This document shows positions 1-64,000 of a stretch of 64,000 nucleotides of DNA, in pieces. A program made the position numbers and the translations under genes. Below the pieces are notes generated by a model. It saw only the letters and a list, made by a program, of their open reading frames with translations, made no database searches and was not told the DNA's origin. The DNA comes from Terriglobia bacterium. GTDB taxonomy: Bacteria > Acidobacteriota > Terriglobia > Terriglobales > Acidobacteriaceae. The first letter of the stretch is position 1, and the number at the start of each line of letters is the position of its first letter. The stretch is taken from NCBI GenBank assembly GCA_020072845.1, contig JAIQGF010000007.1, positions 186,001-250,000 on the forward strand. The letters run 5' to 3'.

Positions 1-239
1 CTGAATTCCGGCATGCTGCGGAGGCGCTGGCAAAATTCAAGCCCGTCCTCGCCCGGCACCATGATGTCGAGCAGAAACAGAGATGGTGGTTGAATTCTTG
101 CCTTGGCCAGAGCCGACAGTACGTTCGTGAAGGGCTCGGCGATGTATCCCGCGGTTTGCAGGTTGGTGCGAATCAGCCGATTCACGTCCGGGTCATCTTC
201 AACGACGAAGACGGTTTGTCGTGGTTGGACCTGGGTCAT
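1..239 (-). CDS. Response regulator receiver domain, partial
   Basis: The N-terminal 79 codons or so of a CheY-like receiver are visible; the rest lies beyond the window edge. The translation begins MTQVQPRQTVFVVEDDPDVN, where the acidic pair (EDD) is the metal-binding site. The phospho-acceptor aspartate follows in the stretch SLFLLDIMVPGEDG, typical of beta-3 and its loop. The ATG directly follows the TAA of the upstream sixA-like gene with no gap, so the two are translationally coupled. Because the C-terminus is missing, the output domain and partner kinase are unknown. Confidence 0.85.
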   Translation of the reverse strand, partial: MTQVQPRQTVFVVEDDPDVNRLIRTNLQTAGYIAEPFTNVLSALAKARIQPPSLFLLDIMVPGEDGLEFCQRLRSMPEF

Positions 240-773
240 TTAGCGTAGCCCCCGTGCGCGAGGCGGCCCGCTATTCTGCTCCGCCAGATATGCACGGAGC
301 ATCTGTTGCGTCAGGCACCACTGCAGCGTAGCGGCGCCCGCGCGCCTCTTTACAACCTTAGCTACTGCGCCCGTATTCAGATGAATGCCGGCGCGCCCGC
401 TGCTGTTGCTGATCAGTTTTCCGATGAATTCGGCGAGCTTGAGATTGTGCCCGATCAGCAAGGCGGAATCGGCGTTTCGCATCCCGGAGAGCAGTTCGAG
501 GAACCGTTCGTAGGTGCCGTCCGGCCGCAATGCCGGCGCGCGCGCAATCCGGCCTTGATAACCGGTTTGTTGGGCAATGATGGCGGCAGATTCGGACGCT
601 CGCCGCAGTGGGCTGGAGACAATTGTGTCGAATCGGATGCCAAGCGCCGCCAGAAGCTTGCCGATCAGCTCGCATTGCCGCCGCCCTTCTCGATCGAGCC
701 CGCGCGCGGCGTCCGCCTGTGGATGTGGTCTGGGGGCGCCGGCGCTTCCGTGTCTCACGAAATACAAGTTCAT
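240..773 (-). CDS. sixA: SixA-type phosphohistidine phosphatase
   Basis: A 177-aa histidine-phosphatase-superfamily protein. It opens with the catalytic RHG motif (MNLYFVRHGSAG), has the SPLRRA segment of the second phosphate pocket, and the C-terminal histidine in LLIGHN. Family members of this size remove phosphate from phosphohistidine, as E. coli SixA does from histidine phosphotransfer domains. The gene abuts a response regulator (stop TAA followed directly by ATG), which fits a role in damping phosphorelay signalling. Substrate assignment is inference; a generic phosphoglycerate-mutase-like phosphatase is the alternative. Confidence 0.8.
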   Translation of the reverse strand: MNLYFVRHGSAGAPRPHPQADAARGLDREGRRQCELIGKLLAALGIRFDTIVSSPLRRASESAAIIAQQTGYQGRIARAPALRPDGTYERFLELLSGMRNADSALLIGHNLKLAEFIGKLISNSSGRAGIHLNTGAVAKVVKRRAGAATLQWCLTQQMLRAYLAEQNSGPPRARGLR

Positions 774-1013
774 GCAACCACGCCCGGATAGCCTTAGGCC
801 ATGCGGCGAGCTACTGGTCGTGATGCTAGGTTGAGTCTGTTACGGGAGGATTACTGGAATGTGAAAACTCCGTGACAGGAATCGGCCACCGGGATTTCAT
901 GGCTTGGGTGATGTTCAGCACCCTCCTAACGATCCTGGTTCCCGCACGCCGATGTGAACGCTAATTCACCTGGCTGTCATCGAACGTTAACTTAAGCCGG
1001 TTTCTAATGTGGC

Positions 1014-1721
1014 ATGGACACCGTTATCGCCGATACGATTCTCGTGTCCGACCTGCACTTGGGATCCGAGACCAGCCGTGCCCGCGAGGCTGCGCAGTTC
1101 TTGCATTCCGCCATGTTCAATCGGTTGATCCTCCTGGGCGACATTTTCTGCGATCTCAACTTCCGGCGGCTCAAGAAGGAGCACTGGCAGTTCCTTTCCT
1201 TGATCCGGAAGCTCTCGAACCCGAAACGTGGAGTCGAAGTCGTCTGGGTTGAGGGCAATCACGATCGCGGCCTGGCGCAGTTGATGTCGCACCTGGTCGG
1301 CGTGCGCGTGTACGACGACTACGGGTGGCAATACCGCGGCGTAAAGTATCGCGGCATTCATGGCCACCAGTTCGACCGCTTTCTCGTGGACAGCGCCTTG
1401 CTGAGTGCGCTCGGCGAGTTGATTTACCTCCACATTCAGAAGGTTGATTTCAAGGACAGCAAGATCGCACGCTGGTTGGATCGCAAGAATTCACGATGGT
1501 TGCGGCTGACCGAAACCGCTCACCGGCTACTCCGCCGTTTGGATCAGAACGACGCACACCTGATCTTCCAGCCGACGCACGGACATTTCTACTTTGGCCT
1601 TGGCATGGCAATCGTGGACGCCGTTCGGGAGGTGACCGTGGACGCGCTGGTTCGTCCTGGTCTCATCGTGCGCGACAAAGCCACGACCACACCGATCGAT
1701 TCGCATCAGCAGCAAGGGTAA
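1014..1721 (+). CDS. LpxH-like metallophosphoesterase
   Basis: A 235-aa calcineurin-like phosphoesterase of the UDP-2,3-diacylglucosamine hydrolase (COG2908) type. Dinuclear metal ligands are visible: DLHLG (D13, H15), GDIFCD (D43), GNHD (N82, H83) and HGHQFD (about 116-121). A further THGHF motif near the C-terminus replaces the classical GHTH. There is no signal peptide. The start has no clear ribosome-binding site but the D-x-H motif sits at the expected distance from it. It stands alone, with no lipid A genes nearby, so membership of the family is sure but the substrate is not. Confidence 0.7.
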   Translation: MDTVIADTILVSDLHLGSETSRAREAAQFLHSAMFNRLILLGDIFCDLNFRRLKKEHWQFLSLIRKLSNPKRGVEVVWVEGNHDRGLAQLMSHLVGVRVYDDYGWQYRGVKYRGIHGHQFDRFLVDSALLSALGELIYLHIQKVDFKDSKIARWLDRKNSRWLRLTETAHRLLRRLDQNDAHLIFQPTHGHFYFGLGMAIVDAVREVTVDALVRPGLIVRDKATTTPIDSHQQQG

Positions 1722-1786
1722 GCGGTTCCTGGCTGTACTGGGAGTTCGCTCCTAGGCTACGGGATCAGAACCCGTTTTCACCGGGA

Positions 1787-2467
1787 TCATTTGGGCAGTT
1801 GGTCCGCAGCCCTGGGGTCTGGTTCCACAGGATCATCGGCACGAGCGGCAGAGGTGAGGCGTTGGGCCGCAGCAAAGGCCTTGGCGCGCTTTTCCGAGCT
1901 GACGACAAAAACGAAGGACATGGCTACCGCCACGATGAAGAACCCGATGGTTAAGTACCAGAAGTAATTCACTAGAAACAACAAAATCTTGGATTCGCAA
2001 ATAGCTTTCTGTTGAGAGGTGCGGAACGTCTCGATCGCGGTGGTAATTACCGGATACGCCGCGACGTTCAACGCAATGAGCAATACGATACTAAGAATGA
2101 AAGTGAAGGGCACCAGTGAGCGCCAGTCTTCATAATAGATTTTGCTAAAGCGCGAATCGAGAAGTTCCTCTCCTCTCAGGAGCCTATTTATACGCTCCTC
2201 AAGGTAGCGGCCGTAGTGACTCGAGTACGAATAGTGGTTCCATAGGTTCATAACCAGCAAAAACCCAAGGGTGGAGAGATATGGTAGGGCAGTCAGCAGA
2301 ATTCGGTAGCTTGAGTTTACGGCACAGTAGCCAAGAAAAAAAAAGAACGGAACCACGCCTATGGACACAAACCGATAGACCCACTCATCGGTCGCGCGAC
2401 TCTTTGCTTTCACCCGCACGAGCTCTTTATAGAGCAGGTCAACGAGCTCTCTTGTGCCGTCTTCCAT
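1787..2467 (-). CDS. Hypothetical four-helix membrane protein
   Basis: A 226-aa protein I do not recognise. It has two pairs of hydrophobic helices (about residues 40-85 and 125-205) separated by a charged cytoplasmic-looking loop, and an acidic/proline-rich tail. The start was moved 11 codons downstream of the longest ORF because GAGGAGGT lies four bases ahead of that ATG (2467). G+C looks lower than in neighbouring genes, which may indicate transfer. A 23-codon ORF with a good ribosome-binding site lies just upstream on the same strand. Confidence 0.6.
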   Translation of the reverse strand: MEDGTRELVDLLYKELVRVKAKSRATDEWVYRFVSIGVVPFFFFLGYCAVNSSYRILLTALPYLSTLGFLLVMNLWNHYSYSSHYGRYLEERINRLLRGEELLDSRFSKIYYEDWRSLVPFTFILSIVLLIALNVAAYPVITTAIETFRTSQQKAICESKILLFLVNYFWYLTIGFFIVAVAMSFVFVVSSEKRAKAFAAAQRLTSAARADDPVEPDPRAADQLPK

Positions 2468-2519
2468 CTGGACCTCCTCGGGGTCAGCGGTTGTTTCCAA
2501 TCGTGACCATCACTTCGTG

Positions 2520-2591
2520 TTAGGTCAGATTCTGCTCGGCCAGGGCTAGCATAGAAAGCCAGGCGTTGATAAGCTTCTGGCGCGTGCTCAT
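2520..2591 (-). CDS. Possible 23-aa small protein or leader peptide
   Basis: The short ORF reads MSTRQKLINAWLSMLALAEQ followed by NLT and a stop. It is preceded by AGGAG four bases before the ATG, the best ribosome-binding site in this neighbourhood. It ends 52 bases before the start of the membrane-protein gene on the same strand. It could be a genuine small amphipathic protein or an upstream leader ORF. Only the start signals support it, so confidence is low. Confidence 0.35.
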   Translation of the reverse strand: MSTRQKLINAWLSMLALAEQNLT

Positions 2592-2688
2592 GGTACTCCT
2601 TTCGGCGTCAAGTTGAGTTACAGCAAACCCTAACTTACCACCGGGACCCATGAGCACCGCTGCTTTCCGTCGGCTTTTTCATTGGTAA

Positions 2689-2967
2689 CTAATGAGCCGG
2701 CTGAACGATGGCGATTCGCGTCTCCGCGCCGGTCGTGCCGATGGCAAACACCTTGGTGGCCCCCGGCCGGCTGACGGCGATGATCTTCTGGCCGTTGATT
2801 TCCGTCACTTCGGCGTCGGGGTAAAGGCGCCGGTAGTAGCTGACGACCGTTGCGATGGAGTCGGAAGTGGTATAGGCCGCGCTGGCAACGGGGATGCCGA
2901 TGTCGGGGAGGTTGGCGTCCTTGACCTCCACCGGCTGCGAGCCGGGATAACGGTCCCGCCGCGTCGA
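2689..2967 (-). pseudogene. 5'-truncated fragment of an exported hypothetical protein
   Basis: The open frame carries a compact C-terminal domain starting near YPGSQPVEV and ending IVQPAH. It contains the pattern of small acidobacterial secreted proteins that monitor a YPG...TSDS...VVSYYR signature. The frame is closed upstream by a TGA at 2968-2970, and no ribosome-binding site or signal peptide precedes it. The N-terminal part is therefore missing. It is joined head to head with the truncated glycosyltransferase on the other strand. The family identity is a recollection of pattern and is uncertain. Confidence 0.45.
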
Positions 2968-3451
2968 TCACTATCCGGGCGCCCTGCAATTCATTTTCAT
3001 CTGCGGACGCAACAAGGACCTGGCAGCAAAGCTGCGGGGCATGCGCACCGGCAAGAGACGGCACATCGAAGGTTTCACCTTCGAGATTCCGTACTTCATG
3101 CGCCTGGCGGATTTTTTTATCGGCAAACCGGGGCCGGGTTGCGTCAGCGAGGCCTTGGCCTGCGGCCTGCCCGTCATTGTCGTGTGCAATGCCTGGACGC
3201 TTCCCCAAGAGCGCTACAACGCCGAGTGGATCCGGAGCAATCGCTTTGGCATCGTGCTGCGCAGTTTCGACGACATCAACCGGGCCCTCGCTGAAATGCT
3301 GGGCCCTGGCGCAATGTTTCGTCCCAATGTAGCCCAGTACTTCAACTGCGCCGTTTTCGAAGTTGTCGATATTCTGCAGCAGATCGTGGACGAATCGCAC
3401 TTGCCCGCCTCCGGCGCAAGTGATGGAACTCGGAGCCCCTCCTCCACCTGA
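2951..3451 (+). pseudogene. 5'-truncated GT28 (diacylglycerol glycosyltransferase-like) C-terminal domain
   Basis: From 2951 the frame reads into HYPGALQFIFICGRN and continues with FFIGKPGPGCVSEAL, the nucleotide-sugar binding loop of MurG/MGDG-synthase-type (GT28) enzymes, then TLPQERYNAEW. That is essentially the complete second Rossmann half of such an enzyme. An in-frame TAA at 2948-2950 precedes it, so the N-terminal acceptor domain is absent. The first ATG (3041) has no convincing ribosome-binding site. It is very probably a non-functional remnant, or half of an assembly or recombination joint. Confidence 0.65.
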
Positions 3452-3511
3452 TGGCAGCGGCTTCACGACCGGGGGCTGTACTGGCGTTGAGCTCCTTTTT
3501 CAGGAAACTGC

Positions 3512-3937
3512 CTAATCCTGATAGATCCAGCCAGCCACCAGGGCTGCAAGAATTGCTCCCACCCAGAGCTCCAGCATCCACCACAGCGGGAAGTGCCGGC
3601 TAAACGGGGCCCAAGTTGCGATGGCGAAGTTTGTGGGAAGCCCCGCAGCAAAGCCGACGAGAACACCGACCTCAGCCGCAGTCTTCGGTCCGGCCCCTCG
3701 GGTCGCCCGCACTGACGCATAAAGCGATGCGACGATAGCGGCGAGGATAAACAGCATCACTATCCACGCACCCACGAAGAATGGGTACCGCGGTTGTTGC
3801 AAGAAGGCGCCGCCCTGCTGAGCGGCGGCGTATCGATCACGCAGTACCACCAGGTTGATGATGATGCTCCAGATGTTCCACACGACGCCTCCGGCCAAGG
3901 CGCCCAAGAGGACCCGGCGAGCATTGACAGAGGCCAT
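3512..3937 (-). CDS. Hypothetical four-helix membrane protein
   Basis: A 141-aa integral membrane protein with four predicted helices (starting at about residues 8, 53, 85 and 115) and short loops. The chosen ATG begins MASVNARRV and has GAGGT six bases upstream; seven extra codons of the longer frame are dropped. It resembles small acidobacterial membrane proteins of unknown function. It is followed by the eda-end of the sugar operon on the same strand, but a gap of nearly 200 bases suggests no co-transcription. Confidence 0.6.
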   Translation of the reverse strand: MASVNARRVLLGALAGGVVWNIWSIIINLVVLRDRYAAAQQGGAFLQQPRYPFFVGAWIVMLFILAAIVASLYASVRATRGAGPKTAAEVGVLVGFAAGLPTNFAIATWAPFSRHFPLWWMLELWVGAILAALVAGWIYQD

Positions 3938-4122
3938 AGGCCACCTCACAGGAAGCAAATTTTTGGGAGAGTTTCCGTTGAGTTGCGGATGCTAACAATC
4001 GGCCAGAAAACTGTCAAGGTCGGCACATCCGGCACCACGGAAGAGTCCGGTCGCTGATCCTCCGTGCCCAAGTTAGGCTGATATCGCGGCGGACCACTCC
4101 CCGTCAATTTCAGTGGGCGGGC

Positions 4123-4812
4123 TTAGCGCCGAGCGACGCTCGCCTCGTCCTTTCGCTGGTCCAGCAGCATGCGGGCGTTCTGAACCACCTCGATGAATCG
4201 GCGGGCGGCTTGGCAAATCACGTGGTTATTGCCGGCGTTGAGTGCGGCCGAGGAAACCAGCTCACCGCCGACGCCCAAGGCAACTGCGCCCGCGAGAATA
4301 AAATCTGCCGCGGTCTCCAGGTTCACGCCGCCGGTTGGCACCATCGGGACTTGCGGGAGCGGGCCGCGAAGCGCCTTGATGTAGCTAGCGCCGCCCAGTT
4401 CGCCACACGGGAAGATCTTCACGAAGTCCGCGCCCGCTTTCCAGGCATTCATCACCTCGGTGGGAGTAAGGGCGCCGGCCATCATCACGATGTCCCGAGA
4501 CTTGGCAAAATCCACTGTCTCGTAATCCAGTCCAGGGCTGACCAGAAACTGCGCGCCGGCATCGGCGCACTGTCTGGCGGTGGCCGCATCGAGTACCGTT
4601 CCTGCCCCAACCAGCACCTCCGACCCCATGGACCTGGCCACCTCGCGAATCAGATCAACCGCCCCCGGAACCGTCATGGTGATTTCGGCGACAGGGATGC
4701 CCCCGAGGCATACCGCCTCGATGGCCATCATCGCCTGTTTTGCGGAAGCTGCCCGGACTACCGGAACGATGCCGACTTGGGTGATCTGATGGCGCACTTC
4801 CTGCTTAGTCAT
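4123..4812 (-). CDS. eda: KDPG aldolase
   Basis: A 229-aa class I aldolase of the KDPG/KHG family, cleaving 2-keto-3-deoxy-6-phosphogluconate to pyruvate and glyceraldehyde 3-phosphate. Characteristic segments: GIVPVVR near the N-terminus, the GAGTV strand, the Schiff-base lysine in DFVKIFP, and the phosphate-binding VPTGGV loop. It is the last gene of the minus-strand kdu block (kduI-like, kduD, eda), 42 bases after kduD, so it completes the unsaturated-uronate pathway. A ribosome-binding site (AGAGGCGAG) precedes the ATG. Confidence 0.93.
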   Translation of the reverse strand: MTKQEVRHQITQVGIVPVVRAASAKQAMMAIEAVCLGGIPVAEITMTVPGAVDLIREVARSMGSEVLVGAGTVLDAATARQCADAGAQFLVSPGLDYETVDFAKSRDIVMMAGALTPTEVMNAWKAGADFVKIFPCGELGGASYIKALRGPLPQVPMVPTGGVNLETAADFILAGAVALGVGGELVSSAALNAGNNHVICQAARRFIEVVQNARMLLDQRKDEASVARR

Positions 4813-4854
4813 CGACTCGCCTCTTCTGCTGCGGTTGACAGCGTGGGCGCAAAC

Positions 4855-5616
4855 TCATCGGGCCATCCAGCCTCCGTCCACGAGGAGAATATGGCCGTGG
4901 ACGTAATTGCTGGCCGCGGAGCTGAGAAAAACTGCCGCACCCCCCAGGTCCGAGGGTTCGCCCCATCGCCCGGCGGGAATGCGTTCCAGGATTTGCCTGG
5001 AACGTTCCGCATCCTTGCGAAGAGCGGCGGTGTTGTCGGTTGCCATGTATCCGGGCGCGATGGCGTTGACATTGATCCCCTTGCAGGCCCACTCATTGGC
5101 GAAGGCCTTGGTCAGGGCGGCCACCCCCGACTTCGCCGCCGCATAAGAGGGCACCAGCACGCCACCTTGAAACGCCAGCAGCGAAGCGATATTGATGATC
5201 TTCCCACTACCTTGCTTCAGCATGTGCCGCGCCGCCAGTTGCGAAAGACGGAATACCGAGGTCAGGTTTACTGCGATGACTTCATCCCAGTATTGTTGCG
5301 GAAACTCGGCGGCCGGCGCGCGGCGTATGGTGCCGGCGTTGTTGACCAGAATGTCGATCGATCCGAACTCGTCCACGGTTCGCTGAATCAGTGCAGAGCA
5401 GACCTTCTCCTCGGCCACGTCGCCCGACATGAAAAACGCCTTGCGGCCAAGCCGGAGAACGTGGTCGCGGATGTCGCACGGCTCCGGAGTCAGCCCATGG
5501 CAGCCGACGTTGGCCCCGGCTTCGGCCAGCGCACGGGCAATCCCAAAGCCAAGCCCACTCTGCGAGCCGGTCACGAGCGCATTCTTACCTTCGAGTCGGA
5601 AAGCATCCAAGATCAC
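4855..5616 (-). CDS. kduD: 2-dehydro-3-deoxy-D-gluconate 5-dehydrogenase (KduD)
   Basis: A 253-aa classical short-chain dehydrogenase. It has the nucleotide-binding TGSQSGLG motif, NNAG, the catalytic serine in NIASLLAF and the YAAAK tyrosine/lysine pair. Overall sequence and length match KduD, which interconverts 2,5-diketo-3-deoxygluconate and KDG. Translation appears to start at GTG (5616) with AAGGGG upstream; no ATG is available near the N-terminal LEGKNALVTG motif. It lies between the IolB/KduI-like isomerase and eda, in exact pathway order. Confidence 0.88.
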   Translation of the reverse strand: MILDAFRLEGKNALVTGSQSGLGFGIARALAEAGANVGCHGLTPEPCDIRDHVLRLGRKAFFMSGDVAEEKVCSALIQRTVDEFGSIDILVNNAGTIRRAPAAEFPQQYWDEVIAVNLTSVFRLSQLAARHMLKQGSGKIINIASLLAFQGGVLVPSYAAAKSGVAALTKAFANEWACKGINVNAIAPGYMATDNTAALRKDAERSRQILERIPAGRWGEPSDLGGAAVFLSSAASNYVHGHILLVDGGWMAR

Positions 5617-5635
5617 GGTAGCGCCCCTTACGATT

Positions 5636-5661
5636 GAGCCGGGCCTGACCTGGCCCGGCTC
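5636..5661 (-). other. Perfect 10-bp hairpin between kduI-like gene and kduD
   Basis: GAGCCGGGCC pairs perfectly with GGCCCGGCTC across a six-base loop. It sits in the 59-base gap between two co-directional operon genes and has no T-run in either direction, so it is not a classical terminator. A role in mRNA stabilisation or processing between cistrons is a reasonable inference. Confidence 0.55.
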
Positions 5662-5675
5662 TTCGCAACCACCAT

Positions 5676-6506
5676 CTACTTCTTACGCCCGGCTTCCAGG
5701 CCTGAGCCCCCGCCGTCGAATCCGGGCTGCACATTCACCACGCCAAACTGGCGGTCCAGGACCTCGCGGTGCGCGGCCATGGCCCAGAGGAAGCAAATAC
5801 GATGGCCCGGAACCGAGACGTTGGGATGATAACCGGTGGGCATCAGCACCGCATCGCCATCGCGCACCACGGTAACCAAATCGGGGTAGTCAGGGTTGTT
5901 GTAAACCATCTGGATTCCGAAGGCCGGCGCCGGCATGTTGAAGTACACATACATCTCTTCGAGCATGGCGGCGTGCTCGTGCGGCGGCCAACTGGTCCAA
6001 TTGCCGGGATCGGACCAGGTGAAGCCCGCCACCAGCCTTCCCGCTTCAACGTTTTTCGCGATCGCCATGTGCAGGTGGCGCGACGCGTTAGTTCCGGACC
6101 CGGCCTGGAAGACCAATCCCGGATCCTTCAGTATTTCGGCGTAGCGCACGACCTGTAGAGGGTACCGGTGTTCGACATCGGCGGAGAACTCAGCGATATC
6201 AACAAGGCTGCCGCTCATGACTTCGACGAAAGACTCTCGCGGGATGTAGATCGAGTCGTATTGGCCAAGTTGGAACGACTGGCTCGCTACCTTCAGCGTG
6301 GCTTCCCCCGAGAGCACAATGAGGCCCGTCTCGCGATTCCCATTGCTGAAGGAAACGGCTGGCTTTGAGGAATTCAAAATGATGCGGCCGTAAGCCAGGT
6401 GCTTATTGGTGCTGTTTTCGGGAGTAACCGAGATGACCCGGCCGGTATGGGAGTTGGTGCCCCGGAACACCATCTTGTCGACGGGAACGTTCGACTGGTT
6501 GTTCAT
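5676..6506 (-). CDS. IolB/KduI-family cupin isomerase
   Basis: A 276-aa two-cupin protein. The second cupin carries WPPHEH and EEMYVYFNM, giving metal ligands H, H, E, with a further histidine in GYHPNV. These motifs are those of 5-deoxyglucuronate isomerase (IolB) rather than classical E. coli KduI. No other inositol genes are present. The gene precedes kduD and eda and follows a TonB receptor, so the likely reaction is isomerisation of 5-keto-4-deoxyuronate to 2,5-diketo-3-deoxygluconate, that is, an IolB-type enzyme doing the KduI step. Family is clear; the exact substrate is inferred from context. Confidence 0.8.
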   Translation of the reverse strand: MNNQSNVPVDKMVFRGTNSHTGRVISVTPENSTNKHLAYGRIILNSSKPAVSFSNGNRETGLIVLSGEATLKVASQSFQLGQYDSIYIPRESFVEVMSGSLVDIAEFSADVEHRYPLQVVRYAEILKDPGLVFQAGSGTNASRHLHMAIAKNVEAGRLVAGFTWSDPGNWTSWPPHEHAAMLEEMYVYFNMPAPAFGIQMVYNNPDYPDLVTVVRDGDAVLMPTGYHPNVSVPGHRICFLWAMAAHREVLDRQFGVVNVQPGFDGGGSGLEAGRKK

Positions 6507-6563
6507 GACTCCGGACCTACGTGGCGGTTGGCATCATGTTCTTGGCCCCTTCAGCTTGGAAAC

Positions 6564-6595
6564 CCGGGCGGCAGGCACCGTGGACTGCCGCCCGG
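6564..6595 (-). other. Perfect 11-bp hairpin downstream of the TonB receptor gene
   Basis: CCGGGCGGCAG pairs without mismatch with CTGCCGCCCGG around a ten-base loop, between the stop of the TonB receptor and the start of the isomerase gene. On the transcribed strand it is followed by GTTTCC, not a T-tract. It may act as a partial terminator or a 3' stabiliser that gives receptor mRNA and enzyme mRNA different levels. Confidence 0.6.
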
Positions 6596-6603
6596 ATTGT
6601 CGG

Positions 6604-9600
6604 CTAGAAGCTGAACTTGACCGCGGCTTGGAAAGTACGTCCAAAGCCATTCTGGGTTTGGATTCTGCCAACGTTGGCGGTGTTGTTGAGGCTGGTGACC
6701 GGGTTGCCCAGAACCGGGTGGTTCAGCAGATTGAAGGTGTCGAGCCTCAGAGCCAGTTCCTTGGTCTCGCTAAAAATGAACTTACGGGAGAGAGCGGTGT
6801 CGAGCGTGAAGGCGCCCGGGCCCGAGAGGGAGTTGCGCCCCACGTTTCCAAACGTGCCGTTGGTGGGCGATGCGTAAGCCGTGTTGTTAAACCAGCAATC
6901 GCGGCTTCCCACGGTGGCTCCGTTAGAGCAGGTCCCACTACTGGGATCGCCCACCAGGTTGGGACGGTCCTTGAACGAGGTGGTCGTGCCGGTGAGGGCC
7001 GTATCCACGCCGGTCAGTACCGTGATGGGGATTCCGGTACGGTAGGTCAGAAGTGGCGCAATCTGCCAGTTGTTGAGCACCACACCCTTCCAACCCTGGT
7101 ACTTGGGCGTATTCGCCACCAGAGAGATGTTCATGTTGTGGCGCACGTCGAAGCCACAGTTCCCGCGGTCGCCCTTGAGCACGGCCAGGTTGGGATTCGT
7201 AACCGGAGAGACGTAAAGATCCGGACGGCTGTTGGTCAGCTCTCCGGTGAAATCCTGGTCGCTGATGCAGTGCGACCAAGTGTAGTTCGACAGCAGCGTG
7301 AAGTTGTGGCTGAAGCGATGCCTCAAGCTGGCCAGCATCGCGTGGTAGTTGGCGTTGGCGCCATCCCAAAGCGAGGTCATGTTAGAGAAGTACTGGCCCT
7401 GCAGCGGGTTGGCTATCACCAGGGCGCGGCGGCAGTTGGTATTGCCGGTGGCGGCGGCGGCTCCGGCCGTGCAACCGCTTCCGCCGCTCGCCGCTGAGGG
7501 CGTAGCTACTGTCGCGACATTCATGCCCGGATTGGCTTCATACGCTACCCAGACGTGTGTCGTTTTGCTGCCCAGGTAACTCAACGAGAACAGCCAGTCG
7601 GCGCCGAACTGCTTCTCGACACTGAAGTTCCAGTTCTGTACGTACATGGGATGGACGTCGAAATTGTTGTTGATGTAGACGCCGTTCAGCGGGAAGAAGG
7701 CGGCCGGATCTCCCGGTTTGGGGAATGGCAGTGGGAACTGGGGAACGCCCGCCTGGCCGGCGTAGGGATTCGAAAGCGTACCGCCCGCGCTGGCTTTCGG
7801 AACGAAGCTGACCCCGCTGCCGAAAGGTGAATTGTCGGCATAGCGATCGAAGTAGTACAGCTCCGGACTGTCATAGAACAGGCCGTAACTGGCCCGCACG
7901 GTCATGTTACCTTTCTTGGTTGGGTCCCAGATCAGGCCGATGCGAGGCGAGAACTGCGCCAACTTATGCTGCGCGAACGCGCAGGGCACGCCGGGATCAC
8001 CACAATACTGCAAGCCGGCGGGCGCATTCGGGTATACCGTGCTGTGCGTGCCGGCCACGAAGGCAGCGTAGTCGAAATGGCTGCCGCGATGCATGATGTC
8101 AGTCGACGGTAGATACGGCTCCCAGCGCACACCGACGTTGAACGTCAGGTTGGGCAGCAGTTTGATGTTGTCTTGTGCGTAGAGACCCCAGTAAGTGTAT
8201 CTCCAGTTTTCCGCTTCCGGATTGCCCTGCGCGAAGTTGGAGGGGAAGCCGAGCATGAAGTCAACCAGGTTGTCTCCACTGCCGCCGGTGGTGTTGAACG
8301 TAAACTGCCCGTTGGACTGGAAGGTGGAGAGGTAGTTGAGCTGCATCTTCATGAAGTTGACGCCAAAAGAAAACTGGTGCTTGCCATGCACGATGTCCAC
8401 ATCATCGGCAAGCTGGTACAGATTGTTGATGAAGTATCCCGGCATGGAGGAGCCGCCGCCGACCGCGAAGTAGTTGGAAATGCTCAGCACTAATCCGTTC
8501 GGAACCGGGCTCGGGACAGTGATGCCGATACTGGCAGGATTGATCATGTCGTTAGCCGGGCCGCGGTGGATGGCGAGCCGGGTAGCTGTGACGTGGAAGG
8601 AGTTGACCAGGTTCGAGCTGATGGTAGACGTGTGGCCTATAGCCGCGGTCTGGAACCGGGCAAATTGGTTAGAGACCACGCTCTGCGGTACGATGTTGGT
8701 CTTGTCAAAAGGCAGCGGCGCTCTGGAATCGGTGCCGAAATAACGCATAAACACGGTCTGCTTGGGACTCAGGTTCCAATCCACTTTGGCCACGCCCTGG
8801 TCCTCGTTCCAAATCTGCGGGTAGGAATAGCTGATCTTGCCGCAGGCAGGATCGGGGGTGGCAGGAGGCACGAACTGCAGCAGGGCCAACGCCGAGGCAT
8901 TGAAGCTTGCGGGATTGACTTTGTTGCCTGGAATGGTGATGCCGTTCACCGTCTTCAATGTCTTGGCTTTGCCGACGCCTTGGCATGCCGCCGACATCAT
9001 CACGCTGAAGTCGCCAGTAAGCGTCGCGGGAGTCGGCACGATGATGGTTGCGAACGGCGCCGATGCCGACTGCCGGGTACCCTGGAAGCCCACGAAGAAC
9101 AGCAATTTGTCTTTCTTGATGGGTCCGCCAAAGGTTCCCCCGAACTGGTTGCGCTTGATGCTCTCGTCTTTCGCGCCAGTAGAGAAGACCACGAGGCGGG
9201 CATTCACTGCCGGATTGCGCAGAAATTCAAAAACGCTGCCGTGATAGGCATTGGTGCCGGACTTGGTGACTGCATTCACCGTGGCGCCGGCGTGCACGCC
9301 GTAGCGCGCCGAAAGTCCGCTGCTCTGAACACTGAATTCCTGGACCGCATCCGGAAACGGATAAGGCGCATTCACGTTCGAGAAGGCGTCGTTGTTGTCG
9401 CTGCCATCCAACAAGAAGTTGTTGGCATTCTCCTGGCCGCCACCCACCGAGATGGGTTGCGAGGGCCCGTTGGCTTGGTTGTTGCCGTAGTTCTTGGTGC
9501 TGTTCAGGTCGTTGCTGGTGAGCGTGGGATTCGTCGCCGCACCCGACCCCATGACAAGTGACACCATATTGCGGCCATCGAGCGGAAGCTCCAGGATGCG

Positions 9601-10032
9601 CGCGTTGTCGATCATGGTCGAGATTGAGTTTTCGTGGGTTTCGACCAGTGCGGCATTGGCTCTCACCTCGACGGTCTCGGCAACGCTGCCCACGACGAGC
9701 TTGACATTCACTTCTGGGGTTTCGCCCACCTGCAACACGATGCCCGTCTGCAGGAAGTTCCGGAACCCGGTGGCCGTGACTTTCAATTGGTAGGGGCCGA
9801 CCGGCAGGTTGGGCAGGGCGTAATTGCCCTCCGAACCGGAGACCGTGGTCCTGACCAATCCTGTATTGAACTGGCTGGCGGTGATTTGTGCTCCGACGAT
9901 TGCCGCCCCGGTCGCATCGGTGATGCGGCCATGGATCTGGGCGAAGTTAACTGCCTGGCCGAAGAGAACGTTTTGCGCTAATGCTACGAACGCAACTACG
10001 GCCAGAATCTTCAGCATCTGTACGAACTTCAT
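6604..10032 (-). CDS. TonB-dependent receptor, Oar-like, with carboxypeptidase-regulatory-like domain
   Basis: A 1142-aa outer-membrane protein. A signal peptide (MKFVQMLKILAVVAFVALAQ) is followed by a carboxypeptidase-regulatory-like beta-sandwich (about 25-115), a plug-like region with LPLDGRN (about 150-250), and a long beta-barrel ending in an aromatic KFSF terminus, suited to outer-membrane assembly. The start at 10032 was preferred over the longer frame because the signal peptide begins there and GGAG lies eight bases upstream. Such receptors are abundant in Acidobacteriota and usually import oligosaccharides. Position between the kinase and the isomerase suggests pectic oligomers as cargo. 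Confidence 0.88.
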   Translation of the reverse strand: MKFVQMLKILAVVAFVALAQNVLFGQAVNFAQIHGRITDATGAAIVGAQITASQFNTGLVRTTVSGSEGNYALPNLPVGPYQLKVTATGFRNFLQTGIVLQVGETPEVNVKLVVGSVAETVEVRANAALVETHENSISTMIDNARILELPLDGRNMVSLVMGSGAATNPTLTSNDLNSTKNYGNNQANGPSQPISVGGGQENANNFLLDGSDNNDAFSNVNAPYPFPDAVQEFSVQSSGLSARYGVHAGATVNAVTKSGTNAYHGSVFEFLRNPAVNARLVVFSTGAKDESIKRNQFGGTFGGPIKKDKLLFFVGFQGTRQSASAPFATIIVPTPATLTGDFSVMMSAACQGVGKAKTLKTVNGITIPGNKVNPASFNASALALLQFVPPATPDPACGKISYSYPQIWNEDQGVAKVDWNLSPKQTVFMRYFGTDSRAPLPFDKTNIVPQSVVSNQFARFQTAAIGHTSTISSNLVNSFHVTATRLAIHRGPANDMINPASIGITVPSPVPNGLVLSISNYFAVGGGSSMPGYFINNLYQLADDVDIVHGKHQFSFGVNFMKMQLNYLSTFQSNGQFTFNTTGGSGDNLVDFMLGFPSNFAQGNPEAENWRYTYWGLYAQDNIKLLPNLTFNVGVRWEPYLPSTDIMHRGSHFDYAAFVAGTHSTVYPNAPAGLQYCGDPGVPCAFAQHKLAQFSPRIGLIWDPTKKGNMTVRASYGLFYDSPELYYFDRYADNSPFGSGVSFVPKASAGGTLSNPYAGQAGVPQFPLPFPKPGDPAAFFPLNGVYINNNFDVHPMYVQNWNFSVEKQFGADWLFSLSYLGSKTTHVWVAYEANPGMNVATVATPSAASGGSGCTAGAAAATGNTNCRRALVIANPLQGQYFSNMTSLWDGANANYHAMLASLRHRFSHNFTLLSNYTWSHCISDQDFTGELTNSRPDLYVSPVTNPNLAVLKGDRGNCGFDVRHNMNISLVANTPKYQGWKGVVLNNWQIAPLLTYRTGIPITVLTGVDTALTGTTTSFKDRPNLVGDPSSGTCSNGATVGSRDCWFNNTAYASPTNGTFGNVGRNSLSGPGAFTLDTALSRKFIFSETKELALRLDTFNLLNHPVLGNPVTSLNNTANVGRIQTQNGFGRTFQAAVKFSF

Positions 10033-10114
10033 GGCGATTCTCCAAACTGCCCTTCGGCTAGGAAGTTGGTAAAGCTCCCAAGGATCGGTCCGGGGCTGCT
10101 GGGCGCACAAAAAC

Positions 10115-11209
10115 CTATCGAGTGACGCGCGCGCTTGCCCCCTTCATTACTTTCTCGACTTCCGGCAGCGTCGCCATCGTGGTGTCTCCGGGTGTGGTCA
10201 TGGCCAGTGCGCCATGCGCCGCTCCGCATTCGACAGCCCACTGGGGCTCGCGGCCGGTCAGAAACCCATAGATAAGACCGGAGGCAAAGGAATCGCCTCC
10301 GCCAATACGATCCAGGATCGCGAGACTTTCCCGACTCGTGGCGCGATAGAGTTTCCCGTCACAAAAGCAGACGGCACTCCAGTCGTTGATACTTGCCGAC
10401 CTCACATGGCGCAGCGTGATGGCAACCGCCTTGATCCCGGGAAAGGCGGCCACCACGCGCTCGATCATGCGGCAGAAGTTTTCCGGATCCAGCTTCGAAA
10501 GGTTTTCATCCAGGGTCTCGACTTCGAACCCCAGGGCGGCGGTGAAGTCCTCTTCGTTCCCGATCATCACGTCCACCAACGGAGCCAGCTCGCGGTTGAT
10601 CTTCTGCGCCGCCGGCTTGCCGCCGGCCGACTTCCACAGTGACTCGCGGTAGTTGAGGTCGTAGGAAACGACGACCCCGTGCTGCCTTGCCGCCTGCATG
10701 GCTTCCTTGGCAACGCCCGGCGTGGTTTCGGAAAGCGCGGCAAAGATTCCGCCGGTGTGGAACCAGCGCGCACCCTCATGCGCAAAAATCCCGGTCCAGT
10801 CGATGTCGCCGGGCTTGAGTTGCGAAACCGCGGTGTGCCCGCGATCGGAGCAGCCCAGGGCCGCACGCACCCCAAATCCTCGCTCCGTAAAGTTGAGGCC
10901 ATTCCGCACCGAGCGCCCCACCCCGTCATACGGCACCCACTTCACATGCGACTGGTCCACGCCGCCCTGATAGATAAGGTCCTGGATGAGCCTGCCCACC
11001 GGGTTATCGGCGAACGCGGTGACGATCGCCGTGTCCATTCCGAAACAACGCTTCAGGCCGCGGGCGACGTTGTATTCACCGCCGCCCTCCCAGGCGCGAA
11101 AAGTGCGCGTGGTATGGATGCGCTCATCCCCGGGATCGAGCCGGAGCATGACTTCCCCCAAGCTGACCAGGTCCCACTTGCAACCGGCCTTGGGCTTACT
11201 CTGCAACAT
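10115..11209 (-). CDS. kdgK: PfkB-family sugar kinase, probable KDG kinase
   Basis: A 364-aa ribokinase-like enzyme. It has the N-terminal glycine motif in GGGEYNVARGL, and near the C-terminus the anion-hole/catalytic-base motif GGGDSFASG. Two segments (NYRESLWK and IGNEEDF) are shared with the second kinase of this window (26808-27890). In the block with kduD and eda the expected reaction is phosphorylation of 2-keto-3-deoxygluconate to KDPG. The ATG at 11209 is favoured, with AAGGG upstream. KDG kinase is the best reading; specificity within PfkB cannot be read from sequence alone. Confidence 0.8.
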   Translation of the reverse strand: MLQSKPKAGCKWDLVSLGEVMLRLDPGDERIHTTRTFRAWEGGGEYNVARGLKRCFGMDTAIVTAFADNPVGRLIQDLIYQGGVDQSHVKWVPYDGVGRSVRNGLNFTERGFGVRAALGCSDRGHTAVSQLKPGDIDWTGIFAHEGARWFHTGGIFAALSETTPGVAKEAMQAARQHGVVVSYDLNYRESLWKSAGGKPAAQKINRELAPLVDVMIGNEEDFTAALGFEVETLDENLSKLDPENFCRMIERVVAAFPGIKAVAITLRHVRSASINDWSAVCFCDGKLYRATSRESLAILDRIGGGDSFASGLIYGFLTGREPQWAVECGAAHGALAMTTPGDTTMATLPEVEKVMKGASARVTR

Positions 11210-11294
11210 CGAATTGCCCTTCACCCGGCTGGGGTCGCATGGCGGAAGGAAAGCAGGTTCGCATTCCCTCCGTCATGTTGCCGCCCCGGCGGCC

Positions 11295-12101
11295 TCATGC
11301 TTTCGCCCGAAGGCGCTGCTTGGCGGGCGCCGCGGCCACTTGCGCACTGTAGCCAAGCTTTTTCGAAACGCCCTTGCAGGCCGCGATCAGCGCGTTCGCA
11401 ATCTTGCTTTCGCCTTCCAGAATTCGATGGACCGGCCCGGAGACACTCATGGCCGCGATGGGCTGCCCGCTCTCGTCGAAGATGGGCGCCCCGATGCAGG
11501 CCACACCGGGCTCGTTCTCCTCGTTGTCGACCGCATAGCCCCGCTGGCGCGCCAGTTCCAGCTCCTTGCGCACGGTTTGCAGGCGCTGCCGCGAAAGCTT
11601 GGCGAGATAGAAGAAGTAGGGAGAACGCGAATCGTCCGCTCCCAGAAAAGCCAACATCGCCTTTCCCATGGACGTCTGGTGGGCCGGCATGCGGCATCCC
11701 ACGGTCGCGCTCATGCGGAACGGACGCGCACTATCCACAATCTGCAGATAGAGAACGTTGCCGTCGTCGAGCACGCTGAGGTTCACCATCTCGTTAAAGC
11801 GCTCGCGCAGTTCCAGCATCAGCGGGCGGGCGATGTCCTTGATGTCGCGGCGGACATGGGTGGAGAGCTCGAACAACTTGATGCCCAGCATGTACAGGCT
11901 GCCATCGGCGCTGCGCTCCACGTAACCGCGCTTGGCCAGGGTGTGCAGCAGCCGGAACGTGCGGCTCTTGTTCAACCCGACCCGCCGGCTGATTTCGATC
12001 AACGTAAGGCCTTCGCTGCCGCCAAAGACTTCCAGCACATCCAGCGCCTTGGCGACCGCATCCACAACGTACTTGCCGGAGGTGGTTCGCGCTACCTTCA
12101 T
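11295..12101 (-). CDS. IclR-family transcriptional regulator (KdgR-like)
   Basis: A 268-aa protein with an N-terminal winged helix-turn-helix (about residues 10-70, containing LTLIEISRRVGLNKSRTFRL) and a C-terminal effector domain with the IclR segment HQTSMGKAMLA and GVACIGAPI. KdgR-type members sense KDG and repress pectin genes. It heads the minus-strand kinase/receptor/kdu block. The ATG follows directly on a 35-bp element (12102-12136) that recurs in front of uxaE, arguing for autoregulation and joint control of both divergent blocks. No ribosome-binding site is visible before the ATG; the mRNA may be leaderless. Confidence 0.88.
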   Translation of the reverse strand: MKVARTTSGKYVVDAVAKALDVLEVFGGSEGLTLIEISRRVGLNKSRTFRLLHTLAKRGYVERSADGSLYMLGIKLFELSTHVRRDIKDIARPLMLELRERFNEMVNLSVLDDGNVLYLQIVDSARPFRMSATVGCRMPAHQTSMGKAMLAFLGADDSRSPYFFYLAKLSRQRLQTVRKELELARQRGYAVDNEENEPGVACIGAPIFDESGQPIAAMSVSGPVHRILEGESKIANALIAACKGVSKKLGYSAQVAAAPAKQRLRAKA

Positions 12102-12136
12102 GTTTTATCTATTAAAATGCTGTTGCAATAGACAAA
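12102..12136 (-). promoter_or_regulatory. 35-bp regulatory element, copy B, abutting iclR start
   Basis: Read on the minus strand, this element matches the plus-strand element at 12449-12483 at 27 of 35 positions without gaps. Both begin TTTGTC and end ATAAAAC. It touches the iclR start codon. The two copies point outward toward the two divergent gene blocks, so this is a candidate operator/promoter for the IclR regulator. Confidence 0.6.
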
Positions 12137-12448
12137 TCATCGGCCACAGCCTGTCACCGGCGAGCCGGCTTGTCAAGCAGCATTCTTCCTTTCATGGAAA
12201 GATTGATTGTCCCGCTTCGGGAATCCACCCGTCCCCGGTGGGGCGCAAAGCCGGCTCGCTTGCCGGCGCCGCCGCCGGGACGGTGAAGTCGTACAATGGC
12301 CCCCACTTTGCAGACCGCGACTGCCCCTTCGACGTCACCCGTTGTTATGGCGGCGACGGATTGATTTGCGGGCTGCGGCATGGCGTCGTCTCGGGGGTCG
12401 CGGACCAAGAAGTGGGTTGACACACAACAGGAAACACGAAACTATTGT
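12137..12448. other. Non-coding stretch between the two 35-bp elements
   Basis: About 310 bases between the divergent operator copies. Open frames exist on both strands, but none has a ribosome-binding site or recognisable protein pattern. The plus frame ending at 12420 is open because of base composition. I see no terminator or additional dyad here. It may simply carry divergent leader sequences or decayed coding DNA. Confidence 0.4.
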
Positions 12449-12483
12449 TTTGTCAATTACAACATCGTTGTATTGTATAAAAC
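12449..12483 (+). promoter_or_regulatory. 35-bp regulatory element, copy A, upstream of uxaE
   Basis: Same element as at 12102-12136 but on the opposite strand. Within it lies a perfect dyad, TACAAC-ATC-GTTGTA (12458-12472), the best candidate half-site pair for the adjacent IclR regulator. It ends 71 bases before the uxaE start, leaving space for a normal leader with a ribosome-binding site. Confidence 0.6.
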
Positions 12484-12554
12484 GATTCAGGATGCGGAGC
12501 AACTAAGCGGGCACATCCAATGATTCTGCCCAGACCGCTCCGCGAGGGACCCCG

Positions 12555-13859
12555 ATGACCTCATCCGCGACTCATTCCCTGGCATCCTCAGCCGGCCTCC
12601 GCCTCGCGAGATACTCTTTGGGCGTCGGCGACCGCTTTGCCCATCAGGCCCGGGCTCAGTTGCGCGCCTGCGTCATGGCTGCGCAGCGTGGCGTCGAGAT
12701 CATTCCGGTCTGGAACAAGTCGAACCGCGAACACCTTATTGTTGGTTCCAAGCCTGGGAGTGTGCGTGCCGCCGCCGAAAAGGCAGTGCGCGAACTGGAA
12801 TGGACCAGGCCCTTCCACGTGGACGCCGACCACATCAACCTCGACACCGTGGACGGCTTCCTGCCATCGAGCGACTTCTATACCCTGGACGTTGCTTACG
12901 CCATTGGCAAACCATCGGAGGCGTCGGCAATCGACGCATTTATCCACCGCCATCCTGAGTTGCTGCGGCCCATCGAACTGCAAGGCCGCGGGTTCTCGCG
13001 GCAACTGTCGCGCGAAGGGTTGGCGGAGATTGCGACCAAGTACCTGTTCGCCACCCTGGAGGCGGGCAGGATTTATCGGCACATCGCGGGCGCGCTGGGA
13101 ACGGGCGCCTTCATCACCGAAGTCTCGATGGACGAAACCGACACTCCCCAGAGTCCAGCCGAGTTGTTGGTGATCCTCGCGGCCCTGTCCGATGAGGGCA
13201 TTCCGCTGCAAACGATTGCGCCGAAGTTCACCGGCCGCTTCAACAAGGGCGTGGATTATGTGGGAGACGTCGCGCAGTTTGAAGTCGAGTTTCGCAGCGA
13301 CCTGGCGGTAATCGCTCATGCCATCCAGGTCTACGGCCTGCCTGCCCAGTTGAAGCTGAGCATCCATTCTGGCAGCGACAAGTTCTCCATCTATCCGGCC
13401 ATCCGCCGCGCCTTGCGCGAAACCGGGGCCGGCGTGCATGTAAAGACTGCCGGCACCACCTGGCTCGAAGAACTGGTCGGACTGGCGGAAGCCGGCGGCG
13501 ATGGACTTGGACTGGCGAAGGAGATCTACGCCGAGGCGCACGCGCATCGTGATGAGCTGTGCGCTCCGTACGCAGCCGTGATTGACATCAGCGCAGGGAG
13601 GCTGCCCTCCCCGCAACAGGTCAACGGGTGGTCGTCACAGCAGTACGCCAACGCTCTGCGTCACGACCAGAAGTGTCCCGAGTACAACTCCGATTTCCGC
13701 CAGTTGCTGCACGTTGGCTATAAGGTCGCCGCCAAGCTGGGCCAGCGCTATCTGGACATGCTGGTGGCGTGCGAAGACTCCATCTCACGTAATGTGATCG
13801 CCAACTTGTACGAACGGCATATCACCCCGATTTTCCTGGCTGGGGACGCGTCAGCGTAA
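12555..13859 (+). CDS. uxaE: Tagaturonate epimerase (UxaE)
   Basis: A 434-aa protein of the tagaturonate-epimerase family, which converts D-tagaturonate and D-fructuronate into each other. Recognisable conserved blocks are PKFTGRFNKGVDYVGD and IHSGSDKFSIYP, with acidic and histidine residues likely to bind a metal. In organisms with UxaE the galacturonate branch is channelled into fructuronate, so tagaturonate reductase and altronate dehydratase are not needed; neither is seen here. It precedes uxaC by 24 bases in one operon. GAGGG before the ATG supports the start. Confidence 0.85.
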   Translation: MTSSATHSLASSAGLRLARYSLGVGDRFAHQARAQLRACVMAAQRGVEIIPVWNKSNREHLIVGSKPGSVRAAAEKAVRELEWTRPFHVDADHINLDTVDGFLPSSDFYTLDVAYAIGKPSEASAIDAFIHRHPELLRPIELQGRGFSRQLSREGLAEIATKYLFATLEAGRIYRHIAGALGTGAFITEVSMDETDTPQSPAELLVILAALSDEGIPLQTIAPKFTGRFNKGVDYVGDVAQFEVEFRSDLAVIAHAIQVYGLPAQLKLSIHSGSDKFSIYPAIRRALRETGAGVHVKTAGTTWLEELVGLAEAGGDGLGLAKEIYAEAHAHRDELCAPYAAVIDISAGRLPSPQQVNGWSSQQYANALRHDQKCPEYNSDFRQLLHVGYKVAAKLGQRYLDMLVACEDSISRNVIANLYERHITPIFLAGDASA

Positions 13860-13883
13860 GCCCGTTAGCCCAGGAGGAGAGCC

Positions 13884-15350
13884 ATGGGCTTTATCAACGA
13901 AGACTTCCTTCTGCACTCGGAAGCCGCCAAGCGCCTTTATCACGGCTATGCCGAGCAGCAGCCGATCCTGGACTATCACTGCCACCTCTCGCCCCGAGAC
14001 ATTGCCGAGAACCGCAGCTTTCGCAATCTTTTCGAAATCTGGCTGGAAGGCGACCACTATAAGTGGCGCGCCATGCGAACCAACGGCGAGTCCGAGCGCT
14101 ACTGCACCGGCGACGCTTCTCCGTTCGACAAGTTCCTGGCTTGGGCCCGCACGGTGCCGCACACGATTCGCAATCCCCTTTTCCACTGGACGCATCTCGA
14201 GCTGAAGCGCTACTTCAGAATCGATGACCTCCTCAATGAGCGCACCGCCCGCGAGGTATGGGAGAAGGCGAACGCCCAACTTGCAGGAGAAAGCCTTCGC
14301 ACCCAGGCCATCCTGAAGAAGTTCAAGGTGAAGGCCGTTTGCACCACCGACGATCCTGCTGACGACCTCGCCTTCCACCGGCAGATTGCCGGCCGGCCGT
14401 TCGGCACGCGTGTCTATCCGGCGTTCCGGCCCGACAAAGCGCTCAACGTCCACCACCCCGACCTGTTCAACCCGTGGGTAGATCGCTTGGCTTCGGCCAG
14501 CGACGTCGATATCGTCAAGCTCGAGAGCTTTCTGGCTGCCCTCCGCCAGAGGCACGACTTCTTCCACGCCATGGGCGGCCGTCTTTCCGATCATGGCCTG
14601 AACTACTGCTATGCCGATTTGTGTTCGGAATCGACGGCGGCGCGCATATTCGACAACGCGCGTGCCGGAAAGGCCGCTACGCCGGTCGAGCAGCACCAAT
14701 TCGCGTCGTTCATGATGCTCTACTTCGGCCACCTCGATGCCGGGAAAGGCTGGACCAAGCAGTTGCATCTGGGTGCGCTCCGCAATGCGAATACCCGCCT
14801 GCTGCAACAACTCGGTCCCGACACCGGCTCGGATTCCATTGGCGATTGGCCGCAGGCCGAGGCGCTTGGCCGCTACCTGGACGCGCTTGATCGCGAGCAT
14901 GCGCTGCCGAAAACCATCCTGTACAACGTGAACCCGGCTGATAACTACGTCCTCGCCACCATGATCGGCAACTTTCAGGACGGGTCGGTGGCCGGAAAAA
15001 TTCAGTTCGGCAGCGGGTGGTGGTTCCTCGATCAGAAGGAAGCCATGCAATGGCAGATCAATGCCCTGTCCAACGCCGGCCTGCTGTCGCGTTTCATCGG
15101 CATGCTCACGGATTCGCGCTCCTTCATGTCCTATCCCCGCCATGAGTACTTCCGCCGCGTGCTGTGCAATATGCTCGGGGCCGACATGGAAAGTGGCGAG
15201 TTGCCCGGCGATGAAGCGCTCATCGGCGGCATGGTGCAGAACATCTGCTTCGAAAACGCCCGTCAGTATCTCGGATTGGAACTCGACTTGGGCACGACCG
15301 AAAGCGCAGCCGCCGGCAAGCAGTTGGCGAAGTGCGGAGAACCGGCATGA
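13884..15350 (+). CDS. uxaC: Uronate isomerase (glucuronate/galacturonate isomerase)
   Basis: A 488-aa amidohydrolase-fold enzyme of the usual UxaC length. It interconverts D-galacturonate and D-tagaturonate, and D-glucuronate and D-fructuronate. The metal-site motif YHCHLSP (H32, H34) is present, and conserved segments such as VNPADNYVLATMIGNF and GSGWWFLDQ follow. AGGAGGAG lies upstream of the ATG. The stop overlaps the ATG of the next gene (ATGA), showing translational coupling with the GH105 gene. Confidence 0.95.
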   Translation: MGFINEDFLLHSEAAKRLYHGYAEQQPILDYHCHLSPRDIAENRSFRNLFEIWLEGDHYKWRAMRTNGESERYCTGDASPFDKFLAWARTVPHTIRNPLFHWTHLELKRYFRIDDLLNERTAREVWEKANAQLAGESLRTQAILKKFKVKAVCTTDDPADDLAFHRQIAGRPFGTRVYPAFRPDKALNVHHPDLFNPWVDRLASASDVDIVKLESFLAALRQRHDFFHAMGGRLSDHGLNYCYADLCSESTAARIFDNARAGKAATPVEQHQFASFMMLYFGHLDAGKGWTKQLHLGALRNANTRLLQQLGPDTGSDSIGDWPQAEALGRYLDALDREHALPKTILYNVNPADNYVLATMIGNFQDGSVAGKIQFGSGWWFLDQKEAMQWQINALSNAGLLSRFIGMLTDSRSFMSYPRHEYFRRVLCNMLGADMESGELPGDEALIGGMVQNICFENARQYLGLELDLGTTESAAAGKQLAKCGEPA

Positions 15351-16735
15351 GGGGAGCAGCGACCATCGTCTTCGGAAGAGTGCTGCCCTTCGTCCTGGCG
15401 GTCACCATCGGCGCGATCGCACAGCAGACCCAGGCGGCGGTTCCTCAGCAGCCGGGGCGCAGCGATCCATCGTTCACAGAACCTTCTCTCGCGCCGGGCG
15501 TGGACTATACCGTTCCCACCGAGACCGAGATCAAGGCCACGCTCGATCGCATTCTTGCTCACTTCGTCCGCTCCACACCGTATCGCATCATTGACTCCAG
15601 TACCGGCAAGCCAATCACCGACTTCTCTCATCCGGTGAAAACCGCCGAAGTCGATCTCAGCAACGGGGAGTTCAACGACTGGACCTACTCTACCGGCGTT
15701 GCGCTGGCCGGCATGTTGCACGTTGCCGATGTGACCGGGGACCGGCGCTACCAGGATTACGCGCTCAAGAACTTCGACTTCATCTTCGACCACCTCAATT
15801 ACTTCCGCCGCCAGGCCCAGCAGTTTGGGCCGCAGCCGCACGGCTATCGCCGACTGCTGGCGATGCATGAACTCGATGACTGCGGCGCCATCGGCTTTGC
15901 ACTCGTCAAGGCCTATGCGAAGAAGCAGGATCCGCGCTACCGCGAAACCATCGACGTAGCTGCCGATTTCGTCTCCCACAAGATGACGCGCATGCCCGAC
16001 GGCACGCTGGCGCGCCCGCGGCCGCTGCCGGTCTCCATCTGGACCGATGATATGTACATGAGCATCCCGCTGCTGGCGCAGATGGGGCACCTCACGGGCG
16101 ATGGCAAGTACTTCGACGATGCCGCCCGGCAGGCCATACAGATGTCGGCACGCGTCTTCAACCCCGCCAATGGACTCTACGACCACGCCTGGTTTCAAGG
16201 AGTGGATCACGACCCTAGGTTCTACTGGGGCCGCGCCGACGGCTGGGCGCTGATGTCGCTGGCGGAACTGTTGAGCGTGATGCCGGACAATCATCCAGAT
16301 CGCGCACGCGTGCTCGAACTCTTCCAAGCGGGTATTCGCGGGGTCGCCGAACTGCAAGGCAGCACTGGCCTGTGGCACCAACTGCTCGATCGTACCGACA
16401 GCTATCTGGAGACGTCGGCATCGGCGATGTTTACCTTTGCCATTGCGCGTGGAGTGAATCGCGGCTGGCTTAGCCCGATCTATGCCCCGGTTGCGCAAGC
16501 CGGCTGGCAGGCGGTAGCCAAGCGCGTGCGCGAGAGCGGAGAGATTGACGGCATCTGCGTGGGCACGACCGCTGCCTATGATGCCGTTTACTACTACCAC
16601 CGTCCGACCAGTACCCGCGCCATGCAGGGCTACGGCCCTACCCTGCTCGCCGGCGCGGAGATGATCCAGATGCTCCGGTCATTCGATGTCGAGCGCAAGC
16701 TCAACACCTTTCATTACCGTCCGCGCGGGAAATAG
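15347..16735 (+). CDS. GH105 unsaturated rhamnogalacturonyl hydrolase
   Basis: A 462-aa secreted or periplasmic enzyme. After a signal peptide ending near AQQTQA comes an (alpha/alpha)6 barrel of the YteR/YesR type. The catalytic aspartate is in MHELDDCGAIGFAL, and WTDDMYM is a typical substrate-pocket motif; later WGRADGWA is also family-typical. It hydrolyses the unsaturated uronic acid from oligosaccharides made by pectate or rhamnogalacturonan lyases, giving 5-keto-4-deoxyuronate for the KduI step. The start chosen overlaps the uxaC stop by four bases. No lyase gene occurs in the window. Confidence 0.88.
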   Translation: MRGAATIVFGRVLPFVLAVTIGAIAQQTQAAVPQQPGRSDPSFTEPSLAPGVDYTVPTETEIKATLDRILAHFVRSTPYRIIDSSTGKPITDFSHPVKTAEVDLSNGEFNDWTYSTGVALAGMLHVADVTGDRRYQDYALKNFDFIFDHLNYFRRQAQQFGPQPHGYRRLLAMHELDDCGAIGFALVKAYAKKQDPRYRETIDVAADFVSHKMTRMPDGTLARPRPLPVSIWTDDMYMSIPLLAQMGHLTGDGKYFDDAARQAIQMSARVFNPANGLYDHAWFQGVDHDPRFYWGRADGWALMSLAELLSVMPDNHPDRARVLELFQAGIRGVAELQGSTGLWHQLLDRTDSYLETSASAMFTFAIARGVNRGWLSPIYAPVAQAGWQAVAKRVRESGEIDGICVGTTAAYDAVYYYHRPTSTRAMQGYGPTLLAGAEMIQMLRSFDVERKLNTFHYRPRGK

Positions 16736-16753
16736 TCGCGAGAGGAGTAGTAC

Positions 16754-17926
16754 ATGGCCCGCATCATCGCCACATTGCTGATCGGCCTCAGCTTCATGGC
16801 TGCCGCGGGCCCCGCCGCTGCCGCTTCCTCATCGGCCACGGTCATGGTGAAGAACCCCATTGATCTCGCTCGATCCTCGGAGACTATTGTCTTGGACGCT
16901 GCCGAGCTGCGTCGAATTCTCGGCGTCAAAGACGTACGTCGGGTCCATGTGCGCGATGCCCGCTCCGCGCAGGACCTGCTCGTTCAAGCCGTCGACCTCA
17001 ACGACGACGGAACGTTCGACCAACTTCTGTTCCAGACCGACATCGGGCCGTCGGAGACGCGGAAGTTTGTCCTCACGGTTGGTGAAGTCCAGATCGCCGC
17101 CCGTGAGCAGTTCAAGGCCTACGGCCGCTTCGTTCGAGAACGCCGCGACGACTTCGCCTGGGAAAACGATCGCATCGCTCACCGCATGTACGGCGCGGCG
17201 CTGGAGACTTGGGCCCAGGAACCGCTGACCAGCAGTGCGGTGGATGTGTGGACGAAGCGGACCCGCAAGCTGGTGATCAACGATTGGTACATGGTGGACG
17301 ACTATCACCACGACCACGGTGAGGGCGCAGACCTGTACTCTGCCGGCAGCAGCCGCGGTTGCGGCGGAGACGGCCTTTGGGCCGGTGGACGCCTCTATCC
17401 CTCGGCCAACTTCCGCGATACTCGCGTGCTCGCCAACGGGCCCATCCGCGTGATGTTCGAGCTGGTGTACCCGGCATGGCAGGCGGGCGGCGTCCGAGTT
17501 TCCATGGTGAAGCGAATCACGCTCGATGCGGGCCAGAACCTTGATCGCTTTGAAAGCCACTACACCGTGGAGAGTGGCTCGGGCGATCTCGCCGAAGCTA
17601 TCGGCATCAGGAAGACGCCGGCGGTTCAACTGGCTTTTTCGCGGGACCAGGGCACGCTCCGTGCCTGGGAAGCCCTGCAGGGCGATGATGGTCAACTGGG
17701 CTGCGCTGTCATCGTCGATCCCGCCAGCGTGATCGGCAACACAGTAGACATCAAGAACTACCTCGTGACCGCGAAAATGCCGCCCGACAAAGTCGCCGTC
17801 TATTACGCCGGCTTTGGCTGGAATAAAAGTGGCGACTTCAAAGGCCCCGAAGAGTGGGACCGCTACGTTGCCCAGTTCGCAACTCGCCTGCGCTCGCCGC
17901 TTCAGGTGTCACTGGCGGCCCAGTAG
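16754..17926 (+). CDS. DUF4861 secreted protein
   Basis: A 390-aa protein with a clear signal peptide (cleavage after about PAAAA, residue 24). The mature part starts with VMVKNPIDLARSSETIVL and contains DDFAWENDRIAHRMYG, both characteristic of DUF4861 as found in pectin and alginate utilisation loci of Bacteroidota and Acidobacteriota. It is a predicted all-beta periplasmic protein. It sits between GH105 and GH28 genes in one operon, so a role on released uronic oligosaccharides is likely, but its activity is not known to me. Confidence 0.82.
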   Translation: MARIIATLLIGLSFMAAAGPAAAASSSATVMVKNPIDLARSSETIVLDAAELRRILGVKDVRRVHVRDARSAQDLLVQAVDLNDDGTFDQLLFQTDIGPSETRKFVLTVGEVQIAAREQFKAYGRFVRERRDDFAWENDRIAHRMYGAALETWAQEPLTSSAVDVWTKRTRKLVINDWYMVDDYHHDHGEGADLYSAGSSRGCGGDGLWAGGRLYPSANFRDTRVLANGPIRVMFELVYPAWQAGGVRVSMVKRITLDAGQNLDRFESHYTVESGSGDLAEAIGIRKTPAVQLAFSRDQGTLRAWEALQGDDGQLGCAVIVDPASVIGNTVDIKNYLVTAKMPPDKVAVYYAGFGWNKSGDFKGPEEWDRYVAQFATRLRSPLQVSLAAQ

Positions 17927-17949
17927 CGCCCGCGGAAGAAGGGGGAAAG

Positions 17950-19548
17950 ATGTCTGACGATAATCCGCGTCGCGGCTTCATCAGGAACCTGGCGGCTGTG
18001 GCTGCCGTAACCGTTCCAGTCGCCAGCGCGTACGGTGCTGAACCTGATCCGACTCCGGCGGGTTCGCGCACCTCGCTCTACAACATCCTCGACTTCGGCG
18101 CCGTTCCCGACGGCAAGACTCTGTGCACTCCGGCGATCCAGGCGGCTGTGGACACTTGTGCGAAGTCCGGCGGAGGCAAGGTCATCGTGCCGCCCGGGAA
18201 GTTTCTCGCCAGCGCAATCTTCCTGAAGAGCCACGTGGAAGTCGAGATTCTGGCGGGCGCGACTCTGCTGTTCACCACCGACTTCGGTGGTGTTCCTGCC
18301 ATGCAAGGACGCTGGGAAGGGATCGATCGTACAACCTATGCCGCGCTGTTCACCGGGCTTGATCTGGAGAACGTCTCCATCACCGGCCGCGGCGTGCTCG
18401 ATGGACAGGGCGAAGCCTGGTGGAAAGCCTTCCGCCGGGACGAGGAACTGCGGCGCAAGCTGGGGCTGGAGGAGCGTGAACCGGAAAATCCTCCCGGATC
18501 GCTGCTGAAATGGGGCCGCCCGCGGATGATCAACCTGTTCCGCTGCCGCAATGTGCGAATCGCCGGCATCAGCGTCGTCGATTCGCCCTCGTGGAATGTC
18601 CACCCGGTGCAGTGCAACGACGTGGTCATCGACGGCCTCACTATCACCGCGCCCTGGGGCTCTCCCAACACCGACGGCATCGATCCCGACTCCTGCCGCA
18701 ATGTGCGCATCGCGAACTGCTACATCAGCGTGGGCGACGACTGCATCATTATTAAGTCCGGATACAAATACCGGGAGGATGGAATCCCCTGCGAGAACAT
18801 CGCCGTCACCAATTGCGTCTTTGGCACAGGTCATGCCGGGGTGGGAATCGGCAGCGAAACCGCGGGCGGCGTGAGAAACGTTGCCATCAGTAACTGCCTC
18901 TGCGACGGGACCCACCGAGGGCTGCGCTTCAAGACCGCCAGGAGCCGCGGCAACGTGGTGGAAAACGTCCGCGCCTCCAACGTGGTGATGCGCGATGTCG
19001 GCGAGGCTGTGGTGGTCACGATGTTCTACACCGGGGGTGACCTGCACAAGTCCGAACCGGTCAACCAGGGTACGCCCCGCTTCCGCAACTTCCATTTCAG
19101 CGACATCTTCGCCACCAATGTGAAGAAGGCCGCGGTCATCGAAGGACTGCAGGAGATGCCGATCCAGGAGGTCAGTATCAGCAACTTCACGGTCGAGGGC
19201 GCCGAAACCGGCATTGCTTGTACCAACGCAATCGGAGTCAGATTCTCCGATGTCGTAGTGAATGTGGCGAAGGGACCGGTGGTGGCTGCCGATTCAGTTC
19301 ACAACCTCGACATCAGCAGGGCAACCACGCGCAAGCCAAGGAGCGGCGAACCGGTCATTCGTTTTGAAAATGTCACCGACGCGGTGGTGCAATCGTGCAC
19401 CGCTCCCGAAGGCACCGGCACTTTCCTGGAACTGAAGGGTACGGCCAATCGCGACATCAGCTTGATCGGCAACCGCTTGAGCCGGGCTGCTCACGAAGTC
19501 GGCCTGGTCAATGGCGCCAGCGACAGCGCCATCGTCAAGCGAAGCTGA
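17950..19548 (+). CDS. GH28 polygalacturonase, Tat-exported
   Basis: A 532-aa right-handed beta-helix glycosidase. The N-terminus (RRGFIRN plus hydrophobic stretch) is a Tat signal. GH28 catalytic motifs are in order: NTDGID (240-245), GDDC (262-265), GHAGVGIGSE (294-303) and RFKT (about 322). The first glycine-histidine motif is GHA rather than the canonical GHG. It hydrolyses galacturonan to free galacturonate or oligomers. The ATG at 17950 has GGGGGAAAG upstream; the longer frame runs into DUF4861. It is the last gene of the operon and ends four bases from the convergent pectinesterase gene. Confidence 0.92.
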   Translation: MSDDNPRRGFIRNLAAVAAVTVPVASAYGAEPDPTPAGSRTSLYNILDFGAVPDGKTLCTPAIQAAVDTCAKSGGGKVIVPPGKFLASAIFLKSHVEVEILAGATLLFTTDFGGVPAMQGRWEGIDRTTYAALFTGLDLENVSITGRGVLDGQGEAWWKAFRRDEELRRKLGLEEREPENPPGSLLKWGRPRMINLFRCRNVRIAGISVVDSPSWNVHPVQCNDVVIDGLTITAPWGSPNTDGIDPDSCRNVRIANCYISVGDDCIIIKSGYKYREDGIPCENIAVTNCVFGTGHAGVGIGSETAGGVRNVAISNCLCDGTHRGLRFKTARSRGNVVENVRASNVVMRDVGEAVVVTMFYTGGDLHKSEPVNQGTPRFRNFHFSDIFATNVKKAAVIEGLQEMPIQEVSISNFTVEGAETGIACTNAIGVRFSDVVVNVAKGPVVAADSVHNLDISRATTRKPRSGEPVIRFENVTDAVVQSCTAPEGTGTFLELKGTANRDISLIGNRLSRAAHEVGLVNGASDSAIVKRS

Positions 19549-19552
19549 GATT

Positions 19553-20821
19553 TCAGCGACTTCTTCCGGCCCGGGTGAGTGACAAGTCGGCATTGCGGCG
19601 ACGAAGGGATGCGGAGGAGGCAAAGATATCTCCTCCGCGCAACTCGATCGCTACTGGTTCGCTGGCAGGGCCCGCCGCAAACTCCAAAGAGTCGGTGCCG
19701 CTTCCGCGCCTGTAACCGGCCTTCGCTCCTGACGCAAAAGCCAGGGCGGGAACTCCGCGGACCGTGACGCTCTCATTGAACTTCACCAGCACGCGGCCGC
19801 TTGTCCGCTCAACCTTGACGACCCGGGGCACCGACGTGCTTTCCGGATTCCAGCCGGGCAGCGTCCACTCCGCCGTCACCGTTGTCTTGGTTTGGGCCGG
19901 GGATTGTTCAATGTTGTTCTTGAGCCACGGGTAATTCGGGGCCTTGTTGTCGGCGAAGTAGATGCGCCCCTCCCCCCATTTCATTTGATAATTCTTCGCG
20001 GGCTCGCGCCAGATTTGTCCGCTCGGTAAAAGCCGGTCTGAAATCCTGTCCTCCACGAAGTACCATGCCGCGTCGCGGAAATACGACCCTAGTCCGAATG
20101 GCTCCGGGCCGTCGATCACCGAGTTGCGGATGACCAGTTTGTCGGACTCGCGCGCCAGCCCTTCGTTGAACAAACAACTCTTCGTTCCGCCCGCGCACCA
20201 GAACCTGGAGTTCACGGCGTAGGTGGTCCCGCGCGGCACCATGATGTGATAGGTGCCCGACACATACACGTCGTTCAGGTAATACTCGGCGCCGTCCCCA
20301 AGCTTCCATCGCCGCGCCGAGAGCACCAAGGTATCCCCGCCAAATCCCACCACGTCCACGTTGGCGATCACGATGTGCGTCGCATCACCGACGATCGACA
20401 GCGCCGCCCCTTTGCCCTTCTCGGATTGGAACGAGTTGGCGACGGTCAGGTTCTCGAAGACCAATTCCGAACCGTCGGCGATTACGGTGGCGCACTGCTC
20501 CTCTTTGGATTGATCGGCAGCGGTGGGACAGGAACTGGTATCAACTTCGGCTGTAATCAACGTCCTTTTGCGGTCTTCCCCGCGCAGCGTCAGGAAGGAC
20601 CGGTGAATCCGCACCTGCTCGCGGTACGTCCCGTTCTTGATGTGAATTACGACGCGCTCGCGATTGCCCTCGGGCACCGAATCCACCGCGGCTTGAATGG
20701 TCGGGAATTGGGCCGGCCCGTGCGCCGCAACCGTAATGTCGAGCGCGCCGGCAAGGCGCCCAGCAAGCAGAAGGACCAAACCCGCGATGGCGACATTGCG
20801 CATGCGCATGGCAACCGACAT
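19553..20821 (-). CDS. Pectinesterase-like protein (CE8) with altered active site
   Basis: A 422-aa exported beta-helix protein. It has a signal peptide (MRMRNVAIAGLVLLLAGRLAG within the N-terminus), the CE8 start pattern FPTIQAAVDSVPEGN and GTYREQV. The first catalytic aspartate remains (GGDTLVL), but the preceding glutamine is glycine. The usual VDFIFG block is replaced by YHIMVPRG, which removes the second catalytic aspartate. A C-terminal Ig-like extension (about 320-390) is unusual. It either demethylates pectin by a modified mechanism or has another esterase or binding role. It is transcribed toward GH28 and divergently from the GntR operon. Confidence 0.8.
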   Translation of the reverse strand: MSVAMRMRNVAIAGLVLLLAGRLAGALDITVAAHGPAQFPTIQAAVDSVPEGNRERVVIHIKNGTYREQVRIHRSFLTLRGEDRKRTLITAEVDTSSCPTAADQSKEEQCATVIADGSELVFENLTVANSFQSEKGKGAALSIVGDATHIVIANVDVVGFGGDTLVLSARRWKLGDGAEYYLNDVYVSGTYHIMVPRGTTYAVNSRFWCAGGTKSCLFNEGLARESDKLVIRNSVIDGPEPFGLGSYFRDAAWYFVEDRISDRLLPSGQIWREPAKNYQMKWGEGRIYFADNKAPNYPWLKNNIEQSPAQTKTTVTAEWTLPGWNPESTSVPRVVKVERTSGRVLVKFNESVTVRGVPALAFASGAKAGYRRGSGTDSLEFAAGPASEPVAIELRGGDIFASSASLRRRNADLSLTRAGRSR

Positions 20822-20890
20822 ATTAGATCCCAGATGAGTGGCCACAGGTCAGCGGCGTTAGGATAGACCAATATGTTTAGCAAAACAAAA

Positions 20891-20903
20891 GTGGCATTGC
20901 CAC
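20891..20903. promoter_or_regulatory. Palindrome GTGG-N5-CCAC, pectinesterase side
   Basis: GTGGCATTGCCAC is a perfect dyad (GTGGCA/TGCCAC) lying 70 bases upstream of the pectinesterase start. The same GTGG-N5-CCAC arrangement recurs at 21036-21048 before the GntR gene. GntR/FadR-type regulators bind such G-rich/C-rich dyads, so this is a candidate operator. Confidence 0.5.
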
Positions 20904-21035
20904 ATATGCGAGCAGGATACCCCGACCGCCGGACCATAATGGCACTCACGCATGCTCAAAATAGCATTTATTACCGTTGACAACGCTTATTTCGAAGCGG
21001 ATACTCGTGCCGCAATCTGCCCACTCTTACCCAAG

Positions 21036-21048
21036 GTGGCTATACCAC
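21036..21048. promoter_or_regulatory. Palindrome GTGG-N5-CCAC, GntR side
   Basis: GTGGCTATACCAC repeats the arms and spacing of the site at 20891-20903 and ends 28 bases before the GntR start codon. The inner TATACCA half resembles known GntR-family half-sites. Position directly at the regulator gene suggests autorepression. Confidence 0.5.
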
Positions 21049-21076
21049 TTTGGTTGGTTGTCGATTCGTACATGAC

Positions 21077-21913
21077 ATGGCCAGCAGCAGCCCAATGCAT
21101 ACTCCTCAGCGCGGCAACGGCAAGGCGACCTGGAAAGGGAGCGCCGAACAAGTGGTTTCCTTCGTACGCCACTTGATCGAGCGCGGTCAGTTGTGCCCGG
21201 GAGACCGTCTGTCGGCCGAGCGGGACCTGGCCCTGCAAATCGGCGTCAGCCGTCCCACGGTTCGCGTCGGCCTACGGGCCTTGTCCGCCATGGGGGTGGT
21301 GCAGTCGAGACCTGGTTCGGGAACCTACATCACTGCGGGGCCGCCGAGTTTGGGTACTGAGCCGCTGAATTTTCAGGCGGCGCTGCACGGGTTTACTCAG
21401 GAACAAATGTTCGAGGCACGCCGCATTCTCGAGGTTGGCGCAGCGGGATTGGCGGCACAGCGCGCCCGGCCGGAAGCGATCGCCAAAATTGCCGATGAGG
21501 TCAGCAATCTGTTTGCGGCGATCGACGAAAAGGAACTTTTCCTGGTCCACGACATGAGTTTCCACCGTGCGGTGGCAGCAGCATCGGAGAATCCGATCGT
21601 TGCGTCATTGGTGGAGATGGTCTCCACTCTTTTCTACGAGAGGCGCAAACAGACGGCGAGGCTGGCGACCGATACCAATCTTCGCGATGCAGCCCAGATG
21701 CACCGGCTTGTCTATCAGGCGATTCGCGCTCACGATCCCGAAGCCGCACGATCCGCCATGGACAAGCACCTGCTGATATCCGGCCAACATCAGGCGCAAG
21801 AGCAATCCGGCACAGAGCGCAGGTCTGCTTTATTGCCAGGGCCTGGTTCGCGTAGCGGGAATGAGCGCTCCCCGCGGAGAAGAAAGGGAAGGCAATATCG
21901 AGGCGATGAATAG
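21077..21913 (+). CDS. GntR/FadR-family regulator
   Basis: A 278-aa regulator. The N-terminal winged helix (about 20-85) has GDRLSAERDLALQIGVSRPT and a wing RPGSGTYI. The C-terminal FCD-type helical ligand domain (about 100-240) follows, with histidines suited to metal or carboxylate sugar binding. ExuR/UxuR are the family's hexuronate sensors. Here it heads the SDR-larA-gnd-exuT-kinase operon. Its last codons overlap the start of the SDR gene by eight bases. ATG 21077 is preferred over the earlier TTG, which would sit against the candidate operator, though no clear ribosome-binding site is seen. Confidence 0.85.
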   Translation: MASSSPMHTPQRGNGKATWKGSAEQVVSFVRHLIERGQLCPGDRLSAERDLALQIGVSRPTVRVGLRALSAMGVVQSRPGSGTYITAGPPSLGTEPLNFQAALHGFTQEQMFEARRILEVGAAGLAAQRARPEAIAKIADEVSNLFAAIDEKELFLVHDMSFHRAVAAASENPIVASLVEMVSTLFYERRKQTARLATDTNLRDAAQMHRLVYQAIRAHDPEAARSAMDKHLLISGQHQAQEQSGTERRSALLPGPGSRSGNERSPRRRKGRQYRGDE

Positions 21914-22742
21914 TTACGAGGGGTTCATCAAAGCTTTTGACTTTACCGGGCAAACGGTGGTGATCACTGGCGGCGCCGGCGTCCTGGGCGGCGAAATGGC
22001 GTGCGCCCTGACCGGCTGCGGCGCGCAGGTCGCCATTCTGGACCTCAACCTCGAACCCGGCAAGGCACTCCTGGAGCGAATGGGCAAGCGCGCCGCGCAG
22101 ACCGAACTGTTTGCCTGCAACGTGCTTCAGGTTGACAGCCTGAAGAAGGCGGCGGCCGACGTCCTGGCCCGTTTCGGAAAGATCGATTGCCTGATCAACG
22201 CCGCGGGAGGAAACAAGCCCCAGGCAACCACCAGTGCTGAGCTGAAGTTCTTCGACCTGCCCACCGAAGCGCTGCGCTGGGTTTTCGACTTGAACATTCT
22301 CGGAACCATCCTGCCGTGCCAGGTCTTCGGCAAGATCATGGCGGAGCAAGGGCACGGAACCATCCTGAATATTTCCTCGATGAATGCCTTTCGCCCCCTG
22401 ACTCGCATTCCCGCGTATTCGGCGGCCAAGGCGGGCGTCAGCAACTTCACCCAATGGCTGGCGGTGCACATGGCCCAGGAGTGCTCGCCGCGCATTCGCG
22501 TCAACGCCATTGCGCCCGGATTCTTCCTCACAGAACAGAACCGGTTCCTGCTGACGGATCGCGACACCGGCGCATTGACCGCGCGCGGCAAATCGATCAT
22601 CGCCCACACTCCCATGGCCAGGTTTGGTGAAGCCGAAGATTTGTTTGGCGCCGTGCTGTGGTTGTTGTCGCCCGCGTCCGCGTTCGTTACCGGCACGGTG
22701 GTCGCGGTCGACGGTGGTTTCTCAGCCTACAGCGGTGTTTGA
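21906..22742 (+). CDS. SDR oxidoreductase, probable fructuronate reductase / D-mannonate oxidoreductase
   Basis: A 278-aa classical SDR with TGGAGVLGG, NAAGG, the catalytic NISSMNAF serine and YSAAK. It matches the SDR-type D-mannonate oxidoreductase (Bacillus-type UxuB), which reduces fructuronate to D-mannonate, rather than the long-chain E. coli UxuB. GAGG precedes the ATG at 21906, inside the end of the GntR gene. It lies after UxaC/UxaE chemistry in the pathway and before the LarA-like epimerase. Specificity is inferred from the family and context. Confidence 0.78.
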   Translation: MNSYEGFIKAFDFTGQTVVITGGAGVLGGEMACALTGCGAQVAILDLNLEPGKALLERMGKRAAQTELFACNVLQVDSLKKAAADVLARFGKIDCLINAAGGNKPQATTSAELKFFDLPTEALRWVFDLNILGTILPCQVFGKIMAEQGHGTILNISSMNAFRPLTRIPAYSAAKAGVSNFTQWLAVHMAQECSPRIRVNAIAPGFFLTEQNRFLLTDRDTGALTARGKSIIAHTPMARFGEAEDLFGAVLWLLSPASAFVTGTVVAVDGGFSAYSGV

Positions 22743-22754
22743 AGGAGCGAAGAG

Positions 22755-24026
22755 ATGACGGTCGGAAGAGGATCTGCCGTTGGATACTTGAGTGCCGATG
22801 ACATGCGGCAGATCGTTTCCGAGGCGATTGCCACGGCCGCCTTCGATGGCAAACGCATTCTGATCATTATCCCGGATGGGACACGCACCATGCCCATGCC
22901 GGAAATGTTTGTAATTTTTCGAGAGCTGCTGCGGCCGCGGACGAAGGCGCTGGACTACCTGGTTGCCTTGGGCACCCATCCTCCCATGAGCGATGCGCAG
23001 CTAAGCAAGTTGGTCGGCCAGCCGGTGGTGGATGGGAAGGCAGGCGATTCCTACGTCTTCAACCACCGCTGGGAAAACCCAGAGAACTTTATCCGGCTCG
23101 GCGCCATCCCTGCTCTGGATATGGAGCTGATTACCAGCGGCCTCATGTCGCAAGAAGTGCCGGTCACGCTCAACCGGCTGATCCTCGATTACGACCATCT
23201 TGTGGTCTGTGGCCCGGTGTTCCCGCACGAAGTGGTCGGGTTCTCGGGCGGCAATAAATACTTTTTCCCGGGCATTGCCGGCCCGGAGATCATCAACTTC
23301 ACGCACTGGCTGGGCGCCGTGATCACCAACTACGAGGTGATCGGCGCGGGCTACACGCCGGTGCGGGCGGTGATTGATCGCGCCGCCGAAATGATTCCCC
23401 GCCCCAGGTCCTGTTTCGCGCTGGTCGTCACCCATGAGGGAGTCGCCGGCTTGTACTTCGGATCTCCCCAGGAGGCGTGGACCGCGGCGTCGGCACTTTC
23501 GGCCCGCAAGCACATTGTCTATGTCGAGCGGCCGTTCCGTCGCGTGCTGTCCATCATGCCGGAGATGTACGACGACTTGTGGACCGCGGCCAAAGGCATG
23601 TACAAGATCGAGCCTGCGGTTGCCGACGGCGGCGAAGTCGTCATCTACAGTCCGGGCCTTACCGAGGTCAGCTATACCCACGGAAAGCTGATCGATCAGA
23701 TTGGCTACCACTGCCGCGATTACTTCATGAAGCAGTGGGACCGCTTTAAGCATTTTCCGGGCGGAGTACTGGCGCACTCGACGCACGTCAAAGGCCTCGG
23801 CCAGTACGACGCCAGTACTGGGATTGAAACTCCACGCATCAAGGTGACGCTGGCCACCGGTATTCCCGAAGAGCGCTGCCGCCGCATCAACCTGGGATAT
23901 CTGAACCCGGCAACCGTTCATCTCGACGAGTGGCGTGGTCGCGAGGACGAAGGCGTGGTCGCGATCCCGCGCGCCGGCGAAATCCTGTTCCGGCTCAAGA
24001 GAGCGACGATGGCAGCGGCATCGTAG
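22755..24026 (+). CDS. LarA-family nickel-pincer racemase/epimerase
   Basis: A 423-aa member of the lactate-racemase family. The DGTR motif (41-44), a catalytic histidine in ALGTHPP (H75), and PHEVVGFSGGNKYFFPG are present, with H158, K168 and H184. The spacing of these three (10 and 16) equals that of H174, K184 and H200 in Lactobacillus LarA, that is, catalytic base, lysine linked to the nickel-pincer nucleotide, and nickel ligand. LarA homologues include 2-epimerases of sugar acids. Between a mannonate-forming reductase and 6-phosphogluconate dehydrogenase, the likely reaction is D-mannonate to D-gluconate. The cofactor-making LarB/C/E proteins are not in this window. AAGGAG precedes the ATG. 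Confidence 0.85.
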   Translation: MTVGRGSAVGYLSADDMRQIVSEAIATAAFDGKRILIIIPDGTRTMPMPEMFVIFRELLRPRTKALDYLVALGTHPPMSDAQLSKLVGQPVVDGKAGDSYVFNHRWENPENFIRLGAIPALDMELITSGLMSQEVPVTLNRLILDYDHLVVCGPVFPHEVVGFSGGNKYFFPGIAGPEIINFTHWLGAVITNYEVIGAGYTPVRAVIDRAAEMIPRPRSCFALVVTHEGVAGLYFGSPQEAWTAASALSARKHIVYVERPFRRVLSIMPEMYDDLWTAAKGMYKIEPAVADGGEVVIYSPGLTEVSYTHGKLIDQIGYHCRDYFMKQWDRFKHFPGGVLAHSTHVKGLGQYDASTGIETPRIKVTLATGIPEERCRRINLGYLNPATVHLDEWRGREDEGVVAIPRAGEILFRLKRATMAAAS

Positions 24027-24036
24027 GAGAACCAAC

Positions 24037-25440
24037 TTGGCATACAAGATCGGCATCGTGGGTTTGGGCGTCATGGGGGCGAACCTCGCGCGGAACATGG
24101 AGCGCCATGGCTTTCCCGTCGCGGGTTATGATCTCGACCCGGCCAAAACACGCGCTTTCGCAGAAGGAGTGGATTCTCCCGCTGCCTTGATGCAGTGTCT
24201 GGAACGACCCCGGCGCATCCTGATCATGGTGCCTGCCGGTGCGGCGGTGGACAGCGCCATTGCCCACCTGAAGCCGCACTTGGAGCGCGGCGACATTCTG
24301 ATGGATGGCGGCAATTCCTTCTTCCTCGATACGGAGCGCCGCAGCAAGGCGCTCGAGGCGGAGGGATTCAACTTCATCGGTACGGGCGTTTCCGGCGGCG
24401 AAGAAGGCGCGCTCTGGGGCCCGGCGATCATGCCGGGCGGGCAGCGGGAAGCATGGGAGGCGGTCGCGCCCATTCTGAGGGCCATCGCGGCCCGCGCCGA
24501 AGACGGCGAGCCTTGCGTGGAATACATCGGGCCACGCGGCGCCGGGCATTACGTGAAGATGGTTCACAACGGAATCGAGTACGGGGATATGCAGTTGATC
24601 GCCGAGTGCTACGACCTGATGCATCGTGGCCTGGGGATCCCGGCGGCCGAATTGCATGCCATCTTCAGCGACTGGAACCAGCGGGAGCTGAAGTCCTACC
24701 TGATCGAAATCACCGCGAACATCTTCTCCAAGATCGACGATACCACCGGCAGGCCGATCGTGGACGTCATCCTCGACGAGGCCCAGCAGAAGGGAACCGG
24801 AAAGTGGGCCAGTCAGAACGCGCTCGACATCGGTGCGCCCATTCCCACGATTAATGCGGCGGTGGAAAGCCGGATCCTCTCCGCCCTCAAGCCGGAGCGT
24901 GTACGGGCTTCCACGCTACTGCGTGGTCCGAAGCCGGCCTACAGTGGAAACCGGAACAAGCTCATCAAGGCGATCGAGCAGGCGCTCTATGCCAGCAAGA
25001 TCACGTCGTATGCCCAAGGCCTGGCGCTGATGCGGATCGCCTCGGCCGAGTACAAGTACGAGCTGCGCCCCGGCGACATCGCGAAAATCTGGCGTGCGGG
25101 TTGCATCATCCGCGCGACGCTGCTGGGCGAAATCATGGCGGCTTACGACCGCGATCCTGGGCTCGTCAACCTTTTGCTTGATTCTGCTTTCCGTGAAGCG
25201 GTGGAGAGTCGTCAAGCGGCATGGCGCCTGGTCGTGCAGACCGCTGTCGGTATGGGCATACCCGTACTCGCCCTCAGCTCTTCGCTGGCCTACTTCGATG
25301 CCTATCGTAGCGAGCGGCTTCCGGCCAATCTGACGCAGGCGCAACGCGACTATTTCGGCGCACACACCTATCGAAGAGTGGACCGGGAAGGCGTATTCCA
25401 TACCGAGTGGTCGCATCCGGAAACGGGTACGCGGGTTTAG
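24037..25440 (+). CDS. gnd: 6-phosphogluconate dehydrogenase, decarboxylating
   Basis: A 467-aa enzyme of full family length, oxidising 6-phosphogluconate to ribulose 5-phosphate and CO2. The dinucleotide fold GLGVMG (9-14), DGGNS, and the catalytic GHYVKMVHNGIEYGDMQ block with lysine and glutamate are intact. The C-terminal FGAHTYRRVDREG substrate tail is also intact. Translation most likely starts at TTG (24037), eight bases after AGGAG; no ATG fits. Its place in a hexuronate operon right after a LarA-type epimerase is unusual and suggests that gluconate is an intermediate here. Confidence 0.93.
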   Translation: MAYKIGIVGLGVMGANLARNMERHGFPVAGYDLDPAKTRAFAEGVDSPAALMQCLERPRRILIMVPAGAAVDSAIAHLKPHLERGDILMDGGNSFFLDTERRSKALEAEGFNFIGTGVSGGEEGALWGPAIMPGGQREAWEAVAPILRAIAARAEDGEPCVEYIGPRGAGHYVKMVHNGIEYGDMQLIAECYDLMHRGLGIPAAELHAIFSDWNQRELKSYLIEITANIFSKIDDTTGRPIVDVILDEAQQKGTGKWASQNALDIGAPIPTINAAVESRILSALKPERVRASTLLRGPKPAYSGNRNKLIKAIEQALYASKITSYAQGLALMRIASAEYKYELRPGDIAKIWRAGCIIRATLLGEIMAAYDRDPGLVNLLLDSAFREAVESRQAAWRLVVQTAVGMGIPVLALSSSLAYFDAYRSERLPANLTQAQRDYFGAHTYRRVDREGVFHTEWSHPETGTRV

Positions 25441-25456
25441 GAACTGGAATAAGAAA

Positions 25457-26770
25457 ATGGCCGACACCGAAACGACCGGCTCCGCGTTAGCAGCACAGGT
25501 GGAAGGAGTTCAACAAGTTTCACCCGTAGGAAGACTCCGGTGGGTGATCTGTGGACTTCTGTTCTTCGCCGCTACGGTCAATTACATCGACCGCCAGGTG
25601 ATTGGACTTCTCAAGCCCACCTTGCAGGCACAACTGCACTGGAACGAGATCGATTACGGCAACATCGTTTTCTATTTCCAGGTCGCCTACGCCGCCGGTT
25701 TGCTGATCGTTGGACGGGTGATGGATTGGCTCGGAACCCGGAGAGGATTTGGACTGGCAGTGTTCGTTTGGAGCATTGCCGCCATGTGCCATGCAGCGGC
25801 TCGCTCGGTGTTCGGATTCTCCGCGGCCAGGTTCGCTCTCGGTTTGGGAGAGGCCGGCAGTTTTCCGGCCTCGATCAAAACTGTGGCGGAGTGGTTCCCG
25901 AAGAAAGAACGGGCACTGGCGACCGGGATTTTCAACTCCGGTACGAACGTCGGCGCCATTGTCACTCCCGTGGTCGTCCCCTGGTTGACCTACACCTACG
26001 GTTGGCAGATGGCATTCATCGCGACCGGCGCTCTGGGATTTGTGTGGGTTGTGCTCTGGGTCTGGTTCTATCGCGCGCCCGAGCTTCACTCCCGACTGTC
26101 GGCCGGGGAACTCGCTTACATTCGCAGTGATCCTCCGGACCAGGCCTCCTCCATACCGATGTTGAAATTAACCAAGTACCGCCAGACTTGGGCGTTCTGC
26201 ATCGGCAAGTTCCTTACCGATCCTATCTGGTGGCTGTATCTGTTCTGGGTGCCTGATTTTCTCCATCGGAACCATGGCGTGGATCTCAGCGGGATGATGC
26301 TTCCACTGCTGATCATTTACAACGTAGCCACAGTAGGCAGTGTTTTCGGAGGTTGGGTCTCATCTTCGCTCATTAAGCGCGGTTGGAGTGTCCACTCCAG
26401 CCGAAAAACAGCCATGCTGATGTGTGCCCTCGCCGTGGTGCCGATCGTTTTCGCGTCGCGAGTCTCCAGCCTGTGGGCGGCAGTCGCCTTGGTCAGCCTT
26501 GCTGCCGCGGCACATCAAGGTTGGTCGGCAAACCTCTTTACGGTCGCCTCTGATTTATTTCCGCGGCGTGCTGTGGGTTCGGTGGTTGGCATTGGAGGAA
26601 TGGCGGGCGCTATCGGCGGGATGCTCATCGCCAAGGTGGTTGGCTATGTGCTGCAGTGGACCGGCTCGTACGTGCTGGTCTTCATGATCGCGGGCTCCGC
26701 TTACCTGGTTGCTCTCCTTTTCGTTCACCTGCTTTCCGGTACTGGCAAACCAGTCCAGTTAGAGGTGTAG
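25457..26770 (+). CDS. exuT: MFS transporter, ExuT-like hexuronate permease
   Basis: A 437-aa, 12-helix major facilitator of the anion:cation symporter (ACS) group. RLRWVICGLLFFAATVNYID opens the first helix, the loop motif GRVMDWLGTRRG lies between helices 2 and 3, and RFALGLGEAGSFPA follows; all are typical of ExuT and related hexuronate carriers. It should import galacturonate, glucuronate or similar acid sugars across the inner membrane. It lies in the GntR operon 16 bases after gnd. Confidence 0.87.
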   Translation: MADTETTGSALAAQVEGVQQVSPVGRLRWVICGLLFFAATVNYIDRQVIGLLKPTLQAQLHWNEIDYGNIVFYFQVAYAAGLLIVGRVMDWLGTRRGFGLAVFVWSIAAMCHAAARSVFGFSAARFALGLGEAGSFPASIKTVAEWFPKKERALATGIFNSGTNVGAIVTPVVVPWLTYTYGWQMAFIATGALGFVWVVLWVWFYRAPELHSRLSAGELAYIRSDPPDQASSIPMLKLTKYRQTWAFCIGKFLTDPIWWLYLFWVPDFLHRNHGVDLSGMMLPLLIIYNVATVGSVFGGWVSSSLIKRGWSVHSSRKTAMLMCALAVVPIVFASRVSSLWAAVALVSLAAAAHQGWSANLFTVASDLFPRRAVGSVVGIGGMAGAIGGMLIAKVVGYVLQWTGSYVLVFMIAGSAYLVALLFVHLLSGTGKPVQLEV

Positions 26771-26807
26771 ATCGCCACGGTATTTCCAACTGTTCGGAGA
26801 CGAAGAG

Positions 26808-27890
26808 ATGGCTTCATCCTTGAAAATTCCTCACCTAGGTCGCTTCGATTTCCTGTCGCTGGGAGCTTTGGTCTGCCGACTGGACCCCGGGATCGTTCCC
26901 TTCCGCAAGGCGACACATTGTGACATGCATGTCAGCGGCGGCGAATACAACTGCGCCGCCAACCTGGCGAACTGCTTTGGCCTGCGCACGGGGATCGCGA
27001 CGGCGATGGTCTCCTACCCGATCGGCGATTTGATCGCCGAACGGGTGCGAGCCATGGGTGTGGTGCCGTTGTACAAGCATTTCACCCACGACGGCAGCCG
27101 AGGGCCGAACATGGCCACGGTTTACAGTGACCGCGGCTTCGGGGTTCGCCCGCCGGTGGTCTTTTACAATCGATCCAATGAGGCTGCCGCTCAGCTCCAA
27201 CCCGGAGATTTCAATTGGAAGTCGATTTTTGCGGAGGGCGTTCGCTGGTTCCACAGCGGTGGCATTTTCTCTTCGCTCTCCGAGACCACTTCGCAACTGG
27301 TGATCGAAGCCATGCAGGCAGCCAAGGCGGCTGGTTGCGTCACTTCTTTCGACCTGAACTACCGCGAAAAACTTTGGAAGGGTGCGGGCGGCGCTGCGCG
27401 TGCGCGAGATGTTTTGTGCGAGATCGCGAGGCATGTGGATGTCCTGGTCGGGAACGAAGAGGATCTGCAGAAAGGCTTGGGCCTTGCCGGGCCGGATGTT
27501 GCTGCCAAGTCGAAACTGGACCCTACCGTTTTCTTCTCCATGATGGAGACGGTGAAGAAGCGTTTCCCGAACGTGAAAATCGTCGCGACGACTCTTCGCG
27601 AAGTGCATTCGACGAATCGTCACAGTTGGAGCGCAGTGGCGTGGATTGACGGTCAGACCGTATCAGCGCCGGCGGCGGAGTTGGAAGTGTATGACCGCGT
27701 GGGCGGCGGCGACGGGTTTGCCTCGGGCTTCTTTTACGGGCTCATGAACGGCGAGTCGCCAGAACAGGCGATTCGCTTAGGGTGGGCGCATGGCGCTCTT
27801 CTTACCACGTTTCCGGGCGACACTACGATGGCGACTCTCGACCAAGTCCGAAGCTTCGCGGCAGGGGGCTCGGCACGCATTCAGCGGTAG
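26808..27890 (+). CDS. PfkB-family sugar-acid kinase (paralogue of 10115-11209)
   Basis: A 360-aa ribokinase-fold kinase, clearly homologous along its length to the kinase at 10115-11209: shared FHSGGIFSSLSETT/FHTGGIFAALSETT blocks, NYREKLWK and FPGDTTMATL. The active-site motif reads GGGDGFASG, not GGGDSFASG, and the substrate-side segment HVSGGEYNCAANL differs. It may be a second KDG kinase. In its own operon, with a mannonate/gluconate epimerase and gnd, gluconate (or mannonate) is an attractive alternative substrate. GGAG is present before the ATG. It is the last gene of the operon. Confidence 0.82.
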   Translation: MASSLKIPHLGRFDFLSLGALVCRLDPGIVPFRKATHCDMHVSGGEYNCAANLANCFGLRTGIATAMVSYPIGDLIAERVRAMGVVPLYKHFTHDGSRGPNMATVYSDRGFGVRPPVVFYNRSNEAAAQLQPGDFNWKSIFAEGVRWFHSGGIFSSLSETTSQLVIEAMQAAKAAGCVTSFDLNYREKLWKGAGGAARARDVLCEIARHVDVLVGNEEDLQKGLGLAGPDVAAKSKLDPTVFFSMMETVKKRFPNVKIVATTLREVHSTNRHSWSAVAWIDGQTVSAPAAELEVYDRVGGGDGFASGFFYGLMNGESPEQAIRLGWAHGALLTTFPGDTTMATLDQVRSFAAGGSARIQR

Positions 27891-28406
27891 TGGCGCGCCT
27901 CGGGACAAAGCCCGCGAAAGTCTGCCCGAGGTGAGGCATGCCGTCATTCTATGACCCAGCGCCATCGTCCCAAAGCGCTGCCGTTTTCCGTGTTGCGCAT
28001 TGCGAGCAGCGGCAAGATACTGCGCGAACACGCAGTGCTCGACGGATGTTCTCTGCGTCGCAGGCCCGGCCAATATGCCCCCCTGCGTCAAGTAGAAGTT
28101 TCTTTAATGCCAAAGCTGGTTGAGGAATTGCGTGTACGGGTCTGCCGCTACTTGCCGGAGAGTCAAGAACGCAGCTTCTGCCGGGGACTTGCAGCAGATC
28201 GGGGCGCGTCGGCGGGTCGAGAGGATCACGAAGGGAGGATGTGCCAACCGCCAGGGGTTTGTTCCGTTTTCGGAACAAGAATCCGTTATCGACGGCGTTC
28301 CGGCCGCCGACGAGAACAATCCTGACAATCAGGTTGGCGGCAGGCGAACTGGCTGCACGTGGCCATCGTCGCACCCATTGACCATGTCACAGGAAAGGAA
28401 AGGACA
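27891..28406. other. Intergenic region between sugar operon and eCIS cluster
   Basis: About 515 bases without a supported gene. A weak stem (CCTCGGG/CCCGAGG, 27898-27931, 20-base loop, no T-run) just after the kinase gene could serve as an inefficient terminator. Short ORFs on both strands lack start signals. The one strong element is the 20-bp palindrome at 28259-28278, which belongs with the downstream gene. Confidence 0.5.
28259..28278. promoter_or_regulatory. 20-bp palindrome, eCIS-type operator copy 1
   Basis: TTGTTCCGTTTTCGGAACAA is a perfect dyad with eight-base arms around TTTT. It shares TTGTTC, TTC and AACAA at identical positions with two sites in the eCIS promoter region (52881-52900 and 52966-52985). 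It lies 128 bases before the 92-aa gene start, so that gene may be under the same regulator. As RNA it could also form a short hairpin. Confidence 0.6.
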
Positions 28407-28685
28407 ATGGCAATCGAGACCACTCACAAGCGAGCGATTACCGGCAACGATCTGGGGATCAAGGTGACGGCGCCGCAGGGGAAGCGCATCGTAGCGGTCA
28501 AGTGCCTCCTCGATGGCCTCGGCTTACAGGAGCCCACGATCATGGTCCCGGTCGATCACCATGCTCACACGCATCTTCAAGCGGGCGGCGCAAGTCCGTT
28601 TCGAGATCACACACTTGTCGTGACCGCCACCTACGATGATGGAAGCACCGAACCGGCACAGGATAATTGGCAAGACAGCGTTTGA
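28407..28685 (+). CDS. Hypothetical 92-aa protein, possibly eCIS-coregulated
   Basis: A small soluble protein beginning MAIETTHKRAITGND, rich in beta-forming segments with a histidine cluster (DHHAHTH). It has no signal peptide or membrane helix. GGAAAGGA before the ATG at 28407 sets the start, discarding 16 codons of the longer frame. I do not recognise the family. It is the only plus-strand gene next to the 3' end of the eCIS operon and has the shared 20-bp palindrome upstream, which suggests a link to the injection system (accessory, cargo or immunity); that is inference. Confidence 0.6.
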   Translation: MAIETTHKRAITGNDLGIKVTAPQGKRIVAVKCLLDGLGLQEPTIMVPVDHHAHTHLQAGGASPFRDHTLVVTATYDDGSTEPAQDNWQDSV

Positions 28686-28756
28686 TGCCGCCGCGAGGCT
28701 TGAGGGTATGGCGCGGGCAAAGGCGCTGCGAGGATCTGGAGGCAGAGCTATGCGCG

Positions 28757-29167
28757 TCAGAACAGAAATCCGTTTTCTAAACCGCTCACTTTAGAGCCAG
28801 CGCACATGACTTGCTCCCGCAGCGGGGCGCCCGCGAAGTCAAACCGCTCCGCGAAAAGTGGAGCTTGAATTACCAACTTAAGCGGACAGCCATTTCCGCC
28901 TTGCGCTGCGCCCAAAGGCGACATGCGCCCGAACGTCGTGGAAGCTCCCCGCAGGTATTCTTCGCTGTCCTTGCGTGCGGCGATCATCTGGGTGAAGTTG
29001 TTGTGCACGTAGAAATGACAAGCCTCGTGCACCAGGGTGCCGACGTCAACGCCGACCTGGACCAGGATCTTGCGCCCGGAGCGCGCGCCAGCGGTTGTCG
29101 TGATTCCCCCCAATGTACTCAGCGATGAGCTGCCGGGCGTCACCCGGAAGGGAGGAAAGCGGTTCAA
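28757..29167 (-). CDS. HExxH putative metalloprotease-like ORF
   Basis: A 136-codon frame containing VGTLVHEACHFYVHNNF, that is, an HEACH zinc-protease-type motif followed by another histidine and, further on, SEEYLRGASTTFGR, with a glutamate that could be the third ligand. The only start in reach upstream is a TTG that overlaps the TGA of the DUF4157 gene (TTGA); no ribosome-binding site is seen. It may be a coupled small toxin gene, or the frame-shifted C-terminal part of the DUF4157 protein. It is the last reading frame of the eCIS operon. Confidence 0.55.
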   Translation of the reverse strand: MNRFPPFRVTPGSSSLSTLGGITTTAGARSGRKILVQVGVDVGTLVHEACHFYVHNNFTQMIAARKDSEEYLRGASTTFGRMSPLGAAQGGNGCPLKLVIQAPLFAERFDFAGAPLREQVMCAGSKVSGLENGFLF

Positions 29168-30783
29168 AGACAGCGATTAAACCAGTCGATCGTTGTACCG
29201 ACGAACGAACAAGGGAACGGAGATTCGCACATCGTCACGAACGCGGGATAAGCGATGAAGCCGTGAGTACAACAGCATTCGCGATAGCATTCGACGTGGT
29301 GACGGTAGAGATCGCGGCAATACGGCTCTGGACACGCCGGATCAAGCAGACCGATGGGATCGAGGCATGTTCCACTCACGGCGCCGGCGCGGCTCAGACC
29401 TGACAGGAACGCACTCATTTTTGCTTGCAGGCATTTCCGCACGCAATTGTTAGTGGCATTGTCCGGCGTGTTCTCACACGCGCACGTTGCATTGTGGCGA
29501 TAAGTCCAAGTCAGCCAGGTCTTCGCCAACGGACCTTGGTACGCGCTGCAGTTCGTGGCGGATGGGGAGGAGGTCGTGTCGTACGCTGGGACACAATCCA
29601 CCTTGTGCTTGTGGTCGACTGGTTCAACGGCAGAGACACGATGAATCACTACGCTCCGATGCTCCGGCCTTGGACCTGCTGTCGCGCCGTGCTTGAAGAT
29701 ACGTATCTGGCTAGCGGAGATGCCGGCTGTCGTCAGCACGTCTATGGCTTTTTCCGCACGCGCGCACGAGAGCGTATCGTTGAACGCGACAGGACCTTCT
29801 TCACTGGCGAAGCCGTGCACTTCCAAGATGTTGTTCCGTGGTAGTGTGGCTGCAAAGGCGAGTAGGCGCGGCTCTTCTCCGTCACGAAATTCATCACATC
29901 CGACTTTGAACAAGAATGGTTCGCCGGTTACATCCCCGCTGAGCCCGGGGCACTCGCCCGCCTTGACCGCCGAACTTCCGCACGCTCGCTGCACAACTGG
30001 ACCGGAAGTTGAACCTGGGGAAGGAACAGAATGGCCCGTGGTCACCGATTCGGCTACGCGGTCGGCCTGCTGTTCGGCGGCATCCTGAGGTTCACTGATG
30101 GTGAGCTTTCTCGCCGCCGCCGGGGCAGCGCCTCGCTGCTGCACTACGTGCGCGAGTTCGTGCGCGAGCAAACGCCGACCCGCGCTTGAGGAAGGAGCAT
30201 ACTGTCCGGCTCCAAACACAACATCACTTCCCACGGTGTAGGCCAGCGCATTGACAGCCTTCGCCGAGGCGCCGGCCTGCTCACCGGTGTGCACGCGCAC
30301 ATCGCTGAAATCATGATCCAACCGGTTTTCGAAAAATGTTCGGGTGACCGCGTCCAGGGGCTGGCCCGGCGAACGCAAAACTTCGTGCACAATGGGCGGT
30401 ACTCCAGTCTCTGCCGATGCGCCGCTGGTCTTGCGTTGCAGGAAGCCTTGCTCGCGCTTTTCTTTGCAGGATTCACACTCGCCGTCTGACCCGCCGCAGG
30501 CGCACTTCCGCTGTAATTGGACAGTTGGCACAGGTGTAGCGGGGGGGCGCGCTGCGCGCCGATCGACCATCCGCATCAGGGCCCGGTTGCCCATCGACCG
30601 CTGAAGTTGATGAGCTGAGTGACGCCACGACGCTTCACGCCCGCCGGAGTTTTCAGGCCCGCCGTGGAGATACGCGCCCGGCGATGCCACGCGGGAGTGG
30701 AACTCACGCCGCGGCTCCGGCGCCGGCGCAGCGTTTGCCGGATCGTTGCGCTGCTTGGTTTCGGTTGTGGCAACGTGCAGCAT
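29164..30783 (-). CDS. DUF4157 / OmpA-like eCIS cargo protein
   Basis: A 539-aa protein. A disordered N-terminus contains a CACGGSDGECESC cysteine cluster (94-106). The DUF4157 domain follows (about 130-217) with HELAH at 208-212. An OmpA-like peptidoglycan-binding-type domain (about 295-385) comes next, then a cysteine-rich C-terminal domain (about 395-539, more than 15 cysteines) that I do not recognise. DUF4157 proteins are recurrent effectors or cargo of extracellular contractile injection systems. It starts nine bases after the beta-helix tail gene in the same operon. The C-terminal domain is the likely variable effector part. Confidence 0.8.
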   Translation of the reverse strand: MLHVATTETKQRNDPANAAPAPEPRREFHSRVASPGAYLHGGPENSGGREASWRHSAHQLQRSMGNRALMRMVDRRAARPPATPVPTVQLQRKCACGGSDGECESCKEKREQGFLQRKTSGASAETGVPPIVHEVLRSPGQPLDAVTRTFFENRLDHDFSDVRVHTGEQAGASAKAVNALAYTVGSDVVFGAGQYAPSSSAGRRLLAHELAHVVQQRGAAPAAARKLTISEPQDAAEQQADRVAESVTTGHSVPSPGSTSGPVVQRACGSSAVKAGECPGLSGDVTGEPFLFKVGCDEFRDGEEPRLLAFAATLPRNNILEVHGFASEEGPVAFNDTLSCARAEKAIDVLTTAGISASQIRIFKHGATAGPRPEHRSVVIHRVSAVEPVDHKHKVDCVPAYDTTSSPSATNCSAYQGPLAKTWLTWTYRHNATCACENTPDNATNNCVRKCLQAKMSAFLSGLSRAGAVSGTCLDPIGLLDPACPEPYCRDLYRHHVECYRECCCTHGFIAYPAFVTMCESPFPCSFVGTTIDWFNRCL

Positions 30784-30792
30784 CAGACAGCC

Positions 30793-33687
30793 TCAGGGCA
30801 CCACGGCATTCAAGACGCCCCAGGTATTAAGTGGAGCCGGCAGCGGCCTCACCGGTAGCTGGGGCGTACCAGCGAAGACGTTTCCCGTCACCGCCACGGT
30901 GGCGTTTTCTGTGCCGATCGGAAGCGGCACAACAACGATGCTGCGCTTGCCGCCCTGCGCGTTCTGGTTGAATATCAAATTGCCGGTCACGGTCGCGCGC
31001 GCAATTTGAATCAGCGCCACCGTCGGAATGCTTCCTTCCCCCGTATCGTTGCTGAAGTTGTTGGCATGCACAATGGCGCTGCCGCCGAGGTCGAACCGGT
31101 CGTCGAAAACGAACAGGGCGAAGGTGGAAAGCACCTTGATCTCCTGGGGTACCGCACTTTTATTGGTTGCGATCGCCACCAACGTGTTGTGGGAGCAATC
31201 CAGATTCAAGGTCACATTGTTGATGGGCTTTGCGAACCCTTGCCGCTCCGCCGCCGAAAGCAGGTTGTGGAGGACAAAAAACGGGGTCAGGACGGGGCCG
31301 ATCGCCGGCGGTTGTACAACAGGCCATGTCACTTTGAACTCGATCGGGTTTGCGGGCTTGAAGCCGGACGGCCAGGGATACGCTCGTGCCAGCGTCGCCC
31401 CCAGCAGCACCACGGAATCGTTCAGCCATTTATCTACTGGCTGGTTCGGGACGTCAGGGGGAACCGGGAGCGATCGCAGGGAGAAAATTTCGATGCCTGC
31501 ATAACAATCGCGTGCCGTGTTGTGCTGGATGGAAACATCTCCGTACTCGGCATACAGCACGGCGGCGGCGGTCAGGCGCTCAAAGTCGTTGTTTTGCAGG
31601 ATGCAGTCCTGCAACAGGCTGGGGACGAGTACGACTTCGAAGACGCGGTTTTCACCTGAAAGGTCCAGCTTGCCGGCCGCGTACGGCGCCGCTACGAGGC
31701 CGAAAGAAACCTGGAACGGTTCCTTGGCGGTCTGGATCGACTCCCCATCGTGCTGAAAACTGTTGCGCGAAACTTTCAGGCCGTTGCAAGCGCCGCTGGC
31801 GAGAACGCCGATCGCGATGGCGTTCGCCTCCTTAGCATCGGTGAAGTGAAAAGCGCAGGAGTCGATCGTCAATCCTGAACACTCCAATGCCCTCAGTCCA
31901 ATGGACACCTGCAGCCTGCTGACCACAGGCCCGCCGACCTTACGTATGGTTTGCGCATCGATCGCCGCCAGCTTCCCGCCCGCCTTCTCAAACGGCGCCC
32001 AAGGCATTTCGAATTGCAAACCCTTCACCGTAACGTCGCTCGCACGGTCCACAAGCAGCAGGCCGTGGAGCAGTTTGGGTCCTGCGCCTTCGGCGGCTTG
32101 GAGAACTACGCCCCCATTGCACGCCTCAATGGTGAAGCTCGAGTGCTCGGAACCGAGCCGGAGTGTTTCGGCCAGCAAGTACTTCCCTGGCATCAAGCAA
32201 ATCCTGACCGGACCTTTGCCCTTGTACTGGTCCACCACCGACTGCAAGCTGGCGTTGCCCTTCAGGTCCTCGGGCCGGACTTGGACTGTACAGCAGCCAG
32301 CCGTGAGCGTGCGTTTGGTGAGTTCAACCAGGTTATCGAACTGGTTTCGGCAGTCGACGGCGGAACGTGGTGTCGCTTTCCAGTCGATCACGGCCAACGG
32401 GCATACCCACTGACGCGGACCATCGGCCGGCTGAAAGTCATTCAGATAACGCTCCGGATACACGGGGGTCGAGGTGCTGGGCCGGACTGCGAATGTCCAG
32501 TAATCGCCCACGTGGTACTTCCCGCTTGCTCCCGCCTTGAACGTCACCTGCACGCCTGTCTGTCCCAAGGAAGTGGCCGTGTTCGCCACAAGGTCGAGCC
32601 GTTCCTCCCAGATGCGCAGGTAGAGTTGGGTCTTCTGAGTTGGATCGGTGGGATCAGTGAGATTGACAAAGTCATTGGACAAGGCGTCATTGAGTGCGAC
32701 CTGTTGGCTATCCGGAATGTAAGCGCCGGCGAGCGTCGTGACCACGCTGAACTTGTTCGCCGGTGGATTGTCGATATCCGCGGCATAAGCAACGTAGGCG
32801 CCGTTGCTGAGCTTGGCAGTGGAGCGCAACACTTGCACTGCCTGTTGATTGCGGGGCTGGTGGTACTGATCGACAGGACGCGAGCCCAATTGCAGGTGTT
32901 GATTGTCGACCGCGGTCACCTGGTACAGAAATGAAGCATTGTCAAAGCCCCACAGGAACTTCGCGTTGCCCGCCTGATCGACTTCGCAGATTTCCACGCG
33001 GATCAACTGGTTATCCGCGCCGAGATATCCTCCCTGAGCGACCGGCTTGCACAGGTCAGGGCTGGTGTTGTCCTGGCTGAAGCTGACCTTCAATGCCGCC
33101 TGCGGCAGGACGCGCATGGAGTTGGGATGGAAATCAAGGCCTTGTGCGTTCCAGCGCGCGATGGCTTCCTGCCATGCTCCGGAACAGTCCTTCGACTGCG
33201 TCGCCAGGCGATGAACATGCTGGAGTAGCCGGCTGCGCTGCGCCGTATCCGGACCGCCAAGCGCAACATCTTTCAGGGAAGGAACTTCAACCGCGCTGAT
33301 TTCCTGTTCGAGCAGATGGAGGAAGACAAGCTCGGTTGAAGGCGGCGCAGGATCAGGCGGCGCGGGAAAAAGCCAATCCGGCTGGCTAGTGTACTTGTAG
33401 GTGATGGGCGGGTTTCCCTTGGGGAGGTAAGCGCGCACACCGCCCACGTACATGGTTCCGGCCTGGACTTGGAAATCGGTGCCGGCGCCGTCCGGCGTGA
33501 TGCGATAGCCGTCGTCGGGAGTGCCAGTCGGCCCCACGAAATCGAGCGCGTCGTGACGAATCTCTTCGTTGACGATTTGCAGCGCTTCATTGGCGTCAGC
33601 TTCCAGCGTGACGCGCCCCTGTTGCATGACCACGGATCGGTACTGCTGCTTCTCGTCGTAGGAAACGCGTACCCTGTCGCTGCCCAT
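30793..33687 (-). CDS. DUF6519 / right-handed beta-helix tail protein
   Basis: A 964-aa protein. The N-terminus (RVRVSYDEKQQYRSVVMQQG, then VTLEADANEA and GPTGTPDDGYRI) matches the DUF6519 domain of phage-like and eCIS tails. The C-terminal half has repeated parallel beta-helix rungs (about 600-950, with NNDFERL, NTARDCYAGIEI and similar). AAGGAG before the ATG at 33687 fixes the start; the 145 extra codons of the longer frame are Arg/Gly-rich shadow of the upstream gene. It is probably a tail-fibre-like or baseplate-periphery protein that contacts target surfaces; role inferred. Confidence 0.75.
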   Translation of the reverse strand: MGSDRVRVSYDEKQQYRSVVMQQGRVTLEADANEALQIVNEEIRHDALDFVGPTGTPDDGYRITPDGAGTDFQVQAGTMYVGGVRAYLPKGNPPITYKYTSQPDWLFPAPPDPAPPSTELVFLHLLEQEISAVEVPSLKDVALGGPDTAQRSRLLQHVHRLATQSKDCSGAWQEAIARWNAQGLDFHPNSMRVLPQAALKVSFSQDNTSPDLCKPVAQGGYLGADNQLIRVEICEVDQAGNAKFLWGFDNASFLYQVTAVDNQHLQLGSRPVDQYHQPRNQQAVQVLRSTAKLSNGAYVAYAADIDNPPANKFSVVTTLAGAYIPDSQQVALNDALSNDFVNLTDPTDPTQKTQLYLRIWEERLDLVANTATSLGQTGVQVTFKAGASGKYHVGDYWTFAVRPSTSTPVYPERYLNDFQPADGPRQWVCPLAVIDWKATPRSAVDCRNQFDNLVELTKRTLTAGCCTVQVRPEDLKGNASLQSVVDQYKGKGPVRICLMPGKYLLAETLRLGSEHSSFTIEACNGGVVLQAAEGAGPKLLHGLLLVDRASDVTVKGLQFEMPWAPFEKAGGKLAAIDAQTIRKVGGPVVSRLQVSIGLRALECSGLTIDSCAFHFTDAKEANAIAIGVLASGACNGLKVSRNSFQHDGESIQTAKEPFQVSFGLVAAPYAAGKLDLSGENRVFEVVLVPSLLQDCILQNNDFERLTAAAVLYAEYGDVSIQHNTARDCYAGIEIFSLRSLPVPPDVPNQPVDKWLNDSVVLLGATLARAYPWPSGFKPANPIEFKVTWPVVQPPAIGPVLTPFFVLHNLLSAAERQGFAKPINNVTLNLDCSHNTLVAIATNKSAVPQEIKVLSTFALFVFDDRFDLGGSAIVHANNFSNDTGEGSIPTVALIQIARATVTGNLIFNQNAQGGKRSIVVVPLPIGTENATVAVTGNVFAGTPQLPVRPLPAPLNTWGVLNAVVP

Positions 33688-33761
33688 GGATTGCTCCTTG
33701 CTTCGCAGTGATTGCTCGCCGGTGATTTCAGCAGTTTCGGCCCGACGCCCACATCCTTCTC

Positions 33762-35909
33762 TTACGTGACGTAAACAATGACCGGGACCAGTCCCAACGG
33801 CATGAACTCCTCGTACTTGATTGCCAGGCTGCGCTCCTTGATCGGACCCTTCTCCAGCGCATACGAGCCCATCTCCGACCCGTCTTCCGCGCCCTGGGAA
33901 ATGCTGGCGCCCACCGCACCGGAGACAATCTGTCGGTCCACAGCCTGAATGAGTTGCGCATAGGCGGGTTGGCCGAAGGTGCGGCTGGCAAACAGCGGCG
34001 ACTTCGGCGCGATCTCCACGGATTCGTACTTTCGCGGCAGAGTGCTGCCGGTGGACCAGGCGCTGAAGCGAACGCAGCCATCCTGCGCGTTCTCCACGCT
34101 GGCCACGTCGCCGAGAATGCAATCGCTCGCGTACAGGCGGTGCATGTGGCCGGGGCCCAGGAGGGTGCAGCGCGTCAGCGAGACACTTCCGCTGGAAAGA
34201 TCGATGGCTTTGTCGGCTTGCAATGCCTGCACGATGCTGTCGTTGATGGCAAGATTTTCGACCGCGCCGGCCGCGCTAGTAGCGATCGGCCCCAGAAGGC
34301 AGCGATCGATGGTAAGTTGCCGGATTTTCGCCGTGATCGACAGATGGCACGGCGCCAAATCCTGGCCGTCGACAGCTGTGGCGATCTTGCCGGTCTTTGC
34401 ATCCAGGCTTCCGGGATCCAACGTGCAGCAGGTCAGGGTGACGCTGTCGAATTCGCCGGCCAGCACAATGTCGCAGCCGGTCACAAACAGGCCTTCAAGC
34501 ACCAGGGTGCCGCCGGCAGCGCCGGTGAAGGTCCACTTTGCACCGCCGGCAAGACGGATCACTGGACGACCGCCGTTTCGGGCGAGGATCGTGACGGCGC
34601 TGATTCCGCTCAAGTCTTTGACCGCGGTGTAGGTGAGCGAGTCGTCAATGCGCACGGTGCCGGTAGCGCCAGTGGCTGTTAATGCCGCGTCCAGCGGCCC
34701 CACTGCGGGAACAGCCTGGACCGGGACGGGAGTCGGCGTGGCTTCGCGCCTGGCAGCACTGCGGTCGTAAGGTCCGGCGCCGATGGCGGACGGAAATCCG
34801 TAGTGGTACTTCACGAACGGCGGGCCGTCCAATGGGGGATGAAGCGCCTGGAATTCTCCGCACTCGGGAAAGATCATGATCACGTGCGGGGGCGCGACTT
34901 CCGGGTTGGTGGTAACTTGCGACCCGCTGACCAGTTGGTAAAACACGCCTGGCTTGGTGAAAATTCCAAGCGAGTTGTCCTGCAGAGTTGTCCCGTCCGC
35001 CGGATCAATGGCTGCGTACAAAGGCTCGGATCCCGGGTCCGACAGGGCGGAATGCAACAGCGGGGTGCTGATCGGCACCGGCAACTGCCATTCCTGCGGA
35101 CTCACCCACGCATCTCCGAATGCGCGCGCGGACCGGGCGAACAGAGGAATCTGCCTTCCCGTCGGATCGAAAGTGAAGTAGCCGGGGCAGTTCTTCACGG
35201 CGACCGGCGTGGTGTAGTCGACTCCGAAGCTCTTCAGCCGCCACAAAAACACGCCCAAGCGCGGAATGTTGTGCCAGCCGATTTGTCCGCGGCCTAAACG
35301 GAAGTCTGCCGTGTGGAAGTATTCGTCAAACGCGCTTTGCACCTTCGAGGCACCGTAAACGCTGCGGAGGTCGGCCCAGCCGCCGATCGCGGTGTGCGTC
35401 CACATGCCGGTGAGGCCTTCGGCGAATTGCAGAGCGCGAGCGCCAGCGGGATCGTCGCTCTGCGCCGGGAGGCCAAGTTCCGGGTCGAGGCCGTGACGGG
35501 TTCTTCCCAGGCGGCGAAAGAACTCGACAATCCGGCCGTCCCAGCCGGTGATGTCGGAGGCGATCTGCTCCAAGATGGCAACTGTCCCACGCCGCCGGCG
35601 GTAATAAATGGTGTTGGCGACGTCGAGCCGCTGTCCGCGGGCATCAAGGCTGGCCACCAGCCGTGTCGCGAGCAGGTCGGCGATGTAGGGGATGACCCAG
35701 TCGTCGCAGGTTTCGATGGACTGGTCTTCCCACAGGCGGTCGATGCTGCGGCGCAGGATTGCCGCTTGCGCCCCGATGCGGTTGACCAGTTCGCGCAAGG
35801 GCCCGTTGGCGCCCAGCGCCGCAGAGTCCTCCGAGCGGTACACTGCGGGAAGCAGGTTCCACAGCTTATCGGCGTAGTAAGCCTCGTAATGATCCAAGTC
35901 ATCCGGCAT
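33762..35909 (-). CDS. Phage tail protein gpI-like (eCIS baseplate wedge) with beta-helix extension
   Basis: A 715-aa protein. The N-terminal 200 residues (YYADKLWNLLPAVYR, then WEDQSIETCDDWVIPYIADL and RRRGTVAILEQIA) are those of P2 gpI-like tail proteins, which sit beside baseplate J in contractile tails. Residues of about 400-650 look like a beta-helix rather than a wedge extension. The ATG (35909) lies inside the end of the baseplate-J gene, 11 bases overlap, with GGAG upstream. It corresponds to Afp12-type wedge proteins but is enlarged. Confidence 0.8.
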   Translation of the reverse strand: MPDDLDHYEAYYADKLWNLLPAVYRSEDSAALGANGPLRELVNRIGAQAAILRRSIDRLWEDQSIETCDDWVIPYIADLLATRLVASLDARGQRLDVANTIYYRRRRGTVAILEQIASDITGWDGRIVEFFRRLGRTRHGLDPELGLPAQSDDPAGARALQFAEGLTGMWTHTAIGGWADLRSVYGASKVQSAFDEYFHTADFRLGRGQIGWHNIPRLGVFLWRLKSFGVDYTTPVAVKNCPGYFTFDPTGRQIPLFARSARAFGDAWVSPQEWQLPVPISTPLLHSALSDPGSEPLYAAIDPADGTTLQDNSLGIFTKPGVFYQLVSGSQVTTNPEVAPPHVIMIFPECGEFQALHPPLDGPPFVKYHYGFPSAIGAGPYDRSAARREATPTPVPVQAVPAVGPLDAALTATGATGTVRIDDSLTYTAVKDLSGISAVTILARNGGRPVIRLAGGAKWTFTGAAGGTLVLEGLFVTGCDIVLAGEFDSVTLTCCTLDPGSLDAKTGKIATAVDGQDLAPCHLSITAKIRQLTIDRCLLGPIATSAAGAVENLAINDSIVQALQADKAIDLSSGSVSLTRCTLLGPGHMHRLYASDCILGDVASVENAQDGCVRFSAWSTGSTLPRKYESVEIAPKSPLFASRTFGQPAYAQLIQAVDRQIVSGAVGASISQGAEDGSEMGSYALEKGPIKERSLAIKYEEFMPLGLVPVIVYVT

Positions 35910-38457
35910 CGTTTGCGATCTCCGGTGCAACAGTCAGGTCGGATGGATCAAGCTGGAAAAAGCCGCCCTCGCCAGGATCGAACCGGAACCCTGGTTCGAC
36001 TTGCGGGCCCGCTCCGCGGTCGGTAGAAAACTTCAATCCGTGCACCGCAAGAGCGCCGGGCACTGCCAGGCAAGCTTGTTCAATTTGGCTGCGATAAACG
36101 AATTGTCCAATGCGAACGGCATGAGCGCCGAATAAGCCGCTGTCGGGGTCAACCAGCGCGGTCTGGCACGCCGCAACTACGTTGCTGGGAACATAACGCA
36201 CGTCGATGCGCAAGGTGAGACCAAGCGCGCATGGTATGGGGACAGCTTGTTTCACGACGGCGGGACGGTTGGGATCTTCCGCGCCGGCCAGGGCCGTCTG
36301 CGCGGCGGAGACCGCATTGGCGTCGTCCCCCACGTAGACCGTGATCGCTGTCCTCTGCTGGCTCGAATCCCACGACCAGTAGGCACGCGCCCGGCCGACG
36401 CCGGGAGCGCGCGCGGCGATGGCCTCATAGTCGGCGCCGGAGACGGCACGTCCGAAGGTCAAAACCGATAGCGGCGCATATTGCTTGATTTGAGTAGAAG
36501 CATCGGGATCGGCTCCCCCACCGGCGGCCACGGGATTGCGCAACGCCTTGAGTCCGGGCTGGGGTTGCAGAATCACGCTCAAAGAGCCGGCTGCGGGCGC
36601 ATCCGCCCCGCTTCCGTGTCGATACGTGGCAACAACGTTGTTGACGCCCGAAGGAAGCCTCTGGCCGTTCATGCCGTCTCCGAACAGCACATGTGTTTTG
36701 TTGCCCTCATCTTCCCGAGTCACAAAGATCTGCGCCGCCGGACTCTGTCCGTAGAAACTCGGCACCTCACTCCACTCCACTCCCTCCACCCACACGCGAA
36801 GCGCGCTTTTGTAACTCGCTCCGGAGGTCGAATCTCCACTCAGCAGATAGGTCAGGGGAGACTTCTGCAGAACGAATTCCTGCGCCGCGATGGTCGCATC
36901 ACCGCTGCCCAAGACTTCATTCAGGACAGTCTTGCCGCGCGAACAAGGCAGCAGATCAAAGAGCGTTCGTAACGGCAGCGTCAAGGAAAAGGGTGACTGA
37001 GGCAGATTGGAGAGATGCAACAGCGACGCATCCTGGCTATCAAGAGAACCGCTCGCCGAGACACCGTTGCCATTGGTGTCTTCGACCAAGATGGCCTCGC
37101 TCTGTATTTGCGGGAAAACCGCCGGCAGAACCGACTGCAGCAATGGATTCTTTCCGTCGAATGTTGTCGCCGCCTGACCGATCAACTCCCCCACCTCCTG
37201 CCATCCGAAGCGGAGCAGTGCGAGCTTCGTACTCCCGCCCCAATCGCCTTTCAAATTCGGTGAATAACCGATGACCGAGTGCAGGATGCTGATTGGGGGA
37301 GCCGTCGCTGCGGGCGGCTTTGTGGGATCCTTCAAATCGCCATTCGCGTACCAGATCTGTTCCTGATAGCTGGTTACGGACACCAACTCGGGAGCGACCG
37401 GGGGATTAAAAACTTCGATGCCGGTGTAAATCGTGTACTCACCTGCAACTGCTCCGGCCTTGGCGAAGTGTGACCCGCCCGTCTTCTTTACTGCGCTGAC
37501 CTTGAACCCAATTTTGTTGAGCGCTCCTCCACTGGCCGTAGCGCCGCCCGCCGAAGTAAGCAATAGCGGGTCGCCGGCCTTGAGGTCGCGGTGAGCCGAG
37601 TCGAGGTGAATCGTCTTGCCGGTCGTGTCCACGACCGGGTGACCAGTGTCAACATCGTATTGCCACAGGCGCGCAGTCCGCGTGCCGCGCAACAGGCGGT
37701 AGTCGGCCGACTTTGGATCGGCGCCGAGGCCGCTGAGGTCGCCCGTGATAAACAGGCGCGTGTTCGTTTTGCCAAGCGGATCCTTGGCCGGCTGAACGAG
37801 GCCCACGGTCACGAGTGCGTAGTTTTGTGCCGACGCCTGCCAGCCCTTCTGCAGCAGCAATAATTTGTCTCCTGTTTTGACCGAGGAGATCGTGCCCCTG
37901 ACCAAGACGCTGTTGCCGTCGATGAGCAGCAACGGACTGGGGGCGGGCTCGGCCGGGACAGCGTCCGGAAGCTGATCGCGTTGCGGGACGGTGACATCGG
38001 CGTCGAGTTCAAACACCTGCGGTTGTTTGCCTGGACCGGGCTTGCTCTGGATGGCGAACCCGCGCGGGAGCTTCACGGCTTTCGGCCCGCTCAGTAGCGC
38101 GGCGACGACAGCTTTTGCGCCGATGCCGGGCCGTGGACGGTACCCGAGCAACCGGATCAGCCGGTGGACGCTTTCCGGCAATATCGCCGTGCGCAGGTAG
38201 TCCTCGTTCGCGATGCGCTCGCTGTAAAACGTAAGCACGTCGGAAACGTAGGCCCACCATTCCAGCATCTGGACCGCCAAGTCGCCTTGCGCGCCCGGGC
38301 GCCAGGCCGCCAGCTCGGTTTCGCCGGCGCGCGGCAACAACAGTGCGTGGCGAAAGCTGAGGTAATCGCCCACGCGATAGGCGATCGCATCCCTGCCGGG
38401 AGGGTTGGAGATCGCCCTGGCGTCAGTTTGCTGGCACGGACAAACGCCTGTACTCAT
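35899..38457 (-). CDS. Baseplate J-like protein (eCIS), second copy
   Basis: An 852-aa putative baseplate assembly protein. It opens with DAIAYRVGDYLSFRHALL, followed by MLEWWAYVSDVLTFYSERIANEDYLRTA, the typical start of the long baseplate-J family in eCIS. The central segment HVLFGDGMNGQRLPSGVNNV carries the FGDG motif, and GRAVSGADYEAIAARAPGVGRA is the J-core. Its ATG overlaps the stop of the preceding baseplate-J gene (ATGA). Together the two likely form the inner and outer baseplate wedge ring. Confidence 0.87.
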   Translation of the reverse strand: MSTGVCPCQQTDARAISNPPGRDAIAYRVGDYLSFRHALLLPRAGETELAAWRPGAQGDLAVQMLEWWAYVSDVLTFYSERIANEDYLRTAILPESVHRLIRLLGYRPRPGIGAKAVVAALLSGPKAVKLPRGFAIQSKPGPGKQPQVFELDADVTVPQRDQLPDAVPAEPAPSPLLLIDGNSVLVRGTISSVKTGDKLLLLQKGWQASAQNYALVTVGLVQPAKDPLGKTNTRLFITGDLSGLGADPKSADYRLLRGTRTARLWQYDVDTGHPVVDTTGKTIHLDSAHRDLKAGDPLLLTSAGGATASGGALNKIGFKVSAVKKTGGSHFAKAGAVAGEYTIYTGIEVFNPPVAPELVSVTSYQEQIWYANGDLKDPTKPPAATAPPISILHSVIGYSPNLKGDWGGSTKLALLRFGWQEVGELIGQAATTFDGKNPLLQSVLPAVFPQIQSEAILVEDTNGNGVSASGSLDSQDASLLHLSNLPQSPFSLTLPLRTLFDLLPCSRGKTVLNEVLGSGDATIAAQEFVLQKSPLTYLLSGDSTSGASYKSALRVWVEGVEWSEVPSFYGQSPAAQIFVTREDEGNKTHVLFGDGMNGQRLPSGVNNVVATYRHGSGADAPAAGSLSVILQPQPGLKALRNPVAAGGGADPDASTQIKQYAPLSVLTFGRAVSGADYEAIAARAPGVGRARAYWSWDSSQQRTAITVYVGDDANAVSAAQTALAGAEDPNRPAVVKQAVPIPCALGLTLRIDVRYVPSNVVAACQTALVDPDSGLFGAHAVRIGQFVYRSQIEQACLAVPGALAVHGLKFSTDRGAGPQVEPGFRFDPGEGGFFQLDPSDLTVAPEIANDAG

Positions 38458-40880
38458 TTCCCACCGTTCACGATCACTTTGATCGAGCCCGCTTCCGGCC
38501 GGCTCGGATCGTTGTCCACGCGCAGGATTTCGTCCGCGCGAGGCGCGTAACTGTCTGTCAGGTCGATGTAGTCCTTATTCACGCCGCGGCGGCGATACCG
38601 CACGGCCACTACACCCGCGACGCCATAGGCCTTCTGGATGGCGGCGTCCAGATCACTTGGCTCAAGCGGGGTCCCAAAGGTGAAATTGTCCGGGGTGAAA
38701 AATCCGGCGGTTCCATCCGGCAGGCGGGAAGCGGAGAGTGCGGCCAAAATCGCCGCCTCCACGTCGCCGCGAAACGCGCCGGACTGAGCACAAACTGTGA
38801 TGAGCAGGTCCAGCGACACGAAGCGCGGGGCCGGAACATACGATTCGTATCCCGCAAGCCGGTAGCGGTTGAGCAGGTTGATGAGCTCCGTGTGCTGGCC
38901 AACCGTCAGTTGTTCGGCGGCCTTGGGATCCGCCGTGGTGAACACGGTTAACCAGCTGCCGGTCCAGCGGAAGGTCGTACCCGCGCGCGCAACCCAGGCC
39001 AACGTCTGAGCCGCGTCCTGATAGTCCTGGGGCCGGACCGCAAAAAAACGCTTGGCGCGAAATGCTTGCGGCGCCAGCCGGCGCACCTGTTCATCGGTCT
39101 CGCGGTCGGCGCCGCCGGTCGCAGGAAATGGATTCGTGACCCGGAAGACGAGCGAGCCTGCAGCAGGATCGACGCGCGTAATCGAATCGGTAGCTACATT
39201 GCCGGCGGATGCCATCCCGGCGCGGTACGTGACCTGGAAGACGGCGCCCGGGTCAGGAATTTTCCCGAAAATGCCGTCGCCGAAACGGATGGTAGCGCCG
39301 GTGTCGTCGTCGTAGTCGTAGGAAACTGTCGCATCCCCATTGCGCGCGATGCGGCTGAAGCGGGCCGAATCCAAGGTGAACGCCGGGTCGGTTGCGCCGG
39401 CCTCCAGGAGGCGCCGTCGCCACATCCATTCCGTCGGTTGTCCGCTGATCTGCTCCGGCAACTGCGTCAGGTGGATTTCCGGGAGCGGCGGAGTATTGCC
39501 GCCGGGCTGAGCGAGCCACACCAGCGGATCGCGTTGCAGTGTGTACAGGTACTGCACGCAGTCGAATGTCGGCGCGCTGTTCGGGCCGATGCGATCGATG
39601 GCCAGTGCCGTTCCCGGCGCGGACGGCGGCGCAGTGTCGATCGCGAACGCCTCCGTGTAGCGTCTTCCTTGCGTCGCCGGAACCAGGTTCCCCGCCAACA
39701 CCGTCTTGGGCTGGCCATCTGCTTGCCGCGTCAAATCATGATCGAATTGCAGCGCATCTTCCGGACGCCAGACGAGGTGCGTCACGTCCTGGTTGAACAG
39801 CTTGTCGGTCTCTTCAGTCGCCGAAATCAGTTGCACGATCTCGCGGATATGCGGGTCCGCCGTCGTTTCGCCAGCCGTGTCAAGCAACAATTGCTGGCCG
39901 GGATAGAAATTAAAGTTGTGCCCGGCGACCCACATTTCGGTGGCGCCTTTACGCAGGCAGCGCCGGCTATCGTCCCAGTAATACGCCACGATGTTCGGGT
40001 TGACGCCCGCATCGTCGAGACGGTTCCAGGTTTTGCTGACCAGATAATTCGTTGCGTTCAACGTGCCGGTCGTGGGATTGACCAGGCCTGTACCGGTTTC
40101 AAAGTCGATCACCAGCCCGTCCGGCCCGAGAGCGCTGACCACTAGTCCCGACGGGATGGGCCCGCTCTCGACGTCAAACTGCAGCAGGACGCCGGCGGAG
40201 GTCGCGGGCCGGGGCTCATAGTCCACCAGGCGGGCGTGGCGCACGATCGACCGCCGTTGTGTGGCGGTGTCCAGCGTGGCTTCCGCGGCGATGCGATCTT
40301 GCGTGTAGCTGAGATCGTCGCCGAGGCTGCACAGCGCTTCCATGAACATCACGCCGAAATCGGCTTCGGAACCTTCGCGCCATTCGGGGTAGCGCAACGC
40401 CGAAAAATCGGAAAGCGCTTTGCGGAAACTCAGAAAGTCTTTGGCCAGATAATCGATCGGCGGAATGTCTCCCTCGGGTAGCGGGCAGACGGTGGCCGGC
40501 GGCTTGCAGTCGAAATCGGACGGGCACGCGGCCTTGAACGTGAACTGCGCGTCGCTGAAGAAATCGTCCAGCTTTGAACTGGTGATGGCCAGGGTGTAAA
40601 GGGAAAAGTCTCCCGGGCTGTCCACCAACAGCTTCAGCACCGGACGCCCACTCGGGTCGGTGAGCCAGTCAGTTGCGTCGTTGATCTTGTGCGTCGGCAC
40701 GACGGGGATGGTTTCGCCGCCGCTGATGCGCACGCCGGTGATCGTGCCCGCGACCGCAACCTTGGTGAGGAAGTGGACGCGCAGCTCGGTCTGCGCCGGG
40801 TTGGCGATCTCGACGTAGTCGATGCCGTTCAGCGCCAGCGGCGTAACCAGCAGTGCTTCGAGCCTGTCTTTTGCGTTCAT
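38454..40880 (-). CDS. Baseplate J-like protein (eCIS), first copy
   Basis: An 808-aa long baseplate-J family protein with IDYLAKDFLSFRKALSDFSA, MFMEALCSLGDDLSYTQDRI, a FGDGIFG motif and the J-core AKRFFAVRPQDYQDAAQTL. The ATG at 40880 begins one base after the gp25 stop (TGA-G-ATG), so the 20 codons upstream in the longer frame are rejected. It is homologous to the neighbouring 35899-38457 protein in architecture but diverged in sequence. It forms part of the wedge around the spike hub. Confidence 0.87.
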   Translation of the reverse strand: MNAKDRLEALLVTPLALNGIDYVEIANPAQTELRVHFLTKVAVAGTITGVRISGGETIPVVPTHKINDATDWLTDPSGRPVLKLLVDSPGDFSLYTLAITSSKLDDFFSDAQFTFKAACPSDFDCKPPATVCPLPEGDIPPIDYLAKDFLSFRKALSDFSALRYPEWREGSEADFGVMFMEALCSLGDDLSYTQDRIAAEATLDTATQRRSIVRHARLVDYEPRPATSAGVLLQFDVESGPIPSGLVVSALGPDGLVIDFETGTGLVNPTTGTLNATNYLVSKTWNRLDDAGVNPNIVAYYWDDSRRCLRKGATEMWVAGHNFNFYPGQQLLLDTAGETTADPHIREIVQLISATEETDKLFNQDVTHLVWRPEDALQFDHDLTRQADGQPKTVLAGNLVPATQGRRYTEAFAIDTAPPSAPGTALAIDRIGPNSAPTFDCVQYLYTLQRDPLVWLAQPGGNTPPLPEIHLTQLPEQISGQPTEWMWRRRLLEAGATDPAFTLDSARFSRIARNGDATVSYDYDDDTGATIRFGDGIFGKIPDPGAVFQVTYRAGMASAGNVATDSITRVDPAAGSLVFRVTNPFPATGGADRETDEQVRRLAPQAFRAKRFFAVRPQDYQDAAQTLAWVARAGTTFRWTGSWLTVFTTADPKAAEQLTVGQHTELINLLNRYRLAGYESYVPAPRFVSLDLLITVCAQSGAFRGDVEAAILAALSASRLPDGTAGFFTPDNFTFGTPLEPSDLDAAIQKAYGVAGVVAVRYRRRGVNKDYIDLTDSYAPRADEILRVDNDPSRPEAGSIKVIVNGGK

Positions 40881-40881
40881 C

Positions 40882-41262
40882 TCAGAACACCAGCACCGTG
40901 ATGCTCTTGTCGGTCCGGGTTTCGACCAGCGCGTAGTCAATGCGGATTGACAATTGCGCCTCGTCTCCGGTTTCGGAGGGCGGCGCGACCGTGACCGCCT
41001 TCAGATCGATCTGCCCAGCCAGCCACTTGTTCAAGGCCTGTTGCACGATGATTTGCGTGGTCGCGTCGAGCGTGTCCGAATGGGGTGCGAACAGCAACCG
41101 CCGCAGGCCACAGCCGAAATCGGGCAGGTCGGCGCGCTCGCCCGGCGACGTGAGCAGAACCTGGCGGATCATCTGTTCGACGTGCGCCTCATACGTGGTC
41201 TGCGCCGCCTGCCCTGAGTTGGCGTCAATACGAAACGGAAATGCGTAATCGCAACGGTTCAT
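40882..41262 (-). CDS. gp25-like baseplate wedge protein
   Basis: A 126-aa protein of the gp25/W (GPW) family, the small conserved wedge protein of contractile tails (Afp9-like). It has the typical block VEQMIRQVLLTSPGERADLP, followed by DFGCGLRRLLFAP and an amphipathic C-terminal strand. In phages it connects the sheath to the baseplate wedge. Between the PAAR-like and baseplate-J genes, gene order is classical. Confidence 0.92.
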   Translation of the reverse strand: MNRCDYAFPFRIDANSGQAAQTTYEAHVEQMIRQVLLTSPGERADLPDFGCGLRRLLFAPHSDTLDATTQIIVQQALNKWLAGQIDLKAVTVAPPSETGDEAQLSIRIDYALVETRTDKSITVLVF

Positions 41263-41274
41263 GTCGGTCTCGCG

Positions 41275-41604
41275 CTACTCGCCTGAAACCTGTGGCTGCG
41301 TGAATTGGATCAGCACGGTTCCCTGCGGCGCCTGATCCGCGGCGACGCACATTCCCACGCTGTCCTCGCTCAATGTGAAATCTCCCGCGGCCTTGCTGCG
41401 GAGGTCGCTTTCCATCCACTGGACCTGTATGCACGGATGCGGCGCGCCGGAGACGTTCAGCGTGCATCCCTTGATGGTGAAGGTGTCGGACGAACGCAAG
41501 AGAAAATCGCCCCCGCCTTTCACTCGCGTGTTTGAGGTAACGACTGAGACGGTCCCCAGGTGGGGGCACATCAAGACGCTGGATGAGTTCAGCAAGCCCG
41601 CCAT
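41275..41604 (-). CDS. PAAR-like spike-tip protein
   Basis: A 109-aa protein with LMCPHLGTVSV near the N-terminus, and scattered cysteines and histidines (KGCTLNVSG, PHPCIQVQW) typical of the PAAR-like tip proteins of eCIS (Afp10-like). These cap the spike and bind a metal ion. The ATG shares its A with the TGA of the spike gene (TGATG), preceded by GGAGG. No toxin domain is fused. Confidence 0.78.
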   Translation of the reverse strand: MAGLLNSSSVLMCPHLGTVSVVTSNTRVKGGGDFLLRSSDTFTIKGCTLNVSGAPHPCIQVQWMESDLRSKAAGDFTLSEDSVGMCVAADQAPQGTVLIQFTQPQVSGE

Positions 41605-42122
41605 CACATCACCTCCAACGCGCCATCGTTGACGTTTACTTCCGAGTCGTTGATGACGACCGTGTTCGATCCGTGCTTCAGCGTCACGCCGGAAGAGTCG
41701 AGCGTGATGCTGTTATCGTGCGAGTCGGTGATGGTGATGCTCTCGCCGTCATCATCCAGCAGGATTTTGTTGCCGGACTTGGTGACCATGGCTTTGACGG
41801 CCGGGGCTGCGTCGGAAGGCGCTTCGTCCGCGCGCCAATAGCAGCCCGTCCAGATCGGGTACGACACATCGCCGCCCTCGAACTCGATCCAGACCCCCGC
41901 CCCGGTTTCGGGCAGAAATGCGAAGCCCACGCCCGGGCCGGCGTAGGGAACGCAAGGCACGCACCACCCGCTCTCCTGGTCGCCCAGGACGGCCGGCACT
42001 TTTGCCTTAATTCGCAGCGTGTCCTTGTCAACGTCGGTGACCGTTCCGCGATACTTGCCGTAGAAGCGGTAACGGATGCGCTCCAGCACATCGAGGATCG
42101 CCTGTTCGTTGATGCCGCTCAT
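41604..42122 (-). CDS. gp5/VgrG-like baseplate spike protein
   Basis: A 172-aa protein with an OB-fold (FYGKYRGTVTDVDKDTLRI, then VWIEFEGGDVSYPIWTGCYW, about 20-95) and a short C-terminal beta-helical needle rich in D, S and T (SHDNSITLDSSGVTLKHGSN). Lysozyme is absent. It acts as the tail spike beneath the PAAR tip. The ATG (42122) overlaps the stop of the gpD-like gene by four bases (ATGA); the longer frame is rejected. Afp8 in Serratia fuses this and the gpD part; here they are separate. Confidence 0.87.
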   Translation of the reverse strand: MSGINEQAILDVLERIRYRFYGKYRGTVTDVDKDTLRIKAKVPAVLGDQESGWCVPCVPYAGPGVGFAFLPETGAGVWIEFEGGDVSYPIWTGCYWRADEAPSDAAPAVKAMVTKSGNKILLDDDGESITITDSHDNSITLDSSGVTLKHGSNTVVINDSEVNVNDGALEVM

Positions 42123-43246
42123 AACAGACCTCCCAGCAAACTCCCTCCCGATGGGGCCGGCCCGACCGCATTGCGCACCAGCGTGAATTTCATCTTGTGC
42201 GACTCCGCGGTAATGCTGTGCCGGACGCTCCACACCAGGTACTTGCCGGAATTCAGGCTGCCGGCGCCATTGACCAAAACGATCATGCCCGCTCGCAACA
42301 CGCCATTCAGCCGCGCCACGTCGGCTTCGCCCTCGCAGCGCGCGAACCAGCCGGCTTCGCGGAGCACCGACTGGGCGCGGAGCGTCAATTCCTGGGCGTC
42401 GTCCACGGGGGTGGTCAGCACAACAACCATGTCCTTGCCCGCGAACTCTGCCAGGGTTCGACTGTCGAGAGGGTCGAGCCCGGAATCGTTGGTGCCGCCA
42501 CTGGCGCCGTCGGGATCGTCATCGTTGAACAATGCTTGCCGCGCGCTTACCTCCGTGGGGCGGGTCACGTCCCACTCGAAATCCAGCGCATCGACGTTCC
42601 ACGCATCTGGGTCGTTGAGCTCGAAAGTGACCTCCGGGTCGCCGCCCAGACTCGGCTTGGCGAAGTAGCCGACGCGCCGCCCGGGAGTATCGGCACAGGT
42701 AACGCGGCAGAGCTTTCCATTGCGGCGCGCAAGGTTGCGCAGAAACTGGATGTCGGACGCACGCTGCATCAGGCTGTGGCCGTCTTCCGTATGGGAAGGG
42801 GAATCGTCTTCGGTGTTGTCGGGCGAGGGCGTGATGCCGTAATCGCTGAAAACCGCGTTCGCCACGTCCGCATCGGTCACGTCCACCCACTGTTTCACTT
42901 TCTCCTCCAGGTTCATCAGCCACGAGGCGTCTTGTCCCCAAACGGTCAAGCTCGAACCGGTGGTCCCCCTGCCCAGGTGCAGTTTGTGCGTGAGCACGTA
43001 GCCATCGAAGATGCACTGATCCGATCCCCCGTCCGCACTCACGACGACGGCCACGTTCGCGAACGGCTTGAATCTGTCGTCGTTCACGTAGGCGAGGTCG
43101 CCAGCATCGTCGGCGCTCACGGGCAGCGTGAATTCAATGGCGGCCGGTCCATCGGCGTTCTCCTCCACCTCCAGCGCGGTGGTCTGGGCATAAAGATCGT
43201 CGTCCGCCTCCGCTCCGTTAAACAGCATTCGATACGCGCTTGCCAT
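42119..43246 (-). CDS. Phage late control D (gpD)-like hub protein
   Basis: A 375-aa protein of the gpD/gp27-like hub family. The start LYAQTTALEVEENADGPAAI and the central DIQFLRNLARRNGKLCRV segment are typical. It forms the trimeric hub that carries the gp5-like spike and adapts six-fold to three-fold symmetry. It starts three bases after the LysM gene and overlaps the spike gene by ATGA, so all three are translated together. Confidence 0.85.
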   Translation of the reverse strand: MASAYRMLFNGAEADDDLYAQTTALEVEENADGPAAIEFTLPVSADDAGDLAYVNDDRFKPFANVAVVVSADGGSDQCIFDGYVLTHKLHLGRGTTGSSLTVWGQDASWLMNLEEKVKQWVDVTDADVANAVFSDYGITPSPDNTEDDSPSHTEDGHSLMQRASDIQFLRNLARRNGKLCRVTCADTPGRRVGYFAKPSLGGDPEVTFELNDPDAWNVDALDFEWDVTRPTEVSARQALFNDDDPDGASGGTNDSGLDPLDSRTLAEFAGKDMVVVLTTPVDDAQELTLRAQSVLREAGWFARCEGEADVARLNGVLRAGMIVLVNGAGSLNSGKYLVWSVRHSITAESHKMKFTLVRNAVGPAPSGGSLLGGLL

Positions 43247-43249
43247 CGC

Positions 43250-43525
43250 TCAGCGGCCCTTTCCCGGCACACCCACCAGGTCATGGACGGCCAGAGCATC
43301 CGGCGCCATCGAGTTGTTGGCGTCTGCCAGTTGCCAAAAGGCGGTTGCGTCCGCGAGGTAGTGCGACGCGATCAAGTCCAGCCGCTGTCCTTCGTGCCGG
43401 CGATGAAAACCGATCAGCGGATTGCTCGAGGGCAGCGGAAGACGGGCGACGGAGATGCTGGCGCCGTCCGCCTTAGTGATCGTGTACGTGGCCGAATTTT
43501 CGTACCGGCTACCTGGAAAGAACAT
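43250..43525 (-). CDS. LysM-domain eCIS baseplate protein
   Basis: A 91-aa protein whose C-terminal half HRRHEGQRLDLIASHYLADA followed by AFWQLADANN is a LysM-like fold, with the usual proline-glycine end. In eCIS and phages small LysM proteins (gp53-like or the end of Afp7) dock the hub to the tube. It follows the CIS-tube gene and precedes gpD, the conserved order. No signal peptide is present, so it is not a cell-wall protein. Confidence 0.82.
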   Translation of the reverse strand: MFFPGSRYENSATYTITKADGASISVARLPLPSSNPLIGFHRRHEGQRLDLIASHYLADATAFWQLADANNSMAPDALAVHDLVGVPGKGR

Positions 43526-43547
43526 ATGGACCCCACTCGAAAAACGA

Positions 43548-44276
43548 CTACAGCGGCAACATGCCGATAATCGACTCCACCGCGTTTTCCAGATTCGCGA
43601 GCGCCAGGGTCTGCCGCAGTCCCTGCGAGTACACGTAGGCCGCCTTGGCGATGTTGCTGAGCGGACCCTTAACGGCGTGAAGCTCGTCGCTGGTCAGCAC
43701 TCTCAGCGTGATCGTCGCCTCGGCATGGGTCGGGTTGAGCAACAGCGCGTCGTAGAGCCGCTCGGTAATCTGCAGTTGGGTGACACGCACCGGCAGGATT
43801 CGCCCGGGCCCCCAAACGAACAGCACGGTTGGGACGGTTGACTGCGGGACCGAGCGTTTCGCTTGCGCGCCGGCGGAGCCTCCGATGGAAATGCCGCCCG
43901 CGCCGGCCGATGCGGACACCGAGCCGAGGAGGTATCGGACACTGGAACCGCCGGTCGGATACAACAGCATCTCCAGGGCGGCCAGCCTGCTGTACACGCC
44001 GGTGGAGTCAGCAAGGCCCGCCGCCACAGGACTCCCGTCGGCGATCATGTCTCCGGCGTCCATGAACAGCGTGAAGGAGAACTGCTCTCCGGGCATGCCC
44101 TTGACGGCAAGCGGATTCGCCGACCCGGTCGCCTCCGCGGCGTGCGCCGGCTCCGGCTGACTCCAGGTGTGCGTCATCGTCTCCGGGTTGTACTGGAAGA
44201 TGATGACGTTCGGCAGAGGCACCAGGAACGTCGGCATGAACTCCACCAGCGCGCCTCGTAGATACTTGCCCGGCAT
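43548..44276 (-). CDS. CIS tube-type protein (Afp7-like)
   Basis: A 242-aa protein. The N-terminal pattern VIIFQYNPETMTHTWSQP, the GEQFSFTLFMDAGD block and the C-terminal VRVTQLQITERLYD with ATITLRVL are those of the contractile-injection-system tube initiator family, which forms the first ring between hub and inner tube. A Ser/Gly/Ala-rich insertion (SASAGAGGISIGGSAGAQA) is present around residues 115-140. The LysM domain normally found with it is encoded by the next gene. Confidence 0.8.
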   Translation of the reverse strand: MPGKYLRGALVEFMPTFLVPLPNVIIFQYNPETMTHTWSQPEPAHAAEATGSANPLAVKGMPGEQFSFTLFMDAGDMIADGSPVAAGLADSTGVYSRLAALEMLLYPTGGSSVRYLLGSVSASAGAGGISIGGSAGAQAKRSVPQSTVPTVLFVWGPGRILPVRVTQLQITERLYDALLLNPTHAEATITLRVLTSDELHAVKGPLSNIAKAAYVYSQGLRQTLALANLENAVESIIGMLPL

Positions 44277-44356
44277 ACAGGTTCGTGTTCCTTTCCGTTG
44301 TCATTGGGCCCGCGATGCTTGCGGCGACGAATCCTCGAAGTTGCGGCGCACGCGGC

Positions 44357-44593
44357 TCAGAGCGAGCGCTCGATTTGCCTCACAATCTCGTCCGCAATGG
44401 ATTTCGCGAGCATGTCCGTCGAGCCGGCCCCGGCCGGCACCGACACTCGCATCGCTTCTACGTTTCCGGACCGCCGCAGGTGAACAACCGAGCCGGCCAG
44501 GGCATCGGCAATCAGACGGGCCAGGCGCTTTGCTTCGCTCTCCGAAATTCCGGAGAGGTTCAGCCGGACGTTATCCAGCGTAAGCTCGACCAC
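44357..44593 (-). CDS. Small conserved-looking eCIS operon protein
   Basis: A 78-aa, mainly helical protein (ISESEAKRLARLIADALAGS and STDMLAKSIADEIVRQIER) with no recognised family. It starts at GTG three bases after the ATPase stop, with GGGAGGGG as ribosome-binding site, so it is translated as part of the operon. It is flanked by the ATPase and CIS-tube genes. It may be an assembly factor. Confidence 0.6.
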   Translation of the reverse strand: MVELTLDNVRLNLSGISESEAKRLARLIADALAGSVVHLRRSGNVEAMRVSVPAGAGSTDMLAKSIADEIVRQIERSL

Positions 44594-44596
44594 AGC

Positions 44597-46705
44597 TCAC
44601 CCCTCCCAATCTCCCGGACGCAGCATCACGCCGTGCTTGGCAACCTCGCGCCGCGCCGCGTTCAGTACATGGTTCATGGTGATTCGCGAACCCTCAGCGC
44701 GCGCCAGAAACGCGGCTGACAAAGCCGCTAAGGTGATATCGGCGCCGCTCATGTTCAGCTTGCCGGCAAGGAAATCCCAGTCAATGTCCTGCAGCAAAGC
44801 CTCGCCCCGGGGCGAGTGCGCGAGCAGAGCGCGCTTCCACAAAGCCAGGCGCTCGGCAGGACCGGGCTGGATGAAATCGACGATGAACCTGAGCCGGCGC
44901 ACGAAGGCCTTGTCCAGATCGCCCTTACGGTTCGTCGCCAGGATGGCGATGCCATCAAACTGTTCCATGCGCTGGAGCAGATAATCGATTTCAATGTTCG
45001 CGAACCTGTCGTGCGCGTCCTTGACCTGGGTCCGTTGTCCGAAGAGCGCGTCCGCCTCATCGAACAGGAGTACCACGTTGGTGCGTTCGCAGGATTCGAA
45101 CACCTGCTTCAAGTGCTTCTCGGTTTCTCCGATGTACTTGTTCATCACGCCCGCCAGATCGACGCGGTAGAGCTTCATGCCGAGCGAGGCTGCCATCACC
45201 TGCGCGGCCATGGTTTTTCCCGTTCCGCTCGGGCCTGCGAACATGGCGGTGATGCCGCGGCCCATGGGAACAAGTTTTTCGAATCCCCAGTCCTCGTACA
45301 CCGGCCAGCGCAGCCGCGCCTGTTGCTCCAATTCCCCGAGGTGCTGCCGCACGCCGGCGGGGAGCACGATGTCGTTCCACGTGTAAGGGCAGAGCATGGG
45401 CGTCAACAGCTCATGCGGGCCCTGGTGAAGATTTCCCCGGCAGACATTGGCGACCGCGTCTGCTCCGGCCGCCTCCACGCGGGCGGCATTGACGATCTCC
45501 GCCGGAACCAGTGTCCAGTCGGTGATCGGCTCCGGGGCCGGCGAATCGGAAAGTTGTGTCCAAAGTGAGAGCCGCGCGTCGCGCGTGAGCCGCGGCAAGC
45601 GAATCGATAGGCGTGCCACCGCTGGACGTGTAGTTTGCGACAGCGGCAGCTGCGACCCGAAGATCGTAAGTTCCGGCTGCATCACGAGGTCCCACACATT
45701 GGGGTTCGCGCGCTCGGCGTGACGCCAGTACAGAACGCCGCCCACCAGCTTTGCCAACCGTGCCGCGCGCACCGCTCGCTCCGTGGCGGTCGCCGGCGGG
45801 ACGTCGCTGCCCATCAACAAAGCAGCGTCCGCTGAAACCAAGTTGCAGCCCAAAGCCGCGGCGAGCTGTCCAGCCAGTGTTTCTCTTCCCGACCCATCCG
45901 GTCCGACCAACTCCAACTCGATGAGCGGACACGAATCCCCGCTGTCCTGGCATGCGTCTCGCACCACCGCTACGAATGCCTGCATCCTGGCTAGTTCCGC
46001 CGGATATAGACAGGTCTTGGTTGCGTTCTCGGCCGCGGGAATAAACGCGGCCGCCGATCCCAGCATTGGATCGATGGGCGCCAACCGGGTGAGCCACTGC
46101 ACGACACCCGGATCGGCCACCCATGCAGTCGCCACGGACCCGCTATCCGAAACGTTGTCAGCGGGCGAAGCGATGCGCCAGCGAATCAGGTTGCAGTCCG
46201 GCCCGAAGCTCACGCCGAGCGGCGATTCAAACAGTGCCGCAGCCAGCCAAGGCGTTGCCCTGCCGGCAGTGGCGTCATCGTGCAGGTATCCGTAAACGCG
46301 CCGCAGCATCGGGTCGACTTCGACCGCAACCGTGAGCGACAGCAGATCCAGTTCCGCCTGCGATAGCTCGAATGCCTGCTGCAAGTGCGCCCACGGCGGA
46401 TCGAGCGCAAACGCCGCGTCGGCGGCCAGAATTAATGGAGCAAGCTCCCGCGCGCTGGAATCGTTTTCATAAAACAGCGCTTCGGCTTCTCTCAGTTCGG
46501 CAGGATCGGTGAGGATGCGGTCGATTTCGCTGTCGGGAATGACCAACCCGTGTTCCGTCTCCGTGCGCCCGTTGGCCCACAGTGACCGCATCCACAAGAC
46601 GCGGCGCTGCGCGCGCACCCGTATGCGCCAGGTGAACGCCGGCCCTGCCGCTGGTCGCTCCATCGCGGCAGCCCTTCCGTTGTTCGGCTCTTTCTTCAAT
46701 CTCAT
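44597..46705 (-). CDS. AAA+ ATPase of eCIS (Afp15-like)
   Basis: A 702-aa protein with two ATPase-type modules. The C-terminal module is complete: Walker A GPSGTGKT (about 491-498), Walker B VVLLFDEADALFG (about 544-556), sensor LATNR (about 589) and arginine fingers in RRLRF. An upstream module retains only a degenerate P-loop, GPDGSGRE (about 278-285). Such ATPases occur in nearly all eCIS loci and are needed for assembly or disassembly. The ATG at 46705 lies two bases after the DUF4255 stop; the next in-frame ATG (MERPAAG) is an alternative. Confidence 0.88.
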   Translation of the reverse strand: MRLKKEPNNGRAAAMERPAAGPAFTWRIRVRAQRRVLWMRSLWANGRTETEHGLVIPDSEIDRILTDPAELREAEALFYENDSSARELAPLILAADAAFALDPPWAHLQQAFELSQAELDLLSLTVAVEVDPMLRRVYGYLHDDATAGRATPWLAAALFESPLGVSFGPDCNLIRWRIASPADNVSDSGSVATAWVADPGVVQWLTRLAPIDPMLGSAAAFIPAAENATKTCLYPAELARMQAFVAVVRDACQDSGDSCPLIELELVGPDGSGRETLAGQLAAALGCNLVSADAALLMGSDVPPATATERAVRAARLAKLVGGVLYWRHAERANPNVWDLVMQPELTIFGSQLPLSQTTRPAVARLSIRLPRLTRDARLSLWTQLSDSPAPEPITDWTLVPAEIVNAARVEAAGADAVANVCRGNLHQGPHELLTPMLCPYTWNDIVLPAGVRQHLGELEQQARLRWPVYEDWGFEKLVPMGRGITAMFAGPSGTGKTMAAQVMAASLGMKLYRVDLAGVMNKYIGETEKHLKQVFESCERTNVVLLFDEADALFGQRTQVKDAHDRFANIEIDYLLQRMEQFDGIAILATNRKGDLDKAFVRRLRFIVDFIQPGPAERLALWKRALLAHSPRGEALLQDIDWDFLAGKLNMSGADITLAALSAAFLARAEGSRITMNHVLNAARREVAKHGVMLRPGDWEG

Positions 46706-46707
46706 GT

Positions 46708-48006
46708 TCAAACCTGAAGCCACCATGCCGGCGCCGATTCCACGCCGTTCACGCGAATTCGTATGGTGTATCGTGCTGTCGCCAGATTCGCGGGCGGTTG
46801 AAATGTGATCGCGGTTCCTCCCGGATTGACAGTGAACTTGCCCGCCGCCGCTGGTCCCTCGGCAAGCGGGACCGGATCGAGCAGCAACTCGGTCTTGCCG
46901 GTCACGAACCCTGCCCCTTGGATCGTGAACGGGCCGGCCCCGGACAGGACCGGCGGATCGGTCGCGTCCACGCGGGCGGCAATGCTGAACGGCGTCGCGT
47001 TCGAGCGCACCGCGCCGGGGTCCGTCGCCGGCAGATTGTTGCCGACACGCAACTGGTACACGCCCGCAGGCGGCGAATTAGCGGGCAGCGCTCCCACCGC
47101 GCTCGGGAGCTTAAGCGTGAAGCGAGTTTCGCTTTGCGGCGGCGCCGGCGCCGTCAACCAAGCGGTGATGTTGGACTCCGTACCATCCGGCGCAAGCAAG
47201 TACACTCGATCCTTCAGTCCTGCGCCGTAAAGAAAGACGGTTTCTCCCGGCGCCACCGTCGCCGGAGAAAGATCGAAGGATTTGATATCCGGATTCCCCG
47301 CCGTGCTGTCGGGCGAGTGATACGCGACGGTGCGAAACGTGCCGATCACCTGCCCCGCCGCCGCGAACGGGAGTGCAGTCGCATCCACCGCGAGGCCGAT
47401 TTGACGCGGCTTCGGCGCCAGCTGAAATGCGGAAGTTTCCGGCGAAAGCATCACGACGCTGACCCGGTAAATAGTGCTCAACCTCATCGCCACGGTGGTT
47501 GCCTGCCAAAGCCGGCCGAGTTCCTCAGTCGATTCAATCTCCATCGTGAGCGTCCATTCCTGCTTCACCCCCTGGCCGCCGAGCACGACGGTTGTCGTCA
47601 GGATCGGGTCCTCATGGAAGCAGCGGAGAGCAATGCTCATGGCCTGCTGCTCGTGCACGTAATCTCCCTTCGCGTAAGCCGTCACCAGGTAGTAGAGGTT
47701 CAGCGTCAGCGGCTGGAACGCGACCGGGGTATGGTTCCCCGGAGGCGGCGGAGTAAACGGCGGCATATTGCGCTGGAATTTGTCCTGGGAAACGTGGAAC
47801 AGGTAGAGCGTCAATTCGCAGTCGCCGGTGGAGCGAAGTTCGTCTGGAGCGACGCCCGTGATGTTGATGGTGTACGAGGGGCCGGGATTGTGCGGCAGGT
47901 TGTTGGGATTCCAAATCGGCGATTGGTCTCGGCAGTCCTTCAGCTTCTGAACCAGCAGGTCGGTAACCACCGAGAGATCCAGCAATCCCAGCAGGGCCGG
48001 CGGCAT
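46708..48006 (-). CDS. DUF4255 protein (tail terminator, Afp16-like)
   Basis: A 432-aa protein. The first 200 residues (LKDCRDQSPIWNPNNL, LTLYLFHVSQDKFQRN, LTLNLYYLVTAYAKGD) are the DUF4255 domain that caps the tube and sheath end of eCIS. An IPT/Ig-like segment follows (about 240-430, LSPATVAPGETVFLYGAGL and AGPFTIQGAGFVTGKTEL), not usual in the core family. It lies directly upstream of the AAA+ ATPase with two bases between. Confidence 0.83.
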   Translation of the reverse strand: MPPALLGLLDLSVVTDLLVQKLKDCRDQSPIWNPNNLPHNPGPSYTINITGVAPDELRSTGDCELTLYLFHVSQDKFQRNMPPFTPPPPGNHTPVAFQPLTLNLYYLVTAYAKGDYVHEQQAMSIALRCFHEDPILTTTVVLGGQGVKQEWTLTMEIESTEELGRLWQATTVAMRLSTIYRVSVVMLSPETSAFQLAPKPRQIGLAVDATALPFAAAGQVIGTFRTVAYHSPDSTAGNPDIKSFDLSPATVAPGETVFLYGAGLKDRVYLLAPDGTESNITAWLTAPAPPQSETRFTLKLPSAVGALPANSPPAGVYQLRVGNNLPATDPGAVRSNATPFSIAARVDATDPPVLSGAGPFTIQGAGFVTGKTELLLDPVPLAEGPAAAGKFTVNPGGTAITFQPPANLATARYTIRIRVNGVESAPAWWLQV

Positions 48007-48018
48007 ATCGTTTCCCCC

Positions 48019-48876
48019 TCAACCCTGTCGCAGTCCAAAACACGATAGGAACCCTCGCGACAACAGTCCCGGCGATGTGGAGTGTTTTACGGCTCGCGGC
48101 GGCGCAGGCGCGCTTGATGGAAGCACCCGAACTTCGATCGAGCCGATGCGAACCGATGCCGCAGCGCTTGTGCCCGGCTTGGGCGGCACGCCCGGCTCAG
48201 TGCTCGGAACTGGAGCCGTGATCACACGCTGGTGTGCGTACAGCGCGGGTGAGTGGCTGTCGCTCCGCGCCGGCTCACTGCGCCATGTCGGGTGCGCGGA
48301 AACCGAACGCTGCTCCCGCAGGTACTCCGCTGGCGAGCCGCGTTCGCCCGCATCGGCACCTGGCATCGCCGTGTCCGCGTTCGAGACGGAACCCGAATTC
48401 GCGATTTCCCGCCGATCTTGATTCGCCGCGGTGCGTGACGACGGCCTCGCCAAGCGATGGTCGAGCGTCTGAATCGGAAAACTGTTGGTACGTGCGCGGC
48501 TGGTGGGCGAACCAGACTCCTTTTCCGGCTGTGCGCGGTGCATCAATGTTGTCCGGCCGGCTGGCGCGGCGGCATTCGGTGCAGCGTTCACGACGTGCTC
48601 GGCAGACCGGTGCAACCCACCAGCCGCAAGACTTGATCCAAAACTCTCCTGTGACCCCGCTGCGGTTTGTGAGGCATCGCTCTCGGAATCGCCTGGGCGG
48701 CGCGGCTCAAGCTCGCCTGCAATCGTCGAAGTTTCCAGCCGCCGTGGGCGCTCCTCCGAACGCAGCGCGAACTGCGTCATTTCCCAGCGGCGAAATAGCG
48801 GTGTGGCCGGCTTGAGCACCGGCGCCAGCGTCAGTCTCTGCCCGGAGATCCGCTGGAGATACGACGCGCGACGCAT
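48019..48876 (-). CDS. Disordered Ser/Pro/Arg-rich eCIS operon protein
   Basis: A 285-aa low-complexity protein starting MRRASYLQRISGQRLTLAPV, then long stretches rich in S, P, A, R and E with no predicted domain. The start at 48876 shares a base with the stop of the zinc-ribbon gene (TGATG) and has AGGGAGGA upstream. The 175 extra codons of the longer frame are a shadow of that gene and were dropped. In this place other eCIS loci have a linker or cargo-adaptor-like protein. Function unknown. Confidence 0.6.
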   Translation of the reverse strand: MRRASYLQRISGQRLTLAPVLKPATPLFRRWEMTQFALRSEERPRRLETSTIAGELEPRRPGDSESDASQTAAGSQESFGSSLAAGGLHRSAEHVVNAAPNAAAPAGRTTLMHRAQPEKESGSPTSRARTNSFPIQTLDHRLARPSSRTAANQDRREIANSGSVSNADTAMPGADAGERGSPAEYLREQRSVSAHPTWRSEPARSDSHSPALYAHQRVITAPVPSTEPGVPPKPGTSAAASVRIGSIEVRVLPSSAPAPPRAVKHSTSPGLLSRGFLSCFGLRQG

Positions 48877-49646
48877 CACAATCCTCCCTGCTCCCGCACC
48901 ATTTCCGCGTACTGCGTGCGGCGGCTGCGCGGCAAATCCAGGATTTTCGCCTCCGGCCAGTGATAATTCAGGGCGAGAAGGTGGACCTCTTCGTACACAT
49001 ATGACGCCTGGTCTTTCAGTTCCCGCAGCACAAACTGCGTCACATCGAAGAAGACGGTGAGTTTGGTCCCGCATTCCGGGCACGAGCCCTGAATCTCGTG
49101 GGACAAGCTCGGGGCCAGCGATTCCATCGAACGCTCCACCTTGCGGCGCGTCGGCGCGTCCACCTCGGCAGGCGTGACGCAGCGGCGCAGCAGTTCGCGG
49201 CCGGGATGGCGCGCGCCGTTCACCGCCATGAGGTCTTCGCCGCAGGGAACACGGAATCTCGCTCCCAAACCGCGCAAACGGAACCAGCCGGCATGTTCGT
49301 CGCGCTCCACGCCGCCGCGCATGCGCACCGGATGGTGCGCCAGATAGTCGGCGATGCGGAACGAGATATCGGCTCTTGCGCCGCAATCGGCGTTCTGGCA
49401 TACCACGTCCGTCGCGATCAGCCCGCCAAACACAGCGCTGCGGATCAGCAACAGGATGACCTCGAGGTCGGTGATCGCCAGCGCGGCCGCATCGACCGGC
49501 GCCCCGTCGGCGCGCGTGGCGAGGCGCCCGATGACGGTCAATGCCAGCGCCAGGTTGAGAGAGCGCGCGTCGGCTAACGCCAGGTCGTCAGCGCCCGTGG
49601 GCTGCCGCACGGCAACGTCGAATCCGCTGACCGGGAGCTTGAACAT
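48876..49646 (-). CDS. Zinc-ribbon eCIS baseplate-associated protein
   Basis: A 256-aa protein starting MFKLPVSGFDVAVRQPTGADDLAL and ending REQGGL. It has two cysteine pairs, CQNADC (about 83-88) and CPECG (about 187-191), suited to bind one zinc ion. It resembles the T4-gp26/gp28-like hub-assembly proteins reported next to tail tube genes, but this is only a loose match. It begins five bases after the tube gene. Confidence 0.6.
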   Translation of the reverse strand: MFKLPVSGFDVAVRQPTGADDLALADARSLNLALALTVIGRLATRADGAPVDAAALAITDLEVILLLIRSAVFGGLIATDVVCQNADCGARADISFRIADYLAHHPVRMRGGVERDEHAGWFRLRGLGARFRVPCGEDLMAVNGARHPGRELLRRCVTPAEVDAPTRRKVERSMESLAPSLSHEIQGSCPECGTKLTVFFDVTQFVLRELKDQASYVYEEVHLLALNYHWPEAKILDLPRSRRTQYAEMVREQGGL

Positions 49647-49651
49647 GGCGG

Positions 49652-50161
49652 CTAAGTCTCCGTGGGCTCCGCCAGGCTCTTGTCATGCTCCCAGCCTTCG
49701 TTTTCCAGCTTGATGTGCTCAATCGCGTTGGCATTTCCGCCGGCATCGAGATCGGAAACCGGCTGGTACTCCGATACCCAGCACCGATGCACGAGCCAGC
49801 GATGCACCGGCTGTCCCGCCTCGTTCAGCAGCTCGACCCGCACTTCGCGTCGCAGGCTTTTGAGCGATTGTGTCGGGCTGCCCTTGTCCAGCACCTGGGC
49901 GGCGTTGGCCCAGTCTTCGAAGTCGCTGTCGTGCGTGAGGCCGCGCTCCAAAGTGATGGGATCGTATTTGGTGCGCCCCAGTCCTTTGCGGATCAGCCCG
50001 TTGCCCCCTTCCTTGTATTCGATCGCATCGGACGAGCGCTTCAAGCCCGTGACCTTGCTCACCCCGGCCACCGGCTGCGTCGATGTCCCGAAGTACACCA
50101 GGAATCGGAATGTCTTGTACGGATCGAATCGGTTGACGTTCACGCTGAACGGTTTGCCCAT
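49652..50161 (-). CDS. Tail tube protein (gp19 family)
   Basis: A 169-aa inner-tube protein. It opens DPYKTFRFLVYFGTSTQPVA and has GLKRSSDAIEYKEGGN, TLERGLTHDSDFEDWAN and the conserved end IEHIKLENEGWE, which together define the T4 gp19-like tube of eCIS (Afp1/5-like). Stacked hexamers form the tube inside the sheath through which cargo is loaded. AGGAGGAG precedes the ATG, suggesting strong translation. It is the only tube gene besides the CIS-tube initiator. Confidence 0.92.
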   Translation of the reverse strand: MGKPFSVNVNRFDPYKTFRFLVYFGTSTQPVAGVSKVTGLKRSSDAIEYKEGGNGLIRKGLGRTKYDPITLERGLTHDSDFEDWANAAQVLDKGSPTQSLKSLRREVRVELLNEAGQPVHRWLVHRCWVSEYQPVSDLDAGGNANAIEHIKLENEGWEHDKSLAEPTET

Positions 50162-50171
50162 GGCGCTCCTC

Positions 50172-51746
50172 CTATGCCTGCGTCTGCCCGGCCAGTTGCG
50201 CGATTTTGATGATGACGAACTCGGCCGGCTTCAGCGGCGCGAATCCGACGACGATGTTCACGATTCCGTTGTCGATATCTTGCTGGGTCGTGGTCGAACT
50301 GTCGCATTTCACCTGGAACGCCTGGCTCGGGGTGACTCCCTGGAAAGCGCCCTGCTGGAACAGCGACAACATGAAGTTCTCAATCGTGGTGCGGATCGCC
50401 ACCCACAGCGGCTCGGCATTCGGCTCGAAGACGACCCATCCCAGGTTGCGATACAGCGTCTGTTCCAAGAACAGCGCCATTCTCCGTACCGGCACGTACC
50501 GCCACTGCTGAAATGCCGGATTTTCCGTGACCAGGGTTCGCGCCCCGAACACCACCGTGCCGATGCCCGCAAAATCGCGCAGGCAGTTCACGCCTTTGGG
50601 ATTCAGCGTTCCCTGACGCGGATCGGTCATCCGGCCGCGCTCGACCACGCCGCTCGTGTTCAGGAGGGTCGTCTCAAGTCCGGCCGGAGCTTTCCAGACG
50701 CCGCGGTTTACGTCCGTGCGCGCGTAGACCCCCGCGACGTAACCGCTCGGAGGCAATTCCGCTGCGCCACCGGTCACCTGATCCGTGGTGCGCAAGTAGG
50801 GAAAGTACAGCGCTCCGTTCGCGCTCTTCGGCACCAGCGCATCCATGTCGTCGTGAATCAGCGGCAAGCCGTTCATCCCATCGGCAGAGTCCTGTTTCGG
50901 CGGGTCCATGATGAGAAACGCCTGCTTGCGCTCGCAGAACGCCAGGGCCTCGCTCCACACGCTTTGATCGGCCACGCCCGGCAGCACCAGCAGATTGAAA
51001 ATATCCGCCTTGTCCAACGAACTGTCCTGCTGGAATACCGGCGCAAAATCGGCGGCATTGAACGTGGCCCACGTCGCGCCGGGATACCCTGCGCTGTACC
51101 CGAAATTCGCCTGGTTGACAGCGGTAAACGTCGTCGGATAGTTCGGCGGCGTTGTCGGCGCAACTTTCACCAACTGCGAAATTCCATTGATCGCTTTGTC
51201 GATGTAATTCGGCCCCGCAGGGATCAGCGTCACCTTCCGGAAGGTCTCCGCCCGCGATCCGTACGTGATGACGATATCCGCCGTGTCGTTCGCGGCTGCG
51301 GTCTTCTGCAAATTGCTGATGGTCAGCGTCATCGGGATCAGGTCGGTCGGCTCCAATGCGGTGAACGTCATTCCAGTTCCACCGCCGAGCGGCAAGCTTG
51401 CCGCCTTGACCGCGCCCTGGTCCGTGGGCGGGGTAACCGACATGTCGTAAAAATGGGGTTGCAAGGCGATCACGTACGCATCCGATCCGCCGTTAAGAAA
51501 GAACTGGTTCACGGCATTCGCGACGTGCGACTCAAGGGCGCCGCTTGCGTACAGTCCCCCGAACTCGCGTTCGTAGTCGGTGAAGCTGAAGATGCGCACC
51601 GCCTTCAGCCAATTCGCGGGATTGGTCTTGAACGGATGGGTGTAGCCCACGAATGCGGTGACGGAAGTCGCTGCCGCGGTGATCGTATGTGCGCTGCTCG
51701 GCAGTTCCTGGATGTAGATCCCCGGATAAGTCGGAGTAATCGGCAT
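50172..51746 (-). CDS. Contractile tail sheath protein
   Basis: A 524-aa sheath protein. The start TPTYPGIYIQELPSSAHTIT with TSVTAFVGYT, the NQFFLNGGSDAYVIAL block and the C-terminal half (GVVERGRMTDPRQGTLNPKG, IGTVVFGARTL, YVPVRRMALFLEQTLYRNLG) are all characteristic of eCIS/phage sheaths (Afp2-4-like). Only one sheath gene is present, whereas Serratia Afp has three. GGAGGG before the ATG. It is the second gene of the operon. Confidence 0.95.
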   Translation of the reverse strand: MPITPTYPGIYIQELPSSAHTITAAATSVTAFVGYTHPFKTNPANWLKAVRIFSFTDYEREFGGLYASGALESHVANAVNQFFLNGGSDAYVIALQPHFYDMSVTPPTDQGAVKAASLPLGGGTGMTFTALEPTDLIPMTLTISNLQKTAAANDTADIVITYGSRAETFRKVTLIPAGPNYIDKAINGISQLVKVAPTTPPNYPTTFTAVNQANFGYSAGYPGATWATFNAADFAPVFQQDSSLDKADIFNLLVLPGVADQSVWSEALAFCERKQAFLIMDPPKQDSADGMNGLPLIHDDMDALVPKSANGALYFPYLRTTDQVTGGAAELPPSGYVAGVYARTDVNRGVWKAPAGLETTLLNTSGVVERGRMTDPRQGTLNPKGVNCLRDFAGIGTVVFGARTLVTENPAFQQWRYVPVRRMALFLEQTLYRNLGWVVFEPNAEPLWVAIRTTIENFMLSLFQQGAFQGVTPSQAFQVKCDSSTTTQQDIDNGIVNIVVGFAPLKPAEFVIIKIAQLAGQTQA

Positions 51747-51787
51747 GACGTGCCCTCCACGTTCGGACGGTGTACAAGTTCGACGCG

Positions 51788-52654
51788 TTACTGGTTTGCG
51801 AAGAGCGTCCCGGTTGCGGCCTTCGGTGAACTCCCATCAGCGCCGCCGCTGAGCGTTATGGTTCCATTCGTAGGCACGGAGAAAATTCCGCTGGCCGGAG
51901 GGGACACCGTGATCTCGTACCCGAGTTCGGCCATATCGTTTTGCAGCGTTCCCAGCGTCGCGCCGGCCTTCGTTTTGGTGAACACCACCTTAAGATCGAA
52001 GGTCTTATTCCCGGTATCGACATTGGAGATGCTGGCCGTCGTCCGGTCGCCATCGGCGCCGTTCTTTCTGGCCTGCAGGGTGAATACCGGCTGCGACTTG
52101 CTGTTCTTTACGTCCACGCTCGAGGCTGCTGCCGCGCCGCCGCCGGTCAGCGGGTAATTCGACACGTTGGGATCCGGCACATCATTCGCCTTAACGGTGC
52201 CATCCACGACGTGGACCGCTCCCGGTGAAGTGCCCGGAGCCTTGTCGCTTCCCAGCATTTGCTGGATGGTGGCGGCCGTCAGGCTTGTGTAGGTCTCCGT
52301 CTCGGTCACCGTAACGTCGAATTTGACCTGTGTCGGATCGAGACTCGGAGCCGAAATCTTCGTCGCCACCGTCACGTTGTTGCCCGCCGAGCCGGGGTCG
52401 GCCGCCGTGACCGTCATTGCCGGCTTCGGACTCGCTGCCGCCGCAGGGAAGATGATCTGACGCTCAGCGAGATAGGCCATCAGCGCCTTCAGCACGTTCT
52501 GGTCTGCCGGCGCATACTTCGTGAACGGAGTCCAGTTGGCGCTGACACTCGGAACCGTGCCGGAAAATTGCATTCCGCTGATCGGGATGGAGAGCTGGCT
52601 GCCCGCAGTGTTAGTAAATTCAATTGGACTGCTTCCAAATGCGGAGGTTGGCAT
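51788..52654 (-). CDS. First gene of eCIS operon, sheath-domain-like protein of unknown role
   Basis: A 288-aa acidic, glycine/alanine/threonine-rich beta protein starting MPTSAFGSSPIEFTNTAGSQ. The segment MTVTAADPGSAGNNVTVATK resembles the extra-domain motif seen in some phage sheaths (a PG...GN...V pattern), but the conserved sheath core is absent. AAGGAG precedes the ATG. It could be a surface or outer sheath decoration. Being the first gene, it lies closest to the regulated promoter. Confidence 0.6.
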   Translation of the reverse strand: MPTSAFGSSPIEFTNTAGSQLSIPISGMQFSGTVPSVSANWTPFTKYAPADQNVLKALMAYLAERQIIFPAAAASPKPAMTVTAADPGSAGNNVTVATKISAPSLDPTQVKFDVTVTETETYTSLTAATIQQMLGSDKAPGTSPGAVHVVDGTVKANDVPDPNVSNYPLTGGGAAAASSVDVKNSKSQPVFTLQARKNGADGDRTTASISNVDTGNKTFDLKVVFTKTKAGATLGTLQNDMAELGYEITVSPPASGIFSVPTNGTITLSGGADGSSPKAATGTLFANQ

Positions 52655-52880
52655 CGAGAGCTCCTTGCGCTGTAATCTCCGGACAAGAACTATCGCGTGC
52701 CGAAACTGCGTCCACGTTAGGCGTTGAGTGAAAACCGGGAATTGCTACGTCGAGGGCCTTGAGCGCCGCGCCCGACCGCGCTGAGTCTGTTATCGATCCG
52801 AGAGTGTACGCAAACTGAAAGTCCCCACTTGGGTGTGGCATTCTGCGCCTTCTTTCGGAGGCCGGCAAATTCCTTGGTGA

Positions 52881-52900
52881 TTGTTCTGAATTCGAAACAA
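52881..52900. promoter_or_regulatory. 20-bp palindrome, eCIS operator copy 2
   Basis: TTGTTCTGAATTCGAAACAA, one mismatch from a perfect dyad, matches the consensus TTGTTCYRWWTTCRRAACAA. Located between the eCIS start (52654) and copy 3. Its centre is 85 bases from that of copy 3, about eight helical turns, so bound dimers would face the same side of the DNA. Confidence 0.65.
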
Positions 52901-52965
52901 GCACGTATAAACCTGCATTATGTCTAGGGCGATCTCCGGCGCCATGGAGCGGCAAACTGCAGCCT

Positions 52966-52985
52966 TTGTTCCAAATTCAGAACAA
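52966..52985. promoter_or_regulatory. 20-bp palindrome, eCIS operator copy 3
   Basis: TTGTTCCAAATTCAGAACAA matches the same consensus with six-base perfect arms (TTGTTC/GAACAA). It ends 14 bases upstream of the -35 hexamer of the plus-strand promoter (53000-53005), a location typical for an activator or for a looping repressor. Confidence 0.65.
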
Positions 52986-52999
52986 GAACAACTCAGTCC

Positions 53000-53027
53000 T
53001 TGACAGCACACGAAAAGAAACTATGCT
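53000..53027 (+). promoter_or_regulatory. Sigma-70-type promoter for the 53052 operon
   Basis: A consensus -35 TTGACA (53000-53005) lies 16 bases before TATGCT (53022-53027), which matches four of six -10 positions. The start codon of the downstream gene is only 25 bases after the -10, so the leader is short but still includes the GGAGGT ribosome-binding site. Confidence 0.6.
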
Positions 53028-53051
53028 CCGCTGCCGGTTGGAGGTGGGATC

Positions 53052-54038
53052 ATGTTTGGATCTGCCGTTCTCGAAGTCGCCATTGGCCTCGCCCTGGTGT
53101 ACCTCGTTCTCGCCTTGATCTGCAGCACGGTAACCGAGTCGGTGGCAGGCGTGTTCCAGCTGCGCAGCAAGACGTTGGGAAAAGGCATCACCAGCCTGCT
53201 GGACGAAGGCAGTCCCGCCGGCGCGAAGGTCGCGCAACAATTCCTCTCTCATCCGCTGATTAAGAAAATCAGCGACAAGGGCCGACTGCCTTCGTATATT
53301 TCCCCGCAGCTGTTCGCGCGCGTGCTGGTGGATATCATCTCGCCGGGGCAGGCGGGCCGCTCGCCAACGGAGGCCGAGATCACCGCCGCCGTTGACCAGA
53401 TGCCGGACTCCGAACTACGTAGCTCGCTCAAAGCCGTCGTCAGCGGGCGCTCGCTCGCATCGGCCGAAGAACGAATCGCTGCGTGGTTCGATTCCAGCAT
53501 GGAGCGCGTGTCCGGCTGGTATAAGCGAAAGGCACAAGTGGTGGCCCTTGCTGCCGCGGTCGTGATTACGATTTTCGCGAACGCCGACACCGTGCAGGTG
53601 ACCAACGCCCTGTGGAGCGAGCCGGAATTGCGCGCCCAAGTTGTGCAGCAGGCACAGCAGGCATCGCAAGCCGCCTCGCCGCAAGCGGCCAACCTGCTCG
53701 TTGAATACAAGGATGGCGACAGCCCGGTGCCGTCACCGCCGATCTCGGTCAAAAGCATCCCCGAGCCCAGCGGGCCGGTTGCGCAGTTGCTCGGCTGGAA
53801 GTCTGCGCAGGATGCGAACCTGATCAGTAGTGGGCAATACACCGCCCTCGTGGAAACACACCTGGTCGGCTGGATCCTCACCGCTCTTGCGGTGTCGCTG
53901 GGTGCGCCGTTCTGGTTCGACCTCCTGAAGCGCTTCATGAACATCCGGAACGCAGGCGTGAAGCCGACCCTCGCAGAGGAGAAGTCGAAGTCTGCGCAGC
54001 CACGCGCGCGGGCAGCCGCGGCAGGAGAGCAGATATGA
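53052..54038 (+). CDS. Hypothetical membrane protein divergent from eCIS
   Basis: A 328-aa protein with an N-terminal helix (VAIGLALVYLVLALICSTVT), a long soluble region, a central helix (VVALAAAVVITIFA, about 160-175) and a third helix near residue 280 (LVGWILTALAVSLG), followed by a basic tail. GGAGGT lies eight bases before the ATG. The family is unknown to me; the N-terminus resembles a widespread group of bacterial inner-membrane proteins of unknown function. It shares a control region with the eCIS operon. Its stop overlaps the next start (ATGA). Confidence 0.7.
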   Translation: MFGSAVLEVAIGLALVYLVLALICSTVTESVAGVFQLRSKTLGKGITSLLDEGSPAGAKVAQQFLSHPLIKKISDKGRLPSYISPQLFARVLVDIISPGQAGRSPTEAEITAAVDQMPDSELRSSLKAVVSGRSLASAEERIAAWFDSSMERVSGWYKRKAQVVALAAAVVITIFANADTVQVTNALWSEPELRAQVVQQAQQASQAASPQAANLLVEYKDGDSPVPSPPISVKSIPEPSGPVAQLLGWKSAQDANLISSGQYTALVETHLVGWILTALAVSLGAPFWFDLLKRFMNIRNAGVKPTLAEEKSKSAQPRARAAAAGEQI

Positions 54039-54985
54039 GATTCCATCAGCCACTGTCGGTTGCCTGCTCCCTGGCGTTGCTCGCCGCCTCAGCACAAGCG
54101 GGCACTGTCGTGCTCAAGCGCGCCTGGATCGACGCATACAAGAACCGGGCGACGATCGACGCAAAAGTCAACGTTGACGAGGTGAAGCCGCAACCGAACC
54201 CGGTCTCCAAAGGATCCGCCGATGGCGACCTCCACATGGCATCACGCTCGGACGACGTTGGATTGCCGTTCGTCTCGGAGATCGTCAACGCCGCCGAGGA
54301 AGCCGATGCGGTCAAAGTCGCGAAAAACGCCAAATCGGGCGCGCCGATTGCCATCTCCGGTGCGTGGCGGCTCTGGTTCGAACACCCCGCCAAAAATCCA
54401 CAAATCCAGGGCCAGCCTGTCGCCGTCGCCGAAGACACCAACCCGCTGCATGTTTTTGAAATTCACCCCATCAGCAGCATCGGAGGTACGGACGTCAAGA
54501 ACGCCTTCCATCCGATCACAGGGAAAGCGCGCGGCAATAGCCCTCCCGCTGAATATGAGGCGTACGATGCCGCCACTGCATTTGGCCATTACGAGGGCAT
54601 GCAGATCACGGTTCAGCCGAGTGCGACCGCGGTGACGCTCACTGCGCCGATGGTCGGCTACAACTACGCCCAGTTTTATGTAAAGCTCGGCCAGCGTCTT
54701 GCCGTGCAGGATGGCACGCTCGTGCTGGCGCAGATCCAGGATGCGGAGGGCAACAGCGTGGCCGCGTCTCCAGTGCGCCTGGCGTTCGTCAAGGGCACGC
54801 CCGCCGAGACGCTGTTGCAGCAGGCGAAGGCCGGCGCGACCTTGCACCTGCTCGGCATTCCGCGTGTGAACCTGGAACGGATTGCCAATCTGGTCGGGAA
54901 GATGGCTGTCGGCCAGCGGGTCACGGTCAAGCTGCCCTACGAAATGATCGTCGTCGGCGTCTACGACGACTCCAAGGAGCAATGA
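54035..54985 (+). CDS. Hypothetical secreted protein
   Basis: A 316-aa protein with a clear signal peptide (LSVACSLALLAASAQAG, cleavage near residue 22) and no lipobox. The mature part is a mixed beta protein without a recognised domain. Its sequence contains ISGAWRLWFEHPAKNP and HVFEIHPIS. It is translated together with the membrane protein upstream (ATGA overlap) and followed 13 bases later by a phosphoesterase gene, so a three-gene unit next to the eCIS is likely. Function unknown. Confidence 0.7.
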   Translation: MRFHQPLSVACSLALLAASAQAGTVVLKRAWIDAYKNRATIDAKVNVDEVKPQPNPVSKGSADGDLHMASRSDDVGLPFVSEIVNAAEEADAVKVAKNAKSGAPIAISGAWRLWFEHPAKNPQIQGQPVAVAEDTNPLHVFEIHPISSIGGTDVKNAFHPITGKARGNSPPAEYEAYDAATAFGHYEGMQITVQPSATAVTLTAPMVGYNYAQFYVKLGQRLAVQDGTLVLAQIQDAEGNSVAASPVRLAFVKGTPAETLLQQAKAGATLHLLGIPRVNLERIANLVGKMAVGQRVTVKLPYEMIVVGVYDDSKEQ

Positions 54986-54998
54986 ACGAAGAGGCCCA

Positions 54999-56459
54999 AT
55001 GTCCAACTCCGCCGATGTCATGCCGGACATTCGTTACATATGTATTTCGGACCTGCACCTGGGCGCCGACAACAGCCTGCTGACGCAACTGGGAACTGGG
55101 CCGGGCGAAGTTAATCCCGATCGGCCGAGCGAAGTCCTGGAAGCGCTGGCTCGTTGCCTTGGTGAACTGGTTGGGTACAACAAAAGTTCTGCGAAGCCCA
55201 CGCTCATCCTTAACGGAGACGCCTTGGAACTGGCCCTCGCACAAGACAATGTTGCATTAATGGCCTTCGAACGCTTTCTGGAACTTATGTTCCCGTCGAA
55301 CGGGGACGCGCTCATTGACTCAAAGATCATCTTCAATCCGGGGAACCACGATCACCATCTGTGGGAGACCGCGCGCGAAACCCAATATGCCGAGTTTGTG
55401 CAGGGAAAGCGCACGACGAAGCCGGGCCGGGAGCTGCCTCGGCCTTGGCATGCGACCAACATGTTCAACCCGGACTTGGTGGACTCGTCGCTGCTCAACG
55501 CCGTCATTGGCCGCCACGCCAACATGGCATCGCAGAAGGTTCATGTGGGAACGGTCTATCCAAACCTATGCGTGTTGAATGCTGACCAGAGCAGGTGTGT
55601 CATTTTCAGCCACGGCCATTATGTCGAGTCCATCTACATGTTAATGACGACGCTCGGAACTTCCGTTTTTCCGAAGCGCACGGTCCCAACCAGAATCTGG
55701 GACATTGAGACCGAAAATTTTGCCTGGATCGACTTCTTCTGGTCAGCGATGGGCCGCTCGGGAGACGTCGGCAAAGATATTGAGCAGATCTATGACATGT
55801 TGCTGGTCCCGGACGCACGAGGCCGGCTCATCCGGAAACTGGCTCGTGCTGCGGGACACCAGTGGTTTCACTCGGCGCCAAAGCTGGGTGAGTGGCTGGG
55901 TTTGCTGTCCGTTCCATTCATTTCAAAATTACTGGACCGAGTCGGAGGACTGGAAAAGAGCCAGCGTGGCGACGACCCGCTCACCCCTGATGCACGTGAA
56001 GGCCTCAGGACGTATATCGAGGGTCCACTGGCATTACAAATCATGGACGAACACAAGCAGCCGATTCAAGCGCCGGCCGCGTTCGTCTTCGGCCACACGC
56101 ACAAACCGTTCTCCGAGCCGATCGACTATACGCATTTCCCGCCCGGTATGGCCGTCTACAACACCGGAGGGTGGGTGGTTGACACCGAAACAACCGAGAA
56201 GAATCACGGGGCCGCCATGGTTGTTGTTGACGAGCAGATGAACGTCGCCTCGGTGCGCATGTATAACGAAGCCGAAAATCAGAAAGACTACCGCGTCAGG
56301 GTGGAGGCTGTTCATGACAGCCTGAACCCGCTGTATGCGCAATTGGCGCGCATCATCCAGTGCGATCAGGATCCCTGGCGGTCATTTTCGCGCGCCGTTG
56401 CTGCCAACGTCGATCGATATCACGCAACTTTTCGTGCCCGGTTGAAGATGGTCAAGTGA
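54999..56459 (+). CDS. Large calcineurin-like metallophosphoesterase
   Basis: A 486-aa cytoplasmic protein with all metallophosphoesterase motifs: SDLHLGAD (about 17-24), NGDALE, GNHDHH, SHGHY and FGHTHKPF. It is far longer than LpxH; the inserted region (about 190-340) is alpha-helical with no recognised fold. The end of the operon is 30 bases before the first copy of a 69-bp direct repeat. The substrate is unknown. A link to the eCIS rests only on co-location. Confidence 0.75.
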   Translation: MSNSADVMPDIRYICISDLHLGADNSLLTQLGTGPGEVNPDRPSEVLEALARCLGELVGYNKSSAKPTLILNGDALELALAQDNVALMAFERFLELMFPSNGDALIDSKIIFNPGNHDHHLWETARETQYAEFVQGKRTTKPGRELPRPWHATNMFNPDLVDSSLLNAVIGRHANMASQKVHVGTVYPNLCVLNADQSRCVIFSHGHYVESIYMLMTTLGTSVFPKRTVPTRIWDIETENFAWIDFFWSAMGRSGDVGKDIEQIYDMLLVPDARGRLIRKLARAAGHQWFHSAPKLGEWLGLLSVPFISKLLDRVGGLEKSQRGDDPLTPDAREGLRTYIEGPLALQIMDEHKQPIQAPAAFVFGHTHKPFSEPIDYTHFPPGMAVYNTGGWVVDTETTEKNHGAAMVVVDEQMNVASVRMYNEAENQKDYRVRVEAVHDSLNPLYAQLARIIQCDQDPWRSFSRAVAANVDRYHATFRARLKMVK

Positions 56460-56489
56460 GTCAGGCAGCGCACGTCCGGCCTGAATCCG

Positions 56490-56558
56490 CCTCAGCGGCC
56501 ACATCGAGCGGGTTACCGATATGGGTAGAAAATGAAGAACAGCAGCGAGAGTGTGGCC
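56490..56558. repeat. 69-bp direct repeat, left copy
   Basis: This stretch equals 60004-60072 in 67 of 69 positions, in the same orientation. In the right-hand copy the bases are the 3' end and stop codon of the purine-permease gene; here they stand alone as a gene remnant. The pair brackets a 3.4-kb segment, the arrangement expected for an integration site at a gene's 3' end or for a segmental duplication. Confidence 0.85.
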
Positions 56559-56640
56559 CGGCTCGAACACCAGCGCGACGTCGTGCGGCGCATGCTGGAC
56601 TGGTTCGCCAAGTACATGCCGGAGGAGAAGTCAGAACTAA
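56559..56640 (+). pseudogene. C-terminal remnant of an S9-type peptidase
   Basis: Immediately after the repeat the frame reads RLEHQRDVVRRMLDWFAKYM, which looks like the last helix of prolyl-oligopeptidase-family (S9) hydrolases. Nothing of the catalytic domain is present. The match starts exactly at the repeat border, so the repeat joined two unrelated gene ends. The frame continues to 56873 but that part does not look like protein. Confidence 0.45.
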
Positions 56641-56719
56641 GAATCCGGCACGAAGCCTGGGCCAGCCTTGGCACTTTGTTTTTGGGACCGAAGCAGCATG
56701 GGTGTCGAGGTTCGCTATT

Positions 56720-56748
56720 CCCACCTTTCGAAAACCGCGAAAGGTGGG
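56720..56748. repeat. REP-like palindromic element
   Basis: An 11-bp perfect stem (CCCACCTTTCG / CGAAAGGTGGG) around a seven-base loop, followed by GTGCCCAC. I recall very similar GGTGGGGTGCCC palindromes scattered between genes in acidobacterial genomes. It would also fold in RNA, but there is no T-tract. It lies in the non-coding part after the peptidase remnant. Confidence 0.6.
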
Positions 56749-56816
56749 GTGCCCACATTTTGGTAGCAGGGAAAGGGTGCGCCACCCGCCAGAGTCAGCC
56801 TGCTGGAAGTTGCGCC

Positions 56817-57245
56817 TTATGCGCTCGAAACATCGAACCGGCGCAGTTGGAGCCTGTTCATGAAGTGCGATAAAAGAATTGCAATGAGAACGTTCATGCA
56901 GACGAAGAACAGGAGTGTGTAGTGGAAGAAGTAAAAAGGTCGCGGGAGCAGGAACACGACTTCCACCGTATCAATAACTGCAGCTGACAATCGGAAGATA
57001 ATCGCCAGTTGCAGCGCTACAACAAACTTCCGCGGGTTAAGAAATCCGAGCAATTGAATATAAGCTGCAAAAAGCCAGTAGACGCCCACCCCACGGGTGA
57101 AGAGTGGCTCCGGCTGCGGTGGAAAGCGGATAAACGCATCGAGCTGCGGAGCAAATCCGATCGCACAAACCGACAAACCTAGGTCCCAGAGAACAAGTAT
57201 TACTAAGAGAATTTTCAAGTTCCGTTCTGCCTCCCTTTCCCGCAT
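56817..57245 (-). CDS. Hypothetical four-helix membrane protein
   Basis: A 142-aa integral membrane protein starting MREREAERNLKILLVILVLW with four helices and a short basic end. Five codons of the longer frame were dropped since the second ATG lies directly before the charged start; neither has a strong ribosome-binding site. A family was not recognised. The gene looks lower in G+C and lies within the segment bounded by the 69-bp repeats. Confidence 0.6.
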   Translation of the reverse strand: MREREAERNLKILLVILVLWDLGLSVCAIGFAPQLDAFIRFPPQPEPLFTRGVGVYWLFAAYIQLLGFLNPRKFVVALQLAIIFRLSAAVIDTVEVVFLLPRPFYFFHYTLLFFVCMNVLIAILLSHFMNRLQLRRFDVSSA

Positions 57246-57567
57246 TGCCTTCCTCCTCACGTTCCTAACGTCGAATTCCCCCCGATATACCGAGCGTCCT
57301 TGCGCGTCATGCCAACAAGCTTTGACGTTTCGTTGGCTGATGATACCATTTCAACCACCCATAAATTGCATTGCGCCGCAACGCGACAATATGCGTGCCC
57401 CTGAAGGGATCCCGGTTGGTGTTCGAAATATTCGACGCCCAATCGGACTTGCGCGATCACTCTAACCAGCTCATTCTATTCGTCTTCTAGCCGGACAGTA
57501 GTGGTATAACAATGTGGTATTCAGGTATGATCGCTATTCTGTTTCATTTAAGAGAGGGGTGAAACTG
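57246..57567. other. Intergenic stretch within the repeat-bounded segment
   Basis: About 320 AT-richer bases between divergent membrane-protein genes. A TATAAC at about 57509 may be the -10 region for the 57568 gene. A minus-strand open frame at 57257-57460 has no start signals and no recognisable pattern. No palindrome of note was seen. Confidence 0.4.
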
Positions 57568-58389
57568 ATGGGGGTTCTCCGCACGTTGGCTGAGTCTAAG
57601 CGCTCCGCTGGCGCAGGGGAGATCGCGCTTGGGCGGCCTCTCAGTACCGACCTATGCCGCAACCTCCTCGTCATCGGCGTTCTAGGTGCGAGCCTCTTGT
57701 TTGCCGCGTATTACGAGAGCTATTTGGGGATGATCACCCTGCCTTTCTGGGGGATTCTGCTCGGCGGCTTCGGTTTGGCTGTGTGGCTTGCGTTTACAGA
57801 ATCGACAGCAAGGATACTGTCGCTCATCGTTGCTGTTTTTGTCATTGAGTACATGAAAGAGGGGATAGGCATACGTTGCGGCCTCTGGACCTATCACGGT
57901 ACGAACGGCTCGTTCATCTTTGGCGTCTGGGCATGGGTTCTGGCGGGAATCACCTGTTTTGTTGTCAGCACGAAAGTTGTGACGCCAAGCCTGAGTAGAC
58001 TTCCTCCGGTGTCAAGCCGATTGAATCCGGTTATTCTGGTTATTCTGGCCGCGGTAGGCATGGTCTTCTTGCGCAACCATTTGAACGAGCTTACATGGCT
58101 GTACTGGGCCTTCTACGGTTTGCTTCTGCTCGTCGCGCTGCTGCGCTCGAAGGCTCTGGAGTACCCCCTTTTTGTCGGCCTAGTGATCGCGTCGTGGATC
58201 GTGGGCAATATCAGCGAGTATGCGGGTTCCGTCGGGAGTGGCATTTGGACGTTTAGGGGGCATCCGAGCTATCCTCCCGTATTCCTGCTCGTTGCATGCT
58301 GGCCCATTGAGATCGTTGCGCAGTATTCGCTCGCGTGTCTTATGGTCCCATGTTCAACGGAGCCGCATCAACTAGGAGAAGAAGAATGA
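57568..58389 (+). CDS. Hypothetical polytopic membrane protein
   Basis: A 273-aa protein with about eight hydrophobic helices and short loops (for example NLLVIGVLGASLLFAAYY, WAWVLAGITCFVVST). The motifs GLWTYHGTNGSF and GIWTFRGHPSYPP are repeated halves, suggesting an internal duplication of four helices plus a GxWT(Y/F)xG loop. GAGAGGGG before the ATG at 57568 removes 18 codons of the longer frame. The stop overlaps the start of the DUF362 gene (ATGA). Function unknown. Confidence 0.65.
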   Translation: MGVLRTLAESKRSAGAGEIALGRPLSTDLCRNLLVIGVLGASLLFAAYYESYLGMITLPFWGILLGGFGLAVWLAFTESTARILSLIVAVFVIEYMKEGIGIRCGLWTYHGTNGSFIFGVWAWVLAGITCFVVSTKVVTPSLSRLPPVSSRLNPVILVILAAVGMVFLRNHLNELTWLYWAFYGLLLLVALLRSKALEYPLFVGLVIASWIVGNISEYAGSVGSGIWTFRGHPSYPPVFLLVACWPIEIVAQYSLACLMVPCSTEPHQLGEEE

Positions 58390-59927
58390 CTCACGTGCGC
58401 AGAGAGGAGAAGCAGCTCGCTCTCTTTCTAAGGATCAGCGCCTTTGTCTATCTCGCTGTGGGTTTTGCCTTCCTCATAGTGCCGGGGCGCCTCCTTTGGG
58501 CATTCAACTGGGTTTCAATGCGAATGCTTCCTGCGTTGCCGTTGACGCCGATCGGCATGGAGCGCTTCTGGACTGCCCTAGCTTTTTCCATGATGATGAC
58601 CATCACAGGAATCTGTTTCGTTGCCCAGCGCAACATCAGGAAGAGGAAACATTTGGTGATCCTCCTCCTGCTCTCGAAGTGTGCGTCGTCGTTGTCGGCG
58701 GTGTTTCTCTTTCTGCTCTCGACGCGCTACTTAAGCTATCTTGGGATATTTGCGGTCGATGGAACTATCTTCTGGATGACACTTCTGTTTTATATTCGCG
58801 CTAACAAAGCGTTCTTCGAAGAGCAGACTTTCTTTCTGCACCGTGCACCGGCGGTGGTCCGTACGACCCCACCGACTACCGTCGTCGTTCGCAGCGGCGA
58901 CGACAAGATGGCATTGCTGGGCCAAGTCCTAGATGAGTCCGGTTTTTTCGATGTCCTTGAACGACATTTCGTCGCGTCGGGTAAATCGAGAGACGATTTC
59001 CGGGTGGTGATCAAGCCGAATTTCATGTACATGCACTCGAAACGGGACCACTCAACATATACGGATCCTGGGTTGGTGGAGTCTCTCGTCGACCGCATTG
59101 TAGCCCGTGGATTTATAAATGTTGCCCTTGTTGAAGCTCAAAGCACGTACGGCAACTACTACAACAACCGTGAAGTCGTGAAAGTCGCAGAGTACATCGG
59201 CTACTCGACAAAGAAGAACTACCACATTGTCGATCTGACCGAGGAAATGGTGCCATTCGATTATGGAGGGCGCCTCGGGAAGCATTTCGTGGGCCCCACG
59301 TGGCGCGATGCAGATTTCCGAATCTCATTTGCCAAGAACAAAACACATGTGTTCTGTCATTACACCCTCACGCTCAAGAACATCTACGGCACACTCCCGC
59401 TACAGAACAAACTGAAGGAGTACCATACAAAGCGTGAGTATGATTGGCCGACAATCGAGACCATGAAACACTTCCCGGTGCACTTTGGGCTGATCGACGC
59501 GATATGGAGCGCGGATGGGCAGTTCGGGGTTATTGTGGACCCTCATCCCAACCATACCAAAACCATGATCGCTGGAGAAAGCCTAATTGCAGTGGACTGG
59601 GTCGGCGCCAAGAAGATGGGCCTCGATCCGGATGCGCCGGGGGTTGGACGTTTTCTCCCTCTCGCCATTGAGGCGTTTGGACGCCCAGAGAGGATCGACT
59701 GGGTAGGTGATAGGTTGCCGTACGATCCTTGGATCAATGTGAACGAAGTCTATATCAAATCTTTGGACCTGATTGAGGAAGCGGGTGCGTTCAGTGACTG
59801 GTGTTTCGCCTGCCTGACGGCCATGGATCCGTACTTCACATTCAAACTCCAAGCTCTTCCGGTGCTTGCTATGCGGAGGGTACTCGCGCCGCTCAAACGC
59901 CTGTTCTTCCGACACGACGCGCTTTAG
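58386..59927 (+). CDS. DUF362 protein with N-terminal membrane domain
   Basis: A 513-aa protein. Residues 1-150 hold four or so helices (ISAFVYLAVGFAFLIVPG, FSMMMTITGICFVAQ). The rest is the DUF362 domain (about 170-480) with VVIKPNFMYMHSKRD and FRISFAKNKTHVFCHYTLTLKN, and a substrate/metal-site-like DPHPNHT. No ferredoxin cysteines accompany it, although many DUF362 proteins have them. It is translated with the preceding membrane protein. The N-terminal fusion is unusual. Activity unknown. Confidence 0.72.
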   Translation: MTHVRREEKQLALFLRISAFVYLAVGFAFLIVPGRLLWAFNWVSMRMLPALPLTPIGMERFWTALAFSMMMTITGICFVAQRNIRKRKHLVILLLLSKCASSLSAVFLFLLSTRYLSYLGIFAVDGTIFWMTLLFYIRANKAFFEEQTFFLHRAPAVVRTTPPTTVVVRSGDDKMALLGQVLDESGFFDVLERHFVASGKSRDDFRVVIKPNFMYMHSKRDHSTYTDPGLVESLVDRIVARGFINVALVEAQSTYGNYYNNREVVKVAEYIGYSTKKNYHIVDLTEEMVPFDYGGRLGKHFVGPTWRDADFRISFAKNKTHVFCHYTLTLKNIYGTLPLQNKLKEYHTKREYDWPTIETMKHFPVHFGLIDAIWSADGQFGVIVDPHPNHTKTMIAGESLIAVDWVGAKKMGLDPDAPGVGRFLPLAIEAFGRPERIDWVGDRLPYDPWINVNEVYIKSLDLIEEAGAFSDWCFACLTAMDPYFTFKLQALPVLAMRRVLAPLKRLFFRHDAL

Positions 59928-60003
59928 GGGACGATCAGAACTGTGCCGCGCCAAAACTCTGATCTGTCTCGTACCCCCGGCCAATCCCCTATGGCGCCGC
60001 TAG

Positions 60004-60072
60004 CCTCAGCGGCCACCTCGAGCGGGTTACCGATATGGGTAGAAAATGAAGAACAGGAGCGAGAGTGTGGCC
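60004..60072. repeat. 69-bp direct repeat, right copy
   Basis: The partner of 56490-56558 (67/69 identical). It covers the final 14 to 15 codons and stop of the AzgA-type permease gene plus 23 bases beyond. The intact gene is on this side, so the left copy is the duplicate. Confidence 0.85.
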
Positions 60073-61385
60073 AGCACCCATAATCCGCCGCGAACTTCGC
60101 GCCCGCGCCCCGCGACTACCTTGCACAGCGGATACAGCACCAGGCCGGCGGTGATCCCGATGCCGACGTTGTAGGTGAAGCTCATCAGCGCCACCACGGC
60201 GAAGCCGGGAATCACCTCGGTGAAGTCGTCGAAGCGCATGCGCGTGATCGGGGCGAGCATCAGCAGGCCGACCACGATCAGCGACGGGCCGTAAGCCTGC
60301 GGCGGAATGGCAGCGACAAAGGGCGAGAAAAACAGAGTTAGCGCAAAACAGGCGGCTGTCACCAGGGCGGCAAAGCCGGTGCGCCCGCCGGCTTCGATTC
60401 CGGTCGCCGACTCGATGTACGCGCCGGCGGTAGTCGTCCCGACCAAGGGCGCGAACATCGTGGCCAGCGCGTCGGTCAGCATGGGGCGTTCGATCTGCGG
60501 CAATTCGCCTTTTTCGTCGAGAAAGCCGGCTCGCGCCGAAACCCCGATCAGCGTACCCATGGTGTCGACGAAGGCCATTACAAAGATGGTCAGCACCACC
60601 GGGAAAAAGCTCCAACTGAAGACGCTGGAGAAATCGAGTTTGAGGAAGACCGGCGCCAGGCTGGGCGGAGCGCTGATCCAGGCATGCGGGCGCGGCGTTA
60701 CGCCCGTCGCGAACCCGAGAATGGTGGTGCCGACGATTCCGACCAGGATGGCGCCCGGGAAGCGGCGGATGAGCAACATGGCCATCAGCAGGAATCCGGC
60801 AATTGCAAGCAGCACCGGCGCCGAAATCAGGTTTCCAGGCTTGACCGGAGATCCGGGCGTGCCGAGCGTCACGATACCGCTCTCGTTGAATCCCACAAAA
60901 GCGAGAAACAGCCCGATTCCCACCGCGAAGCTGTAGCGCAGGCTCTCGGGCAAGGCACTCACCAGCCACTGCCGCAGGCGGAACAGCGTCAACAACAAGA
61001 AGAGCGCGCCGCCAACAAACACGGCCGCCAGCGCCGCCTGCCAGCGGTAGCCGAGCGCCTGCACCACGGTGTAGGCGATGAAAGCGTTTTCCCCCATGTA
61101 GGGAGCAACGGCGAAGGGCCGGTTGGCGTAGAGGGCCATGATCACGGTGCCGAAAATCGCAGTCACGATCGTCGCCACCATGGACGCTCCAGGGGGAATG
61201 CCGGCCGCGCGCAGCACGGCAGGATTGACCACGACGATGTAGGACATGGTCAGGAACGTGGTCAGGCCGGCGACCACTTCCCGCCGGAGATTGGTGCCAT
61301 GCTGGGCGAAAGCGAAACGAGCGAACAGGCGCACGCTGGCGCGCCTGGCCCGGGAGTCCGCTGAAGCTGTGAAGGATCGGTTCAT
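60027..61385 (-). CDS. AzgA/NCS2-type purine permease
   Basis: A 452-aa, roughly 12- to 14-helix transporter. It has LRREVVAGLTTFLTMSYIVV, VNPAVL, APYMGENAFIAYTVV and the GTTTAGAYIESATGIEAGGR segment between helices, all typical of the adenine/guanine/hypoxanthine permeases (AzgA, GhxP). It carries nucleobases with protons across the inner membrane. Of the clustered start codons (61391 and 61385), 61385 has GGGG directly upstream. The 3' end is the source of a duplicated 69-bp repeat. Confidence 0.88.
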   Translation of the reverse strand: MNRSFTASADSRARRASVRLFARFAFAQHGTNLRREVVAGLTTFLTMSYIVVVNPAVLRAAGIPPGASMVATIVTAIFGTVIMALYANRPFAVAPYMGENAFIAYTVVQALGYRWQAALAAVFVGGALFLLLTLFRLRQWLVSALPESLRYSFAVGIGLFLAFVGFNESGIVTLGTPGSPVKPGNLISAPVLLAIAGFLLMAMLLIRRFPGAILVGIVGTTILGFATGVTPRPHAWISAPPSLAPVFLKLDFSSVFSWSFFPVVLTIFVMAFVDTMGTLIGVSARAGFLDEKGELPQIERPMLTDALATMFAPLVGTTTAGAYIESATGIEAGGRTGFAALVTAACFALTLFFSPFVAAIPPQAYGPSLIVVGLLMLAPITRMRFDDFTEVIPGFAVVALMSFTYNVGIGITAGLVLYPLCKVVAGRGREVRGGLWVLATLSLLFFIFYPYR

Positions 61386-61505
61386 CCCCATAGTTGTGTG
61401 ACGAGCTGTGCTTCGCACGATTCAGGCCCGGGACTTGCGAGGAATGACTGACTTGTCCTCCATTAATTTACCGCCGCTTCGAGGCGAAAGATGCAGTATC
61501 CGCTC

Positions 61506-62021
61506 TCAGGCGGCCGGAGCGCTATCCGTCACATCAAATGCAAGCGCTTCTTTTTCATGCTCCACGCCCGGCAGGCTCCGCAACAGCCGGACGCACCGGT
61601 TCCATCGCAGAAGGGCTTCATCATTGCCGGGCGGACGGATCTTCTCCGCCCTTTCGAAGCAGAGCATTGCATTTTCGATCAGGGGTACGAGTGTACGTAA
61701 CGGCTGGCCCGCTCGCAGTTGCGCCTTCGCTCGCCGTTCGTGGAGCAACCCGGTGTAGTAAAACCGCTCGTAAGGATCCGTCAACGCCTGAAAAACGCTC
61801 TCGGCCTCTGACCAGCGATCGAAGCGTCCCCCGAAAAGCTGGTCGGAAATTGCGAGTCCAAGCATGCGCAGAGCGGCTTGGTTATCACCTTCGACTGCGA
61901 GGATATCGCGGCAGATCGACTCCGTTTCCTCCGGCTCAGCCAGGTAGCGGTACAATTCGCCCTTCGCGATTGCCTGGGCGATACCATTCTTGGAGATCAT
62001 CTTCAGTTTTGGTTCGGGCAT
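61506..62021 (-). CDS. Hypothetical helical repeat (TPR-like) protein
   Basis: A 171-aa, all-helical cytoplasmic protein with TPR-like periodicity (ETESICRDILAVEGDNQAAL, WSEAESVFQALTDPYERFYY, LIENAMLCFERAEKIRPPGN). AGGAGGGG precedes the ATG, a strong translation start. The family is not otherwise recognised. It lies between a purine permease and the start of a spermidine-synthase-like gene on the other strand. Confidence 0.65.
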   Translation of the reverse strand: MPEPKLKMISKNGIAQAIAKGELYRYLAEPEETESICRDILAVEGDNQAALRMLGLAISDQLFGGRFDRWSEAESVFQALTDPYERFYYTGLLHERRAKAQLRAGQPLRTLVPLIENAMLCFERAEKIRPPGNDEALLRWNRCVRLLRSLPGVEHEKEALAFDVTDSAPAA

Positions 62022-62202
62022 AATCCCCTCCTAGCGATCCCAATTAATTCTAGTCACGAAATTGCCCACCGGACGGTCGAGTCGGGCAGTTGACAGGCGA
62101 GGTTCCCACAATAGGAAGACGCGCCCCGGCCAAGCGGCGGCCTGTTCGTATGAAATGAGCGCGCTTCCCTGCAAATGCATATGATCGTTCGTCGGAATTC
62201 GT

Positions 62203-64000
62203 ATGCACCTTCAGGCGAGCCAACCAGGAATGCCGGCCGCAGCCCTTTCCAGCGCAGGCGTCGCGGCTGAGATAAGGGCTGCACCGATCTGCATTGGCTT
62301 CACTGCCGTGATCGCGCAGATCGTGCTCATGCGCGAACTGCTTGTGGTTTTCGGCGGGAACGAAATCTCCTTTGGCCTGATGCTCGCGACCTGGCTTCTG
62401 TGGACCGCGTTTGGCGGTGGCATTCTCGGTCAGTTGCGATTCCCACTTTCCCCCCGGACGGTGGTGGGAATGCTGCAGCTCGCAGTCGGATTATCCGTTC
62501 CGGCCACCATCGTACTCGTGCGTTCGGCCAGGATTCCCTACCACGTCACTCCCGGAGAACTGCTTGGTCCCGGAGCCATGCTGCTCACTTCGGTTGTTGC
62601 GCTGGCAGCGTTTTGCGCGATGTCAGGGTGGCTGTTCGCAGCGGCCAGTCGTCTTTACTCATACGAATGCGGTGCATCGTCGGCGGCCGCGAGTGGAACT
62701 GTGTACCTGCTGGAAGCAATCGGATCCTGCGTTGGTGGGTTGCTTGCCAGCATTGTGTTGCTGCGGTACTGCAGCGCTTTGCAGATCGCACAGCTGGTCT
62801 TGGTGGTGAATTTTGTTTGCGCTGCTTGCATCGTAGTCCAGCGCAGCCGGCCGCGGCTCATGATGATCGCCGGTGTGGCAGCCATGTCCCTGGCGTCGGT
62901 CGTATGGATCGTCCCGCGGGTGGGAAACGCATCTCAGGCGCTGCTGTGGCGCGGTTTCCGCCTGGTGTCGTCAGCCAACTCGGTCTATGGCCGCCTGGAC
63001 ATCGTGGACACGGAGGCGACCCGCAGCATTTATGAAAATGGACTGGTCGCCTTCCACGCTGAAGACCCGGCCAGCGCGGAAGAAGGTGTCCACTTCGCAC
63101 TCTTGCAGCATCCTCAGCCCAAGAGCCTGCTGCTGATCGGAGGCGGACTGAATGGCAGCCTTGGCCAGGCACTGCAACACCCGTCCTTGACCCGCATTGA
63201 CTATGTCGAACTCGACCCCAAGATTATTTCCCTGGCCGAGCGTTATTTTCCTGACCAATCAGTGTCGCTGCACTCGGCTCGGGTTCACCTCCACAATCTC
63301 GATGGACGTCTCTTCGTGAAGACGACCACCTCACGTTTCGACGTGATCATCGTGAACTTGCCGGAGCCGCAAACGGCGCAGCTCAATCGTTTCTACACCC
63401 GTGAGTTCTTTGCCGAGGCAGCCGGCAAGCTGAATCCCGGAGGACTTCTCTCCTTCCGGCTGCGTGGCGCGGAGGACTACATCAGTCCCGACCTGGGCGA
63501 GTTCCTGCGTTGCATCAATAACACGCTGCGAAGCGTGTTCACCGACATCGTGGTGATTCCAGGCGAGACGGTCCATTTTTCGGCCGCAACCCGGCCGGGG
63601 ATGTTGACCGTGGACTCCGCAACGTTGCTGGGACGGTTGCGTGAACGGCACATCAAGGCGAACTACGTGCGCGAGTACTACCTGCCGTTTCGGCTGATGC
63701 CGGATCGCGTGCGCGAACTTGAGCGCGAACTCCAGTCGCAGAGCGCTACGCCCATCAATAGCGACTTGTCGCCGACTGCTTACTATTTCGCGGTGACTCT
63801 GTGGAGCACGAACTTCGGCGCCGCATACCGGCAACTGTTTTCCTGGTTCGCGGGCGTCAAGTTCGCCAACCTGCCGCTGGTCACGGTGGTTCCGGTTGTG
63901 ATTATCGCGGCCGGCGTGCGCTGGTTTGTGCGTGGCCGTCGCAGGCAGAAAGCAATCGCGGGCCTCTGTGCAGGAACGACGGGAATGGTTCTGATGGCGT
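62203..64000 (+). CDS. Membrane-fused spermidine-synthase-like protein, partial
   Basis: An uninterrupted frame of 599 codons runs to the window edge. About seven hydrophobic helices occupy residues 25-245 (ICIGFTAVIAQIVLMRELLV, GTVYLLEAIGSCVGGLLASI). They are followed by a Rossmann methyltransferase-like domain (about 300-450) with LLIGGGLNGSLGQAL, YVELDPKIISLAERYF and FDVIIVNLPEP. That is the glycine-rich SAM site and the post-III acidic motif of the spermidine-synthase family; the usual catalytic DxxDP is NLPEP. A further helix (LVTVVPVVIIAAGV) begins near the end. Such fusions are of unknown function. No closer start than 62203 has an upstream in-frame stop farther away. Confidence 0.78.
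   Translation, partial: MHLQASQPGMPAAALSSAGVAAEIRAAPICIGFTAVIAQIVLMRELLVVFGGNEISFGLMLATWLLWTAFGGGILGQLRFPLSPRTVVGMLQLAVGLSVPATIVLVRSARIPYHVTPGELLGPGAMLLTSVVALAAFCAMSGWLFAAASRLYSYECGASSAAASGTVYLLEAIGSCVGGLLASIVLLRYCSALQIAQLVLVVNFVCAACIVVQRSRPRLMMIAGVAAMSLASVVWIVPRVGNASQALLWRGFRLVSSANSVYGRLDIVDTEATRSIYENGLVAFHAEDPASAEEGVHFALLQHPQPKSLLLIGGGLNGSLGQALQHPSLTRIDYVELDPKIISLAERYFPDQSVSLHSARVHLHNLDGRLFVKTTTSRFDVIIVNLPEPQTAQLNRFYTREFFAEAAGKLNPGGLLSFRLRGAEDYISPDLGEFLRCINNTLRSVFTDIVVIPGETVHFSAATRPGMLTVDSATLLGRLRERHIKANYVREYYLPFRLMPDRVRELERELQSQSATPINSDLSPTAYYFAVTLWSTNFGAAYRQLFSWFAGVKFANLPLVTVVPVVIIAAGVRWFVRGRRRQKAIAGLCAGTTGMVLMA

Follow-up and report, generated by a model that had tools for sequence, protein, structure and literature searches.

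A predicted Thermotoga-type hexonate shunt in a pectin locus of a soil Terriglobia bacterium

Described gluconate routes and the Terriglobia operon

For the UxaR regulon of Thermotoga maritima, with its operon aldH-pelB-gnd-uxaRED-gntEK, a route was proposed earlier that leads from fructuronate through mannonate, gluconate and 6-phosphogluconate to ribulose-5-phosphate (PMC3750489, PMC6978723). The LarA-type enzyme of this organism, GntE2 (LarAH20; 4NAR), epimerises D-mannonate to D-gluconate with a turnover of 197 per second on free mannonate, and the characterised GntEs have high KM values for mannonate, 17 and 120 mM (PMC7583248). In the galacturonate-phosphoketolase route of Lactobacillus suebicus, galacturonate is converted to 6-phosphogluconate without UxuA, KdgK, or KdgA, and the route is redox neutral (PMC6978723).

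The locus described here was found in the genome of a soil Terriglobia bacterium (Acidobacteriota), which is rated 100% complete, within a stretch of 64,000 nucleotides that was analysed over its whole length and is called the window below. Six consecutive plus-strand genes in the ORF list confirmed the operon order given in the initial annotation, and each received a family assignment. The first encodes a GntR/FCD transcriptional regulator (21077..21913; Pfam GntR and FCD), whose ORF opens at TTG 21050 but whose likely start is the ATG at 21077. The second is a UxaD-like SDR fructuronate reductase/D-mannonate oxidoreductase (21906..22742; NCBIfam PRK08277, 368.8 bits, cut-off 281), with a likely ATG start at 21906 that overlaps the end of the GntR gene. 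These are followed by a LarA-superfamily hexonate 2-epimerase of the GntE type (22755..24026; Lar_N, 82.4 bits, cut-off 23.3) and the decarboxylating 6-phosphogluconate dehydrogenase Gnd (24037..25440; PRK09287, 670.3 bits, cut-off 413; TIGR00873, 640.7 bits, cut-off 426.7), for which TTG 24037, preceded by GGAG, is the likely start. An MFS transporter of presumed hexuronate/aldonate type (25457..26770; Pfam MFS_1) has its best NCBIfam match to the D-galactonate transporter TIGR00893, at 240.7 bits and thus under the cut-off of 395, and the last gene encodes a PfkB-family kinase, here termed PfkB2 (26808..27890; PfkB, 68.2 bits, cut-off 25.8).

Upstream on the plus strand are genes for the tagaturonate 3-epimerase UxaE (12555..13859; Pfam PF16257, 163 bits, cut-off 27.1), which would supply fructuronate, the uronate isomerase UxaC (13884..15350; Pfam UxaC, 657.9 bits; PRK02925, 600.7 bits, cut-off 387), and a GH88/GH105-type unsaturated uronyl hydrolase (15332..16735; Pfam Glyco_hydro_88, 280 bits). 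GntR, UxaE, SDR, GntE, and Gnd are therefore all encoded in one pectin locus, with UxaE 7 kb upstream and outside the operon gene run. A GntR regulator, a uronate epimerase, an SDR reductase, a LarA-type epimerase, gnd, and a kinase are likewise the components described for the T. maritima UxaR locus. The route is not novel, having been published for T. maritima together with an operon of almost identical make-up (PMC3750489). We consider it rather probable that this Thermotoga-type hexonate shunt is encoded here in an acidobacterial form.

For the presumed substrates and the presumed order of epimerase and kinase in this organism, UxaC and UxaE would isomerise saturated pectin uronates to fructuronate, which the SDR would reduce to D-mannonate. 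The LarA homologue would then epimerise mannonate to gluconate, PfkB2 would form 6-phosphogluconate, and Gnd would decarboxylate the latter to ribulose-5-phosphate, giving back the NAD(P)H used by the SDR. This sequence of reactions is, with fair confidence, the best reading of the operon. It would add a second lineage, one without UxuA, in which pectin is routed through gluconate, and the one kinase proposed for the route belongs to a different family. For the use of pectin waste, a redox-neutral conversion of galacturonate to ribulose-5-phosphate is also of interest (PMC6978723).

Mannonate dehydration and the KDG branch of the window

Unlike T. maritima, which possesses uxuA and kdgAK-uxuBA in addition (PMC3750489, PMC6978723), the genome analysed here is without UxuA. 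The absence of UxuA from the window, as initially annotated, held, and the search of the whole genome was negative as well. No enolase-type ManD was found in the genome either; the sole strong MR/MLE match is MenC, its score of 331 bits against the MenC model (cut-off 200.65) excluding a ManD identity, and a second MR/MLE match in the same genome is weak (32.4 bits). With neither UxuA nor ManD identified in the genome, a UxuA-dependent uronate pathway was rejected.

The minus strand of the window carries the genes of a separate KDG branch. It comprises a KDPG/KHG aldolase (4123..4812; TIGR01182, 194 bits, cut-off 156), which is the only PF01081 match genome-wide, the 5-dehydrogenase KduD (4855..5616; TIGR01832, 356 bits, cut-off 338.85), a KduI/IolB-family isomerase that scores under both cut-offs (5676..6506; IolB, 110 bits against 205; KduI, 53 bits against 250), the predicted KDG kinase PfkB1 (10115..11224), and an IclR/KdgR-like regulator (11295..12101), which matches IclR-family models and reaches 149.9 bits with the KdgR model, under its cut-off of 275. 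Because the same window carries this branch, with PfkB1, KduD, and KDPG aldolase between 4123 and 12101, the claim of a complete bypass of KDG was overstated and needs to be narrowed. The branch probably serves unsaturated uronates, which would run separately through KduI/KduD, PfkB1, and KDPG aldolase.

The epimerase, its gene neighbours, and the order of reactions

The closest solved or characterised relative of the epimerase is T. maritima GntE2 (4NAR; E value, 2.5e-63), followed at a distance by LarA (1.9e-08). The catalytic D/H/H/K residues and the R/K/H residues that bind the nickel-pincer nucleotide (NPN) are found in LarA spacing (D41, R44, H75, H158, K168, H184, and K280), and all 82 aligned rows agree at these seven positions. 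The nickel-pincer signature claimed for this protein is present, since H158, K168, and H184 are spaced by 10 and 16 residues, as are H174, K184, and H200 of LarA and the corresponding residues of GntE2 (PMC7583248). The loop residues E159 and V160 and the alpha-11 residue W276 agree with groups 18-20 as given in PMC7583248. GntE2 shares the catalytic and NPN residues, the loop E, and the alpha-11 W but has S as the second loop residue where the enzyme here has V (PMC7583248), and the activity of the latter is predicted. Among five matching LarA models, the NCBIfam hexonate-epimerase model NF052594 gave the best score, 179.1 bits; as judged by its cut-off of 500, the protein falls outside the NF052594 group proper.

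Gene neighbourhoods were surveyed for the best 80 of 448 epimerase loci found, some of which end at contig edges. Within 8 kb of the epimerase, these 80 loci contain an SDR in 41 cases, Gnd in 39, and a PfkB2-type kinase in 20, and in the 45 of them whose flanks extend 3 kb or more in each direction the numbers are 31, 25, and 13, respectively. The co-location of SDR, Gnd, and PfkB2-type kinase with the epimerase exceeds chance. Among the best 80 of 448 loci, the SDR-GntE-Gnd neighbourhood occurs in Acidobacteriota, Chloroflexota, and others, and loci of Anaerolineae such as L096, L099, and L105 have the gene run UxaE-SDR-GntE-Gnd-PfkB2, with an inositol-hydrolase (IolN) family member within clusters of this type. 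KdgA was a neighbour in 2 of these 80 loci and UxuA in none (one UxuA query, L046). Some loci speak against the proposed route: in the close relative G002, gnd is missing from the operon (as judged from the locus itself), and in the relatives G022 and L075 a KDPG aldolase takes the place of gnd beside gntE and the kinase.

Gene order, kinship with GntE2, and the lack of UxuA support the annotated route through gluconate into the pentose phosphate pathway, but do not separate epimerisation first from phosphorylation first. In the latter order, which we consider distinctly less probable, PfkB2 would act on D-mannonate as a 6-kinase, and the LarA homologue would be a 6-phosphomannonate 2-epimerase, with 6-phosphogluconate as the same end product. 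The L. suebicus route takes this course: mannonate is phosphorylated first, extracts given mannonate without ATP produced no gluconate and with ATP produced 6-phosphomannonate, and the mannonate kinase has a KM of about 0.4 mM (PMC6978723). That report does not identify the kinase and epimerase genes. The high KM of the characterised GntEs on free mannonate (PMC7583248) also favours phosphorylation first, as does the departure of PfkB2 from PfkB1 at 31 otherwise conserved, clade-specific positions, among them 118-125, which presumably belong to the substrate loop. Against it, GntE2 acts rapidly on free mannonate (PMC7583248), and no phosphate site was seen in the epimerase among the sequence features examined.

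The PfkB2 kinase clade

The gntK product of T. maritima is an FGGY kinase, in contrast to the PfkB kinase of the shunt here. FGGY kinases are absent from four of four genus genomes, and no P-loop gluconokinase (GntK) was found in the genus, so that the operon PfkB2 is the best candidate. It is predicted to be a gluconate or mannonate 6-kinase. In a tree whose midpoint root serves for display only and which contains no characterised KDG kinase, PfkB2 forms its own clade (support, 100/100), separate from the KDG-kinase-like PfkB1 clade, and 16 of 17 gnd-linked kinases belong to it; in L068, a PfkB1-type kinase occupies the place of PfkB2. Of 25 genomes, 12 have a LarA match below 1e-20, and 7 of these carry a PfkB2 orthologue, as against 0 of the 13 that have no such match (Fisher P = 0.0016, not corrected for kinship). 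Standalone orthologues in G011, G029, G031, and G032 had no informative neighbours. A distinct PfkB clade adjoining gnd and gntE in three phyla looks new.

PfkB2 might instead be an ordinary second KDG kinase, with gnd and the epimerase serving, for example, gluconate uptake or aldonate interconversion. The solved structures nearest to it belong to KDG kinases (2AFB; E value, 1.4e-45), and it has in common with the PfkB-family KDG kinases (2AFB, 1V19 family) the fold and the Y-x-R and D-x-N-Y-R patches. In G022 and L075, where gnd is absent, gntE and PfkB2 have a KDPG aldolase next to them, which also fits a KDG kinase role; G022 additionally carries a P-loop GntK. We nevertheless regard this alternative as unlikely. 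PfkB1, to which PfkB2 is 46% identical, already stands in the KDG cluster of the window and is nearer to 2AFB, the T. maritima KDG kinase (E value, 1.6e-61). PfkB2 differs from the known enzymes by an N for D in the Y-D-R patch and by its separate clade with nearly all gnd-linked kinases, and no dehydratase yielding KDG from mannonate was found among the UxuA and MR/MLE types searched.

NPN supply and retention of the epimerase

In genome searches, LarC and above-cut-off LarE were each found in none of the four genus genomes, and the genus thus appears to be without two known NPN-synthesis genes. The same LarC search recovered the LarC of T. maritima, which differs from the genus in having this gene, and LarC was present in 19 of 19 LarA-bearing relatives outside the genus. 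The retention of the epimerase in a genus lacking LarC and LarE looks new. Because both are missing, we can only infer where its NPN comes from. It is possible, though we would not rely on it, that the genus scavenges finished NPN or a precursor from neighbours or uses enzymes unrelated to LarC and LarE and, as part of the same proposal, that the PfkB2 clade is a new aldonate 6-kinase family in at least three phyla. If the cofactor result holds, selection would here be maintaining an NPN enzyme in nature although two known synthesis genes are missing, and exchange of the cofactor, or a different pathway to NPN, could be tested directly.

It is highly improbable that the LarA homologue is decaying or non-NPN in the genus after loss of the cofactor pathway, the route being idle here. 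Apart from the missing LarC and LarE, such decay would agree with the genus member G003, which is without LarA too, and with the joint absence of LarC, LarE, and LarA from G010, G015, and G019. The initial annotation had counted a lack of larBCE genes as refuting, and this lack holds for LarC and LarE; the epimerase nevertheless remains under selection, and we read the missing LarC and LarE as unsolved cofactor supply and not as refutation. Its dN/dS within the genus is 0.10 to 0.13, similar to that of the remaining operon genes, and none of the 121 positions that hardly vary across 40 LarC-bearing rows is altered in the three genus members (leave-one-out median, 2; range, 0 to 9), which rules out a pseudogene. 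The epimerase, retained in three of the four genus genomes with all cofactor residues intact, is clearly kept under purifying selection.

Gene content of the uronate operon

The plus-strand gene run at 21077 to 27890 encodes a GntR regulator, a D-mannonate oxidoreductase-family SDR, a LarA-superfamily protein, 6-phosphogluconate dehydrogenase (Gnd), an MFS transporter, and a PfkB kinase, confirming the six-gene operon of the initial annotation. Upstream on the same strand are genes for UxaE, UxaC, a GH88-family hydrolase, and a DUF4861 protein (16754 to 17926, plus strand, from a family search), and the sequence at 17854 to 20845 presumably encodes GH28 pectinase-like and pectin methylesterase-like proteins.

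The initial annotation had proposed a complete bypass of KDG, in which fructuronate is reduced to mannonate, epimerized to gluconate, phosphorylated, and oxidized by Gnd. UxuA is absent from the genome of this soil-type acidobacterium (4.23 Mb; completeness rating, 100%) and was found in 0/4 genomes of the genus; the genome's strong MR/MLE-family match is MenC, and its sole KDPG aldolase sits in the KDG cluster of the window. From these gene contents we infer that the gluconate route probably replaces KDG for saturated uronates; the bypass is not complete, as a KDG branch is present in the window, probably kept for unsaturated uronates.

The route itself is a known proposal, attributed to Rodionova et al. 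(2012) in PMC6978723 and PMC7583248; according to the former, those authors drew attention to homologues of gntE in Acidobacterium and Terriglobus. Pectin induces most genes of the Thermotoga maritima operon aldH-pelB-gnd-uxaRED-gntEK 2- to 5-fold (PMC3750489). In contrast to the order proposed here, mannonate phosphorylation precedes epimerization in L. suebicus extracts (PMC6978723).

The epimerase and its cofactor genes

The nearest solved relative of the LarA-superfamily protein (22755 to 24026, plus strand) is Thermotoga maritima GntE2 (4NAR; E value, 2.5e-63), followed by LarA (1.9e-08). GntE2 converts D-mannonate to D-gluconate with a KM of 17 mM and a kcat of 197 per second (PMC7583248). 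None of the seven catalytic and cofactor residues is missing, and each is invariant across 82/82 aligned rows; the E159-V160 loop and W276 agree with features given for groups 18 to 20 in PMC7583248. Because its score on the NCBIfam hexonate-epimerase model is 179 against a cutoff of 500, the epimerase is placed, by sequence, near rather than within that group. The related genome G009 has another LarA type, 29% identical and with an H-E-V loop, beside a P-loop gluconokinase (L058:9413-9838 and 10159-11103), which is an independent tie between a LarA homologue and gluconate. The window also encodes a DUF362 protein (58335 to 59924), a family chosen as outgroup for the LarA superfamily (PMC11770544).

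The search for the nickel-pincer nucleotide synthesis proteins LarC and LarE returned no LarC, and no LarE above the cutoff, in 4/4 genomes of the genus, and the epimerase is nevertheless retained under purifying selection in 3/4. Outside the genus, LarC and LarE above the cutoff each occur in 33/37 genomes. A LarA homologue is present in 22/41 genomes; outside the genus, all 19 LarA-bearing genomes also carry LarC, and LarA is missing from all 4 genomes that lack LarC. The exceptions are the source genome (G000), G001, and G002, while G003, the fourth member of the genus, has also lost LarA. The epimerase in the genus shows no decay, with a dN/dS of 0.104 to 0.127 (other operon genes, 0.042 to 0.145) and alteration of 0/121 near-invariant positions (leave-one-out median, 2; range, 0 to 9; 40 LarC-bearing rows). 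The proposed uronate-to-gluconate shunt is partly supported: the genome has no UxuA and the epimerase is nearest to GntE2, but the KDG branch stays, and LarC and an above-cutoff LarE are absent.

Among the 80 named genomes with the best epimerase relatives, LarC was found in 40 of 50 examined; G001 is one of the 10 without it, and missing sequence may explain the other 9, whose completeness is not given. At one locus, L093, LarC-like and LarE-like genes adjoin the epimerase. LarA-free genomes that carry LarBCE (about 15%) are mentioned in the examined parts of PMC11796402, PMC7583248, PMC12611868, and PMC11770544, in which no mention of LarA without LarBCE was found. The absence of LarC and LarE is the part of the result most deserving of follow-up.

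The PfkB2 kinase

The operon's kinase, PfkB2 (26808 to 27890, plus strand), would be a new variant in this proposed route. It is 46% identical to PfkB1 (10115 to 11224, minus strand), whose neighbors are a KduI/IolB-type isomerase, KduD, KDPG aldolase, and a KdgR-like regulator, and to which the solved KDG kinase 2AFB is closer (1.6e-61) than to PfkB2 (1.4e-45). In a tree of 43 kinases, 28 rows form a PfkB2 clade (support, 100/100) apart from the PfkB1 clade; the PfkB2 clade includes 16/17 gnd-linked kinases (exception, L068) and differs from the PfkB1 clade (12 rows) in conservation at 31 positions, including 118 to 125. The search for gntK found P-loop gluconokinase in 0/4 and FGGY kinase in 0/4 genomes of the genus. 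Among 25 genomes, PfkB2 orthologues (at least 69% identity) occur in 7/12 relatives with a LarA match below 1e-20 versus 0/13 without (P = 0.0016, with the threshold picked post hoc and kinship ignored). Counterevidence comes from G022, whose PfkB2 adjoins KDPG aldolase and which also has a P-loop gluconokinase; from L075, with the same KDPG aldolase arrangement; and from the G002 operon, where gnd is missing and gntE is directly followed by the MFS gene (L054:10550-10584). No PfkB gluconate or mannonate kinase was recognized among the titles found in a literature search.

Gene neighborhoods in relatives

Of 448 epimerase relatives identified across 84,980 named genomes, the best 80 were kept; many of these loci stop at contig ends, with at least 3 kb on both sides in 45. 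Within 8 kb of the epimerase in these best 80 of 448 lie SDR (41/80), Gnd (39/80), PfkB2 (20/80), UxaE (19/80), the HAD-family C7 (14/80), the PPi-phosphofructokinase-family C8 (13/80), and KDPG aldolase (2/80). C7 or C8 occurs at 0/20 PfkB2 loci versus 17/60 others (P = 0.0046, kinship ignored), and the 39 Gnd-bearing loci in this set have PfkB2 in 14, C7 or C8 in 14, and both in 0 (P = 0.00035, kinship ignored). C7 before gntE and C8 near gnd recur jointly in PfkB2-free gntE-gnd clusters (10 Gnd loci of the best 80 of 448), including L081, L098, L107, L109, L112, and L128; C8 is a candidate for an alternative aldonate kinase, or else for a sedoheptulose-phosphate kinase. Several Anaerolineae have the order UxaE-SDR-GntE-Gnd-PfkB2 with an adjoining IolN-family hydrolase scoring above the cutoff, which would fit inositol-derived tagaturonate joining the same route.

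Beyond the operon, the minus strand of the window at 29164 to 48003 carries eCIS_core, Baseplate_J, Pvc16_N, and AAA ATPase genes of the kind found in extracellular contractile injection systems.
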